Shown here piece by piece: positions 1 through 64,000 of a DNA stretch of 64,000 nucleotides. The position numbers were made by a program, and so were the translations under genes. Source of the DNA: Polytrichum commune (Eukaryota; Streptophyta; Polytrichopsida; Polytrichales; Polytrichaceae); the NCBI GenBank assembly GCA_950295325.1, contig OX485806.1, positions 48,417,169-48,481,168 on the forward strand. Reading direction: 5' to 3'. The notes beneath the pieces are model-generated. The model saw only the letters and a list, made by a program, of their open reading frames with translations. It searched no databases and was not told the DNA's origin. The stretch's first letter is position 1; every line of letters starts with the position of its first letter.

Positions 1-1680
1 GGCATTATAGAGCCCAAAAGGCATGACCACCCAGAGGAACGTGCCCCAGGGAGTCGTGAAGGCAGTTTTATGAATATCTGCCAAGGATATCGCGATTTGG
101 TTGTAGCCGGCATACCCATCCATAAAGCTATAACGAGCGTGGCCACCTACCTCCTCCTCCAACAAAGTAATGAACGGCAAGGGAAAGTGGTATTTCTGTG
201 TATTGGCATTTAACTTCCGGTAATCTACGCATACTCTGAGTTTGCCATCCTTTTTTTTACCAACGCCATAAGTGACACCCAGTCTATAATCTCTACCGAC
301 TTTATAAATCCAACTTGTAACAACCTCTCCAGTTTGGCCTTTACCAACTGCTGCAACTGTGGATTCGTTCATCTCTCCTTCTGCCTAACCGGTCTAGCAC
401 CTGGAATCAACGGAATACGATGCTCTACCATCTCACGAGGTATTCCCTTAAGCTCATCATACGACCACGCAAATGTATCATTGAACTCGTCCACTAAAGC
501 GATGTACTCCTTCACCTCACTCTTTTCTAACCTGGAGCCCATCTTCATTTGCATGACCTTCCTGTTTTTGGTCCTCATCTCTACATATCTCCAATTAGTG
601 TCGGACACATGGGACTATTCCGTGGTATTCCGATACCAATCCGGAGGGACATTCGGATAATCCTTGACATCTTCGCCTACCATTATCCCAGTCGAAGTGG
701 TTTTGAAGTGAAGAGGTGCTTCTAACAATGCAATGTCCCCCAATACCTCCATGTCTTGGGTCCCATCTACATGTACCAAGCCCACGTCACATTCTTCTAC
801 TACATCTACCCATGGAGTCAATCCTCCTCGTAACCAATCCTCTTCCATGAATACCTCACATGGTTCCAACAAGGCGTACTCCTCCCTCTTTGAGCTAACA
901 TTGGCATCCCTCGAGTAGTCGTGGTGGGAAATTACCATCACATCGCACACCGAATCTGATATTTCTTCAGCCACTTGGCATACTCTCCGCGATCACTTCA
1001 CTAGTAGAATTTAGGACCTAGACTGATTAACTCGGCGTCGGATGGCACCTCATTCCTACCCGAATGGACCACCCCTACCAATGTCCTTTGTTTTTTTATC
1101 CCCCTCATACTCTTCTTCCTCCTCATCCGAAGAGGGAGTGATTTCTTTCTTTATCCAGCGACCTAATGGCATACGCCATTCTCAACCAAGGCCTTCCTAA
1201 CAAAATGGAAAATGCATCCTTGTCTGAATGCATCTTAATGATATGAAAGGTGACAATGTACTCTTCTCCCCCTGTCTTGATCCTACAATCTTTAATCATT
1301 CCCAAAGGCATCGAGGGACTTTGGTTGGCCATATTGATGACAAAGGATGGTGGACATGTCAAACTGAGGCCAAGTTTTTTCATTGTGTGCTCCGGGAAAA
1401 TGTTTAACCCACTTCCCCCATCAACCATTACATTGGGTACCACCTTGTCCACCACTATGACCTCTATCTCAACTGCCTTCACGTCACGACCTTTGCCCGA
1501 CAATTGCACTGTAGTTGCCAACCTGGCCTTCGTCTTCCTAGTTCTCCTGTTTACCGGCATCCCCTCCTTGAGAGTTTTACGAGCCATGGGTGATATTTCC
1601 AATAATTGTCCAAAAGTGATATCGGCCTTGAGCGAACTAAGGTCGGTCCACAAATCATATCCCTCTTGTTTCTCCGACCT
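1..1680 (-). pseudogene. Ty3/gypsy pol fragment: protease, linker and start of reverse transcriptase
   Basis: Minus-strand pol remnant running off the left edge of the window. The frame at 1123-1680 holds a retropepsin-like active site (VDGGSG near 1410) and the flap/ILLGRPW motif near 1185. An acidic linker follows at 615-974, then the RT N-terminus at 369-608 (FAWSYDEL, IPLIPGARPVRQ). RT sequence continues with frameshifts and stops to position 1, where MPFGLYNA is readable at 1-45. The function in an intact element is polyprotein cleavage and reverse transcription; this copy cannot make it because of stops between about 240 and 370. The 5' part of the coding strand is cut off at 1681 by an LTR insertion, and the gag of the same element resumes at 2330. 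Confidence 0.85.
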
Positions 1681-2327
1681 TGTCGCATCCCTTGCTAGCC
1701 CCCTTAGCAATCTTCCCAATTTTCCTTTTTAGCAAAGGTTACGAGCGCTAACCCTTCGCATTCCGCCATGCTAATGGTTAGCTCCTCCTACCCCAAACCA
1801 TATAGTTCGTAGGAGGGGAACCAACCCTCCTACTTTGCTTTCAGGACTCACCCCTTAATTGGTAACCAATTCCCAAATGTGGACTTCCATCTATGGAAGT
1901 CCAATCCTATGTTGATCATCGCGTTGCCGGAGCAACACTACAACCACCCGAAGCATACTAGGCAACTATGGCCTCACAATGGGCCAATGCCCATGGAGGC
2001 CTAGCCGTTCGGCCTCGGGTGGGTGAGGCCACACCACCTCACCCATATAAGCCTCTAGGACTCTACGCGGGCCCCTACCCCACCGTCAACCAACCTCTTG
2101 TCTCTCTACCAAGAGTTGGGGCCAAGTGGACATTTTCCTTTAGCTGTTGGGCCTAGAACCCCCCTAGCAGCTTCAGACCATCATAACTTCCTTGTATGAT
2201 GTCTGATCATAACAACCAACCACTTCCTCTTCATCTACGCTTCACGTAGATGCCGATGGACTCCTCACTTGCCCCATTCGGGCAAGTCTTGAGGAAGTTA
2301 TGCCTGTTTGAACCTTGGTAGTCCCGA
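1681..2327. mobile_element. Partial LTR, family I (TGTCGCA..), inserted into gypsy element 1
   Basis: Begins TGTCGCATCCCTTGCTAGC at 1681, the same terminus as the LTRs at 19047, 26221 (reverse orientation) and 50615. It follows the family consensus through the GGACTTCCATnnATGGAAGTCC inverted repeat and the AAGTCTTGAGGAAGTTATG block up to about 2327, then stops about 330 bp short of a full-length (~960 bp) LTR. It separates the protease frame (left) from the gag zinc knuckle (right) of the same minus-strand element. No target duplication can be read because one end is missing. Confidence 0.8.
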
Positions 2328-3425
2328 TTCTGCCCCACTCTACAAAACTGCTTAGTGTGGCCAGGTTGGCCACACTGGACACACCACAACCCCAAAGCGT
2401 GTCTTCCCGACTCTACCGGAGGTGGACGACCAGGCTGCTAACTTGTAATTATCAAGGACATCTAATCCGTTCAGCTTTGCATTTGCTTCATCATGGTCTC
2501 CTGAAATCCTAGTTGACTAGCTTCCAACATTTTTTTCCACATCTTCGAGTTGACTGTCCGCCCGAGGAGCTGGAAAAGCTAGTAGTGGCACCGACTCTCT
2601 AACTGCTAATGGCCTAGGTCCCGAGTCGGTAAGTGTTTGGGAAACTTGCCCTACATTTCTCCCTGACTCTCTCTCCAATGGTCTAGGGTGGATGGGTATG
2701 AACTAAGGGATTGATTCATCTTCCTTCCGCCATAGTCTCTCGTAATCCCTGTTCATATGCTCCATTTCCCTAGCCTCTGTCTTATTTGCTGCTAACGTTT
2801 GGGGGTTCTCTCCAACACTCCTCGTATAATACCCGCTTTGAAAAAACCTTGAATAAAGAATTGTTTTAAGCATTGTATCAACAAAACGGGTCCACACTAA
2901 ATCGAACCTCCTAATGTAAGCAGAGATCTCCTCATCACTCTCCTTCTTTATAGAGGCTAATGCTCTCAAGGCGGCACTCTGCCCTACCTCCCGCCTAAAC
3001 TCAATCAAGAAGTCTTTCTGCATTTGTTCCCAATTTCTAAAGTGACCCTCGGGATGGTCCATGTACCACTCGTAGGCTTTGTCTTCCAAAGTGATCGGGA
3101 ACCATACTAACCAGTATCCAAGGTCGGTGATTAGGGAACTAGCTAACATCTTAATGTACCGCTCCATATGCCTCGAGGGATCCTTCGTTCCCCAAAACTT
3201 AAGGAGGTTGGAGGGCATATCTACAGCTGCCAAGTTCCGCGGGACCATGATTGGTAGACCTTTCGGTCTCACCAAAGGGTCAATGGGTGGATTAGGGTGT
3301 GGAGGCCCTTTTTCCCCTTCATGAGCCTTTGTGACTACCGGTGTATCCACTCCCACCTTGCTACCAGTCTCTAGCACCGTCCCTTCTCCGTTCGTCTCAG
3401 TCTCTAATGATAACCCGCCTATCAC
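2328..3425 (-). pseudogene. Ty3/gypsy Gag (capsid and zinc knuckle), element 1
   Basis: The main open frame, 2703-3425 (about 240 codons), encodes the capsid region: a proline-rich N-terminus, PSNLLKFWGTKDPSRHMERY, WFPITLEDKAYEWY and the retrotransposon-gag core near FLIEFRREVGQSAALRALAS. Downstream, in broken frames, a CCHC knuckle CVQCGQPGHTKQFC is readable around 2335-2400. Gag would package the RNA in virus-like particles. A closely related copy lies at 17040-18880, so both belong to one family. Stops between 2500 and 2700 and the LTR at 1681-2327 make this copy non-functional. Confidence 0.85.
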
Positions 3426-5335
3426 TGGTAAGGAGCGCCTCCTTCTACGGTTGAGCCTCTACTTCTAACAACTCGCGCACACCTCCTACTTGTCTACCAC
3501 CTTCTTCCCTCTCCTCTGCTTCGTCTATTACCTCTACAATTTTTGGTAGTCTCTTCCGTCGTGTAGCTTGTTCTAATCCTAATGTTAATTCCGGCTTTTG
3601 CGATCGAGTCCTAACATGCATCCACTAGAGAATCGATCGACCCTCACTTGACCAAACTTACCCCTCACTACCTTCTCTCCAATTATATTCCCGGTTGTCT
3701 TGATGTTGTTTAAAACATTGTAGGAGGTGAGAAAAGACAATTCAACAAGCCAACTTAGGTGAACAATCCCAACCAGGGAATGGGCATGCTCATATCATCC
3801 TTCAGTCGAGTTGGAGAATCACCTCCAAACCTTTCTTCCAGATGGCACTTGCCACAATACCACGAGCGAAGGGCGGACCTTTGTTGTGCACTATGCCGAA
3901 GACTGAGGCTTCACCCTCTTGTCTTCAACACGATGCTACAACTAGGGAACTACCCTCTACACTGGATAACGACAATAACGATTACAAAAATCATTCTTTA
4001 ATTATTTAGCATTTTCACTTTGTAGAAAAAAGACTTACCTCGAGCAATATTCCTCGCCATCTATAAGTTAGCATTCACCCTCATGCGCCACTCCTAAGTG
4101 TCGTTCCTCGCTACTACTAATCCCTTGCCTAACTTCCTCTTAGCCTGCCTTCCCAAATCCTGGGCGATAACTTTTAGTTGTCTTGGTAAATAAAGAATTT
4201 TTTTACTTCCAGGTAAAACTCAATAATTTCACCCGGGATAAAAACCTACCATTTTTATCCGAAGGAAAAACATTCAATTAATTACCTGAAGGTAAAAACT
4301 TAGGAATTTACCCTAAGGTAAAACCCTACATTAATTACCAAGAGGTAATTCCCTAAAAATTCACCCTAGGATAAATCCTAAATTACTTCGGCCTAAAAAT
4401 CTATTACCCCCCAGTAGAGTTTACTATTCTAATCGGTCTTCCTATTAGTGTAATCTTAATTATGCCATCCCGAGAAGGTAGAAAGACTTACCTCAAGCCG
4501 TGCTCCTTTCGCTCGACCCCTTCATGCCTTCGTGTCAATTTCACTTGCAAGAATTGCGAAAAACAAAAAATAAAAGAAAATAATTCACCGTTCTTACCTT
4601 AATGGTCAATCAAACTTGGGGGGGAAGGAGAGAACGCCTTTGTCCCATACCCGGGCACATGTTCTCTCCCCTTTGGCTTAAAGGCTCACTGGATGCTCGT
4701 AGAGCAACTGTGGGACGGCCTCCACCTTTTACCTCTAAGCCCCCGTGCTTGACCCTAGCACAAGAGGTAGGAGGGATCCTCCCAACATTTTGTGCGAGTG
4801 TTGGGAGATCGGAGTAAACTCACATTTCCCCCTAACTCCCCACCCGAGTGCGGCTAACAATTACACTCTAATTATAAAGCAGAAAAGGAAGGAAAAGAAA
4901 ATAAATTTGTGCGTTGTTGCCTAGTAAAAATTAAATTTTACTGCAATAAAAACAAAAAGTTACTGTGAAGTAACTTATTTGGTAACTTTCCGCGGCCGCG
5001 GTCAAAAGGTGGCGGTAAAACCTTAAGGTAATTCAATTAATTAGAAGTAATTCTGAATTAATCTTATTTAATTAAGTGATTAATTAAGTGACTAATTAAT
5101 TCACTACTTAACTCGCTAATTAACTACTTAAATAACTAACCAATGACCTAGTTACTTATCTAATCAATTAAGTAATTAATTAATTGCAATTCGTGATTAC
5201 TCCTACTTGGATACAATCAAATCAGCAATGTGCAAGTTAGAGTTGAGGTTGTTTACCTCACTCGAAGTCCTCTTCCACCATCGCATCCACTTCCAACAAT
5301 TTGGACCTCCTCGCTCCCGGCGGACACACCAATTA
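3426..5335 (-). other. Non-coding leader of gypsy element 1, with hairpin-rich AT segment
   Basis: Sequence between the gag frame and the repeat at 5336. The first ~300 bases are related to the leader of the second gag copy (shared block with TGCCAAGCC/CACTTAGGT at 3745-3790 and 18990-19030). Between 4180 and 4400 there are at least six short inverted repeats of the form TTACC-N-GGTAA. From 5030 to 5190 the sequence is a cryptic simple repeat of TTAATTAAGTGA-like words. At 5313-5335, read on the minus strand, TAATTGG follows the repeat end CTCACA, as it does at 20469 on the plus strand; this is a candidate primer-binding site. Confidence 0.55.
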
Positions 5336-7898
5336 TGTGAGCCCCAATCACCCCCACCCTTCAATTGCGTCCTAGTCCGGGTGGGGGATCATGTGCCACA
5401 TTCAAACATACCATTCACACATGCAAACATGATCAAGCAAATGGGAGAACTGGTGTACATAACACATTTTCTTTGTATTGTCTAGTGTGCAAGCATTTAC
5501 AAATGCTTGAGTTACTCACAAGAGGCTCAAGCCACTAGCTATGTTGTACTAACGCCATGCCTTAATACAATTCCATATCACTTGATGGCACAACTCTTCC
5601 CTGTCCCCTAGCAGTAACACTTCCCATTAACTAGTGTCCTCAAGTCTGGTACTACCAGCAAGTCCTCCCCTAACTTAAGCCCTCCCAGCTCTACCCGCAG
5701 CGCTTGGTTTACCCTACAGGCCACGTATTTCTTGATTACTCTTCCAGCCACGGCACGGCACTCCCTCCTTCCTCCTCAACACCCTACCAGCCGCGCTCCC
5801 GACCAAGATGATCAACCATGAATCTGCAGACTTCCCCGCGCATCTCCCCCATTGTCAGATTGGTAGGAGGAAGCAACCCTGTCCAGCAGCGGCGTCCCAG
5901 GTCTCACGCTGCCCGGTTCAACATCCATCTGCTCCCACCCTGCACAGGAAAAATACAACCATAGCAAGAGAGAAGCATGTAGCCTTGCAACCATTTAGCC
6001 TCAACCCAGCCGCCTGCCCACCTTGCAGGGGTGGATACATCGAATTAAACTTTCACCAGACTAGGCACCCTCGGCAAGGTGACTGCAGTTCCTCGCAGCA
6101 ATTGTTTCTATTAGGTGATCAATAATTCTTTCTTTTTTCGGCTGCAGTGCCATTCATCATGATGTGCAAAGCGCTACAATAAAATAACAAAAAGTGAAAC
6201 CACCCTTGGTGAGGGACAAGGGCAATCCTCGGCGCAATACCACTCACCCACGTACACCCCTCTCATGGAATGCACCGCTCTCTGCCTTTCTACTTGACGA
6301 ACAATGAATGACCAGGTGGACACCCTTTTCCCAACTCAATGTGCCACTGCGTGGGCAACAAAAGTGAATGTAGTGGCTTTACAGGGTGCCCTGCCTCAAA
6401 CCAGTGAAGTTATCAATCGAGCGTCGCCGACCCCTTCTCCTGGTGCAATCTGCTGCTACTAGAACGGAGATCCTTGGACTGAGATTGCTTTTGAACGACC
6501 ATGTACTTCCCCGGTTCATCCCTCTACATGGCAGGGTGAGAATTACACATGTTCCACTGCCTAGCCCTTCCCTGAGGACTATAGACCGCAACAGCAATAG
6601 TCACCTACTTCTCTCATTGGACCAACTCTTTCATTCCTCTCCCAAAGACCACCCACAGTTTGGAGGAAACCACCAAGCACTTCGAATCCCCTCGGCTACC
6701 TAGTCAGGGCTTTGCCTACTGAACGCTCCGTGGGATGCAAGCCCCTGCTAAGATTATGCACATTCACCCAAGGACCACAACCACTGAGGACCTACCTTCA
6801 GTGCACCGGAGTCGTCAAGCAAGGAGCGGCCCGTCCTCCCTTCATTGCGAACATTCCCACGACCGTCCCTACCCATCACCGAACCACAATACATTTGTAC
6901 CCTACCACCTACTCAACTGGAAATTGGGGTTTAAAGAAGGTCTTAACTTGTAGGCATGAAACAACCGCATCGAACATGAATTGGCTTGTCCTCGGAGGAA
7001 GGGAATCCCAAGAGCATGTCGCCTTTGTTGCCTCAAATTCTCTAGCCGCCACTCCTTCTGTTGTAGTGTTAATCCCACGCTCCCAAATTCCTTTTCTTGA
7101 TCTGATGGCCTCCTTATGATGCCTCTCCCGTAGCCTTCTTCCCCGTGGATCCCCCCTACAACCTCAACCAACGGTTTCCCGCATATCCCGCCCCGCTTGC
7201 CTCCAGCGTCTAATGTAGGCTACACCAAAACCGATTCCCTCCCACAGAGGAATTCTGACCCAATCTCATTGGCGAGCCAATAATTCTTTCCCTCAATCTC
7301 TCTTTCCGTTCCTCCTCGATCTTCACTACATCCCCGTGCATCAAAATCTCCTGACCCACACTCTAGCAGCTGATTCTTGTACAACATGAGGCCGAGCTTC
7401 TTTTCTTCGCACAACAGGGTCCTTCCTGCCTTCGACTCTCTCTCCCTTCCTTAGTCTCCAACCCAACAGGGTTTTGCCTTCTCTCTCCCTCTCTCCTTCT
7501 ACCTTTGCATAATGAGGCTCCTCTCCCTTGCCTCTCGAGACCCCTCCAAGCTTCTCTTTTTTTCCCGGGTTGCCTGGCATCTTTCAGGCCGCCCGAGAAG
7601 AAAAACGGGTGAAGGCTTCTTCCCTTGGCCCTTACCCTTTCAAACTCCAGTTTCCCACTCCCCTAGTTGACTTTTCCTCCCCCTAGACTCACACTTAACT
7701 ACTTAACTTTACCCACCATTGATTCTCCTAGGCATCTTGCCTCGCCTAATTCCTAACTCACCACTTGACTTAATGAAATCTAGACTTTAACTCCTTACCT
7801 TTTTTCTTATCTTTATGACTACTCCCGAAAACACAATATTAAGGTTTTAATAAATTTTTATGGTTAAGTCTTCATGTGGGCACAATCTTGGGCTCACA
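5336..7898 (-). mobile_element. Long terminal repeat, family II (TGTGAGCCC..GGGCTCACA), probable 5' LTR of gypsy element 1
   Basis: Bounded by matching inverted termini, TGTGAGCCC at 5336 and GGGCTCACA ending at 7898. The interior is pyrimidine-rich on the plus strand and lacks convincing coding sequence. On the minus strand the left terminus is followed by TAATTGG, a candidate primer-binding site, and then by the gag leader, which suggests the 5' LTR of the minus-strand element at 1-5335. At about 2.56 kb it is longer than the relatives at 22146-23574 (1.43 kb) and 46285-47828 (1.54 kb), so it may contain further insertions. The flanks AATTA and GTGGG do not form a target duplication, which argues against a solo LTR. 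Confidence 0.65.
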
Positions 7899-8079
7899 GT
7901 GGGTGTGCGTAGAATCTTCTCAAGTATTTTTGATATTTTAGAAACATGTTATTATTTACCCACGTGAAATAATCAAACCGCTCGCGGTTGGGTTAAGATT
8001 TGTGGTCTAAGTAGAAAGAAGGTCAGTTAATAGAAATTAGATTTAGGTTAATTAGTAAGTATGAAGAAATGTAGACAAT

Positions 8080-8450
8080 GGATGAAGGACAGCGAAAGAC
8101 AACGTCGAAGGAATGAATGACAGAGGAAGACGACACCAAATAGGTGAATGACAGCGTAGGACGACATGGAATGGATGAAGGACAACGTAAGACGACGTCG
8201 AATAGATAAATGACAATGTGGGACGACATTGAATGGATGAAAGACAACGTAGGAGGACCCCGAAGGGATTAATGGCAACGTAAGACGACGTCGAATGACG
8301 AAATGACAGCAAATGACAACGTTGGACATAGGACAACAACGAACAAATGATGATATTAAACGGATGAGATAGCGAACGGATGAAGGTGTAAACGTCGGAT
8401 GGCAACAAACAGAGGATGATGTCAACGGATGAGATGGCGAGCGGATGAAG
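8080..8450. repeat. Degenerate minisatellite, about 36-bp unit
   Basis: About ten imperfect copies of a unit resembling GAATGGATGAAGGACAACG followed by TAAGACGACGTC. Units vary in length, so the array is old. Open frames on the minus strand here (repeated Ser/His/Pro-rich peptides) are by-products of the repeat. Confidence 0.75.
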
Positions 8451-8989
8451 TCCGTTGGATCAACCGGATGGGAAATCAAGACCGTTGGATCTAGGGGTTT
8501 AGATAATGGTGGCTAGGGTTGTGACGGCCGTAAAGGCCAACCGTTAGATATAGGTATGACCTAATCTACGACCAATAAGACTTGGTGGTTGGAAGGGGTA
8601 GTCCCCCGAAGGGAGCGCGGGATCTCATTCTCATTCACTCATTCTAGTGGTTAGGACTAGACTTCTCTCTCTCACACACACACTCTTGTGGTTAGCACGA
8701 TTCGTCTCTTGCCCCCTCTCCATGTAGGTAGATGCAATTAGTTGTTGAAATATAAGAATAGGAATGATGGACAAAGGGGTTTATGAACCCCATGAATGTT
8801 GAATAACATGGTTTTAGAACTTTATTGAAGAGATGTGTTATTGTCTAGTTGCATTAGCTTGATATCCTAAGTTATTGGATGTTACTTAATGGTTACTTAA
8901 TCTTCCTTTCAGTAAACTTAACTAGTGTAACATCTAAGATCTTGCCTTAGTCTATACACTAGTTTATGTGTTAGCTTTTACATTATTGT
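8451..8989. other. No gene seen
   Basis: Mixed-composition intergenic sequence between two minisatellites. It includes a short CT/CA-rich stretch (TCTCTCTCTCACACACACAC, about 8660-8685). I see no coding frame, RNA gene or element terminus. Confidence 0.5.
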
Positions 8990-9400
8990 TAGATCAACCC
9001 TCTGTATCTTAGTCTCATGTATTACGTTTTGCATTGGAATCTGCATTAGTCTCCTGCATCAATCTCTTATATTAAACTTATGTATTACGTTCTACATCAG
9101 TCCGCTGCATTAACCCTCTATATTAATCCCCTGCAGTAGATTTTACATTAGACCCTGCATTAGTTTCTTCCATCAACTTCTACATTACTCTCATGCATTA
9201 TATTCGGTATTATTCCTCTGCATTAGCTTTTGTGTTAGGCTTGCGCTACTGTTTTGTATTGGCCTTCTATATCAATATTCTGCATTCGTGCTCTGTGATC
9301 ATGTGTTGCATGTCATGCAGTAATGTCATGCGTGTCATGCAGTATTGTTTGGAATTAATCCTCTGTATCAACCCCTATATTGGTCTCCTACATCATGGGA
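8990..9400. repeat. Degenerate short tandem repeat with CTGCATTA-like units
   Basis: A run of roughly 20-24 bp units around words such as CTGCATTAG, TCCTGCATCAATCTC, TACATCAG and CTGCATTAACCCTC. At least a dozen degenerate copies are visible. There is no coding signal. Confidence 0.6.
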
Positions 9401-10461
9401 ATTAGAAGGTCATTGCTTGGAGGCACTAGAATAGTACACCCATCCGACCAATCTTGTGGGTTGTTACTTCGCTTGGAATGACAATTGTCACCACACCGAG
9501 ATCAAAATGATATGGTTGAAGTCAATTTCCTAAAATCCATGTTGGTTATTGCAACAAAATTTGGTATAAATTGCATAATAACATTTATGTAATGAAATAT
9601 TGTCATAGACAATTGAAGTTTAATAGAAAAATCACTTAGTAATTGGTAGTAAGTGCAATATTATAAGTCTACAAATTTTCTTAGATTATAAAAATTAATG
9701 TTGAATTAATACTTAGTGTTGGTCATACAACACCGAAATGTATAATTAGTATTGATAAAGATAATTAAAATTTTCTATTAGTATTTTAACAAAACATCTT
9801 CTAAAATAGCATTTCATCCTTGGAACACTCCTTTGGCTAATAATACCTTAAAATGTTTTTTAATGCCAATGTTATGTTATGAGCCCTACCAATTAACTCT
9901 CATTTTTGGCCCAAATTGATAGATTCTTGAAGATATTTCCATAAACCGAGCTTGGAATCAGTGTTTCTAACACTCTACCAACCTACCATAGAGGTTTGGG
10001 ATCATTTTCATATTACTAACCAACTAATGTGTTTGATTAGGTTGGCCAACATCTAGAGGTGGTTTTCATAGCTTGACAAAACATTGTAACTAGATGTGTT
10101 GACATGTTTTCCCTTTTGTCCAATTCATGACCAATTGGCATATAAGGTCATAGAAATTGTCAGCTTCTAAAATATTCACAATGTTGTTTTAATGATCTAG
10201 GACCTACAAGTAATAACCCAGTCAGTATATTACTAGGGCCACACATGTACCACTAGTAGCATAATGTTTAATTCTATAGTAATTAAAACACAACTAATGA
10301 AAACTCTAACATCTAGATGTACCAAAGGCAAATTTGATGTCAACCACTCAAATGCCATTTTTGGCCATTTCCACTTAGTTTATTTTTTACAGTTGGTTTA
10401 CCAAGGTCATGTTATTTAAATACATTGCTCAACTCTACCTTAATATAATGATGTTAATGGT
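9401..10461. other. AT-rich intergenic sequence, nothing recognised
   Basis: AT-rich sequence with stops in all frames and no repeat termini before the target duplication at 10462. Confidence 0.5.
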
Positions 10462-10466
10462 GAGGT

Positions 10467-11420
10467 TTTTGTGCACCTCTTCATGACAAGTTTCTGGAAC
10501 ACCATGGGCACAAGGGGACCCCGGAGTGACACCCGGGACTTGTGGCGCCGTTGGTGACAGGGCCTCGGGCGTTGGGAACGCCTCCCACCAATGGAGACTA
10601 AGAGTCACAAAGGTAAGTCCATAAGCTATGCATAGCTTATGCCGTGCAAAATCTCGAATGCTAAAAAATACCTTAATCAAAGATGTGATATAGAAACTAG
10701 GGCAATTTGAGTGGGACGTTGTCTTGGGACAACGCCCTGGGATAGCAGTGGCGTGGGTGTGGCTCCCAGGATTGCCAATGCTTGAACATGCATAACTTTC
10801 TTAGTACTAGCTCTAATGGAGCAATCGAGGAATCCATCGGCATTTTTGTGAAACTTAGATGACAATGGAGTGGTTGCATGTGAGCATCAGAGATCATACA
10901 AGGAAATTATGGTGTTATGAAGTTTTTGTGAACCTCCAGTTCTAGTGGCTAAGAGAATATGTATATTTGGCCCCAAATTTTGGTAGAGAAACAAAAGGTT
11001 TCATGGCGGTGGGGTAGAGGCCCTGCTAAAAATCCTTAAGGCTTAGATGGATAAGGCAACGTGGTTGGTTGAACCCACTCGAGGTTGAATGGCACGGCCT
11101 CCAAAGGCATTGGCCCAACATGGGGGCACCATTGCCTAATATGGTTCAAGTTGTTGTAGTGTTTCTCCAACAACGCGATGATCAACTTAAGATTGGACTT
11201 CCATGGATGGAAATCCACATCTTACCATTGGTTACCGATTAAAGGGTGAGTCCTGAATGCAAGTGTAGGAGGGTTGGTCCCCCTCTTGTGAATTCAATGA
11301 TCCGCGGTACTGGGAATTAACCATTAGCATGGCGGAATGCAAAGGGTTAGCGCTTGTGATCCTTGCTAGAATTGAAAAACGACCAAGTTAGTTAAAGGGA
11401 GCTAGCAAGGGGTTGTGACA
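10467..11420. mobile_element. Solo LTR, family I, with GAGGT target duplication
   Basis: Its 954 bp align along their whole length with the LTRs at 25261 and 26449. The right end is GGGGTTGTGACA and the left end is a decayed TTTTGTGCACCTCTTC (family consensus TGTCGCGCACCTC). It is flanked by perfect 5-bp direct repeats GAGGT (10462-10466 and 11421-11425), the expected integrase footprint. No internal element sequence is attached, so it arose by LTR-LTR recombination. Several CG positions of the family read TG or CA here, as expected for an old methylated copy. Confidence 0.93.
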
Positions 11421-11425
11421 GAGGT

Positions 11426-14400
11426 TGACAACATAATGAAGAATTCTAGAAAATCACGATGAATTTTTAAAAAATCTTGGATTTTTGACTCACGGATGTT
11501 TGGACTTACATGTGGAGTGCCACATGTGAGGAATATCAAAATGTGGAGGTTAACATATGTTTCATGGATTTTAGAGTAAATCATATTTATACATTGTAAA
11601 TCAACAAAGACGGGAGTTTTTTCAAAAAAATTCGTTTTTGTAATAGAATAACAAATAACACTTATTAATTAAAAATTGAAATACTTATGGCATTGTAATA
11701 CTTAAAGATGTAACATTTGAAGAAGGTAGACTGTTCACTCCACTAGCTTTTGCGTTCGTTGACTTGCCGCTAAAAATTTGTATTGCAAATGAATCTATAG
11801 TTTTAATCGACTACATGTGGGAAGGTATGGCGTACAAAAAAACCATTCTATGGTGTTCAATGACTTGAATTTCATACCATTTGATACACTCATGGAATAT
11901 GAGTACAAACCATAATATGTTAGATTTCTTGTTTCCAATGCTAAGTTACAAAGAGTTTTTTAATTTTACCCATAGTAAAATTGATCATTCTTACCAAACC
12001 ATCAATCGGTTCATTTGGTATTATTTTGTCTTTCCACTATTGGGGTTATATCTTGTCCAATTATTTATTTACTCTTATTTGTATTCTATCAATACCAGAT
12101 TTCATCTCTACAATATAACCCTCTTAATATTGACATTCTACATGTAATATCAATACTATCCCATTATTGGTATCATATCTTTAATGGGTACCCATTTTCT
12201 TATTGGATTTTTTATTTATTGAATCCCACCATATTTATATAGATTTACACTACTATTTTATCTTTCTCATAGATTCGTCACCATCTTTTGATCAAGCTAC
12301 CTTGCGTTTGGTATTACTAATATATTTCCTACATTTTATTGTTAAAATTCTTTATATTAATATTCTTTCTACCAATATCATAAAGTAAATGGCATATTCA
12401 AAAGACTATGTGATTCTCCTAGATTTTATTTCATGACATTCTGATGTAATATTATGATTTATTCCTTAGGACTCGTGAATCATGTGCCATGGTAATTCTA
12501 ACAATATGCTAATTGGTATAGCATATTTTTGCACTACTTAACTCAATAAACAACAACAATCTCATTGAATTTGATGAATATTTTCCACTGTAAACTTTTT
12601 TATTCCATATCAACTATTCCAATTCTAGCCTCAATTTTTAGATATGGTAGACCTATTTTTTATCCTTCATTAGATTCTCCCACATATGAGGTATCATTGG
12701 ACCCTTAGAGAAAAAATATGTCCTTTATACATCTTACAATCAATGTTCATGCATTTACATACTTAGCAAGGCATGTCCGTGTTTCACCAAAATTAGCAAG
12801 AGGTTAACCCTTGTCAACTTGCTTAATCCAAATGGTCACAATCACCTTATCTATACAATCATGAACTAATGGTTTTTCTGGAACGAAGTTTTCCTCTAAT
12901 TTTAAACTTTGAGGTATTTTCTTTTGATCGGATTATTGACTCAAGTAACCATATGATGAGCCATGTTTGACCCGACATGAATATGTGGTGGGAAATAAAG
13001 GATAAGATAATATTATAGGTGTAATAGGTTGAGAGCTAAGCACTCACCCACTTTAAGAACCATGTTAAGAGTATTTGAGAGTATTCATGACAAAAATGAA
13101 ACAATAAAAAAAATCAATTGGAATGATATAATATTGTGCAAATGGTTGTAATACTCGTGCCCATAGCAATGGAAAAGATTTTGTATGTTTAAACCATCCA
13201 TTTTTGCTACAATGGTTTTAATACCTCGTTTTATAACTTGTGTTTAGGGATATGCCACCTAGAGACGAAAAACCCAAGCAAATCGGGTCAAACTCCTATC
13301 CCCACCTTGATAATTGGAGGTTTAATACTCACCTACCACTTATCACACATCCACAACATCATATGTTATAATCGCATTGATATAATATGGGTTCATAAAT
13401 TACTATATATATTTTTATTCTCATTATTATAATTACTCTAACACATAATCATTTCATTATTTTTGTAATTTAGATTTGTTGTGATTAATAGTCCTTATGG
13501 TGGATAAGTAATTGTAATATAGCTTAGATACATGAGTAATTAAATATGTTTGTGATTTATGATGATAAATAATAATGCTCAATAAAATTATATGTGCTCA
13601 AACACCAAACACCATTTTTCCTTGCATATGTTATCTTTCAGGAATACTATGCCTCCACCTTTCATAATTATTCTCTCAATTTATTTTTTGGGATTGTATT
13701 ATTCTTTGTGTGCTTCTACATACCAAGGTAATTCTCTCACAAAATCTAAGTCCTTCCAGTCCAACTAATGAGAACTCAGACACGTGGAATTCTATAGGTA
13801 TGTAGAAACTTTCAAATGTTGGATTTCATTATTTTCAACTCTGTTATTGATTCATTCATAGATGTGAATTATCTTCAACTCATGTAATTATTTTCACCTC
13901 ATGTGAGTTCTATATAAAACACTTATCAAGCATTAGAAAATATTTCTTGCATAATTTCTCAACTTGACAATTTCTATGCTTTAAATAACTTTGCCTCGGC
14001 CTTAAATAACTATGGAGATAGTTTGAGTTTGAAGTTTTTTGCATTCATAATTGTAAAATACAAAAGACTTAGCTATGATAGCTTATATCTCATGAACAAG
14101 ATACTTAAAATCTTATCTCAACTCTATATGTAGTAGGATGTGCCTCTTAACATGTGCCTCCCTCCTAGGTTGCCACGTTTTTTTCAAAGACAATGAAGAT
14201 TTCTTCTCTAAAATCCTAAAAAAAATGCCAATTTAATCAATTTTTTCCTTCAAAATGTGATAGATTTTATTACAAAATCTATTTATGCATTATTGAGGTA
14301 TGGGGGAATTAATGCAATGATCACAATTGTATTTTTTGAGGATTTTATTTTTTCCACCTTTACCTTCTTTTAGATGGCCTATGGATTGCCTAAATGCCAC

Positions 14401-16990
14401 TAGGTCATTTACCATGAATTGAACACGGGAATCGTTTTATAATTTTGGAAGTAAACTATTAATTTCATGTGGCTTATTAATTTCAATTGGACCAGTAATT
14501 GTAGATGTGGCTTACAAAAGGTATATATGAGCCATTGCTTACTACATAAAGATCTAAAGTAAGAGTTCATTCATCTTATTACACAAGAAATAGGCTACAA
14601 AATTGTATTTTTTTACATTTACTATTTTGAATGCAATGTGCCCAAATCATTAAAAATTCCTTAACTATTCAAGGTCATTTTAAAGTAATATGAGGGTATA
14701 GAATTATCTTATGTTTAATGAATGCTATGTTTAGAACTTACATGAGGTGAGAATATATGAACGAGTGGAAAATAATTGATTTCTAATAAAATATTGATTA
14801 TAGTGTTGCAAAGCCAATACAAGATATTTGATATTTGAGAATTTTTGACCTATTTAAGGAATGCCACATGTGTCATTTGTTACCAATGAATTTACCTAAA
14901 ATTTGTGTGAGATTGTTTATCGATATGACAGTTAATATTTATATAAAGAAGAGACATGCAAAGAGAGATGTTGTTCGAGCACACATAGTTTTATTCAACT
15001 AAAGGAAATATTAGTGTTGTAAATAAAGATATATGTATATACAAAAATAATACAATTTTGAATGATTATTTGTGTACCTAAGCTATCTTACAATAATTCA
15101 TCATAGGAATAAATGATCATACCAAATCTATGCTATAACAATACTTGATTGATTATGTATTGGAGAAACTAAAGAACATTTGAACACATAGACCAAATTA
15201 TGACGAGACAATTATTATATTAATTTGGGCATAATATATAATGTTGTAGATATATAAATGGATGGTGATTTATATATAATTGATTAAGTTGTTTATTTTT
15301 TAAAAATATTCCTTTATTAACCATATCATATTGCATGTTTATGATGAAAAGGTTAAAAATTTGATAGAAAATGTTAAGAGTGATGCGAAGATGCTTCCTC
15401 AAGAGTTATTTTTATAGATGTGAAGATTAAATCTATTCTACTTGGTAAAATGATGTCCAACAACAATTTGGTGGTCATTAAATCAATTTCTAATTACATT
15501 TGGTTGAAAAATGACAAAGCTCAACATCGCAAAAAAATCTATGAAGGAGAGGGTTTGGTTTTAGAAAATAGATTTAAAAATATAAGATTTTAATTAAAAG
15601 GTAGAATCATTTTAAAATAAGAATCTTGTATTTGTTCAAGATACCTATTGTCTATCAATAAATTGCACAAATGACATTTTGATTATATGTATCTTGAGAT
15701 ATTATACCATTTGTTTTGGACTTTGTTTTCTTATTAATCATATAGAGGTTGAAATCTTACATGTGATTGTGTAACAAATTTTGTGATTATGGTTGCTACC
15801 TCCATCGTTTAGGGCTCATGTTCCCCATGTCAATAGGTAGTGGTTCTTGCATGGTAAACCATAGTGGAGGTTGGTTGCCCTTTGCATGTGTGTTCAAAAC
15901 TTTTGGAAATGATTTGGCAATATTTAATTGTTACCTTCTTCATTGTTGAAGGTTATACTAATTTATGGGGCAAACACATATTCAACCTATTTAGATTGAA
16001 AATGCATAAATTTCCTTCTCCCTCTTCCATTATTTTTGCATTTTAATCGTTACTTGGTCCAATTTGAATTTTTGTGGCAATGGAATATCATATGAACACA
16101 AGATGTTGATGTTTTTCTCCTTCCAATTCTCCTATCTTCCATTTGACTTCTCTTGTCAAACTTGTAGAAGATTATAAATCTTTTTTTTGAGATGTCAACG
16201 TGATGAGAATAATTTTCCAATCATCACCCTTGCAATCTTCTCCTCTAGCATCCCGTGTGGATTGTCCAAATTTACATTGTGTCACCAATATGTATCCATT
16301 TCTTGTTGTCTTCTTTGAGGTTCATTTGTTTTTATTTGTGATATTCAATCTACATTAATTTCCAATATTGATGCTAGGCATTGCGCCAACCTTTGAATCA
16401 TAACTACCATAACTATTTTGTGTGTATGTATGTGTGTGTTTGTTTGTTTTTGTGTTTTTGTGTTTGTTTTTTGTGCTTAATACACCCCTACTTTGGGGAG
16501 AGTTGAACGATGTTATCCTTGCTAGGCATGCTTTTTGCATTCCCATGTCACTACATCACATAAACATTTGACAATATCTTTCAACAAAATTAGGGTTGCA
16601 TTTAATTTAAGCACACATTTTTTTATGGTTGGTAATCATTTTGACATCACCAAAACAAAGTATGACTTGAAACTTCCATTATTAATTCTATAAACCATCC
16701 ATTGCATGGTAACCCTTTTATCCCTAGTAATCAAAATATCCTTACCATTTAGATTTTTACTATTGGTTAGGGCATGATGGTAAGATTACTATGTTAATAG
16801 ACCCACCCACATTGTAACCACTAATATCTATGTTCATATGCTTACCGATTAAGGTCTTTAGATTACTTGCTACTAGTCTAGTTATACCATCAACATTTTA
16901 AATTATTTTTTAATACACTATGGATATCATATAACTTGTTGTCACGCACAACCTCTTAACTCATAAGTAATCACATTAGCATTTGGAAGC
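11426..16990. other. AT-rich gene-free region
   Basis: About 5.5 kb of strongly AT-rich sequence. Open frames (for example 11881-12390 and 13238-13432) are short, hydrophobic through A/T codons, and match no family I recognise. A GT-rich simple repeat lies at 16418-16474 (TGTGTATGTATGTGTGTG then TTTGTTTG). No element ends, RNA genes or gene fragments were recognised. Confidence 0.6.
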
Positions 16991-17039
16991 CATTGGTCTT
17001 GTTCATCTCCAGGTGCTAATTGGAGGAGCAAGGATTCAT

Positions 17040-18880
17040 CCATATGGTAATCTAGAGGCACATCCATGAACCTAACATCCTAAGAATTTGACGGCCCGAG
17101 TCATTAGGTGGGACTTGCCTCCTATTGTCGTGAGGTTGTGGACCCACTGGTTTATTTTGAATGGAAATGTATCCATTCGCCGTCTGTAAGCCAGCAGGCG
17201 GATGGAATGTCTGCCTAGCATTCCCATGATCGTAATAGAGATTTGGTGGTCTGAGCTCATTAGGAGGTCCACCCTGTGGCCTAGCACCTCTCAAATTGTC
17301 TCTCGCCTATTGGTATGGATTGGCCATGGGGTGAGGCATCCTAATGACCTTGTCAGGCTGACGACACTCGTCGGAAGGATGGTTCCCCCCACAATTACTA
17401 CAACCATAGCCCTGACCTTTCGACCAACACTGACCAGGGGAGTGCCACCTTCCACAGAACGGATGGAACTTCTTTCTCTCCGCATTCTGTCCACCTTGCC
17501 CTCTAGGAGGTCCCCTATAATTACCTTGACCCTGCTGATTCTATCCTTGAAATCTTTGGTTTTGTAGAGGTGGGCCGTCGATCATCATTTGATCACAGTT
17601 CTGCCCCACTCTACAAAAATGCTTAGTGTGTCCCGGTTGGCCACATTGGACACATTACAATCCTAATGCATGTCTCCCCGACTCTACGAGAGGAGGGGAA
17701 CCACGCTGCTGACTCCTAATCATCAATGACATCTGATCGGTAAGGCTCTACATCTGTTTCATTATGGCCTCCTAAAATCCCAACTGACTAGCACCTAACC
17801 TTCTCTCGACATCTTCGAGGTGAGGATCGACTCGAGGAGCTGGCAATGCTAACAATGGTGTTGATTCTCTCACTGCTAAAGGCCGTACATATGGAGCTTG
17901 ACTCCCATGCCTACCTGGTTCTCCCTCTGTTATCCTAGGACGGATGGGAATGAATTGAGGGATTGATTCATCCTCCTTCCTCCATAACCTCTCATAGTCC
18001 TTGTCTATGTGCTCCATTCTAAGGTCTGAGGGTTCCTCTCTAACACACCTCTTATCATTCCAGCCTTAAAGAATCATTGAATGAAGAATTGCTTTAGTGT
18101 GTCATCATTGAGCATTGTGCCAACAAAATGCGTACACACCAAATCAAATCTCCTAAGGTAAGCCAAAATCTCCTCATCTCTTCCCTGCTTTAATGACGCC
18201 AATGCTCTCAAAGCGGTACTTTGCCCTACCTCGGGTCTAAATTCATTCAAGAATTCCCTCTGCATTTGATCCCATCCTCTAAAATGACCCCCCGGGTGGT
18301 CTCTATTCCACTCATAGGCTTCTCCATCTAGAATGACAGGAAACCACACCAAGCGGTAACCCGGATCCGTAATGAGAGAACTAACTAACCTCTGAATATA
18401 TCTCTCCATGTGCCTCGAGTGGTCCTCATCTTTGGTCCCCCAAAACTTAGGGAGGTTGGATGGCATATCCACTGCCGCCAAGTTCTGTAGAACCAAAATT
18501 GGGAGACCTCTTGGCCTCACCAATGGATCGATGGGTGGGATGGGAGGAGGGCCTCCTCTCTCCCCATCCTGAGCCATGGTGACTGGTGTGTCTACTCTTA
18601 TTCCACTATCAATCTCTATGGGAGTGTCCCCTCTACCTACCTCAGTCTCTGATAATGTCTCGCCAATCAACTTGGAAGGAGTTGCATCTTTTTCAAGTTG
18701 AATTTCTACCTCTAAATTTTCTAAGAAATGACTACTTGTTGTTTCCACATTAACACAACTCTCTATTCTAGCTTCCACCTCTTCTACTATTTCACTAATC
18801 TTTGATAGTCTTTTTCTATGTATAATCTTGCTTAGTCCTAACTCCAAATCCGGCTTGTAAAATCGAGTCTTACCTTGCAT
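17040..18880 (-). pseudogene. Ty3/gypsy Gag, element 2 (same family as element 1)
   Basis: A minus-strand frame of about 268 codons at 18074-18880 matches the element-1 Gag in order and content: PIDPLVRPRGLPIL, NLAAVDMPSNLPKFWGTKDE, RHMERYIQRL, EWNRDHPGGHFRGWDQMQ and FLNEFRPEVGQSTALRALAS. It continues with a frame break to a second piece at 17772-18017 (MEHIDKDYERLWRKEDESIP), a CCHC knuckle readable around 17585-17660, and a Gly/Pro/Arg-rich tail at 17052-17294. The body is lost beyond about 17040, so protease and pol are missing. Upstream on the coding strand the leader resembles that of element 1 and runs into an LTR fragment at 19047. Confidence 0.85.
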
Positions 18881-19046
18881 TTACTGAGCAATCAATCAAC
18901 CCTCGCTTGACCACACATACCCCTTACTACCTTCATTCCTTTAGCATTTTCACTTGTCCAGGTGTTGACTAAAAATTATTGAGGTGAGGAAAAAAAACCT
19001 GCCAAGCCACTTAGGTTGAGAAATCCCAAAGAGGGGATAGGCATGC

Positions 19047-19292
19047 TGTCGCAACCCTTGCTAGCCCCCCTTGACAATCTTGCCAATTTTCAATTCTAGC
19101 GAAGGTTACGAGCGCTAACCATTCGCATTCCGCCATGCTAATAGTTAGCTCCTCCTACCCTGGACCTTATAGTTCATAGGAGGGAACCAACCCTCCTACT
19201 TTGCTTTCGAGACTCACCCTTAATCGGTAACCCATTCCTAGATGTGGACTTCCGTCCATGGAAATCCAATCCCATGTTGATCATCGCGTTGG
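19047..19292. mobile_element. LTR fragment, family I
   Basis: Starts TGTCGCAACCCTTGCTAGCC at 19047 and follows the family consensus through the GGACTTCC inverted repeat to GATCATCGCGTTG at about 19290, where similarity ends and unrelated pyrimidine-rich sequence begins. It directly abuts the element-2 leader (GCATGC), so it may be the inner end of that element's 5' LTR, or a separate insertion. Confidence 0.75.
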
Positions 19293-20510
19293 CCGCCAAG
19301 CTTCTGGAGTTGCTCTTCACGTGCGGCATTGCTCTACCATAACCCGGTCACTTCCTCCTCCAATTCAACAATCCTCTACCTTAGAGCCTTCATTATGTTG
19401 TCAACTCCGTCAACTTTCTTCCCAACATCGTCACACTCGAGCACAGCTCTTCAGCTTGCAGCTTAAATCAACAAACGGACACCCTGCCGCTTCGGATTGT
19501 CAACCTTGGCCAAAAACTCCGATTTCTTGTTTCACAACTCAGTTGCGGCCCTTGCTCCTGCAGCTACCTCCGCAACATCCAATTTCATTGCTAGTTATCC
19601 TCAAATTTTGCCTTTGTTTGGCGGTGTCCACTACTGGGACGAAATCCAACTCCCTATCCTCAGGCTTCTCGTACTACTATGTTGCTTCTGCAGCCTTGTC
19701 ATTTGACATAACTTCCTTATATTCGGCCTTCAAGAATGTTTGCACACGCATAGCAATCGCCAACCTCGGCTTGCCAAAAAGAAGAATTTAACCCCTGGAA
19801 TCGGCGAGCCTACTGGCAATCAGCCTGCAACACTGAGAGTTCTCACCGCGGCTGATTTCCGGAACTTTCTGTGAGCAGCCCTTGCTCTTTTTTCCTATAC
19901 ACTATCCTTTGACAGAGACCCCCACCTGCAGAGACAGGGATCAAACATCCCCCCAACCATCCGCCTTCAGCTTCCTTATTTTCCCAAACATTTATTGCTG
20001 GTTAGTCGCCTCACGGCATTGTTGTTCGCAGCTGACCTCAAAACAAACCAACCCAGTAGCCATTTCCATTTCGGGGTGAAAATCTCCCTTGTTTCACCAG
20101 TTCTTCTTGCAACCTCGTCCATCCTCTGCAGGGCTCTTCCCCATTTCCCGATTCCGAACTCCCTAGAGCTCGAGAGGTCTCAGGGCCTCTCTTGGCCTCC
20201 AAAATTCAGAGTTATCCACTTGGCACGGCCCCTCCCAAAACAAACAATTAACCCTTGGCACAAGGGCCACCTAAACTTATATAAACTAATTACTTGTTTT
20301 TGGTAATTTTCCTTAATTGCACACAATCACACCCCTTAAATTCTAATCTAACTAAGCTTTTGATTCTTCAATCCTTCCTAACTTCTAACCCAGTCAACAA
20401 TTGCCAATCCTAACATTTTGTACTTTTTTAGGTTTAAATTAATTTGTGGGCACGAATTCGGGCTCACATAATTGGCGACCATCAGGGGATGGATCTAGGA
20501 TCTCTTGTTT
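19293..20510 (+). mobile_element. LTR family II end fragment with candidate primer-binding site
   Basis: Pyrimidine-rich, gene-free sequence ending in GTGGGCACGAATTCGGGCTCACA at 20468, the same terminus type as at 7898. It is followed directly by TAATTGGCGACCATCAGGGG at 20469, which has the look of a plant gypsy primer-binding site (TTGGCGAC..GGGGA). The left end of the LTR is lost at the junction with family I sequence at about 19292. Coding sequence of another element in the opposite orientation begins within about 50 bases, so only the 5' end of this element survives. Confidence 0.6.
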
Positions 20511-20519
20511 GCAGACAAA

Positions 20520-22140
20520 TGTCACCTTATGCCTTGTACTCTTTGCATCGACTACCAAATGTGCGAGTTGGGAAGCTTTCCCCGTTCAATGTCTCCAATT
20601 GCAATGAGTTATTTGGGAATGGCTCATAAATGAGGTATGGGCCGAACCACATTGCATCAAACTTACTTAGCAATTCAAGCTTCCTAGCATCTTATAGTAA
20701 CACCATCATACATGTCTTCAATGTCCTTGTCTTGTGCCGCTTATCGAAGGTGATTTTTCTCCGTCTTTGGATGGCCTCGATGTGTTGAGCACTCATCCTT
20801 CATCTCTAGTCAAGTTCTTCAAGGGTCGTCAATCCATTCCTTAGTGACTAATTGTCCGTGAGGCGAGAATCGACTGCCACTCGTAATGATTCCACCTCGA
20901 ACTCAATGAGAAGAGTGGCTTCCAAACCGTATACCAATGAGAATATGATGGCTTGAGTGGTCACTTTGAAAGTCGTTTGATAAGCCCATAATGTCGCTGT
21001 TAACTTGACATCCCAACCCTTCTTAGAGTCGTGAATTGTCTTGCAAAGGATACTCACCAATGTCCCGTTAACACGCTCCGTTTGACCATTGGTCTGCGGA
21101 TTATAAGGAGTTGTTTTTCTATGATTTATTTGGAACCTATCTGTCATCTCTTGAATTAAAAAATTCAGGAAATGAATTTCCCTATCACTAACTAGAATTC
21201 AAACCTTGAGATGATATTCTCATACATGAATATAGCAGCATTGGCGGCCGTTTTTGTTTTTACCGCCTTGGCTTCCACCCACTTAGTAAAATATTCCGTA
21301 GCCACTACAATGTATGCCATACCTTTTAAGGAATGGGGTAAACCTCTCCAACATAATTGATTCCTCATTTCTCAAAAGGAACTAGAGGTAAGGACACATG
21401 AAGTGGTATCTCCATGTGGAGGTCATTCCTCGCATACCTCTAATAGGCATCACACTTCTTAACATAATCCCTAGCATTTTTAAACAAATTGGTCCAAAAA
21501 TAACCTGCCCTGAGTATCTGTTGTTCTGTGAGTTGTCTCGAAAAATGTCCACCACATGCATTGTCGTGGCATGCGGCCAAAATGGAAGGCACTTCTATCT
21601 TAGACACACAACGCCTCAATAACCCGTGAATCCCTCTCCTGAACAATATGTGTCCTATCACTGCGTAATGCCTACTATTGACCCTCACCTTCCTTCTAGC
21701 CTCCTTCGTTCAGTCCCCTGTTAGCTGTTGAGTGGTCAGAAATTCAACACCGCCTGAGTACCAATTAGCTTTAGCGGTTATCAAAAAGAGATTGTCATCC
21801 CTCAAGCTATCATCAATGGGGTTGGATCCAACCGCATCCGACAATTTGGATAAGTGGTCCGCTTGCAAATGCATCCAACCTGGCTTGTACTCCACGGTGT
21901 AATCGAATTCCTCCAACAGTAAAACCCACCTCGCCAATCTTTCACTCAACTCTGCCTTGTTGACTAGGGATTTAATCGCCATATGGTCCATAAAGAAAAC
22001 CACTGGGTTGCACATGAGGTAGTGGCGGAATTTCTTGACAGAGAATACTATGGCTAAACACTCTTTTTTGGTGGTTGAAGAATTTATCTCCGCTGTTTAA
22101 CTGTCGGCTTGCATAAGCCACGGATTGGTATTTTCCTTTG
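20520..22140 (-). pseudogene. Ty3/gypsy pol 3' half (RNase H end, integrase), element 3
   Basis: Minus strand. The RNase H C-terminus is at 21710-22140 (YQSVAYASRQLN, FMDHMAIKSLV, GWMHLQADHLSK). The integrase zinc-binding region is at 21440-21688 (H..CVSKIEV, CHDNACGGHFS, DYVKKCDAY). The core C-terminal part is at 20848-21147 (PYNPQTNGQTERVNGTL with its catalytic-type Glu, then WAYQTTFKVTT). An integrase tail is readable near 20530-20640 (WFGPYLIYEPF). Frameshifts and a missing core section between 21150 and 21440 make it a pseudogene. The first half of RNase H continues at 23575 beyond the solo LTR, giving an exact insertion history. Confidence 0.87.
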
Positions 22141-22145
22141 TCCCC

Positions 22146-23574
22146 TGTGAGGCCAAACCACCCACCTTTAAGCGTCGTAGTCCGGGTGAGGGAGTGGGGA
22201 TCACATTCACGTTTACATATCTCCTTCTTCCCAACTTCGTAAACATCCATCACATTTCCCATCAATCATTGCACACCAATCCATTCTACGATAATATTAC
22301 AAGCGTTGACAAATGCTTTTCTCTATTATCACAATCATAACACCCCCTATTTGCGACCCCAATATCATTCACACCCCAAACTCAACCATTAATCCTACCA
22401 TCCAATAATTCTTGTCCTCCTAGCTTACTAATGAACTAATTATTTAAACTAATATTAACTGACAACCTAATCACTATCTATCATCTAGTCTAATGTGGCA
22501 CCACGGGCTCCCCCCTTTATGTCACCTTGTCCCCCTTTTAGTCCTCTAACTAAATCCCTCAAGGTCTTCGAATCTGCTGCCTATGGCCGTCCTTGGCAGC
22601 TGCTGCCCAACAGTTTAATCTTCAACTCTGCCCTTAGGCCATTCTCAGCAGCTGCTGCCCAACCAGTTTGATCTTCAACTCTGCCCTTAGGCCATTCTCG
22701 GCAGCTACTGCCCAACAGGTTAATTCTTGACTCTGCTCCTTAGGCCAATCTCGGCAGTTGCTGCCCAACCAGTTTAATCCTCAACTCTGCCCTTAGGCCA
22801 TTCTTGGCAGCTGCTGCCCAACAGTTTAATCTTTGACTATGCCCTTAGGCCATTCTCGGCAGCTGCTGCCCAACAGGTTAATCTTCAAATATACCTCTAG
22901 GCCATTCTCGGCAGTTGCTACCCAACCAGTTTGATCTTCAACTCTGCCCTTAGGCCATTTTCGGCAGCTGCTGCCCCCATTTTTCATACTAAGCCCCTAC
23001 CTGATCTCAATAATCTCTTCAAGATCTTCTTACTAACCTCCCCACCTAATTATACTAACTCCCCTAATACCCTCTTACTAATCTTCCTACCTAATTACAC
23101 TAACTCCCCTAATACCCTCTTACTAATTTACACACTTTCTTTCTAACTCTAAGAGCTCAAAATCCTAGAGAGGAGGGGGAGAAAGAAAGAAGAGGAGAAG
23201 AGAGGAAGAAGAAAAAAAATAAGGAGGAGAAGAGGGCACCCAAGACCACAACCCCTTAACCTTCTCCTACTTAGTAGGACCTTATCCTATCCGCTAAATC
23301 CTCACCCTCTAAACCAACAAGACCATGTTCTAATTCAAACATTTAAATCCAAGGCCCTTTCTCTTGCTTCATCAAACACTACTCACTTAACCAAAACACT
23401 CCCTAATGTCACTAAGTTTCTATTTAACCACACAAAATAGGCTTAAGGCCTAAAACATAAATTACACCAAGCCTCACTCTTTTTATACTTTTGATTGTTT
23501 TAATAACACTACAAATGCAATTCTAAATAAATTCTAAACATAAAACAAATATGAGCAATCATTTTGGGCTCATA
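22146..23574. mobile_element. Solo LTR, family II, inserted in RNase H of element 3 (TCCCC duplication)
   Basis: 1429 bp, from TGTGAGGCC at 22146 to GGGCTCATA at 23574, flanked by perfect TCCCC duplications (22141-22145 and 23575-23579). Protein similarity supports the boundaries: the RNase H frame reads LCQSTGD on the right of the insertion and resumes GDKGKYQSVAYAS on the left, sharing the codons formed by the duplication. It contains a minisatellite (22582-22978) and a purine-rich GAAGAAGAGG tract (23165-23230). No internal element sequence is attached. Confidence 0.93.
22582..22978. repeat. Minisatellite inside the solo LTR, about 52-bp unit, eight copies
   Basis: Eight tandem units centred on CGGCAGCTGCTGCCCAACAG, each followed by a TTAATCTTCAACTCTGCCC-like segment and CTTAGGCCATTCT. 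The core CAGCTGCTG is partly palindromic. Copies differ by scattered substitutions. The last unit runs directly into unique sequence (CTGCCCCCATTTTTC). Confidence 0.88.
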
Positions 23575-24368
23575 TCCCCCGTTGATTGACACAACGCACT
23601 ACCTACAGCCATCGCACTAGCATCACAAAACACACGAAATGGTTTTCCCCAATCTGGTGGTCTAAACACCGGGTAGGTGGTAAGCTTGGACCTCAACTCC
23701 TCGAATGCATGTTGGCATGCGTCTGACCACTCAAACTTACAATCATTTCTAAGCAATTGTGTGATAAATACTGCAATCTTTACATAATTCGGGATCAATT
23801 ATCTATACTACCCTACATGTCCCAACAACTTGGCTATCCCCCTAGCATTGGTCGGTGTAGCCAACTCATCTATCATTGCTATATTTTCTGGATCCAACTC
23901 TCTTCCTTTCTCACTTACCACATATCCTAACAAAACTCCTCTTTGCACTCCTAAGAAGGTCTTGTCCAGGTTCAAAGCCAACTGCATCTTCCTGCATCTA
24001 ATCAAAGCCTCTCTCACACACTCTAAAAATTGACTAGCACTAGACTGAGTGCTAAAATCATCTACAAACACTGTCATGGATTTGAAAAACAAGTTGGTGA
24101 AGATATACATGACCAATCTCTGAAGCGTGGCGGGGGCATTATACAATCCAAATGGCATGACCACCCACACGAACGTGCCCCAAGGAGTGGTGAAAGGCAT
24201 ATCTTGTAAAGCTATGGAAATCTGGTTATAACCCGCATAACCATCCATGAAAGTGTAACGAGCATGCCCACCTACCTCCTCTAAAAGTAAGGTGATGAAT
24301 GGTAAGGGGAAATGGTCTTTCTGTGTGCAAACATTCAACTTCCTATAATCTTCACACATCCTCAACTA
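23575..24368 (-). pseudogene. Ty3/gypsy reverse transcriptase and start of RNase H, element 3
   Basis: Frame 23808-24365 (minus) covers RT fingers/palm: MCEDYRKLNVCTQKDHFPLP, FMDGYAGYNQI (first catalytic Asp region), MPFGLYNAPATLQR, and FVDDF in place of the usual Y/F-x-D-D block with both aspartates kept, then LLGYVVSEKGRELDPE. The next frame, 23559-23798, holds the connection and RNase H start (CKFEWSDACQHAFEELRSKL, RVFCDASAMAVGSALCQ). One frame break lies at about 23800. The 5' edge of this segment is abrupt: upstream on the coding strand is integrase-like sequence of a different element. Confidence 0.88.
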
Positions 24369-25255
24369 CACACTGCCAATAGTACCTCCATGACACTACC
24401 ACTATGGTTGTTTTTTTATTGTTTATAGCCAGCAAATGACTATCATATTTTTCCTTCAAAACCAATGGCCTCAACTTGCCTTTTTGTACATACACCTAAC
24501 TTTGCGTATACTTGAGCAATCTGTCCACCAACTTGACGTCTTTGGGCGCCTTGCCCTTGTGAAGCTCATCTAGAAGCCTTTTTGTTTTGGGGTAAATAAT
24601 GTACGCCTCACTTATCTTGCGTCCCAAATTATTTTCATTGTTAAACATTACCCACAAGGTTTTGGTCGTACTTATTTTTTTTTTAAATTATCGTTTATTT
24701 TGCACCTCCTGCACACCATTGTCACGGCCTGGTTTGTGGATCAAATTCACATTCATAAGCGCCAATGTACTATGCTAGCACATTGGCTTGGCGCTCATCT
24801 GCGCTTGTGTCCCAAAATGCATTGTCCGTGTAGACCTTGGCTTTGTGCGACCCCAAATAATGTCGCCACGTTTTCAAACCATACATTACGACAAAGAATT
24901 ATTTCTCATGAGTTGGCCATCTCTTCTAATAACCATCAAACTTCTTGCGATCATATGCAATGACTATCCATCTTGCATCAACATTCCGCCAATGGCAGTA
25001 ACACTTGTCCCCGTATGTATTTCAAAAGGTATGTCAGACTCCGCAAACTCGAGCAACGCGGAAAAGACAACTTGTTGTTGAGCTCCCCAAAGGCTTGATG
25101 ACAAGGTTCATTCCCCTCTTAGGATATTTTTTCCTTAAACAAGTTCAACAAGGTTTTAGCAACCTTAGAAAAATCTTGAATGAAGCGGCGGTAGTAGTTG
25201 GCTAGGCCAAAAAAATCATTTTTGGATCAAGGACCACTTCCACTCTTGGATTGCC
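24369..25255 (-). pseudogene. Ty3/gypsy RNase H and integrase zinc-binding fragment, element 4
   Basis: Minus-strand remnants with many stops. Near 25200-25140 the RT connection motif YYRRFIQDFSKVAK is readable. RNase H-like segments follow (EFAESDIPFEIHT, GTQAQMSAK, HKPGRDN) down to about 24690. At 24400-24560 an integrase H2C2-type stretch is readable in pieces (LDELHKGKAPKDVKLVD, VLKEKYDSHL, RYYW). It ends at about 24368 against the RT of element 3. The solo LTR at 25261-26221 interrupts it from its own upstream RT part. Confidence 0.65.
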
Positions 25256-25260
25256 TTGAC

Positions 25261-26221
25261 AGTCGCGCACCTCTCCATGAGCACAATGGGCATAAGGGGG
25301 ACCCCGGAGTGACACCCGGGACTTGTGGCGCCATTGGTGAGAGGGCCCAAGTGATCCTAGTGTGGGTGAGGGCCTCGGGCGTTGGAAACGCCTCCCACCC
25401 ACGGAGACTAGGAGGCACAAGGGTAAGGCCATAAGCTATGCGTAGCTCATGGCGCGGTGATTCTAGAATGCTCAAGAACACCTCAATCGGAGGTGTGAGC
25501 TAGGAGTTATGGCCATTTGAGTGGGGCGCTGTCCCGGGACAGCGCCCTGGTACAGCAGTGCCCTGGGAGTGATTCCCGGGACTGCCAAGGTTCAAATAGG
25601 CATAACTTCCTCAAGACTTGCCCGAATGGGGCAAGTGAGGAGTCCATCGGCATCTACGTGAAGCGTTGATGAAGATGGAGCGGTTGGTTGTTATGATCAG
25701 ACATCATACAAGGAAGTTATGATGGTCTGAAGCTGCTGGGGGGTTCTAGGCCCAGCAGCTAAAGGAAAATGTCCACTTGGCCCCAACTCTTGGTAGAGAG
25801 ACAAGAGGTTGGTTGACGGTGGGGTAGGGGCCCCGCGTAAAGTCCTAGAGGCTTATATGGGTGAGGTGGTGTGGCCTCACCCACCCGAGGCCGAACGGCA
25901 CGGCCTCCATGGGCATTGGCCCATTGTGAAGCCATAGTTGCCTAGTATGGTTCGGGTTGTTGTAGTGTTGCTCCGGCAACGCGATGATCAACATGGGATT
26001 GGACTTCCATGGATGGAAGTCCACATCTAGGAATGGGTTACCAATTAAGGGGTGAGTCCCGAAAGCAAAGTAGGAGGGTTGGTTCCTTCCTATGAACTAT
26101 AGGTCCGGGGTAGGAGGAGCTAACTATTAGCATGGCGGAATGCGAATGGTTAGCGCTCGTTACCTTCGCTAGAATTGAAAATTGGCAAGATTGTCAAGAG
26201 GGGCTAGCAAGGGTTGCGACA
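25261..26221. mobile_element. Solo LTR, family I, with TTGAC target duplication
   Basis: 961 bp; the best-preserved family I copy. It starts AGTCGCGCACCTC (TG decayed to AG), ends GGGTTGCGACA, and is flanked by perfect TTGAC duplications at 25256-25260 and 26222-26226. It carries a 24-bp perfect palindrome centred on CCCGGG at 25524-25547 and the inverted repeat GGACTTCCATGGATGGAAGTCC near 26003-26024. It splits the decayed RT of element 4. Confidence 0.95.
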
Positions 26222-26448
26222 TTGACCTTCCTCATGTTTGGCTCAATTCCATCATTTGTCACCACAAGGTCCAAGAACGCAATCTTTTGTCAAACAAAGT
26301 TGTTTTTCTCTTCTTGGAAATAGCTTTTGGGATTCATTAATGAATACATCCTTGTACCTCATCAACACCCACGAATATTCTTTGAAAGATACACATTTTT
26401 CCTAGCTTCCCCACGAGTTCCTTGGAGTTGCTCCAATCGAGCCACAAC
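26222..26448 (-). pseudogene. Ty3/gypsy RT fragment, element 4
   Basis: A short piece between two solo LTRs. On the minus strand QKIAFLDLVVTNDGIEPNMRKV is readable near 26222-26290, the thumb-proximal RT motif that normally follows the YxDD block. The rest (26300-26448) has stops and is not clearly RT, so the catalytic core was lost before or during the LTR insertions. Confidence 0.6.
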
Positions 26449-27425
26449 TGTCGCGCACCTCTTCATGAGGAGTGGCCAAAACACCATGGGAACATGGGGA
26501 CCTTGGAGTGACACCCAAGACTTGTGGCACCGTTGGTAAGAGGGCCCAAGTGATCCTAGTATGGGTGCAGGCCCCGTGCTCTTAGAACGCCTCCCACCAA
26601 CAAAGACTAGGATTTACCAGGGTAATGCCATGATTTATGCATAGCTTATGTCGTGAAAATCTTAGATTGCTCAATAACACCTCAACCAAAGGTGAGTGCT
26701 AAGAGATATGCCAATGTGAGTGGGCCGTTGTCCCGGGATAGCGCCATGGTACAGCAGTGGCATGGGAGTCACTCCCGGGACTGCTAAGGTTTGAACATGC
26801 ATAAATTCCTCAATACTTGCTCAAATGGAACCATAGAAAAATCCATCAGCATCTACGTGAAACGCACATAACCATGGAGTGGTTGCATGTGAGCATCAAA
26901 GATCATACAAAAAGATTATGTTGTTTTGAAGCTGTTGGGGGCTTCTAGCCTAGCGGATAAGGGAAAATGTGTACTCAACCCCAACTCTTGGTAGAGAGGA
27001 AAAAGGTTTCTTGACGATGGGATAGGGGCCCTGCCAAAAAACCTAAAATCTTATATGGGTGAGACGGTGTGGCCGGCCAAACCCAGTTTTGGTTGAACGG
27101 CACGGCCTCCACAACCATTGGCCCAACATGGGGGCATAGTTGCCTAGTATGGTTTGGGTTGTTGTAGTGTTGATCCGGCAACATGATGATCAACTAAAGA
27201 TTCGATCTTCATGGATGGATGTCCATATCTTACCATTGGTTACCAATTAAATGGTGAGTCTTAAATGTAAGTGGAGGTGGGTTGGTCTCTCTCCTATAAA
27301 TTAAGAAGTTCGCGGTATGGAAAGCTAATCCATGCATGGCGGAATGCGAAGGGTGAACACTTGTGACCTTTAATAGAAATGAAAATGGTCTAGATTGTTA
27401 AGGGGCGCTAGTAAAGGTTGAGACA
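26449..27425. mobile_element. Solo LTR, family I, near-perfect duplication (ACAAC/AAAAC)
   Basis: 977 bp, from TGTCGCGCACCTC to AGGTTGAGACA, collinear with the copy at 25261. The flanks ACAAC (26444-26448) and AAAAC (27426-27430) differ at one base, consistent with a decayed 5-bp duplication. The palindromic segment at about 26726 is degenerate relative to the 25524 copy. Confidence 0.9.
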
Positions 27426-27430
27426 AAAAC

Positions 27431-28930
27431 CACTATTCGTTCATTATTTATTTGGTCCAATGAGACCAAATTCAAATTGGCTCCTTCTACCATAGGAGCC
27501 ATTGTGAATTTCAAACTCACCTCTACGCCATCATGGCACACCACAAATGCATCAACTTAGGCTTCACATCTACCGTGTGAATTTTTAAAGAAGGTGTCCC
27601 CCAAAACAAGGTCCACATCATTCATTTGACAAAGTTTAAAACTCCACGAATTCCATAGTTTCAAATTATAAGGTCACACGCATTGCCACCTCCTTTGTCC
27701 CATACGGCTTGCTCTTTGCAAACCGCACATTGATGGACTTGCCCACTCTACGCATTGGCAAAGCCCAACTCCGCTTTGGGCTCATGAAAGATTGCATTGT
27801 CTCTTTGGCAACCAAACATAAGATATTTCTTTCATTCATTTTAGCTTCCAAACTTGGCCACGACTTCAGGCTATTCACCTTGGCCACAAAGCCATTGTCT
27901 AACATTCGGTCTACGACAACAACATGTTTTGCCTAGGTATTACAAAGCCACCTTCTAACATTCGGTTTGCGGTACAAACATGATTTCTTTTGGTATCACA
28001 AATCCAATTTATAATATTTTGTCCGCAACACAAACACGATTTGTTTGGGTATTACAAAACTACTTTCTTCGTTTCCAACATTCGGTGATTTATTTCTTTG
28101 GGTGCCATCTTTGTTGGGAGTTATACCTTCGGCTTGTTGTTTGTGTTGGTATTTTGGCTCAACCATCTTAAGCTCTTTGATTCAGGACATATTTCGGCTC
28201 AAGCCACTTTGTTGTGAGGTGCCGCCTGACTTATTTTTGGGGCCATCGGTTCCAATCCTTTGGCATTCTTGATGACCCTTGTCATGTCTTCAAAAGCTTT
28301 GGGAATTTGAACAAGACATCCGACACCCATTTTTGCAACCCACCTAAGATAATGCATTTCCTAGAAAATTCATCCATCTTAGGCGTATGATTCATTTGGG
28401 CGTTAAAATTGTGCACATAGGCCTTCAAAGACCCGGTGTGCCTCAAATGCACTAGATTTATTCCAATCATGCAATTTTTGATACTTTGGCATGAATTTCT
28501 TAACAAAAAACTCCATGAAGCCAACCCAAGTCAAACTTGCCACAACCTCGGGCCCTTGCATTTTCTTGCTAGTCCATAACTTAAGCACAAGATCTTTAAA
28601 AAATATCACCGCTATGAATATCTTAGAATTCTCCTTGGGCCTTTGAACATCATAGTAATTATCCATTTTGAACAAAAATTCTTTCACATTTCTTGCGTTG
28701 CCAAGCCCTGAGATGATACTTAACATGTTTACCTTGGCCAATTTTTTTGTTAAAGAAGAGAGCTTAGTAGCTTATATCATGAGGAACTCGATCATTTTAT
28801 CTTTTTGGGTCCTCTCTTGATGGCTACATTTAAGTTCTTGATTTATGAAATCCATAAGTTCAAGCATTTGAAATTTGGAATTTCATTCCAACATCACCAC
28901 TTTCCAAGCTCTCGATGCATTCAATGATGT
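27431..28930 (-). pseudogene. Ty3/gypsy gag and protease region, element 4
   Basis: Minus-strand Gag is readable at 28403-28741 (FLFKMDNYYDVQRP, KLWTSKKMQGPEV, FMEFFVKKFMPK) and continues after a frameshift at 28282-28524 (LVHLRHTGSLKAYVHNFNAQM, MDEFSRKCIILGGLQKWV), the typical retrotransposon-gag core. Frame 27666-27905 (MLDNGFVAKVNSLKSWP, INVRFAKSKPYGTKEV) probably belongs to the protease region. Between them, 27880-28090 contains about three tandem units of ~70 bp around ACATTCGGTnTGCGGTACAAACA. Numerous stops mean no product. It differs clearly from the gag of elements 1 and 2, so it is another gypsy family. Confidence 0.72.
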
Positions 28931-28949
28931 AGCCACGTATTGCAGCCTT

Positions 28950-29832
28950 TGTTAGCACCCTTAACTATCTTGACCATTTCTCAATTCTAGCGCTAACCCT
29001 TCGCATTCCACCTATACCGCAGACCTCTTAGCTCATAAATGGGTGTCCAACCCTCCTATATTTGCATTTGGGACTCTCTTCATATCCAATAGCCAATGGT
29101 TACATGTGCATTTTGGTCCCTAGAAGTCCAATCTTAAGTTGATCATCGCATTGCCGGAGCAACATTATAACAACGTGAACCATATTACGCAACTATGCTC
29201 CTCCGTTTGGCCTTGAGTACATTCAATTGGCGACGCCGCCTCATCCATATAAGCCCTGCCGCACTGTCAAGAAACATTTTGTTTCTTTCTTAAGAGTTGG
29301 GGCCAAATATATATTTTCCTTTAGTTACTCGAGCTAGAAGCCTTAGAAACTTTAGACCACCATAATATCTTTATATGATCTATGATGCTATCAAACAACC
29401 ATTCTATCCACATTTAATCTTTGAGTAGATGCTGATGGACCCTTCATTGTCTCCCTTGAAGCAAGCATTTAGGAATTTATGGTTGTTCAAATCTAGGCAA
29501 TTCCATGCGCCATTCCCATGTCATTGTTGTTTTGGGACATTGTCCCTATACAATGTCCCACTTAAATTGCCATATCTCCTAGCTCACACCTCCGATTGAG
29601 GTGTTCTTAAGCATTTTGAAATCCGGACACCATTAGCTATTCATAGTATGTGACCTTATCTTTGTGACTTCTAGTTCTGTTGGTGGGAGGCGTTCCCAAC
29701 GTCTGGGTTGCTTACCCATATTAAGATCACTTGGGCTCTCTCACCAAAGGCGCCATAAGTTCTAGGTGTCACTCTAGGGTTCCCCTTGGGCCCATGGTGT
29801 TGCGGATTTTCCTTATGGAGAGGTGTGCAACA
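28950..29832. mobile_element. LTR, family I, degenerate, opposite orientation
   Basis: Starts TGTTAGCACCCTTAAC (consensus TGTCGCAACCCTTGC) and ends GGAGAGGTGTGCAACA (consensus GGTGCGCGACA), 883 bp, collinear with the other copies read in reverse. The palindrome region survives as GGGACATTGTCCC-type remnants near 29540-29570. The flanks GCCTT and GAGTG give no target duplication. It lies upstream of the element-4 gag on the coding strand but is too decayed to tell 5' LTR from solo LTR. Confidence 0.85.
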
Positions 29833-30080
29833 GAGTGAATGTGAATGCAAATGTGTGTATGAATGTAAATGAAAATGTGTACGTGAGTGTAATTGCAAAT
29901 ATGTGTGTGAGTATGAATATGTGAATAGTAGTATGGATATGAGAGACAAGTAAAAAATGAGGATATTAGAGTGTGCAACCAATGTGTTTACCAAATCCAA
30001 TGAGAAATGTATGTATGTATGTATGTGTGTGTGTGTGAATAAGAATATGAGTGTGAAGTATGAGAAAATGTGTATGTAAT
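29833..30080. repeat. GT/AT-rich simple repeat (TGTGTATGAATG-like)
   Basis: A run of GTGAATG, GTGTGTATGAATG and TATGTATGTATGTGTGTGTG words. The minus-strand open frame rich in His, Ser and Thr is a translation of this simple repeat. Confidence 0.85.
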
Positions 30081-32685
30081 AATCAAAGTATTAATGTGAG
30101 TATAAAAAATAAGCCAAAAGTGAGGAACTTGGTTTGTATGAAAAATAATTACATGATTGCATTCTTAATTCTTATTTTTTTCATTACCATTATAATGATT
30201 GAATCTTAATATTTTGTCATTATTAATTTGCAAAACTTTATAGATTCAAGATAGGAATACTAATGATCATGATGATAATGATGCAAATATTGAATCATTG
30301 GGGGATGTACAGAATCTTGTCAATGATATACAAAAATATGATAAAATGGATTTCAATCATGTGATTAGCAGCTTACGCATTAAACCACTAGGAAAATCCA
30401 AATTTTTTATTCCTATATGCCAGTTGGTATTCATGGTTGTGATTTGATCTGTGCGTGAGGTTGATGTGCAATTTTTAAGAGAATAAATTTATCAATGATT
30501 ATAGACAAAACAACATGGTTCTTTATATATCAATTTGAACTTAATGTTAAAATGAAAGCAACTCAAAATGTTCATTGGTGTCAACTAATGTTTTCTTTAA
30601 GGAAAACTTATGACTTATGATGACTATGCCAATTTGCAAAAAACAATTTTGGGAAGAAAATCACCAGATAATTGCATGGGGACGACATATAAAGCAATTT
30701 TATGCAGATAATTTTAAATGGTGATATGCAATTGAGTGCATATGTTTGGATGCATATGAAATTATTGAAATACTATTTGAATAGATGCATCATATGAACA
30801 TGTATAGATTTCATATTTATTTTTTGCAAATTATTTTGTTTGATTTTTATCATTTTGATTAAATATGATCATATTAGGATCAATCTTGCCCACAAACTTT
30901 GTTAATTTTTTCCATTTTAGTGTTTTACCTTTTGAGAATTACAAATCATTAAGATTTTTTTATGATTACAAAAAAATGAAAAAAAAATTAGCTCGACTTG
31001 GTATGCTTTAACAATTGATGTTTTTACATGATTTTTATTTAAGGTCCAATCTCCAACCTTTGTTTGGTTTTTGTTTGTTTGAATTCATATTTATATTCAA
31101 AATTAAAATATCATTATATGTTCATGACTTCAACGTGAAGTTGTTGCAGCTTTAGAGAAAGCATGTAGAATTTGTAACCATATCATATCTTCTATAGAGA
31201 ATTAAAAAAATAAATTGGGGGAGTCAATATCAGAGGCACATATTAAAAATCATCCAAAGTAGCTTTATGTCCAATGTAGAGAATTTGAGAAATTGCTCGA
31301 TATTGCAAATATGTAAATCCGGAAAATGTGGTAAGATATTTAGAGCAAATGAATTTTATTTTTCATTTGTTGATTCTTTCATTATGACTCATATTTTAAA
31401 ATTTCTGCATACTTGATGTTTTACATATCTAAATTAGGTTGAATTCTTGCAAACTTAACTATTCGTTTTCATATTTTGAGATTCTACCATACTCAGTTTT
31501 TGTATAGTGAGGTCTTGCATTTGCATGTTTGATTTCATATATACTTCAATTCTTGTAAAGTCGATTTCTTATAAGCTTAAATTATTGTATATTTGATTAT
31601 TTGATTATTGAATAATAGAATTCATATGTCTTAAATTTTTGTACAATTTAATAATTTATTTTTACATTATTTCATTATTTCATATTTTAATGTTATATAT
31701 TTGCCCATGTAAATACGCAGTGAAGTTCCAATTCAAAACCAAATTTTTTGTCTTCACCTACTTTCTGGAATTTGGTGTGAACCCCTAGAGTGGTCCACCA
31801 CTCCGCAGGATAACTTTTAGTTAGGATGCTAGCATTAAAATTTAGAATTGATAGGAAATTTAGGGAAAATTAGTTCATTTAGCATTTAGCCTAGAAGAAG
31901 GAAGGTGAATTACTGAGGACTTCAGGCCTTCAACCGAAAGAAACAAAAATCTAGTGAAGGGTAAAGTTTGCCAAAATGAAAACTAAGTAGTGTTAGAAAA
32001 TAACGAAGTAGAAAAAACATGCTAGCTTATAAAAACAATTAGCTAAGATTTAAGTTAGTAGATGCTAGCTAAGAAAATATTAGTTTATTAGTTAATTTGG
32101 GCCACACAAGACAATTGGAGGTGTTTGGTGTAACAAGGTAAAATCGGTATGAAGATTTTTTAAGGGAAAAAAAATGGAAAAAAGCAAGGGGATTGCTTGC
32201 CTACTTGTCCCCTTGCCAACTCGATGGCCAAAATTTAGAAATATTTTTAAGATCCCACGTCAAAGTCACCTCGGTGAGAGACTAACAACTTCAACCGGAA
32301 AAATCCTTGAGCTTAAATTTTGGAAAAAATTCGAAGAATGAAGCCGGTGGTAGAGGGCTTCAACTTTTTTTTGATGATTTTAAAACCCCCTCTTTCCATT
32401 TTGTACAAACTCTCTTCTTTTAAATGCTTAGGCTATTTCTATGTAGTTAGGAAAAAACTTCTATCTTGCCTTCTCAATGGCCTAATAAAATGGCTTGAAA
32501 AAATCTTCTACTATCTTTCCTAGTTAGAATGTCTGTTTGTTAATACACACAAAATTCTTCATTTCTTTTCTAGAGGTAGGTTAGATTGTATGATTGCAAA
32601 TGAAGGCATTGTAGACCTCAGCCGCCAATGACCTAAACACTTAGTTTATAATCTAGAACAACAATTTTCTTAATAAAGATTTTTT
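30081..32685. other. AT-rich intergenic sequence, nothing recognised
   Basis: AT-rich, dense in stops, with many homopolymer runs. The single longer frame (32320-32523, 67 codons) has no recognisable features. No element ends or RNA genes were seen. Confidence 0.55.
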
Positions 32686-32689
32686 ATAG

Positions 32690-33290
32690 CATTTTGTAGC
32701 CGTTTTACATTTATGATTTGGTTAAGATAGCAATTGATTATGAATTTTCAAAGATGTAATAGAAAAACATGGTGTTCCTTTGGGTAGCGGCTGCTGGATC
32801 AAACCTCCTAGTCCAATAAAAGTTTTAATCTTAAATTTTTATATTGTTTCCAAGTAGATATTTTGTCTAGCTTTCCAAGGTTGTTTAGAATGTTTGATTT
32901 GAATAAGAGATGAATTAGATACGAATTTCTAAAGACGGGATACGTAGTTGAAGATATCCTGGTTGACAGCTGTATTACAAGGAGTGTGTTGGATTCATCT
33001 TAGCTTAACTTACTAATAGCATATTTTTTTCAAAAATATCGTTTTAATATCTTTCCACGGTTATTTTGAACGTTTTATTTGAATAAGACATGAATTAGAT
33101 ACAAAGTTTTGAAGGTGGGATACGTAGTTTGAGACTTCCTGGTTGACTGCTGCATTACAAAGTATGTCTTGGATTCATTTTGGCTTAACTTACTGATAAC
33201 ATATTTTTCTCAAATAGAGTTTTTTTAAAGCTTTCCAATGGTGTATAAAAAAATCTAATTCCAAGTAATAATGAATTTACCATGAATTTT
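32690..33290. repeat. Tandem repeat, about 180-bp unit, three to four copies
   Basis: Units begin near CTTTCCAAGGTTGTTTAG (32871), CTTTCCACGGTTATTTTG (33050) and CTTTCCAATGGTG (33230), with a more diverged copy before 32870. Shared landmarks are GATTTGAATAAGAGATGAATTAG, GGGATACGTAGTT, CCTGGTTGACnGCTG and TTAGCTTAACTTACT. Identity between the middle two is roughly 80 percent by eye. No coding frame is conserved. Confidence 0.82.
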
Positions 33291-34391
33291 TGAAATTGGA
33301 AGTTGGATAGTTATAAGGAAGAAGACGAGGTCAACGTCCGGGAAGTGGAACAACGAAAGAGGTAGCGGCTCGGCCTATATCCATCCCAATCAACCAAAGA
33401 GAATTGAGGTAAACTAACTAACCCTAGCCTTTCATTTAGGGTTGCAAGGAGCGCAGCCAATGTATGCATTCCTAAACCCACTCGCCTATTTCGTAAGGTC
33501 AAGTGGCTTAACCAATTGATTGCCAAGGGGGCACCCAACTCCATTGTTCTCGGGCCCCTTGGTATGTTTTTTGAAAGTAGCTTTATTTATTAGCAAATTT
33601 CATATGTGGTAAGTTGGATTAATCATCGACACGACCACTCTGAATGTTGTTGGTGGAAAAAGATAATAAATGACCTGTATACTCTTGAATTGGGAGTAAT
33701 GGCCCCAATTTATGAAGATTGTACAACAGGTTGAACCTACAGGTTGCATGTTACCCTAGTCCCATTTAGTTGCATTTTGTGATTTATCTAGTGTAAACAC
33801 ATTTAATAATTAAAAACATACAAAACAAATCGTAAATCCTTGTTGGCAAGAGAGCCGAATCGGAAACTTAACTCGGTAGGGTGACACCACCCTTCGGACC
33901 GTTAAAGTCTGAATGGTTTGAGATGTCACTTGACCTTCAAAGAACCTGCTCGAAGCCTTAAAAGATTTTGAGCTAAGAGATGCATTAACCAGATAAGGGG
34001 TGATGCCTAATATATGAATGTAATAAGGTAGGATGTGTAAACAAAATTAAGTAAATAAAAAATAATTTGTATAAGGGTGGGACTTAGGCCAAGTCCCCTC
34101 GCTTGGGAAATTAAATATAACTAAGTAAATAAATAAGAAAGACTTGAATGGTCCATCAAATCATCGTTATTCCGTTTACTGAGCTAGGGGTGGTATGAGT
34201 CACACCCGCTTTGTGTGTATCATAGCCATATCAATTCACAAGTTATGATTGTCTTGATTCCAAGGCTGGTGCGTCTGCATTTAGAATAGGTTGTAGGTTT
34301 AGGTTAGAACTAGATATGAAATTAATTAATGGAGTTTAGAGCCACAATAGTAAAAAAGTAATGTCCAACCTCCGGAGGTACTACAACGCAT
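33291..34391. other. Intergenic sequence, nothing recognised
   Basis: Lower AT content than the preceding region but no convincing gene. A 77-codon minus-strand frame at 33311-33544 matches no family I know. The segment 33840-34010 (GAGCCGAATCGGAAAC.. to ..GGGGTGATGCC) looks like LTR or leader sequence of an element with no other copy here. Confidence 0.4.
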
Positions 34392-34494
34392 TGTCGTGTA
34401 AATAGCGATCATGTGTCACTGCAGCTCGAGTACCAACCACCACTAACAAACACTAAAACATAGCATAGTAACACATAAACAACACACCTCGACA
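34392..34494 (-). repeat. 103-bp LTR-like direct repeat (outer copy)
   Basis: Ends form a perfect 5-bp inverted terminus, TGTCG at 34392 and CGACA at 34494. It repeats, in the same orientation, the segment at 34829-34934 with four substitutions and one 3-bp gap. It directly abuts the 334-bp block that is shared with 44390-44725. Confidence 0.9.
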
Positions 34495-34828
34495 GAGAAT
34501 GAAGAGAGTAGAATACTCACAATAGCTCTAAATCTCTCTTCAAATGCATACAAGTAGTCAAGCTATCTCTCATTCCACCAAGGGAGAATCCAAGAGTGTA
34601 AGTAGAGGGAGAAGAGCTCAAGATTTATTGCAAAATCATGCAATCTACACCTCACACAAGCTCTCTCCACACACTAACTCACAAGACTTGACTTGGCAAG
34701 AATGCCAAGCCAAGGAGGAGGCTCCTCACTTAGGAGCCTTCCTCTCCACATCTAGATTCATCCATCTAAATCTAGATGGATGAAATCCAACGGATAAGGT
34801 GCGGCCGTCGACGCCGCACCGTGACAGC
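34495..34828 (-). mobile_element. LTR segment of the methyltransferase-bearing gypsy element (3' copy)
   Basis: A 334-bp block, from GAGAATGAAGAGAGTAG to CCGTGACAGC, matching 44390-44725 in the same orientation with four substitutions and one 2-bp gap (about 99 percent). Two such near-identical blocks enclosing gag-pol are what a young LTR pair would give. The block sits between the two 103/106-bp direct repeats, which the other copy lacks. Confidence 0.8.
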
Positions 34829-34934
34829 TGTCGTATAAATAGCGATCGTGTGTCACTGCAGCTCGAATACCAACCACCACTAACAAACAACACTAAAACA
34901 TAGCAAAGTAACACATAAACAACACACCTCGACA
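34829..34934 (-). repeat. 106-bp LTR-like direct repeat (inner copy), adjacent to polypurine tract
   Basis: Begins TGTCGTATAAATAGCG and ends CACACCTCGACA on the plus strand; on the minus (element) strand it begins TGTCGAGGTGTG directly after the polypurine tract. That placement marks it as the start of the 3' LTR of the element at 35219-42445. Confidence 0.82.
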
Positions 34935-34948
34935 TACCCCCCCTCAGC
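34935..34948 (-). promoter_or_regulatory. Polypurine tract of the gypsy element
   Basis: On the minus strand the sequence reads GCTGAGGGGGGGTA and then TGTCGAGG, a G-run immediately upstream of the LTR start. This is the usual primer site for plus-strand cDNA synthesis. Confidence 0.75.
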
Positions 34949-35218
34949 TGACTATGGAGTCCCGCCAAGCAGCTAGGACCAACGCCAATCTAAAAGGCAT
35001 AGATAATGAAAGAATGCTCCGCAACTAACTAGTGTGGTAAACGTTATTCCAAGGGATTGTAGGCTGGGTGCAAGGTGAGCCCCATCCTTAATCGCCTCTG
35101 ATGTTTGGCCATCAGATCCCAAAGAATTAAATCCACCGCCTCATGTTGATTGCGTCTCTAAGCCATAATTCCTCATTTTCCATTTGGGCAGGCACAAGAT
35201 GATGAAAACCACACAGGA

Positions 35219-36289
35219 TCATTGAGTACGATTAGTGGAAGCACCAAGTACCAAAAATCCTCGACAGCGAGGACAACTCCACTGTCCAGATGGTAGAGAA
35301 GTCAAGGGTGGCCTCAAGCATGCCATGTGCCAACCGCGTTGACACTGATCACACAAGAGCATAGTAGCCGCTCCTTTCTTCTCTCCACACACAAAACATG
35401 GAAGACCGTCTGGCACGACGGCCAGTTCAGGATGAACTGTACCCTCAATAGGTAGATGATATGGGGCACAGTTTTTGGAATGCTCGCGACATTCCCTGCC
35501 ATCCTTGCCTTCCAACAACAACAAACCACTCGGCAACACCTCCTTCACCCGAAGGATAGTGCGCCCCGCCCTGACATCCAATGTCGTAGGCGCCTCACGT
35601 TGGAGATAGACATAATCCCCCTGCCGGAATCTCCGCAACTGAGGTCGGTAAGCACCACTGCGAATGTGTGCATAACGCAATGTGTCACGGTGCTAAGCAA
35701 TGGACAAATTCTCCATGGCCATAGGCATGGCTCTCTGGAAGAATTGAGCCCGCTCCTGCAAACACTCTGCCCAAAGGTCTGGATCATCCAAGTTCACAAC
35801 AAGAGCTAGTTTTTCCCAAATAGAACTCGGGAGTATAGGCTCACGTCCATACAACAACTGATACGGGCTGTAGGACGCCAAAGAGGCATGCCTACTAAAT
35901 CGATAGCCCATAGCAATCCAAGGCAACATAAGGTCCCAATTCCGGTGGCTTCCCCGAAGTAATCCATACTTCCTCAAGCCACGCTTGGTTGTCTGAACAA
36001 CCCGTTCAGCCAAGCCATCTATCTCCGGATGATCCCGAGAGGTGGTGCGGTGATCTATGAGCGCCTTAGTGCACAACCCCTCAGAAACACCATGGAACTC
36101 CCTCCCTTGGTCCATCAGCACCTCAGCCGGTGCTCCAAAACGTGCCAACACACAATCCAAAAAGGCGGCTGCGGCCAACTCTGCAGAGTTTTGGGGTAAA
36201 GCAACAAGCTCAATCCACTTGCTAAAATGCTCCACCATCACCAACACGTACTTTGCTCCACGTGGCGTGACAACCAAACGGTCCCGCAA
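35219..36289 (-). CDS. Integrase catalytic core, C-terminal domain and PHD finger (element 5, pol 3' part)
   Basis: Frame 35693-36289 carries the integrase core: VTPRGAKYVLVMVEHFSKW, then Asp60 in LMDQGREF and Glu95 in DGLAERVV, 35 residues apart as in DD35E. The partner Asp lies in the preceding frame (LDFAG, about 36290). A single UAG at about 35690 separates it from an in-register frame, 35219-35680. That frame begins with a GDYVYLQ..GRTILRVKEV-type integrase C-terminal domain and ends in a C4HC3 PHD finger: Cys95, Cys98, Cys110, Cys113, His118, Cys121, Cys136, Cys139. Integrase joins cDNA to host DNA; PHD fingers typically read histone H3 tails, so this one may direct target choice, where many plant gypsy integrases carry a chromodomain. 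The frameshift at about 36290 and the UAG mean this copy is probably damaged. Confidence 0.92.
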
Positions 36290-38366
36290 AGTCTAGCGAC
36301 CAACGGTAGCCCAATCCCATGATAGGTAAGGGCTGTAACTGAGGTGACAAGGTATTAAAGCTAAACCTGACCTGGTCACAAACTTCACACCTCCCGACAT
36401 AAGCAGCCACCTGCTGATACATGCCAGTCCACCAATATTGGCCACGCAACATCGAATGTGTCCTGCGTATGCCAAAATGGCCAAGTTCCTCGTGCACTTG
36501 TCGCACCAAGGAGGCCCTTTGATCCGGCCTAGGGACAAGACGCCTTGTCCCATCCGGCCACAATCGAAATAACAAACCGTTCTCCCAACGGAACCTTGTT
36601 ATTCGATGTCCAATCCTATCCCTTTCCATTGCCGAAATAGACAAAGGAAAGGTACCCTGTTGAAGCTTATGCAATACGGGATGATCCTCCCATATATCCG
36701 CAATAGCTTGAGGCCGATCAGTCTCATCATCCGAGCCCTGTATCGGAATCTCAACACATGCACCAGAAAATAAAGTGAGGTAGGCAGCCGTGTGCCAACC
36801 TGGAACCGCCTCTCGATCACAATCTCCATGCCACCTGGCCCCAGTCAAGTCCTCATCCGAAGGACTTGGATTGCGTGAGAGTCCATCTGCATCCATGTTG
36901 GTAATCCCAGCACGGTGTACCACCTCAAAGTCATACTCCTGGAGCAACAAAGCCCACCTGGCAAGCTTGCCAGTAAGCTTATCCGACTCCATGAGCCACC
37001 GTAATGGCTGATGGTCAGTCACTAAAGTAAAGTGCTGACCATAAAGATACGGCCGAAAATGGGCAATAGCCCATACTGCCGCCAATGCTTCTCCCTCGTA
37101 GGATGAATAATTAGCCTCCGCCGTGTTATTGCTTCGCGAAGCGTAAGCAACAACATACTTCCAGCCAAAATCATCTTTCTGAGTGAGAACTGCTCCCAAA
37201 CCCAATGAACTCCAATCTGTATGCAACTGGAAAGATTTGGAGACCTCTAGACGTCGAAGCACTGGAGCCGTACCTAGTTTCTGCTTCAATGTCTCAAACG
37301 CCTGTTGTTGCTCACGAGCCCAAGTCCACGGTTGGTCCTTGCTCGTGAGAATAGTGAGAGGCTTGGCAATCAAGCTAAAGTTCTTGACGAATCGCCAATA
37401 GTAATTCGCCAAGCCCAAGAAAGCACGAAGTCTCGGCACATCAACCGGTGCCGGAATCTTCTGCAAGGCGTCCACCTTAGCTTGTTGTACCCCAAGACCT
37501 CCTGGAACAATCATATGCCCTAGATATGCCAACCGGTCATGGAAAAACTTGCACTTGCCGTGGTGCAAGCGCAATCCCCACCGTTGCAACCGCTCAAAAA
37601 CGGCTTGAAGATGCCTTACGTGCTCCTGTGGTGTTATACTGAAAATGATAACGTCATCAATGTAACACCGAGTAAAGGGTAAGCCAGAGAGAACTTGGTC
37701 CATCACTCTCTGAAACTCCGCAGGTGCATTCTTCAGGCCAAACGGAAGAAACCTCCAATGGTAAAGTTGATCCTTCCCATCTTGATCAACTCCCCAGAAT
37801 GCGGTTTTCACTCGGTCTCCCACAAGTAATGGGAGTTGGTGATAGCCGGATCTCAAGTCCAACGTGCTAAAGACTCGAGCAAATCCGAGGGCATCGAACA
37901 ACTCCTCCGGGATTGGCATGGGATATCGATCCGACTTGGTCTTCCGATTAACTGGACGGTAATCCCCGCACATCCGCTTCTCCGTCCAATTGCCAAAGAT
38001 ATCCTTTTTCGATGGCATAACCGTAGCACAAGCATACTCCCCGTTGGAAAGTTCGATTAGCCTTGCTGCCAAAAACTCTCGGCAACGAACGTGAACGCCA
38101 CTCCGCTCGGAAACACTGAGCCTATAAGGTCTCCGAAAAATGGGATGGTCGTCCTCCAACTGAATGTGGATGGGCTTTACTTTATAACCTTCAAGATCTT
38201 GAAGGCTAAAAGCAAAACACCTACGGTACGAGCAAATAAATGCTCGTACTTTCCGTGCCTCAACACCAGTGAGATGAGGGCCCAATTCCAATGGCCAATC
38301 ATCAAACTCTGTGGTCTCCCTCTCTACTAGAAGAAAGCCACCTGGTGCTGGCACGGACTCTAACTG
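36222..38366 (-). CDS. Pol: reverse transcriptase, RNase H and integrase N-terminus (element 5)
   Basis: A 710-codon open frame starting at the codon after the UAG at about 38370. RT spans roughly residues 50-300, with first catalytic Asp in STLDLRSGYHQL (Asp166), FGLKNAPAEFQRVMD, and YIDD at 231-234. The connection holds FLGLANYYWRFVKNF. RNase H spans 370-495, with Asp380 (LHTDWSS), Glu420, Asp447 (VTDHQPL) and the acidic NMDAD end. The integrase HHCC finger uses His621, His626, Cys656 and Cys659, and the first catalytic Asp688 lies in WSLDFAG. All key residues are present. The frame then shifts by one base at about 36290 into the rest of integrase. There is no strong own start codon (the first in-frame candidate is GTG), fitting expression by readthrough from the upstream methyltransferase frame. 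Confidence 0.95.
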   Translation of the reverse strand, partial: QLESVPAPGGFLLVERETTEFDDWPLELGPHLTGVEARKVRAFICSYRRCFAFSLQDLEGYKVKPIHIQLEDDHPIFRRPYRLSVSERSGVHVRCREFLAARLIELSNGEYACATVMPSKKDIFGNWTEKRMCGDYRPVNRKTKSDRYPMPIPEELFDALGFARVFSTLDLRSGYHQLPLLVGDRVKTAFWGVDQDGKDQLYHWRFLPFGLKNAPAEFQRVMDQVLSGLPFTRCYIDDVIIFSITPQEHVRHLQAVFERLQRWGLRLHHGKCKFFHDRLAYLGHMIVPGGLGVQQAKVDALQKIPAPVDVPRLRAFLGLANYYWRFVKNFSLIAKPLTILTSKDQPWTWAREQQQAFETLKQKLGTAPVLRRLEVSKSFQLHTDWSSLGLGAVLTQKDDFGWKYVVAYASRSNNTAEANYSSYEGEALAAVWAIAHFRPYLYGQHFTLVTDHQPLRWLMESDKLTGKLARWALLLQEYDFEVVHRAGITNMDADGLSRNPSPSDEDLTGARWHGDCDREAVPGWHTAAYLTLFSGACVEIPIQGSDDETDRPQAIADIWEDHPVLHKLQQGTFPLSISAMERDRIGHRITRFRWENGLLFRLWPDGTRRLVPRPDQRASLVRQVHEELGHFGIRRTHSMLRGQYWWTGMYQQVAAYVGRCEVCDQVRFSFNTLSPQLQPLPIMGLGYRWSLDFAGPFGCHATWSKVRVGDGGAF

Positions 38367-38375
38367 CTAATGGGA
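38367..38375 (-). promoter_or_regulatory. Candidate translational readthrough site UAG-CAG-UUA
   Basis: The methyltransferase frame ends ..CAT TAG CAG TTA GAG.. on the minus strand and the RT frame continues in the same register without a frameshift. UAG-CAR-YYA is the established leaky-stop context of tobamovirus-type readthrough. A single conserved UAG here would give a protease-methyltransferase product and a minor product extended with RT, RNase H and integrase. Confidence 0.65.
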
Positions 38376-40790
38376 GGAGGGGGCATTAACCATGCCCCCA
38401 ACCTCCGTGCTAGCAATAGAGTCCATCCCCTCTTCATCACCAACAATATGTGATGATGAAGCCACCACCGGAGGTGAAGAAGCCAAAGCAGTATAAACTC
38501 GTTGAGCTTGGAGCTCCTCCATCACCTGCTGCTCGAATCGACAGATTCGTTCGGCTTCTCCAACCATGACCTCAATTTCTTCCTCCATGGATGTGGACCA
38601 TTGTTCCCCTTGACCAGAATCCTCTGCCCCCAGAGAGAACAACTGGTCACCATGATGTTGTTGCAATGCAAGGCATAAACCAACAGTCCACACCATGGTA
38701 TGAAGATTCATAGCTTGACCCAACACGAAGCGTCGTTGGCCCTCAGAAAGGTTAGGAGTTCCGGTGGTGCCAGTTCGGAATCCCATGGCCCGCTCTCGTT
38801 CGTCAGCCAACGGTTCGGTGTGGATTTTGGTGTTAGCATCCCACACCATACCCGGCCCCCGATCGCGAAAGGCGAATGACTGTGGAAACGTCATAAAGGT
38901 GGGAAAGGCCTTCCGTGGTGCCCCCACTTTGTTGACCAATGCCAACGGGGGTAAATCATCTCGAACAACCGGCAAAGAGGTCCGGTTTGGATCCAAGATG
39001 TCATCCACCTTCTGATCCAAAGGTGGAGACACTGCAGAAAATGTTGTAGCTAAAGTAGATGACGGTGCGAGGTTGGTCCAAATCCACCGAGGCCGGTGGG
39101 CATAAGAACCAATGCTCGCAGCATCCACAAAAATGGGATCTCCAAGGTGTTGACGGACATAATGACTGCCTTCCAACACCTTGTCCCGAGAGTCTCCCAA
39201 CAAAGGTACATTCTTGAAGATATACCTTGGAGGGGAAGGCTGGTGGGTAAACCACCACTGCATAAGCCGGATGAGGTCCCAGAAAAGGCTAGACCTAGGA
39301 TCCTCTAAACCTCGGCCTGCTCCAGCACGTGAGTGGCCTTGGCATGGCCATCCCGCAATCACCATATCCACCGGGCCCAAGTGTCGTAAGTCGGCCTCAT
39401 TGATGAGTGTAACATCACGAGGGAGACGTGAAAAACACCCACGAATGGCAGTTGGAGGTAACTGCTGGGGGTACAATACCATCAACTGGTGAAGATGGTG
39501 ACGAGCCACACGGGTGGACACTTGAGAGTTGTCCACATAAACATACCGTCTAACCGTGAGGCCAGCCTCCAATACGGCCGCTAAGCCTATGCAGATGCCC
39601 CCAAACAGTTCCACCAAAATAATACCCGCGTCTGGCGGTTGCCATAAAATGGGATGTGCCAATGCCGAGAGGACACCCGGTATGATCGGTGTCCTAGGAG
39701 TGAGAGAGTGGACAATATCCTCGCATCTCCGAAATAGCTCGGCGGAATCACGCCAAGGAGGAAGGGGATCCTTGGGATGGCGCACCAATGCATTTTTAGG
39801 TGCCATATCTCGTTGATCGTTTATACTCCCCATGAATGCCAATGACTCCTCCAACAATGCGGAACCATAAGGCAATGTGTCCACCATAGCACCACATCCA
39901 AAAACCATAGATAATGGTGCTATGGTCGCGGCCGCCGCGAAAGCCACGGGAATAAGTTCCCTGCGGCCATCCCCAGCCGACCAACCTGGTTGGATCCACG
40001 CCTCCTCAGTCCAGTTGTCCAAACCAAAACCAAGAGGGTAAAGTGCTTGCTGACCAACTAAAATGTCATAGTTGGTCGCATTTGTCACCGCACACCTAAG
40101 AAGAAGAGGTGCGGGTGAATCTCCAGGCTTCACTCGGAAGCTAAGCTGTAATGGCTCTCGAGTATAACCCATGGCTCGCTCCACGTAACCAATGGATGTG
40201 ACAATGGTGAATGGACAGGGAGCCAAATCCTCGGCCGTCAACCTCAACTCTTGGGCAAGCCTCTTGCCGATCATAACTGGCTGTGCCCCTGAATCCATCA
40301 TCACACAACGGGGAGCAACCCGAGTAGCATTGCTCCCAGTGCGACTGACCACCAAAATTCCGGTATTATTCACCATATGCACAACGCCGGGTCGAATGCC
40401 GCGGCGCTCGCGGACAGGTCTAGCAGCGACATAAGACAAATAGGCTGCACCCGCGGATACTGGTGAGTCATAAGACGTGGTCGGTGCCTTGTCATCTGAG
40501 GCGTGTGCTTCAAAAGACGCAATGGTCTCTGCCGCAAGTCTCGCTCGCCGTTTGGCCACATCCTCAGGATCTTCAGAAGCAAGGATGTCCGTAGTGGCTT
40601 GAGCCACGGTCAGAGAAGGTAAGGATGTCTTCCCTTCCAAAATCCTACCTGCTAAGTGAAAAACCTTAGCAGGTTGGAACTCTGGCGATGACCACTCCAT
40701 GGCCGTGAATAAAGGTGTGTGTAACACCTTGGATGCCAACGTGTGCGCCACATCAGTCGCTGAATGTGAAACCTCATCGTTCGGATGACG
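38367..40790 (-). CDS. Aspartic protease fused to C5-cytosine DNA methyltransferase (element 5)
   Basis: A 794-codon frame. Residues 140-260 are a retropepsin-like protease (MMDSGAQPVMIG, active-site Asp153-Ser-Gly; YDILVGQQAL near 229-237). Residues 376-695 are a C5-cytosine methyltransferase domain with motifs in canonical order: motif I VELFGGICIGL (380-390, SAM binding), motif II YVYVDNS, motif IV GWPCQGHS with catalytic Cys470, motif VI IFKNVP at 511-516, where Lys513 replaces the usual Glu of ENV, motif VIII AHRPRWIWTN (551-560), and motifs IX/X ERERAMGF and LGQAMNL (651-682). A Glu-rich coiled tail (722-750) follows. The domain would transfer methyl groups from SAM to cytosine; the Lys513 change may impair this copy. 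It lies between protease and RT, inside the polyprotein, in register with RT across one UAG. Confidence 0.95.
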   Translation of the reverse strand, partial: RHPNDEVSHSATDVAHTLASKVLHTPLFTAMEWSSPEFQPAKVFHLAGRILEGKTSLPSLTVAQATTDILASEDPEDVAKRRARLAAETIASFEAHASDDKAPTTSYDSPVSAGAAYLSYVAARPVRERRGIRPGVVHMVNNTGILVVSRTGSNATRVAPRCVMMDSGAQPVMIGKRLAQELRLTAEDLAPCPFTIVTSIGYVERAMGYTREPLQLSFRVKPGDSPAPLLLRCAVTNATNYDILVGQQALYPLGFGLDNWTEEAWIQPGWSAGDGRRELIPVAFAAAATIAPLSMVFGCGAMVDTLPYGSALLEESLAFMGSINDQRDMAPKNALVRHPKDPLPPWRDSAELFRRCEDIVHSLTPRTPIIPGVLSALAHPILWQPPDAGIILVELFGGICIGLAAVLEAGLTVRRYVYVDNSQVSTRVARHHLHQLMVLYPQQLPPTAIRGCFSRLPRDVTLINEADLRHLGPVDMVIAGWPCQGHSRAGAGRGLEDPRSSLFWDLIRLMQWWFTHQPSPPRYIFKNVPLLGDSRDKVLEGSHYVRQHLGDPIFVDAASIGSYAHRPRWIWTNLAPSSTLATTFSAVSPPLDQKVDDILDPNRTSLPVVRDDLPPLALVNKVGAPRKAFPTFMTFPQSFAFRDRGPGMVWDANTKIHTEPLADERERAMGFRTGTTGTPNLSEGQRRFVLGQAMNLHTMVWTVGLCLALQQHHGDQLFSLGAEDSGQGEQWSTSMEEEIEVMVGEAERICRFEQQVMEELQAQRVYTALASSPPVVASSSHIVGDEEGMDSIASTEVGGMVNAPSSH

Positions 40791-41008
40791 ACCACTGACA
40801 GATGATCGGCCAATCCAAAAGATAATGGTAGTCGTGCCTGACCAATTTGGTCCGCGGGCGCATTGTCCCGAGCTCGCGAGCTTGCCACATATTCATTTGT
40901 AGTCGAAGGTATGGATTGTGACACGGCTTGAGCACGTGTCACGGCGGCGGAACTCACCACCTCGCCCGAGGCTCCGAACATATAGTAATCCGGAGTGGAA
41001 GAACTAGC
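40785..41008 (-). other. Gag-protease junction: UAG plus frameshift (element 5)
   Basis: The Gag frame ends GGA GCT TAG GCT at about 41010. The same register stays open for a further ~75 codons (DYYMFGASGEVVSSAAVTRAQ.. to about 40785), where coding signal passes to the protease frame (HPNDEVSHSATDVAHTLASK) by a one-base shift. Either this is a decayed single ORF, or expression needs readthrough plus frameshifting. The UAG context (GCT AGT) is not the CAR-YYA type. Confidence 0.6.
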
Positions 41009-42445
41009 CTAAGCTCCGGAGGAAGACGGTGAGGCCAAGATTTGGCCGGATGACGCCAAGCTTTTGAACCTCTCCTCCATGGCTCCAATCTTCGCCTCCA
41101 ACGTCTTCTCCCGGTCGGAAAAAAAACGTTTCTCAGGATGGAGAGCAAAGCAGTTCTCTACCGCGTGATTGTTCCGCCCACAATGGGAACACTTCAACTG
41201 CTTGGGTAACTGATTACCCGTCGTCCCCTTCGTCGAGCCCTTAGCGGAAACAAATGGCTTCCGCTTCGGAGTAGTGACGGTCTGGGCTTGCCTTTGCTTC
41301 GAAGGACAGTCCTTCTTAGCGTGGCCGGCCTGCCCACAAGACCAACAATACATGGTCTTGTCTACCTCGGCGTCCGCCAATCCCGCAGCCGCAACTGGAA
41401 CTCTTCGGGATTTGCTAGAATCCACTAGCAAGGACACCAAATCAGTGGCATCGTGCTGACATAATGCACGATCACACTGCTCCACCACGGCGAATGCCTC
41501 TGCGAGTGTCGCTCGACCACCAAACTCCATGATGATCCTGGGTAGCTCCAAGTCAAGGAGACGTTTGTCAATCTTTGACAAAAACACCTTCACCAACTGA
41601 CTTTCCGCGAACACACCTCCAGATTCTCTGGCAAACCTCGCCAACCTCGTATACATGGTACGAGGTGTATCGTCCTTCTCCCGTCTAAAATCTTGTATCC
41701 GCTGCATCTGGTCACGACGGAAGCCTCCGTACTCCCCCTGTAGATGCAGCTCAAATGCCCGCAATGGCTCAAAATCTGGCGGAGCCCCTAAAGAGGCTAA
41801 AGCCGCTTGGGTGGCCATGGCATAACGCGAGAGTGGAAGAACTGGGCTCGACGTACTCGCCGCAGTGGGAGCAGGACCCGTAGCCCTCGGCTCACCAGGA
41901 GGAGCTCCCTCGACATCCACCACATAACCTCCCTCCGGTACCTCCGTCTTGACATCCGGAACGGCCATTAAACTGGAAGCTGCGCCTTCTTTCAATGCGA
42001 ATACCAACTCAACCCGAGTCTCCCAGTACCGCTCCACCTGGCGCAGCTCCATCCAATGAGCCTCCGTCCACTGCTCATAAGTTTGGAGAGCTTCATGCTC
42101 TAAATGCTGAGGCAGAAGCTTAAACGCATACCAATCGTTAAAATTGGTATTGCGTTGGCGTTTCTCTCGCATCCACGTACGAAACCGGATTTTCCAGTCT
42201 TGCAGAGAAATGGTCCCTGCTCGACCGGAAAACTGGTCATGTATCCCTCCCTTAGTCTCCTCCTCCATATCGTCAAAGGTTCCCACCCACAAGACGTGAG
42301 ACCGAGTGATAGTCCCCCACGCCGAAGTAGGCTGAAAAGCCTCGTTGGGTGCTACCACTAGTTCAACGTCCGAGAGGTCCGAGGGATGACCTTCCGATGC
42401 TCCTAGGGACGGAGAACGATAGTGTTGAGTACGAGTTGTAACCAT
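41009..42445 (-). CDS. Gag polyprotein with two CCHC zinc knuckles (element 5)
   Basis: A 478-codon frame starting at an ATG at 42445 (MVTTRTQHYRSPS). Residues about 90-330 are the capsid-type retrotransposon-gag region (RAGTISLQDWKIRFRTWMRE, YAFKLLPQHLEHEALQTYEQW, FRRDQMQRIQDFRREKDDTPRTMYTR, FLSKIDKRLLDLELPRI). Two perfect C-x2-C-x4-H-x4-C knuckles follow: residues 367-380 (CWSCGQAGHAKKDC) and 419-432 (CSHCGRNNHAVENC). A short predicted coiled segment (EKTLEAKIGAMEERF) lies near the end. Gag would assemble particles and bind the element RNA. The frame is intact. It is unlike the gags of elements 1, 2 and 4. Confidence 0.95.
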   Translation of the reverse strand: MVTTRTQHYRSPSLGASEGHPSDLSDVELVVAPNEAFQPTSAWGTITRSHVLWVGTFDDMEEETKGGIHDQFSGRAGTISLQDWKIRFRTWMREKRQRNTNFNDWYAFKLLPQHLEHEALQTYEQWTEAHWMELRQVERYWETRVELVFALKEGAASSLMAVPDVKTEVPEGGYVVDVEGAPPGEPRATGPAPTAASTSSPVLPLSRYAMATQAALASLGAPPDFEPLRAFELHLQGEYGGFRRDQMQRIQDFRREKDDTPRTMYTRLARFARESGGVFAESQLVKVFLSKIDKRLLDLELPRIIMEFGGRATLAEAFAVVEQCDRALCQHDATDLVSLLVDSSKSRRVPVAAAGLADAEVDKTMYCWSCGQAGHAKKDCPSKQRQAQTVTTPKRKPFVSAKGSTKGTTGNQLPKQLKCSHCGRNNHAVENCFALHPEKRFFSDREKTLEAKIGAMEERFKSLASSGQILASPSSSGA

Positions 42446-44389
42446 AAACCCACAATGGGATGGTCACCGAATCAACAACCCAAATGAATTAGTATCCAGG
42501 TACAAAGAGAAAAAAGATCAAAGGCAACCTGCACCTGCAACCACCACCAAAACTTATGGTCTGCTGGTCATTAACCCAGCCTCACCACAAGTGAAAACAA
42601 GCACCGCCCACTTGGTGCACAAACAAAGGTCCCGTCGGTCATTAATCCGACCTCACCTCCACAGTACCCTATCACAATCTAGGACTACACAAAATGGGGC
42701 AGTGCTAGAACACTCCAGCACTACAGCCCGCCACAGGGGAAGGTACCAAAACAAAATACAACGAACAATGCAAGAACAACACTAGATCCTCTTCCCCAAA
42801 ACAACATTCAAGCAGAAATTGAAAACGACCGCAACCAACTAGCACCCGCCTGCAGTTGGTGGTCAAAATAAAGAGTTCCTGTTGCTTAAGAAAAGGAAAT
42901 GCTAACTATGCACATCTCTCATCTAGTACTATAATATAAAATCCTCTCCTTCCTAAAGTCCTTGGAATTTGTGTTGCTTAACACAATTCGTGCTTAACAA
43001 ATTATCTTGTTAAGTCGAATGGTAATTCCATATCCAATTCGCTCCATCCCTAGGCAATCCCTAAACAATTTATAAACTTATACCAAAATAAAATCTACAA
43101 CAACAATCAACCTATCCCCAAATAAATCCTACACCTATCCCCAAATAAATCTCAATGCCCTTATTTTCCTTCTAAACAAAGAAATGGAAAATCCCTGCTT
43201 ATGCCAAGTACCTCTATCAAGTCATTGCGGGAGAAAATGAAGCTAACCGCAAATTCGCCGTGTTCCCACGCCCTCCGCGTGTTGCCGGATGCTACCGCGA
43301 ACATCTCCCACAATGTTCCACCCCTCCCAACAAAATGATTGTGTACCAAATGTATACACAACCCACAATTGCCAAGAAACTCGAAAAGGTGCCCTCAACC
43401 TTGGCGCCGAAGTGGGTTATTCATAAGTCCAAGAATTTCATTTTGTTATTTCTTGACCTCTCGAGACCTTAGTTCATTGTATTTTTTTTGTTGTTGTATT
43501 GAAAAATACAATGACAAATAGAATCAACTAATTCTTTTTTTTAAATAAAATATTTTTTTTAAATAAAACTAATAATATAAAAAAAAGGCTGCAGCAGACT
43601 GCCGAGAGGGAATGGGGAGGGGGAGGCTAACCTAGGAGGTAACCGGCCAGGGGGGTGGGGCCAGGGAATGGAACCGGCCGGGGGGGTGCCTATGGGCTAG
43701 GGGGAGGGGTTGTAGGCTAGGGGGGAGGGCTGGTAGGCCTAACTTAAGGGGGTTAGGGGTAGCTTAGGGAGGGAGGTGGGGTGGGGCCTAACGGCTAGGG
43801 GGGAGGGGCTGGTAGCTTAGCTTAGGGGGGGGATTTAGGGGTAGCTTAGGGGGGGGGAGGGAAAAAGGGAAGGCAGGGGGGAGTTGGAGAGGAGGAAGGG
43901 GGGAGGAAGAAGGGGGAGGGGAGGGGAGGGGAGGGGAGGGGAGGGCGGCGGGGAGGGGCCCGGCCCAGCTTGCCGCCGGCCGCCGCCGAGCTGCCGCCGC
44001 AGCCCGGAGTCCAGAGAGCTCCGGCTCTCGGCACCGCTCTACCTCTTATTCTCTCCTTTGTTTAATTTTTTTTATTATAAATTTTTTGAATGAACTTGAA
44101 CTCAAATTGGAATGAAGAGTGCTCTACACAAGCTCAATGATACGAATTCAAGCTTGCAAGCCGAAAAATGACAAGGAATTTCGTAGACAATTCAATAATT
44201 CATCACCACAATTCACCTTGATGTGGCCTTCATAAAAACAAACATTCTTCATATTGTTGCGCCGCAAATCCGCGGTGTTCTCTCTCCAGAACTTCGTAAC
44301 TTCATCACTCCTTGTCCTCACGCCTTTCCTTGTGTGTTATATATCAAGAATGTAGAGAGAACAACAAAAATGAAGCATTCTTGCCAAGT
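42446..44389 (-). other. 5' untranslated leader and R/U5-like region of element 5
   Basis: Non-coding. The plus strand carries a strongly G-rich stretch at 43600-43990, ending in a (GGGGA)n run at 43912-43945. Upstream on the element strand, 44157-44389 contains TATATAA (44338-44344) and would be the promoter-proximal R/U5 part of the 5' LTR. At about 44154-44132 the element strand reads TTGAATTCGTATCATTGAGC, weakly like a TGGTATCAGAGC initiator-tRNA primer-binding site, preceded by TTGCA. The LTR end is therefore tentatively at 44155; this is uncertain because the 3' copy does not contain this part. Confidence 0.45.
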
Positions 44390-44725
44390 GAGAATGAAGA
44401 GAGTAGAACACTCACAATAGCTCTAAATCTCTCTTCAAATGCATACAAGTAGTCAAGCTATCTCTCATTCCACCAAGGGAGAATCCAAGAGTGTAAGTAG
44501 AGGGAGAAGAACTCAAGATTTATTGCAAAATCATGCAATCTACACCTCACACAAGCTCTCTCCACACACTAACTCACAAGACTTGACTTGGCAAGAATGC
44601 CAAACCAAGGAGGAGGCTCCTCACTTAGGAGCCTTCCTCTCCACATCTAGATTCATCCATCCAAATCTAGATGGATGAAATCCAACGGATAAGGTGCGGC
44701 CGTCGACGCCGCATACCGTGACAGC
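44390..44725 (-). mobile_element. LTR segment of element 5 (5' copy)
   Basis: A 336-bp block nearly identical to 34495-34828. On the element strand it starts GCTGTCACGGTATGCGGC and ends CTCTTCATTCTC. It lacks the TGTCG..CGACA repeats that flank the 3' copy, so the outer edge of the 5' LTR appears truncated, with unrelated sequence beginning at 44726 (ATATTTAATTCC). Confidence 0.8.
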
Positions 44726-45795
44726 ATATTTAATTCCCTTCCAAAAATCTAAGTACTCACGTTATACCCCTATCATCCGGGTTGAGCTTGGGCACCTGCA
44801 AGTGCAGGACACCTTCACCGAAGGGCTTGTGTGATATTTTTAGGCTCCCACATAAGGGGGTGGCCAAAAACTCCACATTTGGGTTGACAAAATTTGAAAA
44901 GTTTCATTTACATTACCGCACAATTGAAACTTTAGGATTTCAATGTTCTCAAATAATTTTTTGGTTTTTATATTGTTCTGTTGTATCCATCTGAGGAGGA
45001 AACACTTTAAGATATAATTGAAATCAACAAGGATGGTCCCCAATCCTTACATGAAGACGTGGCCACATAAACCAGAAAACAAAAAAAATAAAAAAAATTG
45101 ATAGTCCACCTACACCTCTAAATATAACTACCAATAATACAACATGTAGATCTACTCCTATGGACGTTGAAAATTTGTTTTTCTTACAATAAGTTTTGAT
45201 TGTGGTTCAACAACCTACAGGGCCTTCTTCATCGTTGGTTCAAGTGTTGTTGGAAAACATCATTGTTTTTGGGTGGATATCAACTCTGTCACATCCTCTA
45301 TTATTGAAGACTTACGACTTTGTAAAACAAATGAGCATCTACATATTTACTTTGATGATTCAATAATTGTATCTAGTTGTTAGTTTCTAATCCTCATATG
45401 AAATTGCTATCATTTTTTCTAATGTTGTGTTGGTGTTTGCAAGTGCAATTTAATGATGTGCGTACAACACAATTTTCAATTGATACTTGTTTGCACAAAG
45501 GATTTGACTTGGTGATTGCATATTTGCCTAAAAAACTTCCCGTGCCTCTTATATCAAAATGGAACAAATACAATAGTGATAAGATAGACGTAATTTTTTG
45601 AATTCTCATTCCACTTTCTTCACGATGATACATACATTCTTTTATTCATGCCAAAATCCAAGAATGTTCAACTTGATGTTCGAATATTTGCTCAAACTTA
45701 CGCATTTTTTTCTTTAGAGATTTGTAGGGTAATAACTTCATGCATCTATGCTCAGGTGTGGATACATATGCAAAGGTATGTGTAGCTAATAATTT
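44726..45795. other. Intergenic sequence, nothing recognised
   Basis: AT-rich sequence with one 74-codon plus-strand frame (45377-45601) of unknown meaning. It may be heavily decayed upstream coding sequence of the Copia remnant at 45825, but I cannot match a domain. Confidence 0.4.
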
Positions 45796-45824
45796 CTTCA
45801 AATAACTTATATGATAGCATCAAT

Positions 45825-46153
45825 GTGGGCGTGAGAAACGCTCATAAACTTATGTCCACAATGTTGTTGGAAGATGTGGGATACGCGCAAGAAGGACCGG
45901 CATCCATCATGTGTGACAATCAAAGATGCATTGCACTTGCAAAGAATCCCACATACCATTTTCGCTCCAGACATGTCGATGTACAACATCACTTTATTAG
46001 AGAGAAATTAAAAAACCAAAAGATAATTTTGAAATATTGTCCAATGTAGGATATGATAGTGGACGTGCTAACCAAACCACTTGCAAAGAATAAGCATTAA
46101 GCATTAACAAAAGAAATGGGTTTAAAAGCCTTTGACTACTCGCAAAGTGGGAG
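45825..46153 (+). pseudogene. Ty1/Copia RNase H C-terminus and polypurine tract
   Basis: Plus-strand reading gives LLEDVGYAQEGPASIMCDNQ, IALAKNP, RSRHVDVQHHFIRE and, after a stop, DMIVDVLTKPLAKNKH, the highly conserved end of Copia polyproteins (the RNase H DNQ..A..NP and KHI/VD..HHF motifs). At least two in-frame stops (near 46050 and 46100) show decay. The coding part ends at GTGGGAG, a short polypurine tract, directly before an LTR start at 46154. Upstream gag, protease, integrase and RT are not recognisable. Confidence 0.85.
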
Positions 46154-47983
46154 TGTAGAAAGTAGAGCATTAGATTGTTTGTAGTCAATGGAAATGTAAT
46201 GGAAGAGGCATGAAAAAAATAAGGTTAGTATAAGGCCACTACGTTGGTCCGAGAGGGATAAAAGAACCAATCCCATGTTGTTTGTGTCAGCCCTAAACCC
46301 ACACCCTTATGCGTCTGTGTCCGGGTGAGAGCTCATGGCTCACATGTATTCCACTCTTCTCTCCAGCACTTGTTATTAGCTTCCCATGCTCACAATGTAG
46401 ATATCCAAACTCAAATCTTTATTCAAATCACATGAAATCAAAGTATTTAGAAATACTCTTTGTTCTTCATGTCTTAATTAAGTCCCAATCCCTACTTAAG
46501 GTCTAAGTATCACATCCTAGGCAACTGTTCTCTCCTACGTCCTATTCCAATAATATTAGCTGCACTCTATCCTTCTGCCCACAGCCTAAGTTATCAGGTT
46601 TTCTCAGTTGCATTGAACTGCTGGAATCAAAGCTCTGCTGTTGTGGCCACTCGCTGAGGCCCGTCACCCACCCGTCACAACTCCCCTGTCACCACTAGAG
46701 CTGCTGTCGAGTTGGTTGCCCTCGGACAATCAAACTCTGAGTGTCGAGGCATCTGTAATTCCCTTGCGCAGACAAACAGATTTAAACCCATCGTAGAGGC
46801 CTCAGCTTCGCTTTGCCGCTCCTCTGACCAACCCACTGCTCCGACTAACTTAGGGATGCAACCTCCTCATTAATCCCAGCCCCTAAGCTTACCCAATTAT
46901 GCTGAGCAGTTTGAACTTTGTTGAGACAACCCTTCTTTCTCCTCATGATTCCTTGCCAGTGCAAGCTGAATCGAAGCACTTCGAAGTTGCGGCCTAGTAA
47001 GATTTCTCCTCAGTAAGAGCTCGCCACAACCACATCCACAGGAAGCTCTCTCCCTGAGTTGACTCCTGACAATCTTTTCTCCACCCAACTCTCCAAGCTT
47101 ATATCGAATCTAATGTGTGTTGGTGTAAGCTACTGCTTGAAGTTGAGGGATCCTCTTCCTGGACCTCTGTCTTCAACTATGAGGTTAATGTGTGAAAATG
47201 TAGTTTCAGCAACCGCACTTCCCGTTCCGTAAATCCAGAATTGATCAGCTCTCGTCCCCAGAATCATTCTCCTATTCCTCCCTCTGTTTCCTATTTCCGC
47301 CGTGATTGCCTTCGGTGCCAAATCTTTCCCTCTTTACATACTGACTCCCGCCCAAGCTAAATTGCCCTTGGGCGGCCCCCTGCACTCTAACCAACTAGCC
47401 AAAAATCACCACCTGTGGTGGCCGCAACCGGCCTCCCGCTCCATTCTCCCACACTAGTTGTTGAAGAAATATAGTTTTTTCTCCTGCTGCAGCTCATTCC
47501 AACCGCCACTTCCTACTTCCCGGAATTCTCTAGGGTGAAGAGCACCCTAACCCCCTAAATGAACAGTCACACTGCCAAACTAAACCAAATAAAACCCAGC
47601 TCTCGTTGGCCTAAGAACGAAGCCTAAGAAAACCCTTAACTAACTTCCAATTTAATCACTATACTTTTCAAGCACTAAATACTACCGTACAAGTCTAAAG
47701 TTTAAATTGCAATCCAACTCAAAGTCCCACTCTTTTTATGTTTTTGAATGCTTGACTAAAAATCCAAACCTAAGTTTTAATAAATAAAAAGGGTTAAGAA
47801 CACATGCGAGCACTGTATTGGGCTCACAGTTTGTATGAGGCAAGGATATAAAGAAAATTAATAAAATGCAAAGCAAGGAGAGAATGAGATCATCTCACTC
47901 CGTCCATTGTTCATATGCCTTTGTGTATGAGTATACGCTTGTGTAATCTCATCTCTAGTCCTATTGAGTTACAATACACTACA
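46154..47983 (+). mobile_element. Copia 3' LTR interrupted by a family II solo LTR
   Basis: The outer LTR starts TGTAGAAAGTAGAGCATTAG at 46154, continues to 46284, and resumes at 47834 (ATGAGGCAAGG) to about 47983 (GAGTTACAATACA). A related, shorter copy lies at 48963-49220, sharing AACATTAGATTGTTTGTA, ATAAGGTT, CATATGCCTTTGTGTATG and CTTGTGTAATCT. Without the insertion the LTR would be about 280 bp. Confidence 0.8.
46285..47828. mobile_element. Solo LTR, family II, with GTTTG target duplication
   Basis: 1544 bp, from TGTCAGCCC to TTGGGCTCACA, flanked by perfect GTTTG duplications (46280-46284 and 47829-47833). The start resembles 5336 in its CACCC..CCGGGTGnGnG block. No coding sequence. It lies inside a Copia LTR, so it is younger than that element. 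Confidence 0.93.
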
Positions 47984-48618
47984 CCACTCACGAATACTAT
48001 ATTGCACACTAGCTTAAGGGTGGCCAATGCAATATTACATTAGCTTTAGACAATTATATTGCACTAAAAGAATAGTGGATTAAAGCAAGATAGACCTGCA
48101 TCTATAGCATATCCACCAGCACATGGATGCCTTCCACAGACTGCATATTACCATTTTTCAAATGACAATCAGTTTCAGTTCGGCAAAAAACCAATGGCCT
48201 GCCAACTCTGCTGCTTGGAGAATCTTATTTGTTGTAATCACCTACACACATGTGAAGCCTAGTCATTCTTCCATTAGTTGATATGGATTTCAAAGTTTGA
48301 AACATCCATTGCCCCCTCCGTTTTTACATCACACTGGAATTGAATCTGCTTCAAACTGTGTCTGATTTCTCTCAATTTGCTAATCTTCTTTGCAAGAAAT
48401 GAATTTAGGTGATCACCAGCACTATATGGGGATAATAAACATGTCACAGGTTCACCACCATCCTACAATAATAACACCAAACACACTTAGATTGCCGGAA
48501 ACCTCTACATCCTAAATTCTTGATCAACTTAGACTCCACCGTCTGATTATATATTCTTGTCCATTCTCACGGTAAGTGCTCATCAATCTTCTAAATCGCA
48601 GGTGCTGAAATTAGAAAC
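47984..48618. other. Sequence between Copia LTR and kinesin-like exon; possible captured intron
   Basis: No coding frame of note. It ends in a plausible splice acceptor (CTTCTAAATCGCAG at about 48600) directly upstream of the kinesin-like exon, so part of it may be host intron captured with the exon. Confidence 0.35.
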
Positions 48619-48880
48619 AAATGTCAGTTTTGAAGAGGAAAGTGACGAAGCTGAGGAGCTCAATTAGGATCTTGCTCTGTAACCTGTGCACTCACCTGAC
48701 ACTTCGAAAATGCAGTTTGAGGAGCAAAGGGCACACATCCTAAAGCTTTGGGACATGTGGCATATTTCTGTAATCCATAGAATACAATTCTACCTATTTT
48801 TAAAGGGAGACCTTGCTAATGCAATCTACATGGACATAGAGCTGAGGCGCTTTACATGGCTTCAGAGAATTCGAGCCCAT
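48600..48880 (+). pseudogene. Fragment resembling the C-terminus of a KIN-7/NACK-type plant kinesin
   Basis: The 76-codon plus-strand frame 48686-48916 contains EEQRAHILKLWDMWHISVIH, QFYLFLKGD, AIYMDIELRRFTWLQ. This closely fits the C-terminal domain of NPK1-activating-type kinesins (pattern ..II-LW..[32 protein letters not shown]), a plant-specific module that in intact proteins lies far C-terminal to the motor. Only this module is present, with no motor or coiled coil nearby. A splice-acceptor-like CGCAG lies at about 48610, and an in-frame stop precedes the frame. It lies between two Copia LTR copies in the same orientation, which suggests a captured or retrotransposed gene piece. The assignment is from memory of the family pattern. 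Confidence 0.68.
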
Positions 48881-48962
48881 AGTCTCAATACAACCAATAT
48901 AAGGTCAACACACTAAAGGAACACTTATTACCTATCAATCTTCTCTCAAACAAGTGAGTTCC

Positions 48963-49220
48963 TATAGAAGGTGGAACATTAGATTGTTTGTACTCATAAA
49001 AATGCAATACTAGAAGGAATAAGGTTGTAATATGCCTACGAGGTTGGTCTGTAGTGGGAAGAGAGTTATCCCATAGTATTTGTACGAACCAAGTTGAAAA
49101 TGAGCAATAAAAGGCAAGGCAAAGGGTGGAAGAGACCATCTCACTCCAAGCATTGTTCGTATGCCTTTGTGTATGTATAAGTGCTTGTGTAATCTGATCT
49201 GTAGTCATATTGACTTTCAA
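48963..49220 (+). mobile_element. Copia LTR, second copy
   Basis: Starts TATAGAAGGTGGAACATTAG (decayed from TGTAGAAAGTAGAGC) and is collinear with the LTR at 46154-47983 minus its insertion, ending near CATATTGACTTTCAATA. It is preceded by AAGTGAGTTCC, aligning with the polypurine tract of the first copy. Roughly 75-80 percent identity by eye. Confidence 0.75.
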
Positions 49221-49429
49221 TAGCTTATGGGCCCACTTATGCAAGTGGAGAGGCTAGATATTTAATTGCTTTGAGGTAGCGGAATGGTTTTTGAGGGGTT
49301 GGCGCTTTGGAGCGTTGGAGGTGTCCAATGATGCATTTGGTTGTTGTAAGTGGTGCTCTATTCTTTGCTCTTGTTTGAATGCATGTTTGATACAAAGAGT
49401 GTTGACTTGAATGGTTTGAGAGCATTTGC

Positions 49430-50600
49430 ATCTATTTGAAAGCATTGGAGGTGTTTAAGGTTGAAGAGCATCTGACTTTAGTGTTTTGAAGGTTGAGAGG
49501 TTTGCTTAAAAATATTGAAGATGTTTAGACTTCAAGGGCATTTGACTTGAATAACTTGAATGTTTAAGGACTTATTTAAGAGCATTGAAGGTGTTTAGAC
49601 TCCAAGAGCATTTGACCTGTAAACCTTGAGTGTTGAAAGATTTTTTTGATAGATTTGGTGTTTAGACTTCAAGAATATCTAACTTGAATGTTTTAAGTAT
49701 TTAAAAGCTTATATAGGAGGCTTGAGTATTAAGAGGCATATTTGAAAGGATTGGAGGTGTTTAGATTTTAAAAGCATCTTCGTTGATTCTCTTCAGTGGT
49801 TTAAGACTTATTTGTGAAGCTTAAGTATTGTAAGGTTTGCTTGAAACCATTCAAGGTGTTTTGAGTTCAAAGAAATGTTGTTTGTATATCTTGAATGTAA
49901 TTTGATATCAAAACCATCTTAATTGAGTGATTGGAAAGCGCAAAGGGTACATTTGAAAGAAAATTCATTCATTTGAATAAAACAAAATCTAATTTAAGTG
50001 ATTAAAAAATCCTAACATACATTTGAGAACAACTGGACGCAATTAAGGCATGAAAGATCTGACTTAAGTGCTTAGAATGTCTTTAGGCACTTTGGAGAAG
50101 AATTGGACCCATTTGAAGTCAAGGATATCCAACTTGGGCGATTTGATAATTCTAGGGCATATTTGAGAGCAAAAACACGTATTTGTGAGGAAATAGATTT
50201 GATTTGAATGATATGAAAGTCCAAAAATCCATTTGACACCACAAGAATATTTTTGAATCGGAATGGACCTTATTGGAGTGGATTCCAGTGAAAGCACAAA
50301 ATTTGAAAGGAAAATGATTACTTGGACATTAAAAAGATGTTATTTAAACACATAGAGTTGCAATGATACATTAAAAGAGCAAGGAGATTTATTCGAATAT
50401 GTCATGAATATTTGAAGGCTTCTTTGAGGGCATTGAACGTATTTGGAGTTTGAAATGACATGACTCTAGTCATTTGAATGTTGAAAAGTTTACTTGAGAG
50501 ATAGGCTAGCTATTTGATTTCAAAAGAAACACACTTGAGTGCTTTGACTCATTTGAATGTTGGAAAAAAAATTTGAATGATAAGCTATCCATTTGAGTTC
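49430..50600. repeat. Degenerate tandem repeat region, units of about 65-95 bp
   Basis: Repeated words GTGTTTAGACTTCAAGAGCAT, TTTGACTTGAATnnnTTGAATG, TTAAGnCTTATTTnnGAG and, later, CATTTGAnnnCAAAA recur at irregular 60-100 bp spacing, with increasing divergence toward 50600. No coding frame is preserved. Confidence 0.6.
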
Positions 50601-50614
50601 AAAAAGAGCATACT

Positions 50615-51258
50615 TGTCACAAACCTTGCTAGTTTTCCTTAACTAATCTTGATTGGTGCCCAACTCTAGCAAGTGCCACGTGTGCTAACCTGCACATCCC
50701 ACACACATGCTTAGTTAGCTCCCCATACTGCAAACCTCCAAGCTCATGACTTGGTCACCAAACCATCCTACACATGCATTCATGATTCTTTCCTTAATAA
50801 ATAGCCAATGATTAGATGTGGACTTCCATTCAAGGAAGTTCACTCTTGAATTGATCATCGTGTTGCCAAAACAACATTGTAACAACCCAAAGCATAGTTC
50901 CCAAGTATGCTCTAGGTGGGGTCGGTTGGCAAAGCCGCCTCACCTATATAAACCTCTAGGACTTTGGGTAGGGCCCCTACCCCACCGTCCGGTATCCTTT
51001 TATCTTTCTATGAAGGTTGGGGCCATGTAGATATTGTCCCTTATTCGTTGGGGCTAGAAGCCCCGAGTAGCTTTAGCCCACCATAACTTCTTCTAATGAT
51101 CTCTGATGTATCAAGCAACCACTCTATCGGCATCTTCTCTTTGCGTAGATGTTGATGGATCCCTCACTTGCTCCATTCAGGCAAGTATTGAGGAAGTTAT
51201 TGTTGTTCAAACCTAGGCAGTCCCGGGCGCCACTCTCAGGTAACTGCTGGAGCGTGAC
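50615..51258. mobile_element. LTR fragment, family I, cut at the edge of a MULE-like element
   Basis: Starts TGTCACAAACCTTGCTAG and follows the family consensus through GGACTTCCATTCAAGGAAGTTC and GCAGTCCCGGGCGCCACTC to about 51258. The remaining third of the LTR is missing and terminal-repeat-like sequence of the transposase-bearing element begins. The missing end is not found elsewhere in the window. Confidence 0.8.
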
Positions 51259-51261
51259 TTG

Positions 51262-51480
51262 TATGCGAGCGATGGGCGGAGAGCGGAGAACGGAGAGTGG
51301 AGAATTGGAGAGCAGACAACGGAAAATGGATAACACAATCCAAATATAGAATATTTATGCTAAATTTAGTTTTCGAATTTTAGCTTTTTGGAATATTATG
51401 TGAATATTATGTGAATATTTCTTTTTTTGGCCAATTTTTGAGACCTCTAACCGTGGACCCAGGGGGTTTAAAAATTGATA
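51262..51480 (+). repeat. Candidate terminal repeat of MULE-like element 1
   Basis: Contains GCGAGCGATGGGCGGAGAGCGGAGAACGGAGAGTGG at 51272-51306, a short imperfect tandem of GGAGA(A)CGGAGA words, followed by AT-rich sequence. A similarly built segment (GCGAGCGTAGAGTAGTGAGC then GGTGAGTAGTGAGCGG) lies at 60350-60390, at the corresponding distance beyond the second transposase gene. Confidence 0.45.
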
Positions 51481-51485
51481 AATTC

Positions 51486-54254
51486 CTATTTTTTTCCTAT
51501 TACCGTGCTATCACTTTCAAGAATGATGGGCATCTGCACAAGACGAGCCCTCACAACACGTCCTGAACCTCTTGGATGTGAGAAGTTTACCTTGTCAGGC
51601 TGATGAAACTCCTCTTCAGCTCCAAGAGGTAGATCTGCCTTTCGCTTCTTGGACCCGAATACCTCTTCTCCAGCCATGCGAGGAACACGGGTACAAAACT
51701 CTTCTGCTCCAGGCATGTCCAGCATGGGGTCTTCAAGCATTAAAGGATTACCTGTTTGCTTCGCCCTGCGCTCTACCATCCTTAGTTTGAGCTCTTTCTT
51801 TGTAGGGCCTGTTCCACCGACGTCACCTTTCAGGAACTGGTAGTAATTGACAACCTATAAGAAGCCTCGAACGAAGTCGTCTACTGTAACAACGTAGAGG
51901 TCACCGCCGCTGTTTCCAGACGCTTGAAGCCAGTTGTTGTGTATTGTTTTAGCTAGATTACATGAAGGCATTTCTGCTAGTTTTTCTTTTGAAAATTTAT
52001 GCAAGTACGTAGTGGAAGTAGTTAGAGATTAGTGAAGAGTTGTTTCATATTAGAGTACTGTGAAAAAAAGGAAAATAATATGAAATGTATTGGAAAAACA
52101 TACCCCGGTCATGAAGCCTCCCCATTGGCGATAACGGTAGTGCCAGAATGCAAGCCAGAGCTCTAGTTTGTTTAGGGCCTTCTCTATCATTGCCCCGGCG
52201 GATACCCACCATGCACGTAGCCCGTGGTACATACTCTCCGCTTCGTCCATGGTCCTCGCCGTCCTATACTGGTGGCACATCTTCTTGTGCTGCTCCCAGA
52301 GTTCTTCGGGAATGTACTTCTCGGTATACTTAACCATAGACTGGGTCTAGTGAAACTGACAGGTTCTTTCGCGGTCGTCCATGCGGTCCTCCTTCTTCCC
52401 GTTGCCATATATGACCCGAACTGCATTCCAGTTGGCCTGGGCGCTGTCGGCTATGAAACCCTTGAAGTTGGGCTTGACAATGCCATTTCTCTCCATGACA
52501 GCATTGAGATTTTCCAGAAAACGATCTGGGCATCAGAGTCCTCAGATTGCATGTCACAACTTGCAATGGTCATAACACGACAATATGTGGAGTCATACAC
52601 GTGGCATGCCATTGTGGTCCATTGTCTTACACGTTTGACATGGTCGAACATCATCCAGACATTCTCCAGATCTTTGCCGGGCTGCATATGCTTCACCAAG
52701 TCTACCCCACTACCAGGCCCGACTTTCGACATTTTGAAGACAAAAACCTTGTCAAGATCAGCCCCTTGACTTGGAAATTTGTTCTCCTGAATAAAGGCCC
52801 ATAAACTGATTCCACGGAGTTTGGTGATAGAGTCCATGACACCATATCTTCTGAGGAAACGGAAGCTCATGACCTTGTTGCGGATGTTTGGGGAAGCCAT
52901 GTCCTTGCATCGGTCAAATAGAGGAACAAGTTCCTCTAGACTAAGCTTCTTTGGTGGCGCATCATTGGGTTGAAGAAGATAGTTGCCAATTAAAACTTTG
53001 CTAGCCTCCAACACCACTGCACTCTTGGTAGCCTGGGGAGTCTTCTCGATCTGTTCTTCAATTAGGCCACTGATCTCAGCCTTAGTGTCTCTGTAGTCGC
53101 CCACCTTGACTGGGTGATCGTGAGTTCCTAGGTGGATACACGCTCTTGTATGGTTGATTTTGCCAGCCACATAATAAATCTTTGCTCCACATATAGCAAT
53201 ACATGCCGGGGGTTCTTTACATACCTTGCAAACAATAGTGGACTCAGTTGGGGGTGTTTGATCCACTACAAAGGCTTGCAGGGTACAACCTTCAAACTCT
53301 ATCTCGTTAATTTGGAAAATACGAGGACGGCGGATCAGATATTCGCAGTCCTTGTTGTTGCAACGCATGTATCCAACGCAGGCGGAAGAACGGAAGGACA
53401 AACCAAAGTCGTTTGTGATGTTGGTGGTGATGGTCTTCGTCCACACATGGCCGTCGTAACGCTTGTCCATTCCCTGCATAGACTTGGCCTGTGACCGTGC
53501 GGCCGTGTGACCAGCGGGTGGCAACTCAAATATGACGGCACTGGCATATTTTTTTCCCAGGCATTCCGGCGAGTTGTTTAAGTAATGGTAATATGCTAAC
53601 AGTATCTTGTGACAATTGATATACTTTAGGAGTGTTCCCACTAACTATGACCTTAGGCGGGGCCTTTGTGGGACTGCACTCTTCATCAGAAGAAAATGTT
53701 ATTACAGACTGAAATGTAACGTTTTCTATAATTGGCATATCGAGACCAGGCTCGAGGTTGACCTTCACATCACGTGGCAGAGGAGTTTGAATGGTGCAGG
53801 TAGAGGAAGAACGAGGAGTAAGGATCTCAGTAGATGCAGCCATCTGAGAATCAGTGAGGCCATACACTCAGTAACTACCTGGATGAAGATTCCAAAACAA
53901 GTTATTGTTCTCATGTCGCTGCGAAACCCGACCAAGGGTGTGTGTAAGCTCAGACGTGACAACGTCAAAAATATCCTCGTCAACAATAATAGTGTCTTCT
54001 CGGAAGCCGAACCGAAGACTCAAACGTTGTGACGTCACGTAAGCTAGTCCGTTCTCCTCCATCCGAAAGGTAAGTGGAACTCTAACTCCATCAGCATAGA
54101 AGACAACCATCCCCAACTCTCCGTTAGCAGGAAGATGAGCCATGATGAGGGGAATGAGGCCTTGCACTAAGAAGAAAATATGAAAGAGGATTCTGAACAT
54201 TGTGGGCCATCTATATATTACAAATGGGCTGCCAACGATAACGATATGATCCAC
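51486..54254 (-). pseudogene. MULE-like transposase with GCM/WRKY-type zinc finger, copy 1
   Basis: A minus-strand gene in pieces: N-terminal region 53868-54254, then 53526-53867, then a 52451-53641 frame. That frame opens with a zinc-binding domain like the GCM/WRKY-GCM1 class (SACVGYMRCNNKDCEYL, CKVCKEPPACIAIC, YYVAGK, HLGTHDHPV) and runs into a DDE core: Asp in HVYDSTYCRVM, then in other frames FIADSAQANWNAV (second Asp), ERTCQFH, and AESMYHGLRAWW (acidic). A splice donor follows GGFMTG. The last part, NLAKTIHNNWLQASG to 51486, has an in-frame stop. At least two frameshifts in A-runs (53550 and 52500) and a UAG for Trp at 52350 inactivate it. The product would excise and insert the element. 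TATATATAAATATA at about 54346 may be its promoter region. Confidence 0.82.
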
Positions 54255-54671
54255 ATGATGGATGAACTCTGAACGAAAGGTTCACTAATATTTTCAATAT
54301 GGAAACAACCATCCTTGAATCTAAAAGTGATGGGTAACGCTGTCACGATATATATAAATATAGCGTGCAAGTCATGGTAGACATTCTACTCGACAAGCAA
54401 TTAAATATGATTATTTGGCGCCGACTTAAAGCATAATTTATAACTAGGTCTAGAGATAGACTTCACGTTTCAAGACAGGAATAGAACGAATAACAAAGAC
54501 CCAATTGGGCATTAAATATAGGATTGTCCCTTGTGCGAACACTTGTATAAGTTCTCGTGATACTCATATTCTTTGTTTTAGAATCATAAGTTATAGACTC
54601 TCAAGTGCCGTAAGATGTGTTCGGTTCAAGGGAGGGTTTTGGGAGTGTTGGAGTAAACATGCTCTAGAAGG

Positions 54672-55229
54672 GTGATACCTGACATGCAAAACCATATCAA
54701 GAGAAGGAAAAAGAGAGGGAGGTTGTATTTCAGTAGCACTAAGGCATTGAAGACGAGTAGAATGGGGAGGAAGAAGGCACAACACAAAAGATACGAGACA
54801 AATGGAATTAACAAAGTTTTAGATTTTGAAGACAGAGGGGAGAACGCAACATTGTCGACGGTAGATGAATCTGAAGGTCCGTCAACATCCCGGGGCCGAG
54901 GATGTCAGTCTAGAGGAGCATCGAAAGAATTGGGGACGCAGTCCAATCCCGCATCGGAGGAGCACAGTGTGGAGGACGAGGTTGAAGAAACGAGCTCGAT
55001 GGAACCAGAAGGTGGGTTTCTAGAACCTATACTTGATTCTTGTGTTCACCTCAGATTAGGGGCCAGAGTGATTCAAAAGCATCGTGACAATGAACATTTG
55101 AGTAGGACAGACAAGATTTATGGACTGCGACGGAGGAGGTGCAGGCAAATGATATCAGGTTTGGGTTCTAGACGTTTAGGGTTTTGTTTTGGCGAGTCTA
55201 AGCACAAGTTTGAGGCTACAAGAGGCTAA
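54672..55229 (+). CDS. Basic/acidic low-complexity frame, possible first exon of the methyltransferase-like gene
   Basis: An open plus-strand frame divergent from transposase copy 1. A methionine in good context (AGAATGG at 54762) begins a basic stretch (MGRKKAQHKRYETNG), followed by an acidic Ser-rich segment (PSTSRGRG, HSVEDEVEETSSMEPE). No domain recognised. The composition resembles disordered nuclear N-termini. Because it points toward the gene at 56885-59993 and the stretch between is a tandem array with no gene, it could be that gene's first exon, with a donor-like GGTGGGTT at about 55013. This is inference; it may also be fortuitous. Confidence 0.35.
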   Translation: MIPDMQNHIKRRKKRGRLYFSSTKALKTSRMGRKKAQHKRYETNGINKVLDFEDRGENATLSTVDESEGPSTSRGRGCQSRGASKELGTQSNPASEEHSVEDEVEETSSMEPEGGFLEPILDSCVHLRLGARVIQKHRDNEHLSRTDKIYGLRRRRCRQMISGLGSRRLGFCFGESKHKFEATRG

Positions 55230-55399
55230 GTGAGGCTCGTCAAAATCAAGATTTTAGTGGTTCCGGTTGGAAGTGAGGCTGCCTGCAGAGGGTTTTAGTT
55301 GATGCACATAGAATGTTGGTTTTGCTTTATAAGGGTGTAGAGGGTTGTTTTGTACAAGTCTAAGCACAAGTTTGAGGTTGCAAGGGCTAAGTGACGCTC

Positions 55400-56800
55400 T
55401 CCATAGAGATATGGATCTCTTTGTTTGGGCTTGGCATGTAGAAGTTATGGCCAGTAGAATGGAAGGTGGTCACCTGGGAGGGTATGCCGTTGACGGCAAT
55501 ACTTTCTCAAGCCTTATTTTCTACTCATTACTTTGGTTTGCTTTGATATTTTTAGAAATTTGAGATGCTAATGTACACTTTTCATAGAGATAAAGAATTC
55601 TTCATTTGAACTTGGCATGTAGAAGTTATGGCCTTTAGAATGGAGGGTGGTCACCTGGGAGGGTATGCCGTTGACGGCAATGCTTTCTTAAGCAATATAT
55701 TCTAGCTATTGCTTTTGTTTGCTTTGATATTTTCACACAATTGAGATGCTGATGTTAGCTTTTCATAGAGATAAAGACTCCTTCATTTGGACTTGGCATG
55801 TAGAAGTTATGGCCTTTAGAATGGAGGGTGCTCACCTAGGAGGGTCTGCGGTTGACGGTAATGCATTCGTAAGCCATATTTTCTAGCCATAGCTTTTGTT
55901 TGCTTTGATATTTTTAGATATTGCAGATGCTGATGTTGGCTTCCCAAAGAGGTTACAATCATTTCATTTGGACTTGGCATATGGAAGTTATGGCCTTTAG
56001 AATGGAGGGTGGTCACATGGGAGTGTATGCCGTTGACGGCAATGCCTTTGAAATCATATTTTCTAGCCATTTGTTTGCTTTGCTTTGATATCATTAGAGC
56101 TTGCAGATGCTGATGTTGGCTTTCCAAAGAGGTCATGATCATTTCATTTGGACTTGGCATATAGAAGTTATGGCCTTTAGAATGGAGGGTGGTCATGTGG
56201 GAGTGTATGCCGTTGACGGCAATGCCTTTGAAATCATATTTTCTAGCCATTAGTTTGCTTTGCTTTGATATTTCTAGAGCTTGCAGATTCCAATGTTGGC
56301 TTTTCAAAAAGGTGAAGATCTCTTCATTTGGACTTGGCATGTGAAAGTAATGGCCTTTGGATTGGAGGGTGGTCACTTGGGAGTGTATGCCGTTGACAGC
56401 AATGCATTTGAAGTCATATTTTCTAGCCATTAGTTTGCTTTGTTTTGATATTTCTTGAGCTTGCATATGCTGATGGTAGTTTTCCAAAGCGGTAAAGATC
56501 TCTTCATTTGGACTTGGCATGTGAAAGTCAAGACCTTTGGATTAGAGGATGGTCACCTGAGAGTGTATACCGTTGACGGCAATGCCTTTGAAGTCATATT
56601 TTCTAGCCATTAGTTTTGTTTGTGTTGATATTTCTAGAGTTTGCACATGCTGATGTTGTCTTTTCAAAGAGGTGAAGATCTCTTCATTTGGACTTGGCAT
56701 ATGAAAGTCATGGCCTTTGGAATGGAGGGTGGTCACCTGAGAGTGTATACCGTTCACGGCAATGCCTTTGAAGTCATATTTTCTAGCCATTAGTTTGCGG
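55400..56800. repeat. Eight-copy tandem array, 180-bp unit
   Basis: Landmarks recur every 180 +/- 2 bases: GGCATnTnGAAGTTATGGCC at about 55435, 55615, 55797, 55978, 56158, 56338, 56518 and 56698, followed in each unit by AATGGAGGGTGGTCACCTGG, ATGCCGTTGACGGCAATGCC and ATTTTCTAGCCAT. Because 180 is divisible by three, the minus strand stays open across units and reads as a repeated 60-residue peptide (MARKYDFKGIAVNGIHS.., FHMPSPNEEIFTSL..). Confidence 0.93.
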
Positions 56801-56884
56801 CACCCTGCTCAAAAGAGCCCCCGTGCTTGAAGACCCCATGCTGGACCATGAGTTGTATTTATACGGCTTCCAGAATCCAGAATC

Positions 56885-59800
56885 TTGCATCCAGAATTTC
56901 GCATCCAGAATCTTGCCCCACACCCACTGTCGTACTTTGAGGGTTTGGTATCTCCAACTGTTTTGGAGGCTGCAAGGAAGAAGCAGTCTGGAAAAATTCG
57001 CACATGGTTTACCCTCACCATTGAAGGTTTCAATGCGGTTCTTTACCATGTAATGTCAATCTCAAATGTTATCGTGTCATTTAAATTATGGATAAGGCAT
57101 TCATGTAACTGATTGAATTAATTATTTGAACTATAGCAAGAGATTGCAGAAGCTGCACATACTGCTGAAGACAAATACAAGATGAAGAACCCAGATTCTA
57201 GCAATTGGACGGATCGTAATGCAGAGGAATGGGTTAGGAAAGCTGTGAAGAAGGTCGAGGATAAGCTTGTCGCGGAGCTCAAGAAGCATTTGCCTCTTGC
57301 GGATCCCAAACTAACTCCTCTTTTTCTAGAGGAAGTAAAGGCTCACTATGAGAAGTTCGATGAACCTGAGATGCTCCAGGAGAAGCTGTACATGCTTGCC
57401 ACTTCAGCGATGCCACCAAGGATGATGGTTAAGTGGCTCCAGAGGTGGAATTCCTCTGCGGCAATTTGGGATACGCATCGCTTTCCCAAGGTTAGTTTCG
57501 CCGACTCCAAGTTTCCGGAATGGCTGAATCGGGCAACATGGTGGGCGCAGGTTAGTATTCATCTTGAATTTCATGTTGTCATTTGACTGTCGCCTAATGA
57601 GCTATGGCAAGGATGACAACTTGTAAGACAACATCTAATTTTTTTTAAATGTTTCGTGTGCATGGCCTCAAATAGCAGTGGAGGCTGACGAGCTCTTCTC
57701 GGGTGTTCTCACAGACCTTGGGGAAATTGTTGACTATAATCCCGATGGCGAAGATCTTATTTTGACTATCTTCGATTACGTGGAAGCCATGAGGTGTCAG
57801 CTTTGGGATATTGCCTTCTTCATTGAGTTGGGTGGAGATAACGGCGCTCACAAGAACAACCCCCCGGACAAGCAACATTTCTTCGTTCAAGCTGTCCGCA
57901 GAGTCTTTTACAGGTATTTTCGATACGTTCTCCTGCCCAAGAAGGCCATCTCTAAGGTACCCGCTTCCTTCCCTAACTACCTGGACTTCGAAAGTCCTGA
58001 TTCCATGTTCATTCCTGCAATTATAAAAACATGGGATCCAATTCACTTTCAACAGTGCGACTGTCCGTTCAAGAAGCATCCTCCCTTTGACATCGCGCGC
58101 AGGGACTCCATCCAACCTCTCCTACCTTCTCCCGCTGCATCAGTTCCAGGCTCAGAGTCTTCCACACCCCCCAAGGGTGGCTCCTCCAGAAGCAAGACCG
58201 CTACTAAAGAGAGTAGACCTCGGGGATCCAAGCGGAAGGCTGCTGAGTTGGTTGAGGAGCCAATGGACGAAGATATTCGTGTAACAGGTGGTGATTTCGG
58301 TGTTCCACCTGCTGAACTTGCAAACCTTATCAACTCCCATCCTCCACATGCACCTGGTCCTAAGCGTATTCACCTGGGAGCTGCTAGTCAAGCCAAACCC
58401 ATCACATTCGTCCCACCTGCGGTTAAGTCAATGTCGTCATCCCAGGCATGCACCTCCTCCTCTGCTTCTCCTCGGGTTCTCATACTCAATAACTCATTCC
58501 ACATGATGTTGGATTATAAGGCGAAACACAACAAATTCCCTTCAACTTACGATGACATGGTTGCTTTTCTAAGTGAGGTACATATCCAGCTTAATTCCCA
58601 TTCAATTCAGCTAGCATGCCCCTATTCACCAATTCATTCTCTACTAAACACTCTAGTTTTTTTGAAACAAAGGTTGGAGCATCCAGGGAATTCTTCTTCT
58701 CAAGCAAGGTGTTGCAGAAGGCTGCAGTGGACCTCATTATTGCAGAGTATCCCGATGGTTTGCCTGTCCTAGGAGTTTCCGAATTTCCAGGGCAAGTTCC
58801 AAATTGGAATAAGTAGGTTCAAAACTTTATCAAGTTCACAATTGGCTTTTGTCAAGGGTATCTTCACGACGACGGGGTTCTCCTCCTATTCTATCCTGAC
58901 AGCGTGCAAATCAAGAAGGAGGTTTTGAGCTTTCTCTACAACAACAATTTGGAGGTCAAGGAGGAATGGACCATCGTGAATTCTCTCCACCTCACTCACC
59001 CTATGCATAACTCCAAGCGGGTCAGTAATTCTAGTCATTTTCCGCTCTTTAAGTTCTCACTCCTTCATGACTTGAATCACATTGCTAACAATTTGGGGCC
59101 TATTGTTGATGTCCAAACTCTGAAATTAAAAGCCATCGTGTTGGTTCGGTCTTTCTCCACACCTTTGGTTAGGCAACCGAAGGAGTTCGTCATTTTGTCT
59201 AGTGACGAATTTGAAGATGTTGACCTTGCAAGTGATGACATCCTTTTCAACATTGTCACCGCTGATACTGCACTCAAACGCAATGACGGTGACAAGTTTT
59301 GGAGGGGCCCTAAGGAGAAGGCAGTGTCCCTGCTCCAGCTTCTAATCAGTGGCCTTAGCCCTCCCGGGGGCATTATATGTGACCTCACTGCTGGAACTGG
59401 TATAAGTAATTTGTTCAACATTCCCATCTCTCTAGACTTAGGCAATTCAATCACATGCGACTAATTCATTTGTTTCGGTCTTTGTAGGTGCCTCGGTTCT
59501 TGCATCACAATCTTCTAATAGGGCAATTGTGGCACTTGAGGGAGACAAAGAATTGTACGAAGAACTCCTGCAGCCACTTCAGGTGGCAGCGTCGGAGTGT
59601 CGCGGGGTCGATCCAACCCACTTTGTAGACCTTGACGACGACGACGATACCCTCCCTCAACAGGGTGCAGTTAGTCTATGTGAGTAAGTCTTTTGTCATC
59701 TTAAACTTCTTTTTTGAATATGTTGCATTTAATTCGAATGATTCTAACAATCGTAATTTGTCCTTTGTTGTTGCAGTCTGATGGTTGAAGGCCGTCGCTC

Positions 59801-59993
59801 CGTAGACTACGGCTCACCTTGTAGTTCTAACATGCGACTTCCCTGTTATGCAGAGGATATGGCAGTAGCTTATGCCAAAAACTCCTCTCCTAGTTGTAGT
59901 GCCTCTTCTAGTCCACGTCATAGATACGATCCAAGAGTACTCAGATTCATAGATCAAAGTGCTTCGGAGAGTGAGGATGAGTTTATTCCTTGA
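56885..59993 (+). pseudogene. Spliced gene for a beta-class (N4/N6-type) DNA methyltransferase-like protein
   Basis: Exons inferred from frames and GT..AG borders: about 56885-57049, 57137-57550, about 57679-58577, 58673-59020, about 59132-59399, 59488-59683, 59777-59993. Exon 2 is charged and helical (EEWVRKAVKKVEDKLVAELK). Exon 3 has a Ser/Pro/Lys linker with a basic RGSKRKAAEL patch. Exon 4 reads VDLIIAEYPDGLP, in the place and form of methyltransferase motif IV but with EYPD instead of DPPY, then LHDDGVLLLFYPDS. Exons 5-6 give the SAM-binding motif I, FWRGPKEKAVSLLQLL..CDLTAGTG|ASVLASQ..AIVALEGD. Motif IV before motif I is the circularly permuted beta-class order. One UAG (58814, in place of a probable Trp) and an unclear phase at the exon 2-3 junction suggest recent inactivation. 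It lies between two transposase genes and may be their element's cargo. Confidence 0.7.
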
Positions 59994-60340
59994 ACTCCAT
60001 TTTGTATTGGATTGTATTATTTCTGTCTTTTTGATTTCCGGCGCAAGTCTCATACTTGCTCTTCTTTATTTCATACTCATAATGTCAACCCGCATTGCAT
60101 TCTTCATTTATTACTGTTAATCATTTTAGTTTGTGGATTAGCCTTTAAGTATAGTTCAAGTGTCCCTAAACAATATGGCTCTCACAATCTTAATCGCTAG
60201 TCACAAAACAATGTAGCATCCACCCATTCCAATAAAAAGTTGGTGCCTCACACACCTCCTCCTTGTTTCATTAAATCATAAGTATTCAATAATACTTAAG
60301 TTGCACACCACACAACACACTCCAATTCATACGGACGAAG
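59994..60340. other. 3' flank of the methyltransferase-like gene
   Basis: AT-rich sequence without a gene. AATAAAAAG at about 60231 could serve as a polyadenylation signal for the plus-strand gene. The border with the second MULE-like element is near 60345. Confidence 0.4.
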
Positions 60341-60344
60341 CTAT

Positions 60345-60775
60345 TTTGCGAGCGTAGAGTAGTGAGCGGTGAGTAGTGAGCGGTAAATTCCAAGATATTT
60401 TGATTAAAATGTAACTTTAAGCAGTAAGTTTAGGGTATTTTGAACTAAATGTATTTTTTGTAATTTTTTTCTAAACTTAATAAATATTGGGACTTATGAC
60501 CGTGTACAATTAAAGGCTCTAATACAGTGAAAAATCTGGTAAATGTGGTAAATTGAACATTTGGAACCAATATCAGTAATAAATAACTTATTGTCTCAAG
60601 TCAAAGACATATTGTTTCAATATAATGAGAATTAGTGGTACTCTAAAAGGGTCATGCAATTTTGGAACAGAGAAATACATGTGGTGCGTCAAATGTCTTG
60701 TAGTGGCCCTTTTAGTCTCATTACATCATGATTATAACAAATCTTGCATACATATGTTTCTTTAAAGAAACAGAA
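60345..60775 (+). repeat. Candidate terminal region of MULE-like element 2
   Basis: GCGAGCGTAGAGTAGTGAGC at 60349 followed by a second GGTGAGTAGTGAGCGG, then AT-rich sequence to the transposase stop at about 60780. Layout and wording parallel 51262-51480. No target duplication is visible because the other end is outside the window. Confidence 0.42.
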
Positions 60776-60779
60776 AACT

Positions 60780-63700
60780 CTAAGAGTCAAGGTACTTCAG
60801 TAAACCACCCTCCAAAACTCGCTTCACTTTGTTGAAGCTAAAACTAGCTGCATGAATGAACGTGTCTGATACTGAGTCCAAACCACACACTACAGTAAAC
60901 AAATAATACAAATGCTTACAGTTGGCCCATTGACCCCGTTTTCCAATTGCTTTAGTTGCCATTTCCTTGAAGTTGGCATGCTGGCATGCTGGCAGCTGCG
61001 AAATCGTCAAGTAGTATTGCTGAACCTTTGGGGGCGTGCCGGAATCCAATGAGACAATGCATCCTAAGGCAGGGGCTGGAAGCATGCACAATTTGTCCAC
61101 TTTGCCTTGCAGTGATAGGGCTGAGGCACAATTATTGGCGTGCTTTGTTGACGGGGCCTTCTTGTTGCGCCGAATCAACTTCCCTGAACGCCGAGTGGGA
61201 AACTCATCAGGATATGCAGGAGTCGTGTAGCTTGCTAAGTCCACAAGTAACGGGTTGTCCTAAAAAAATCTGGAAGGTGTCATCTCTTTCCGCTGGGGCA
61301 GTCTAAAGCCTGCGTTTTCTAAAGAGAGGATCTCTTTGCAGGTTAAGTTGGTCCCCAACTTAACCGACCATACCTCTAGAACGTTCAGGACTGAGACCAC
61401 CCAATTCTTTTTTGTGCCCTTAACGCATCTCTCAATGTCGTCACTACAGAAAAAAAGTCTCAAGGGTCCAATCTCTTCTTCCGATAGTTCTCCATGAGGC
61501 CCGAGTAGGTAGGTGCAGCGGTGTTTTTCCCGTTTTGTACAATCCGAGCGACGCACTTCTTCTTGGTGATTGCTTGTAGAGCAAAGCAAGCCTTCGCAAA
61601 TGTCTTAGGCAGCCGTGCGATGTGCCACTAGGCAGGGTTGCATACTGTCTCCTCAATCGCAGTGACGTGGTACCGATCCACCTGCTGCGGAGCGTTGTGT
61701 GTTGGAAGTTGCGGCTGCTTGTCATCTGTAGTTGTGGGAGAATCATGAGTTATCACAGGAGGTAGAGAGTCCTTCAGTCGGGCAGATATGGTTTGGACGC
61801 GTGGTCGGGATATACTAATCTAGTTTGGCCTGTGAGATTCACGTTCGTCACCGAAAGCAGTATCTGGTTTACGCTTCAAAGAAACAAATACCTCTTCCCC
61901 TTCGAGGTGGGGAGTCCTGGTGCACCATTCGACACTGCCAGACATCTTCAAGATGGCCTCATGAAGCGGTTTCGAGTTTCATGTTTTTGCGGCTGACCTC
62001 TGAGCACGCCTCAGCTTCAATTCCTCATATGGCGGTCCAGTTCCAGGGTTCTCTCCCTTCAGGATTTGGTAATATGCTGGGCACTGCATGAAAGCACGCA
62101 CGAAGTCATCGATTTTTGCCACATATAGGTCGTTGCTTCGATCGCCAGATTGTTGCTTCCACTTGTTATGAATAGATTCAGCAAGGTTACAGGATGGCAT
62201 TTCCGCTAGTTCGTCTTCACTTAGATCCTGCAATGTGAATACAATCCGAAATTAGAAGAATGGTGGAATTAATGTAGTTGTACTATACAGAATGAACTAT
62301 AGAGGAAATATAGAGGGAAGTATAGACTTACCAATTCCATAAATCCACCCCATTAGCGGTAACAGAAATGCCAGAACGCCAGCCAGAGCTCCAATCGAGG
62401 TGGCGCTTGTTCAATTGTTGCACCGGATGACATCCACCATGCCCGAATTGCCAGATACTTCGTCTCGGCCTCCGCCATCGATTTTGCATTTTTGTATTGC
62501 TGGCATAGGCTTCGATGCTGAGATTGCAGGTTTTGATGGATATTGGCCTTGGTATGCTTCTCCAAGGACTGCGTCCAATGGAAAAGACAAGTCCTCTCTT
62601 TGTCCACCATCTTCTCGGACGCATCTCCACTTCCGTATATGATTCGAACCGCATTCCAATTGGCTTGGGCACTGTCGGCCATGAAACCTTTAAAATTGAC
62701 ATTGTCCACTCCATGTTGAGCCATGAGAGCGTTGAGGTTCTCCCATACGACTGACTGGGCTGCAACATCTTTAGACTGCATGTCGCATACTGGAATGGTC
62801 ATGACACGGCAATATGTGGAATCGTACACATGGCTTGACCCGTTTGACATGGTCAAACATTATCCAGGAATTCTCCAGGTCACCACTGGATTGCATTCGT
62901 TTGACCGGGTCGACTCCGCTGCCCGGTCCAACTTCAAACATCTTGAAGACAAAGACCTTGTCCATGTCCGTTCCTTGCCCTGGAAACATATTCTGATGCA
63001 CGAACTTCCAATTGCTAGTACCGCGTAACTTGGTAATACTGTCCATGACTCCAAAGCGACGGATAGTCCTGAACGTGGTGATTGCGTTACAAATGTTGGG
63101 CGAGGTGAGGTGCTTACATCAATCGAAAACAAGTTGCAGCTCGTCCAGCTCCAAGATCTTCAGTACTTCACCTTCTTTAGCAAGGAGAAGTGTGCCCAGT
63201 ACTTCCTTGCAGTTTCAAACACAATAGCCGAGCGAGTGGCAGATGGGGTGCGTTCGACTTGCTCCCCAATCAAGCTGTCTGTTAATTCGATGAAGTCTCG
63301 ATGATCACCTGACTTGACGGGATGGTCGTGAGATCCCAAGTGCACACAAGCCCTCGTCATGTGAGGTGTTGCAGTAACATAGTAGATCTTGGCAGGGCAG
63401 ACAGCAACACAAGTGGGAGGGACATTACAGGATTTGCAAACAATGGTTGAACCAGTGGGAGGCTTGGACCCCACTTCAAACCCTTTCTCAGATAATCCTT
63501 CCCACTGTGATTCATTCACTTTGGAAGTCATGTGGTCTCGCTGAAGATACTCATAGTCATGATTGTCGCAACGGAGGTGGCCCAAACAAGAAGATGTACG
63601 AAACAAAAAATTAAGATCATTCTGAATATTGGATGTAATTGTGCGAGACCAAGCATGGACATCGTACCTTCTATCCATTCCACGAAGCTGCTTGGCCTTT

Positions 63701-64000
63701 GTATTCTGGCCATGGTCACCTAAAGGTGGAAATTCGAAGATAACGTCCCCATCGTAACGAGGGGGAAGGTAATCAACCTGCTGGAGTTTGATTGCATCAA
63801 TGTTAATTCGAGATAACACACTTTTGGACTGTTTACGAGCTCCAAGGCGCATCAATGAATGAATGATACTGACAATAGGACTTGATACAACCTTGGACTG
63901 ACAAGGATTACGAGACGGATTAATAGGAGGAGTTGTTTCCTTGCGAACTACTTCTGGAGACAGCGAAACTTGGACTTTACTCTATGATCTTAGAACTTCA
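60780..64000 (-). pseudogene. MULE-like transposase with GCM/WRKY-type zinc finger and SWIM-like C-terminus, copy 2 (runs off the window)
   Basis: Minus strand. The N-terminal GCM-like finger at 63160-63855 (SSCLGHLRCDNHDYEYL, with Tyr for a Cys kept in copy 1; CKSCNVPPTCVAVC; YYVTATPHMTRACVHLGSHDHPV) is followed by 62771-63132 (MDSITKLRGTSNW, KMFEVGPGSGVD) and the catalytic core 62353-62856 (VYDSTYCRVM, FMADSAQANWNAVRIIYG, ERTCLFHWTQSL, AETKYLAIRAWW). An intron (62234-62327) splits it from 61979-62233 (MPSCNLAESIHNKWKQQSG, NPGTGPPYEEL). The tail, in broken frames, ends at 60780-61244 with a SWIM-like CQH..RGQWANCKHLYYLF. A UAA replaces Gln in CYR*WGG and frames shift near 62850 and 61250. 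Better preserved than copy 1 but not intact. Confidence 0.85.

Follow-up and report, generated by a model that had tools for sequence, protein, structure and literature searches.

The 64,000-nucleotide stretch of Polytrichum commune DNA analysed here (the window; contig OX485806.1, positions 48,417,169 to 48,481,168) carries on its minus strand, at 34392-44723, a degenerate member of a large family of Ty3-type retrotransposons that encode a DNA methyltransferase (DNMT). We consider it rather likely that this family, taken as a whole, places a DNMT3-like enzyme before a leaky UAG and inserts cDNA that has been cut at a palindrome and end-joined. The shuffled order of the repeats at the element's ends points to an unusual finishing of the DNA before insertion. 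In the fuller form of the proposal, a fixed palindrome would serve as an integration site inside the LTR, the integrase would make both DNA ends there by one restriction-like cut, host end joining would shift part of the LTR to the other end, each insertion would stem from rearranged cDNA, some insertions would lack any terminal repeat, and a de novo DNMT would be made in Gag-like amounts before the leaky stop. We hold this fuller form tentatively, at slightly less than even chances.

The DNMT-encoding element and its family

The domain order of the window element is Gag, protease, DNMT3-like methyltransferase, reverse transcriptase (RT), RNase H, DDE integrase and PHD finger:

41009-42463, minus strand: Gag frame, two CCHC knuckles seen by eye
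38370-40892, minus strand: protease-DNMT frame, by Pfam and PDB sequence comparison
40281-40295, minus strand: protease motif DSGAQ, inside the protease-DNMT frame
about 38613-39767, minus strand: DNMT domain, inside the protease-DNMT frame
39330-39377, minus strand: PCQ stretch (motif IV) of the DNMT
39195-39224, minus strand: motif VI KNV stretch of the DNMT
38361-38369, minus strand: UAG-CAGUUA between DNMT and RT, of the type UAG-CARYYA
36222-38366, minus strand: RT, RNase H and H2C2 (integrase zinc-binding domain), by Pfam
35693-36292, minus strand: integrase core (rve), frame piece; a frameshift lies between it and the RT frame, and an in-frame stop ends it
35219-35692, minus strand: integrase C-terminal part and PHD finger, frame piece (PHD 3.7e-12)

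The frames and Pfam matches bear out the first-pass annotation in its minus-strand element with Gag, RT, RNase H and integrase, in its C5-methyltransferase between protease and RT of a Ty3/gypsy element (Pfam DNA_methylase 2.7e-10 on the 38370-40892 frame, above cut-off) and in its PHD finger, which sits after the integrase. Pfam orders pol as RVT_1, RT_RNaseH, H2C2 and rve, with the DDE integrase downstream of RNase H, and the best PDB sequence match of the window pol is Ty3 (1.5e-82). Among the Pfam matches there is no chromodomain after the integrase, the PHD finger standing in that place, and no tyrosine recombinase, while the rve core is present. The zf-CCHC model stays slightly under its cut-off on the window Gag. 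Of the aspartic protease claimed earlier the DSGA motif stands, but the aspartyl-protease models remain under cut-off in the window copy. Its gag-pol is damaged by a stop after gag, a frame change between gag and protease, and a frameshift and a stop in the integrase. Searches of the window against Rfam (gathering threshold) and for tRNAs gave no match, and no relatives of the element were found in viral contigs and prokaryote contigs.

A genome-wide copy search, which the first-pass annotation had called for, found other copies that link the DNMT to gag-pol. Among 353 candidates in the 408-Mb genome, 123 PF00145 (DNA_methylase) matches were scored, a few of which may belong to host genes, and a pattern search found 143 sites where the polypurine tract (PPT) meets repeat B (described below) at up to 2 mismatches, with none for the reversed pattern. 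Ten other copies were fetched: c01-c09, nine copies with an open frame of 1386 residues, and c10, the copy at L003. Because c01-c09 were picked by this open frame, counts of openness and motifs are biased upward. The DNMT sits between Gag and RT in all ten, so that a chimeric join at the DNMT, a doubt raised earlier, is ruled out.

The full set of C5-methyltransferase motifs read earlier in the window copy holds for I, II, IV (PCQ), VIII and IX/X, but motif VI is FKNV, not ENV. All ten other copies have ENV, PCQ and HRPRxxW; motifs IX/X are missing from c06, and c08 has a changed LGQAM. A sequence search with the DNMT retrieved DNMT3A (1.9e-9), HhaI (1.7e-4), the chain 4onj 'DNA methyltransferase' (2.6e-4) and DRM2 (0.3); none of the 51 matches with E up to 10 is a DNMT1 or a CMT. 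The profile search gave DNMT3A (5.8e-11), HaeIII (5.2e-6), HhaI (7.4e-5), 4onj (1.7e-4), DRM2 (0.21) and DNMT2 (0.38). By these profile and sequence scores, the element's DNMT is DNMT3-like. NCBIfam gave a dcm match under cut-off in the window, and an AlphaFold model of the DNMT domain alone was useless (mean pLDDT 34.7). Between subfamilies, dN of the DNMT is 0.26-0.28, and its dN/dS is 0.07-0.10 in the 7 pairs with computable dS; c06 and c08 had been dropped for the DNMT (motif ends not found) and c02, c06 and c08 for RT (stops). These ratios show purifying selection on the DNMT across subfamilies.

UAG-CARYYA stands between DNMT and RT in 11/11 copies (window and ten others), and only 3 of the 1888 TAGs in the window are of this type. 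In c01-c09, Gag and protease-DNMT form the single open frame of 1386 residues, followed by UAG-CARYYA and the frame of RT, RNase H, integrase and PHD finger. The position of the UAG, probably a leaky stop, thus puts the DNMT on the Gag side. Readthrough would leave the DNMT at Gag-like levels, so the enzyme would be expected to be packaged in particles and then to methylate the element's own cDNA, methylation being the least supported step. We find it rather doubtful that the DNMT is instead retained for a non-catalytic or host-tolerance role, such as DNA binding in the particle or slowed spread, with no cDNA methylation. In the window copy the glutamate of motif VI is gone, and a Klebsormidium Gypsy DNMT was reported, inconclusively, to have no activity in yeast (de Mendoza et al. 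2018, PMC5890265), both in favour of such a role; the conserved ENV, PCQ and HRPRxxW of the other ten copies and the purifying selection argue against it.

Split direct repeats and insertion ends

What had been taken for LTRs are split direct repeats in the order A-ORF-B-A-B, which recurs in other copies. In and around the window element they lie as follows:

34388-34391: target-site duplication GCAT (left)
34392-34494, minus strand: B2, terminal copy of the ~105-bp repeat B, element-sense end ...CGACA
34495-34826, minus strand: A2, internal copy of repeat A (332 bp)
34823-34832: palindrome GACAGCTGTC at the B1/A2 junction, its middle GC (34827-34828) outside the element ends
34829-34934, minus strand: B1, copy of repeat B directly after the PPT
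34937-34945, minus strand: PPT GAGGGGGGG, 2 nt before B1
44375-44389, minus strand: primer-binding-site (PBS) position directly after A1, 15 nt complementary to 44586-44600
44586-44600, minus strand: site inside A1 complementary to the PBS stretch, second copy in A2 at 34691-34705
44390-44723, minus strand: A1, 5' terminal copy of repeat A (334 bp), starting TGTCACGG
44724-44727: target-site duplication GCAT (right)

The two copies of repeat B (103-106 bp) flank A2, the left A, on both sides. A1 and A2 differ by 4 substitutions and a 2-base indel, B1 and B2 by 4 substitutions and a 3-base indel. As the repeats are 99-100% identical in several other copies, the window copy is not among the youngest, and the recent insertion deduced earlier from about 99% LTR identity fits those other copies better.

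A further 40 copies were the first unsampled ones of 100 listed among the 143 PPT/B sites, the listed ones having 0 mismatches. These list-order copies represent the main subfamily only and were found via an intact PPT/B, for which reason this junction is no usable control. Together with the ten fetched copies and the window they give 51 3' ends, in the forms B1-A2-B2 (39), ORF-B (11) and an incomplete A2 (1). Sixteen 5' ends were read (9 ORF-B copies and 7 picked for unusual A/B or B junctions). A1 is present in ten of the 11 copies missing A2-B2, which thus have the form A-ORF-B. In the 26 copies whose 5' end was read, with 37 to about 3000 bases or more of upstream sequence covered, no repeat B precedes A1. 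Of 26 insertions, 25 are bounded by TGTC...GACA and flanked by a 4-bp target duplication, namely the window, all ten fetched copies (read off the flanks) and 14 of a further 15 for which both ends were located; L037 is without the duplication. Solo A-B units, read at 20 of 32 unpartnered A/B sites (among 100 listed of 126; reversed-pattern control 1), have a target duplication in 8 of the 10 with both ends. We rejected the ordinary LTR reading, since the ends carry A-ORF-B-A-B or A-ORF-B rather than two complete LTRs. PBS position, PPT and the pair of A copies do sit about where an LTR element would have them, and yet damaged LTRs are an extremely improbable explanation of an A-ORF-B-A-B order found in 8/10 other fetched copies and 30/40 list-order 3' ends, with the duplications exactly there.

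The PBS position adjoins A and the PPT adjoins B, from which B-GC-A is expected as the reverse-transcribed LTR; insertions begin within this expected unit, at GACA-GC-TGTC. In two subfamilies the PBS stretch is complementary to part of A, the paired letters differing between them (15 nt in the window and c10, 13 nt in c03-c09); in a control, 60 of 2000 random 20-mers from the window share at least 9 nt with A1. First-strand synthesis is probably self-primed.

The A/B junction is inexact in 7/39 copies (L030 +1, L064 +1, L065 -2, L038, L040, L044 and c08), and the six list-order copies among them each have a perfect target duplication. B-GC-A spacing is constant in 39/39, and a palindrome base is substituted in 5/30 list-order copies. 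Indels therefore number 7/39 at A/B versus 0/39 at B-GC-A (Fisher 0.012). Two of the A/B deletions (c08, L040) lie at microhomologies of 4-5 nt. A B2-only deletion is common to L061 and L062.

Other candidate signals were set aside. A TATA box in B as U3 promoter was rejected, the TATA-like site of window B1 being absent from B of c03-c10, and no promoter was identified. AATAAA in A occurs in c04, c10 and the window but is missing from the six others checked, and was dropped. An RNA-structure argument for A fell because the antisense control was equally strong (z-scores -6.88 and -6.91 on the two strands).

A proposed route from cDNA to insertion

From the arrangement of the copies we infer integrase cutting at the internal palindrome, with end joining. 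Reverse transcription would produce [B-GC-A]-ORF-[B-GC-A], and the element's own integrase would cleave the palindrome GACA^GC^TGTC in the left LTR-equivalent, a single cut yielding both CA-3'-OH ends. End joining would link the far end of A to B, either in a circle or by way of a released B piece, and the integration step would then create the 4-bp target duplication. Cutting of both palindromes, or a one-LTR circle, could give A-ORF-B. The integrases of PFV (PMC1180852) and, in vitro, HIV-1 (PMC1905944) are described as cutting palindromic two-LTR junctions. Against the proposal, a freely opened two-LTR circle should also yield A-B-A-ORF-B, observed nowhere among the matches listed, and none of the A/B sites listed (100 of 126) has a downstream DNMT or PPT/B partner among those matches. 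Random opening of such a circle is thus disfavoured, and the cut must favour the left palindrome strongly. The proposal also requires slippage homoplasy for the deletion common to L061 and L062.

A further objection is that A-ORF-B could stem from later B1xB2 recombination and the A/B indels from later deletions, every insertion entering as A-ORF-B-A-B. B1 and B2 are indeed direct repeats of almost the same sequence, separated by about 540 bp, solo A-B units with target duplication seem to be left by A1xA2 recombination, and the A/B deletions of c08 and L040 end in microhomology. However, this explanation leaves the position of B at the right end without account, and it is countered by the skew of indels towards A/B and by two single added bases exactly there with target duplications intact. 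Overall, we regard it as unlikely, if worth serious consideration.

In the splint model of DIRS/PAT-type circle formation, B1-A2 would join the B2 and A1 cDNA ends into a circle, which would then integrate. The internal B-GC-A junction would be a natural splint, and PAT elements (PMC4157794) as well as KnitGypsy-Dnmt3 (PMC5890265, Fig. 4 legend) have their repeats in the same order, A-ORF-B-A-B. Such replication is nevertheless improbable here: the element has a DDE integrase core and no tyrosine recombinase among the Pfam matches, 25/26 insertions have a 4-bp duplication whereas tyrosine recombinase elements insert without one (PMC4157794), and a splint gives no reason for a PBS at the end of A, a PPT at the start of B or the A/B indels.

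Comparison with known systems

The kinship with the retrotransposon-borne DNMTs of de Mendoza et al. 2018, drawn in the first-pass annotation, is one of kind and holds. KnitGypsy-Dnmt3 of Klebsormidium nitens (PMC5890265) likewise has Gypsy-type domains and a DNMT3-related methyltransferase in its coding region, and, compared by description, DIRS-like repeats, several copies and purifying selection on the DNMT. The main text of that paper makes no mention of a PHD finger, target site, self-priming, readthrough, palindrome or end joining. SymbioDIRS-Dnmt3 of dinoflagellates (PMC5890265) shares a DNMT3-type DNMT and A-coding-B-A-B repeats, but is a DIRS element with tyrosine recombinase, whereas the present element has a DDE integrase and target duplications. 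A 2025 survey (PMC12344493) describes DNMT3 members in retrotransposons of streptophytes and dinoflagellates; its text as consulted names LTR Copia and DIRS families, cites the 2018 paper and yielded no Ty3-type details. PAT/DIRS elements (PMC4157794) have the same split direct repeats, A1-B1-A2-B2, but a tyrosine recombinase, which was not found here, and no target duplication. Tcn1/Tf1-Sushi chromoviruses (PMC6317226) share the Ty3-type pol and predicted self-priming; the present element differs in its PHD finger in place of the chromodomain and in its split repeats.

DNMT-bearing Gypsy elements with DIRS-like repeats were previously known from one alga (PMC5890265), and the literature text consulted offers no explanation of such repeats in a DDE-integrase element. 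New here are the TGTC...GACA ends with 4-bp duplications, the start of insertions inside the expected B-GC-A unit, the A/B indels, the A-ORF-B form, UAG-CARYYA between DNMT and RT, and, in two subfamilies, a PBS that pairs within A. With the DNMT placed ahead of a conserved stop of the readthrough type, it is worth searching particles for the enzyme and cDNA for methylation. With their internal palindrome, end-joining scars and duplications, the copies also give a concrete account that bears on the disputed use of circular or end-joined cDNA by integrase. In PFV and HIV-1 (PMC1180852, PMC1905944), integrase cuts a palindrome made by two LTR ends head to head, a junction that forms anew in circles; in the Polytrichum element, where cleavage is deduced from the copies, the junction is built in, with a shared GC.

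The insertion unit and its repeats

The end repeats of the window copy are split into two blocks, A and B, which in element sense are arranged as A-ORF-B-A-B.

Repeats (repeat matches) and stop-to-stop coding frames of the window copy
44390-44723, minus: repeat A, first copy (A1), 334 bp
34829-34934, minus: repeat B, first copy (B1), 106 bp
34495-34826, minus: repeat A, second copy (A2), 332 bp
34392-34494, minus: repeat B, second copy (B2), 103 bp
41009-42463, minus: Gag frame
38370-40892, minus: protease-DNMT frame, 841 residues
36222-38366, minus: RT/RNase H
35693-36292, minus: integrase core
35219-35692, minus: C-terminal piece with PHD finger

The element ends in TGTC...GACA, GCAT flanks it on both sides, and the inner B-A junction GACA-GC-TGTC is a perfect palindrome. 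A polypurine tract (PPT) lies just upstream of B1, and the 15-nt stretch directly 3' of A1, at the primer-binding-site (PBS) position, is a perfect complement of a site within A. The LTR of an ordinary element begins at the PPT and ends at the PBS; by that rule, the LTR made by reverse transcription should be B-GC-A. The insertion has different bounds, beginning at A and closing after the second B, and the LTR blocks of the first-pass annotation cannot be upheld as such. The DNA flanking A1 on its upstream side (44724-44738; AATTAAATATGC in element sense) is TATA-like and rich in AT.

Ten further copies were examined, each fetched as two pieces: nine of the main subfamily (c01-c09, picked for a 1386-residue open frame) and c10, which is close to the window copy. 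The form A-ORF-B-A-B is found in c03-c10 and the window, and A-ORF-B without a terminal repeat in c01 and c02. Each of the 11 is bounded exactly by TGTC...GACA and flanked by a 4-bp duplication; the duplication differs in nearly all of them (ACTT is common to c01 and c09). The 3' ends of 40 further copies, taken in list order, comprise 30 B1-A2-B2, nine ORF-B and one with incomplete A2 (L045). For 16 selected copies the five-prime end was read as well. A1 was found in 15 of them (L034 being without it), and 14 of these 15 copies carry a 4-bp duplication (L037 does not), among them 7 of the 8 ORF-B copies with A1 found. Overall, the duplication is present in 25 of the 26 copies with both ends found, and none of the 26 has B upstream of A1. 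Among 100 listed exact A-B sites (of 126), 68 are element 3' ends; among the matches listed, 32 are without a partner and none has a downstream partner. Twenty of the 32 were read and proved to be eight B1-A2-B2 ends, ten solo A-B units and two incomplete sites, with a 4-bp duplication around 8/10 solo units. Since recombination between A1 and A2 should leave solo A-B, the insertion unit is again supported. Internal tandem duplications within A occur in both A copies of c04 (~130 bp; L016 6125-6690) and of two elements fetched as 5'/3' pieces (L083/L040 and L084/L039); L084 has four copies of the first 77 nt of A in its 5' A, and L039 has two in its A2.

Junction scars and a possible replication route

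We compared the junctions of 39 copies with B1-A2-B2 (30 in list order, eight fetched and the window). The A-B junction is inexact in seven, whereas the B-GC-A spacing is kept in 39/39 (Fisher p 0.012); in 5/30 list-order copies the palindrome carries a substituted base. The A-B variants are one added base (L030, L064), two missing bases (L065), loss of 21 bases of A at a CTTG microhomology (c08) or of part of A at CTTGA (L040), and losses from B of 27 bases (L044) and ~90 bases (L038). The junction of L039 reads A-B-G-B, as if a cut B end with a leftover G or GC had joined another B start. Target duplications are perfect in L030, L064, L065, L038, L040, L044 and L039. Given a variable A-B junction and a constant B-GC-A spacing, the former looks like an end-joining product and the latter like a fixed, encoded site. 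An identical 13-bp deletion between short direct repeats is present in B2, not B1, of L061 and L062, whose flanks differ.

Reverse transcription, probably self-primed, would produce (B-GC-A)-ORF-(B-GC-A); every later step of the route we infer. The right end of this product would be unlike the CA ends at insertions. Each B-GC-A contains two CA ends head to head with GC common to both; if it were cut in a staggered manner, GACA^GC, exactly two 3'-processed ends would result. A-ORF-B-A-B would arise if the A end on the right were joined to the B start on the left, whether the cut comes first or later. Cutting at both palindromes, or a one-LTR circle, would give A-ORF-B, although recombination between B1 and B2 is a live alternative origin of these copies. 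Under the cutting route, the absence of A-B-A-ORF-B suggests the left palindrome, ~105 bp from an end, as the site cut. The B piece set free would then be joined, which would account for the L039 junction. Cutting of a palindromic two-LTR junction has been reported for foamy virus integrase (PMC1180852) and, in vitro, for HIV-1 integrase (PMC1905944).

In the window copy and c10, the PBS stretch reads ACTTGGCAAGAATGC and the complementary site within A GCATTCTTGCCAAGT; the corresponding pair in c03-c09 is ACTTGACAACAAT and ATTGTTGTCAAGT. The A end was located by exact string in 11/16 further five-prime pieces, with a complementarity of 9 to 16 nt. The RNA may start at this site within A, as does that of Tf1. 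Among plant chromoviruses, self-priming has been described for Tcn1 (PMC6317226).

Coding capacity, a probable leaky stop and selection on the DNMT

In the 408-Mb genome (64 contigs), 353 candidates gave 123 scored DNA_methylase matches, and 37 of these matches lie in open frames of at least 1000 residues; each match covers a single domain, which need not belong to a full-length element, and some few may stem from genes of the host. With the window copy, the nine main-subfamily copies share 54-55% identity in PR-DNMT and 82-85% across most of RT; c10 shares 90% (95% in RT). Other copies join a DNMT to gag-pol: it lies between Gag and RT in 10/10, and the PHD finger proposed for the window recurs after integrase in each. 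ENV, PCQ and HRPRxxW are kept in all ten; c06 yielded no motifs IX/X, and c08 has an altered LGQAM. The RT-to-PHD frame is open in 7/10 and broken in c02, c06 and c08.

The full C5-MTase motif set claimed for the window holds for the unrearranged motif order and PCQ (motif IV), but not for motif VI, which is KNV in place of ENV. Its protease call is based on a DSGA motif and Pfam matches below cut-off. Gag and protease lie in different frames, the integrase has one frameshift and one stop, and this copy is very probably inactive. By sequence score, DNMT3 is nearest to the DNMT among solved structures, as searched with the window sequence and a profile of seven copies.

In all ten copies the DNMT frame ends with UAG, and RT continues without a change of frame. 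After the stop come CAATCA (8), CAACCA (1) or CAATTA (1), and CAGTTA in the window, such that all 11 contexts match UAG-CARYYA. UAG-CARYYA is the leaky-stop context of the plant-virus type, to which tobacco mosaic virus conforms. It occurs at 3/1888 TAGs in the window, one being the DNMT/RT stop. Synonymous sites are saturated between the two subfamilies (dS ~2.7 or more), and the kept context thus suggests function; from the sequences, we infer that the UAG is read through. Being on the Gag/protease side, the DNMT would be synthesized alongside these two proteins and in larger amounts than RT and integrase.

Between subfamilies, dN is 0.26-0.28 for the DNMT and 0.10-0.11 for RT. The dN/dS of the DNMT is 0.07-0.10 in seven pairs with c10, and dS is beyond calculation in seven pairs with the window; c10 versus the window gave 0.28 (DNMT) and 0.14 (RT). 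DNMT ratios of close main-subfamily pairs, with few changes, are noisy (0.23 to 1.13), so that selection on the DNMT is seen in the long term only. These data would be compatible with methylation of the element's own cDNA, as proposed in 2018 (PMC5890265). The Klebsormidium enzyme showed no activity in yeast, a result that its authors deem inconclusive (PMC5890265).

Neighbouring features and known relatives

Other Ty3-type remnants at 20911-25214 and 1-3458 (minus), with Gag, protease, RT and integrase pieces, are 26-42% like the DNMT element where matching. A repeated protein family is present twice, at 52451-53644 and 62353-63981 (minus); its two copies have common stretches (VYDSTYCRVMTI and DKRYDGHVWTKTITTNI / DRRYDVHAWSRTITSNI), gave no Pfam match in the frames 52451-53644 and 63160-63981, and probably represent another mobile element. 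Three successive frames at 57137-59464 (plus) also gave no Pfam match; the last holds FWRGPKEKA and DLTAGTGIS and leaves the impression of a methylase-like or transposon protein. At 55414-56797, a 180-bp unit forms an array of 7.7 copies with a minus-strand open frame of 241 residues.

None of the open-licence titles and abstract openings listed describes, for an element of this type, a target duplication, scars of end joining, stop readthrough or a PHD finger, and the main text of PMC5890265 mentions none of them bar 'TSD' for its LINEs. A 2025 survey restates the 2018 finding, but names Copia and DIRS (PMC12344493). The kind of element is already known: KnitGypsy-Dnmt3 of Klebsormidium nitens likewise has a DNMT3 within a Gypsy coding region and is described with DIRS-like repeats (PMC5890265).
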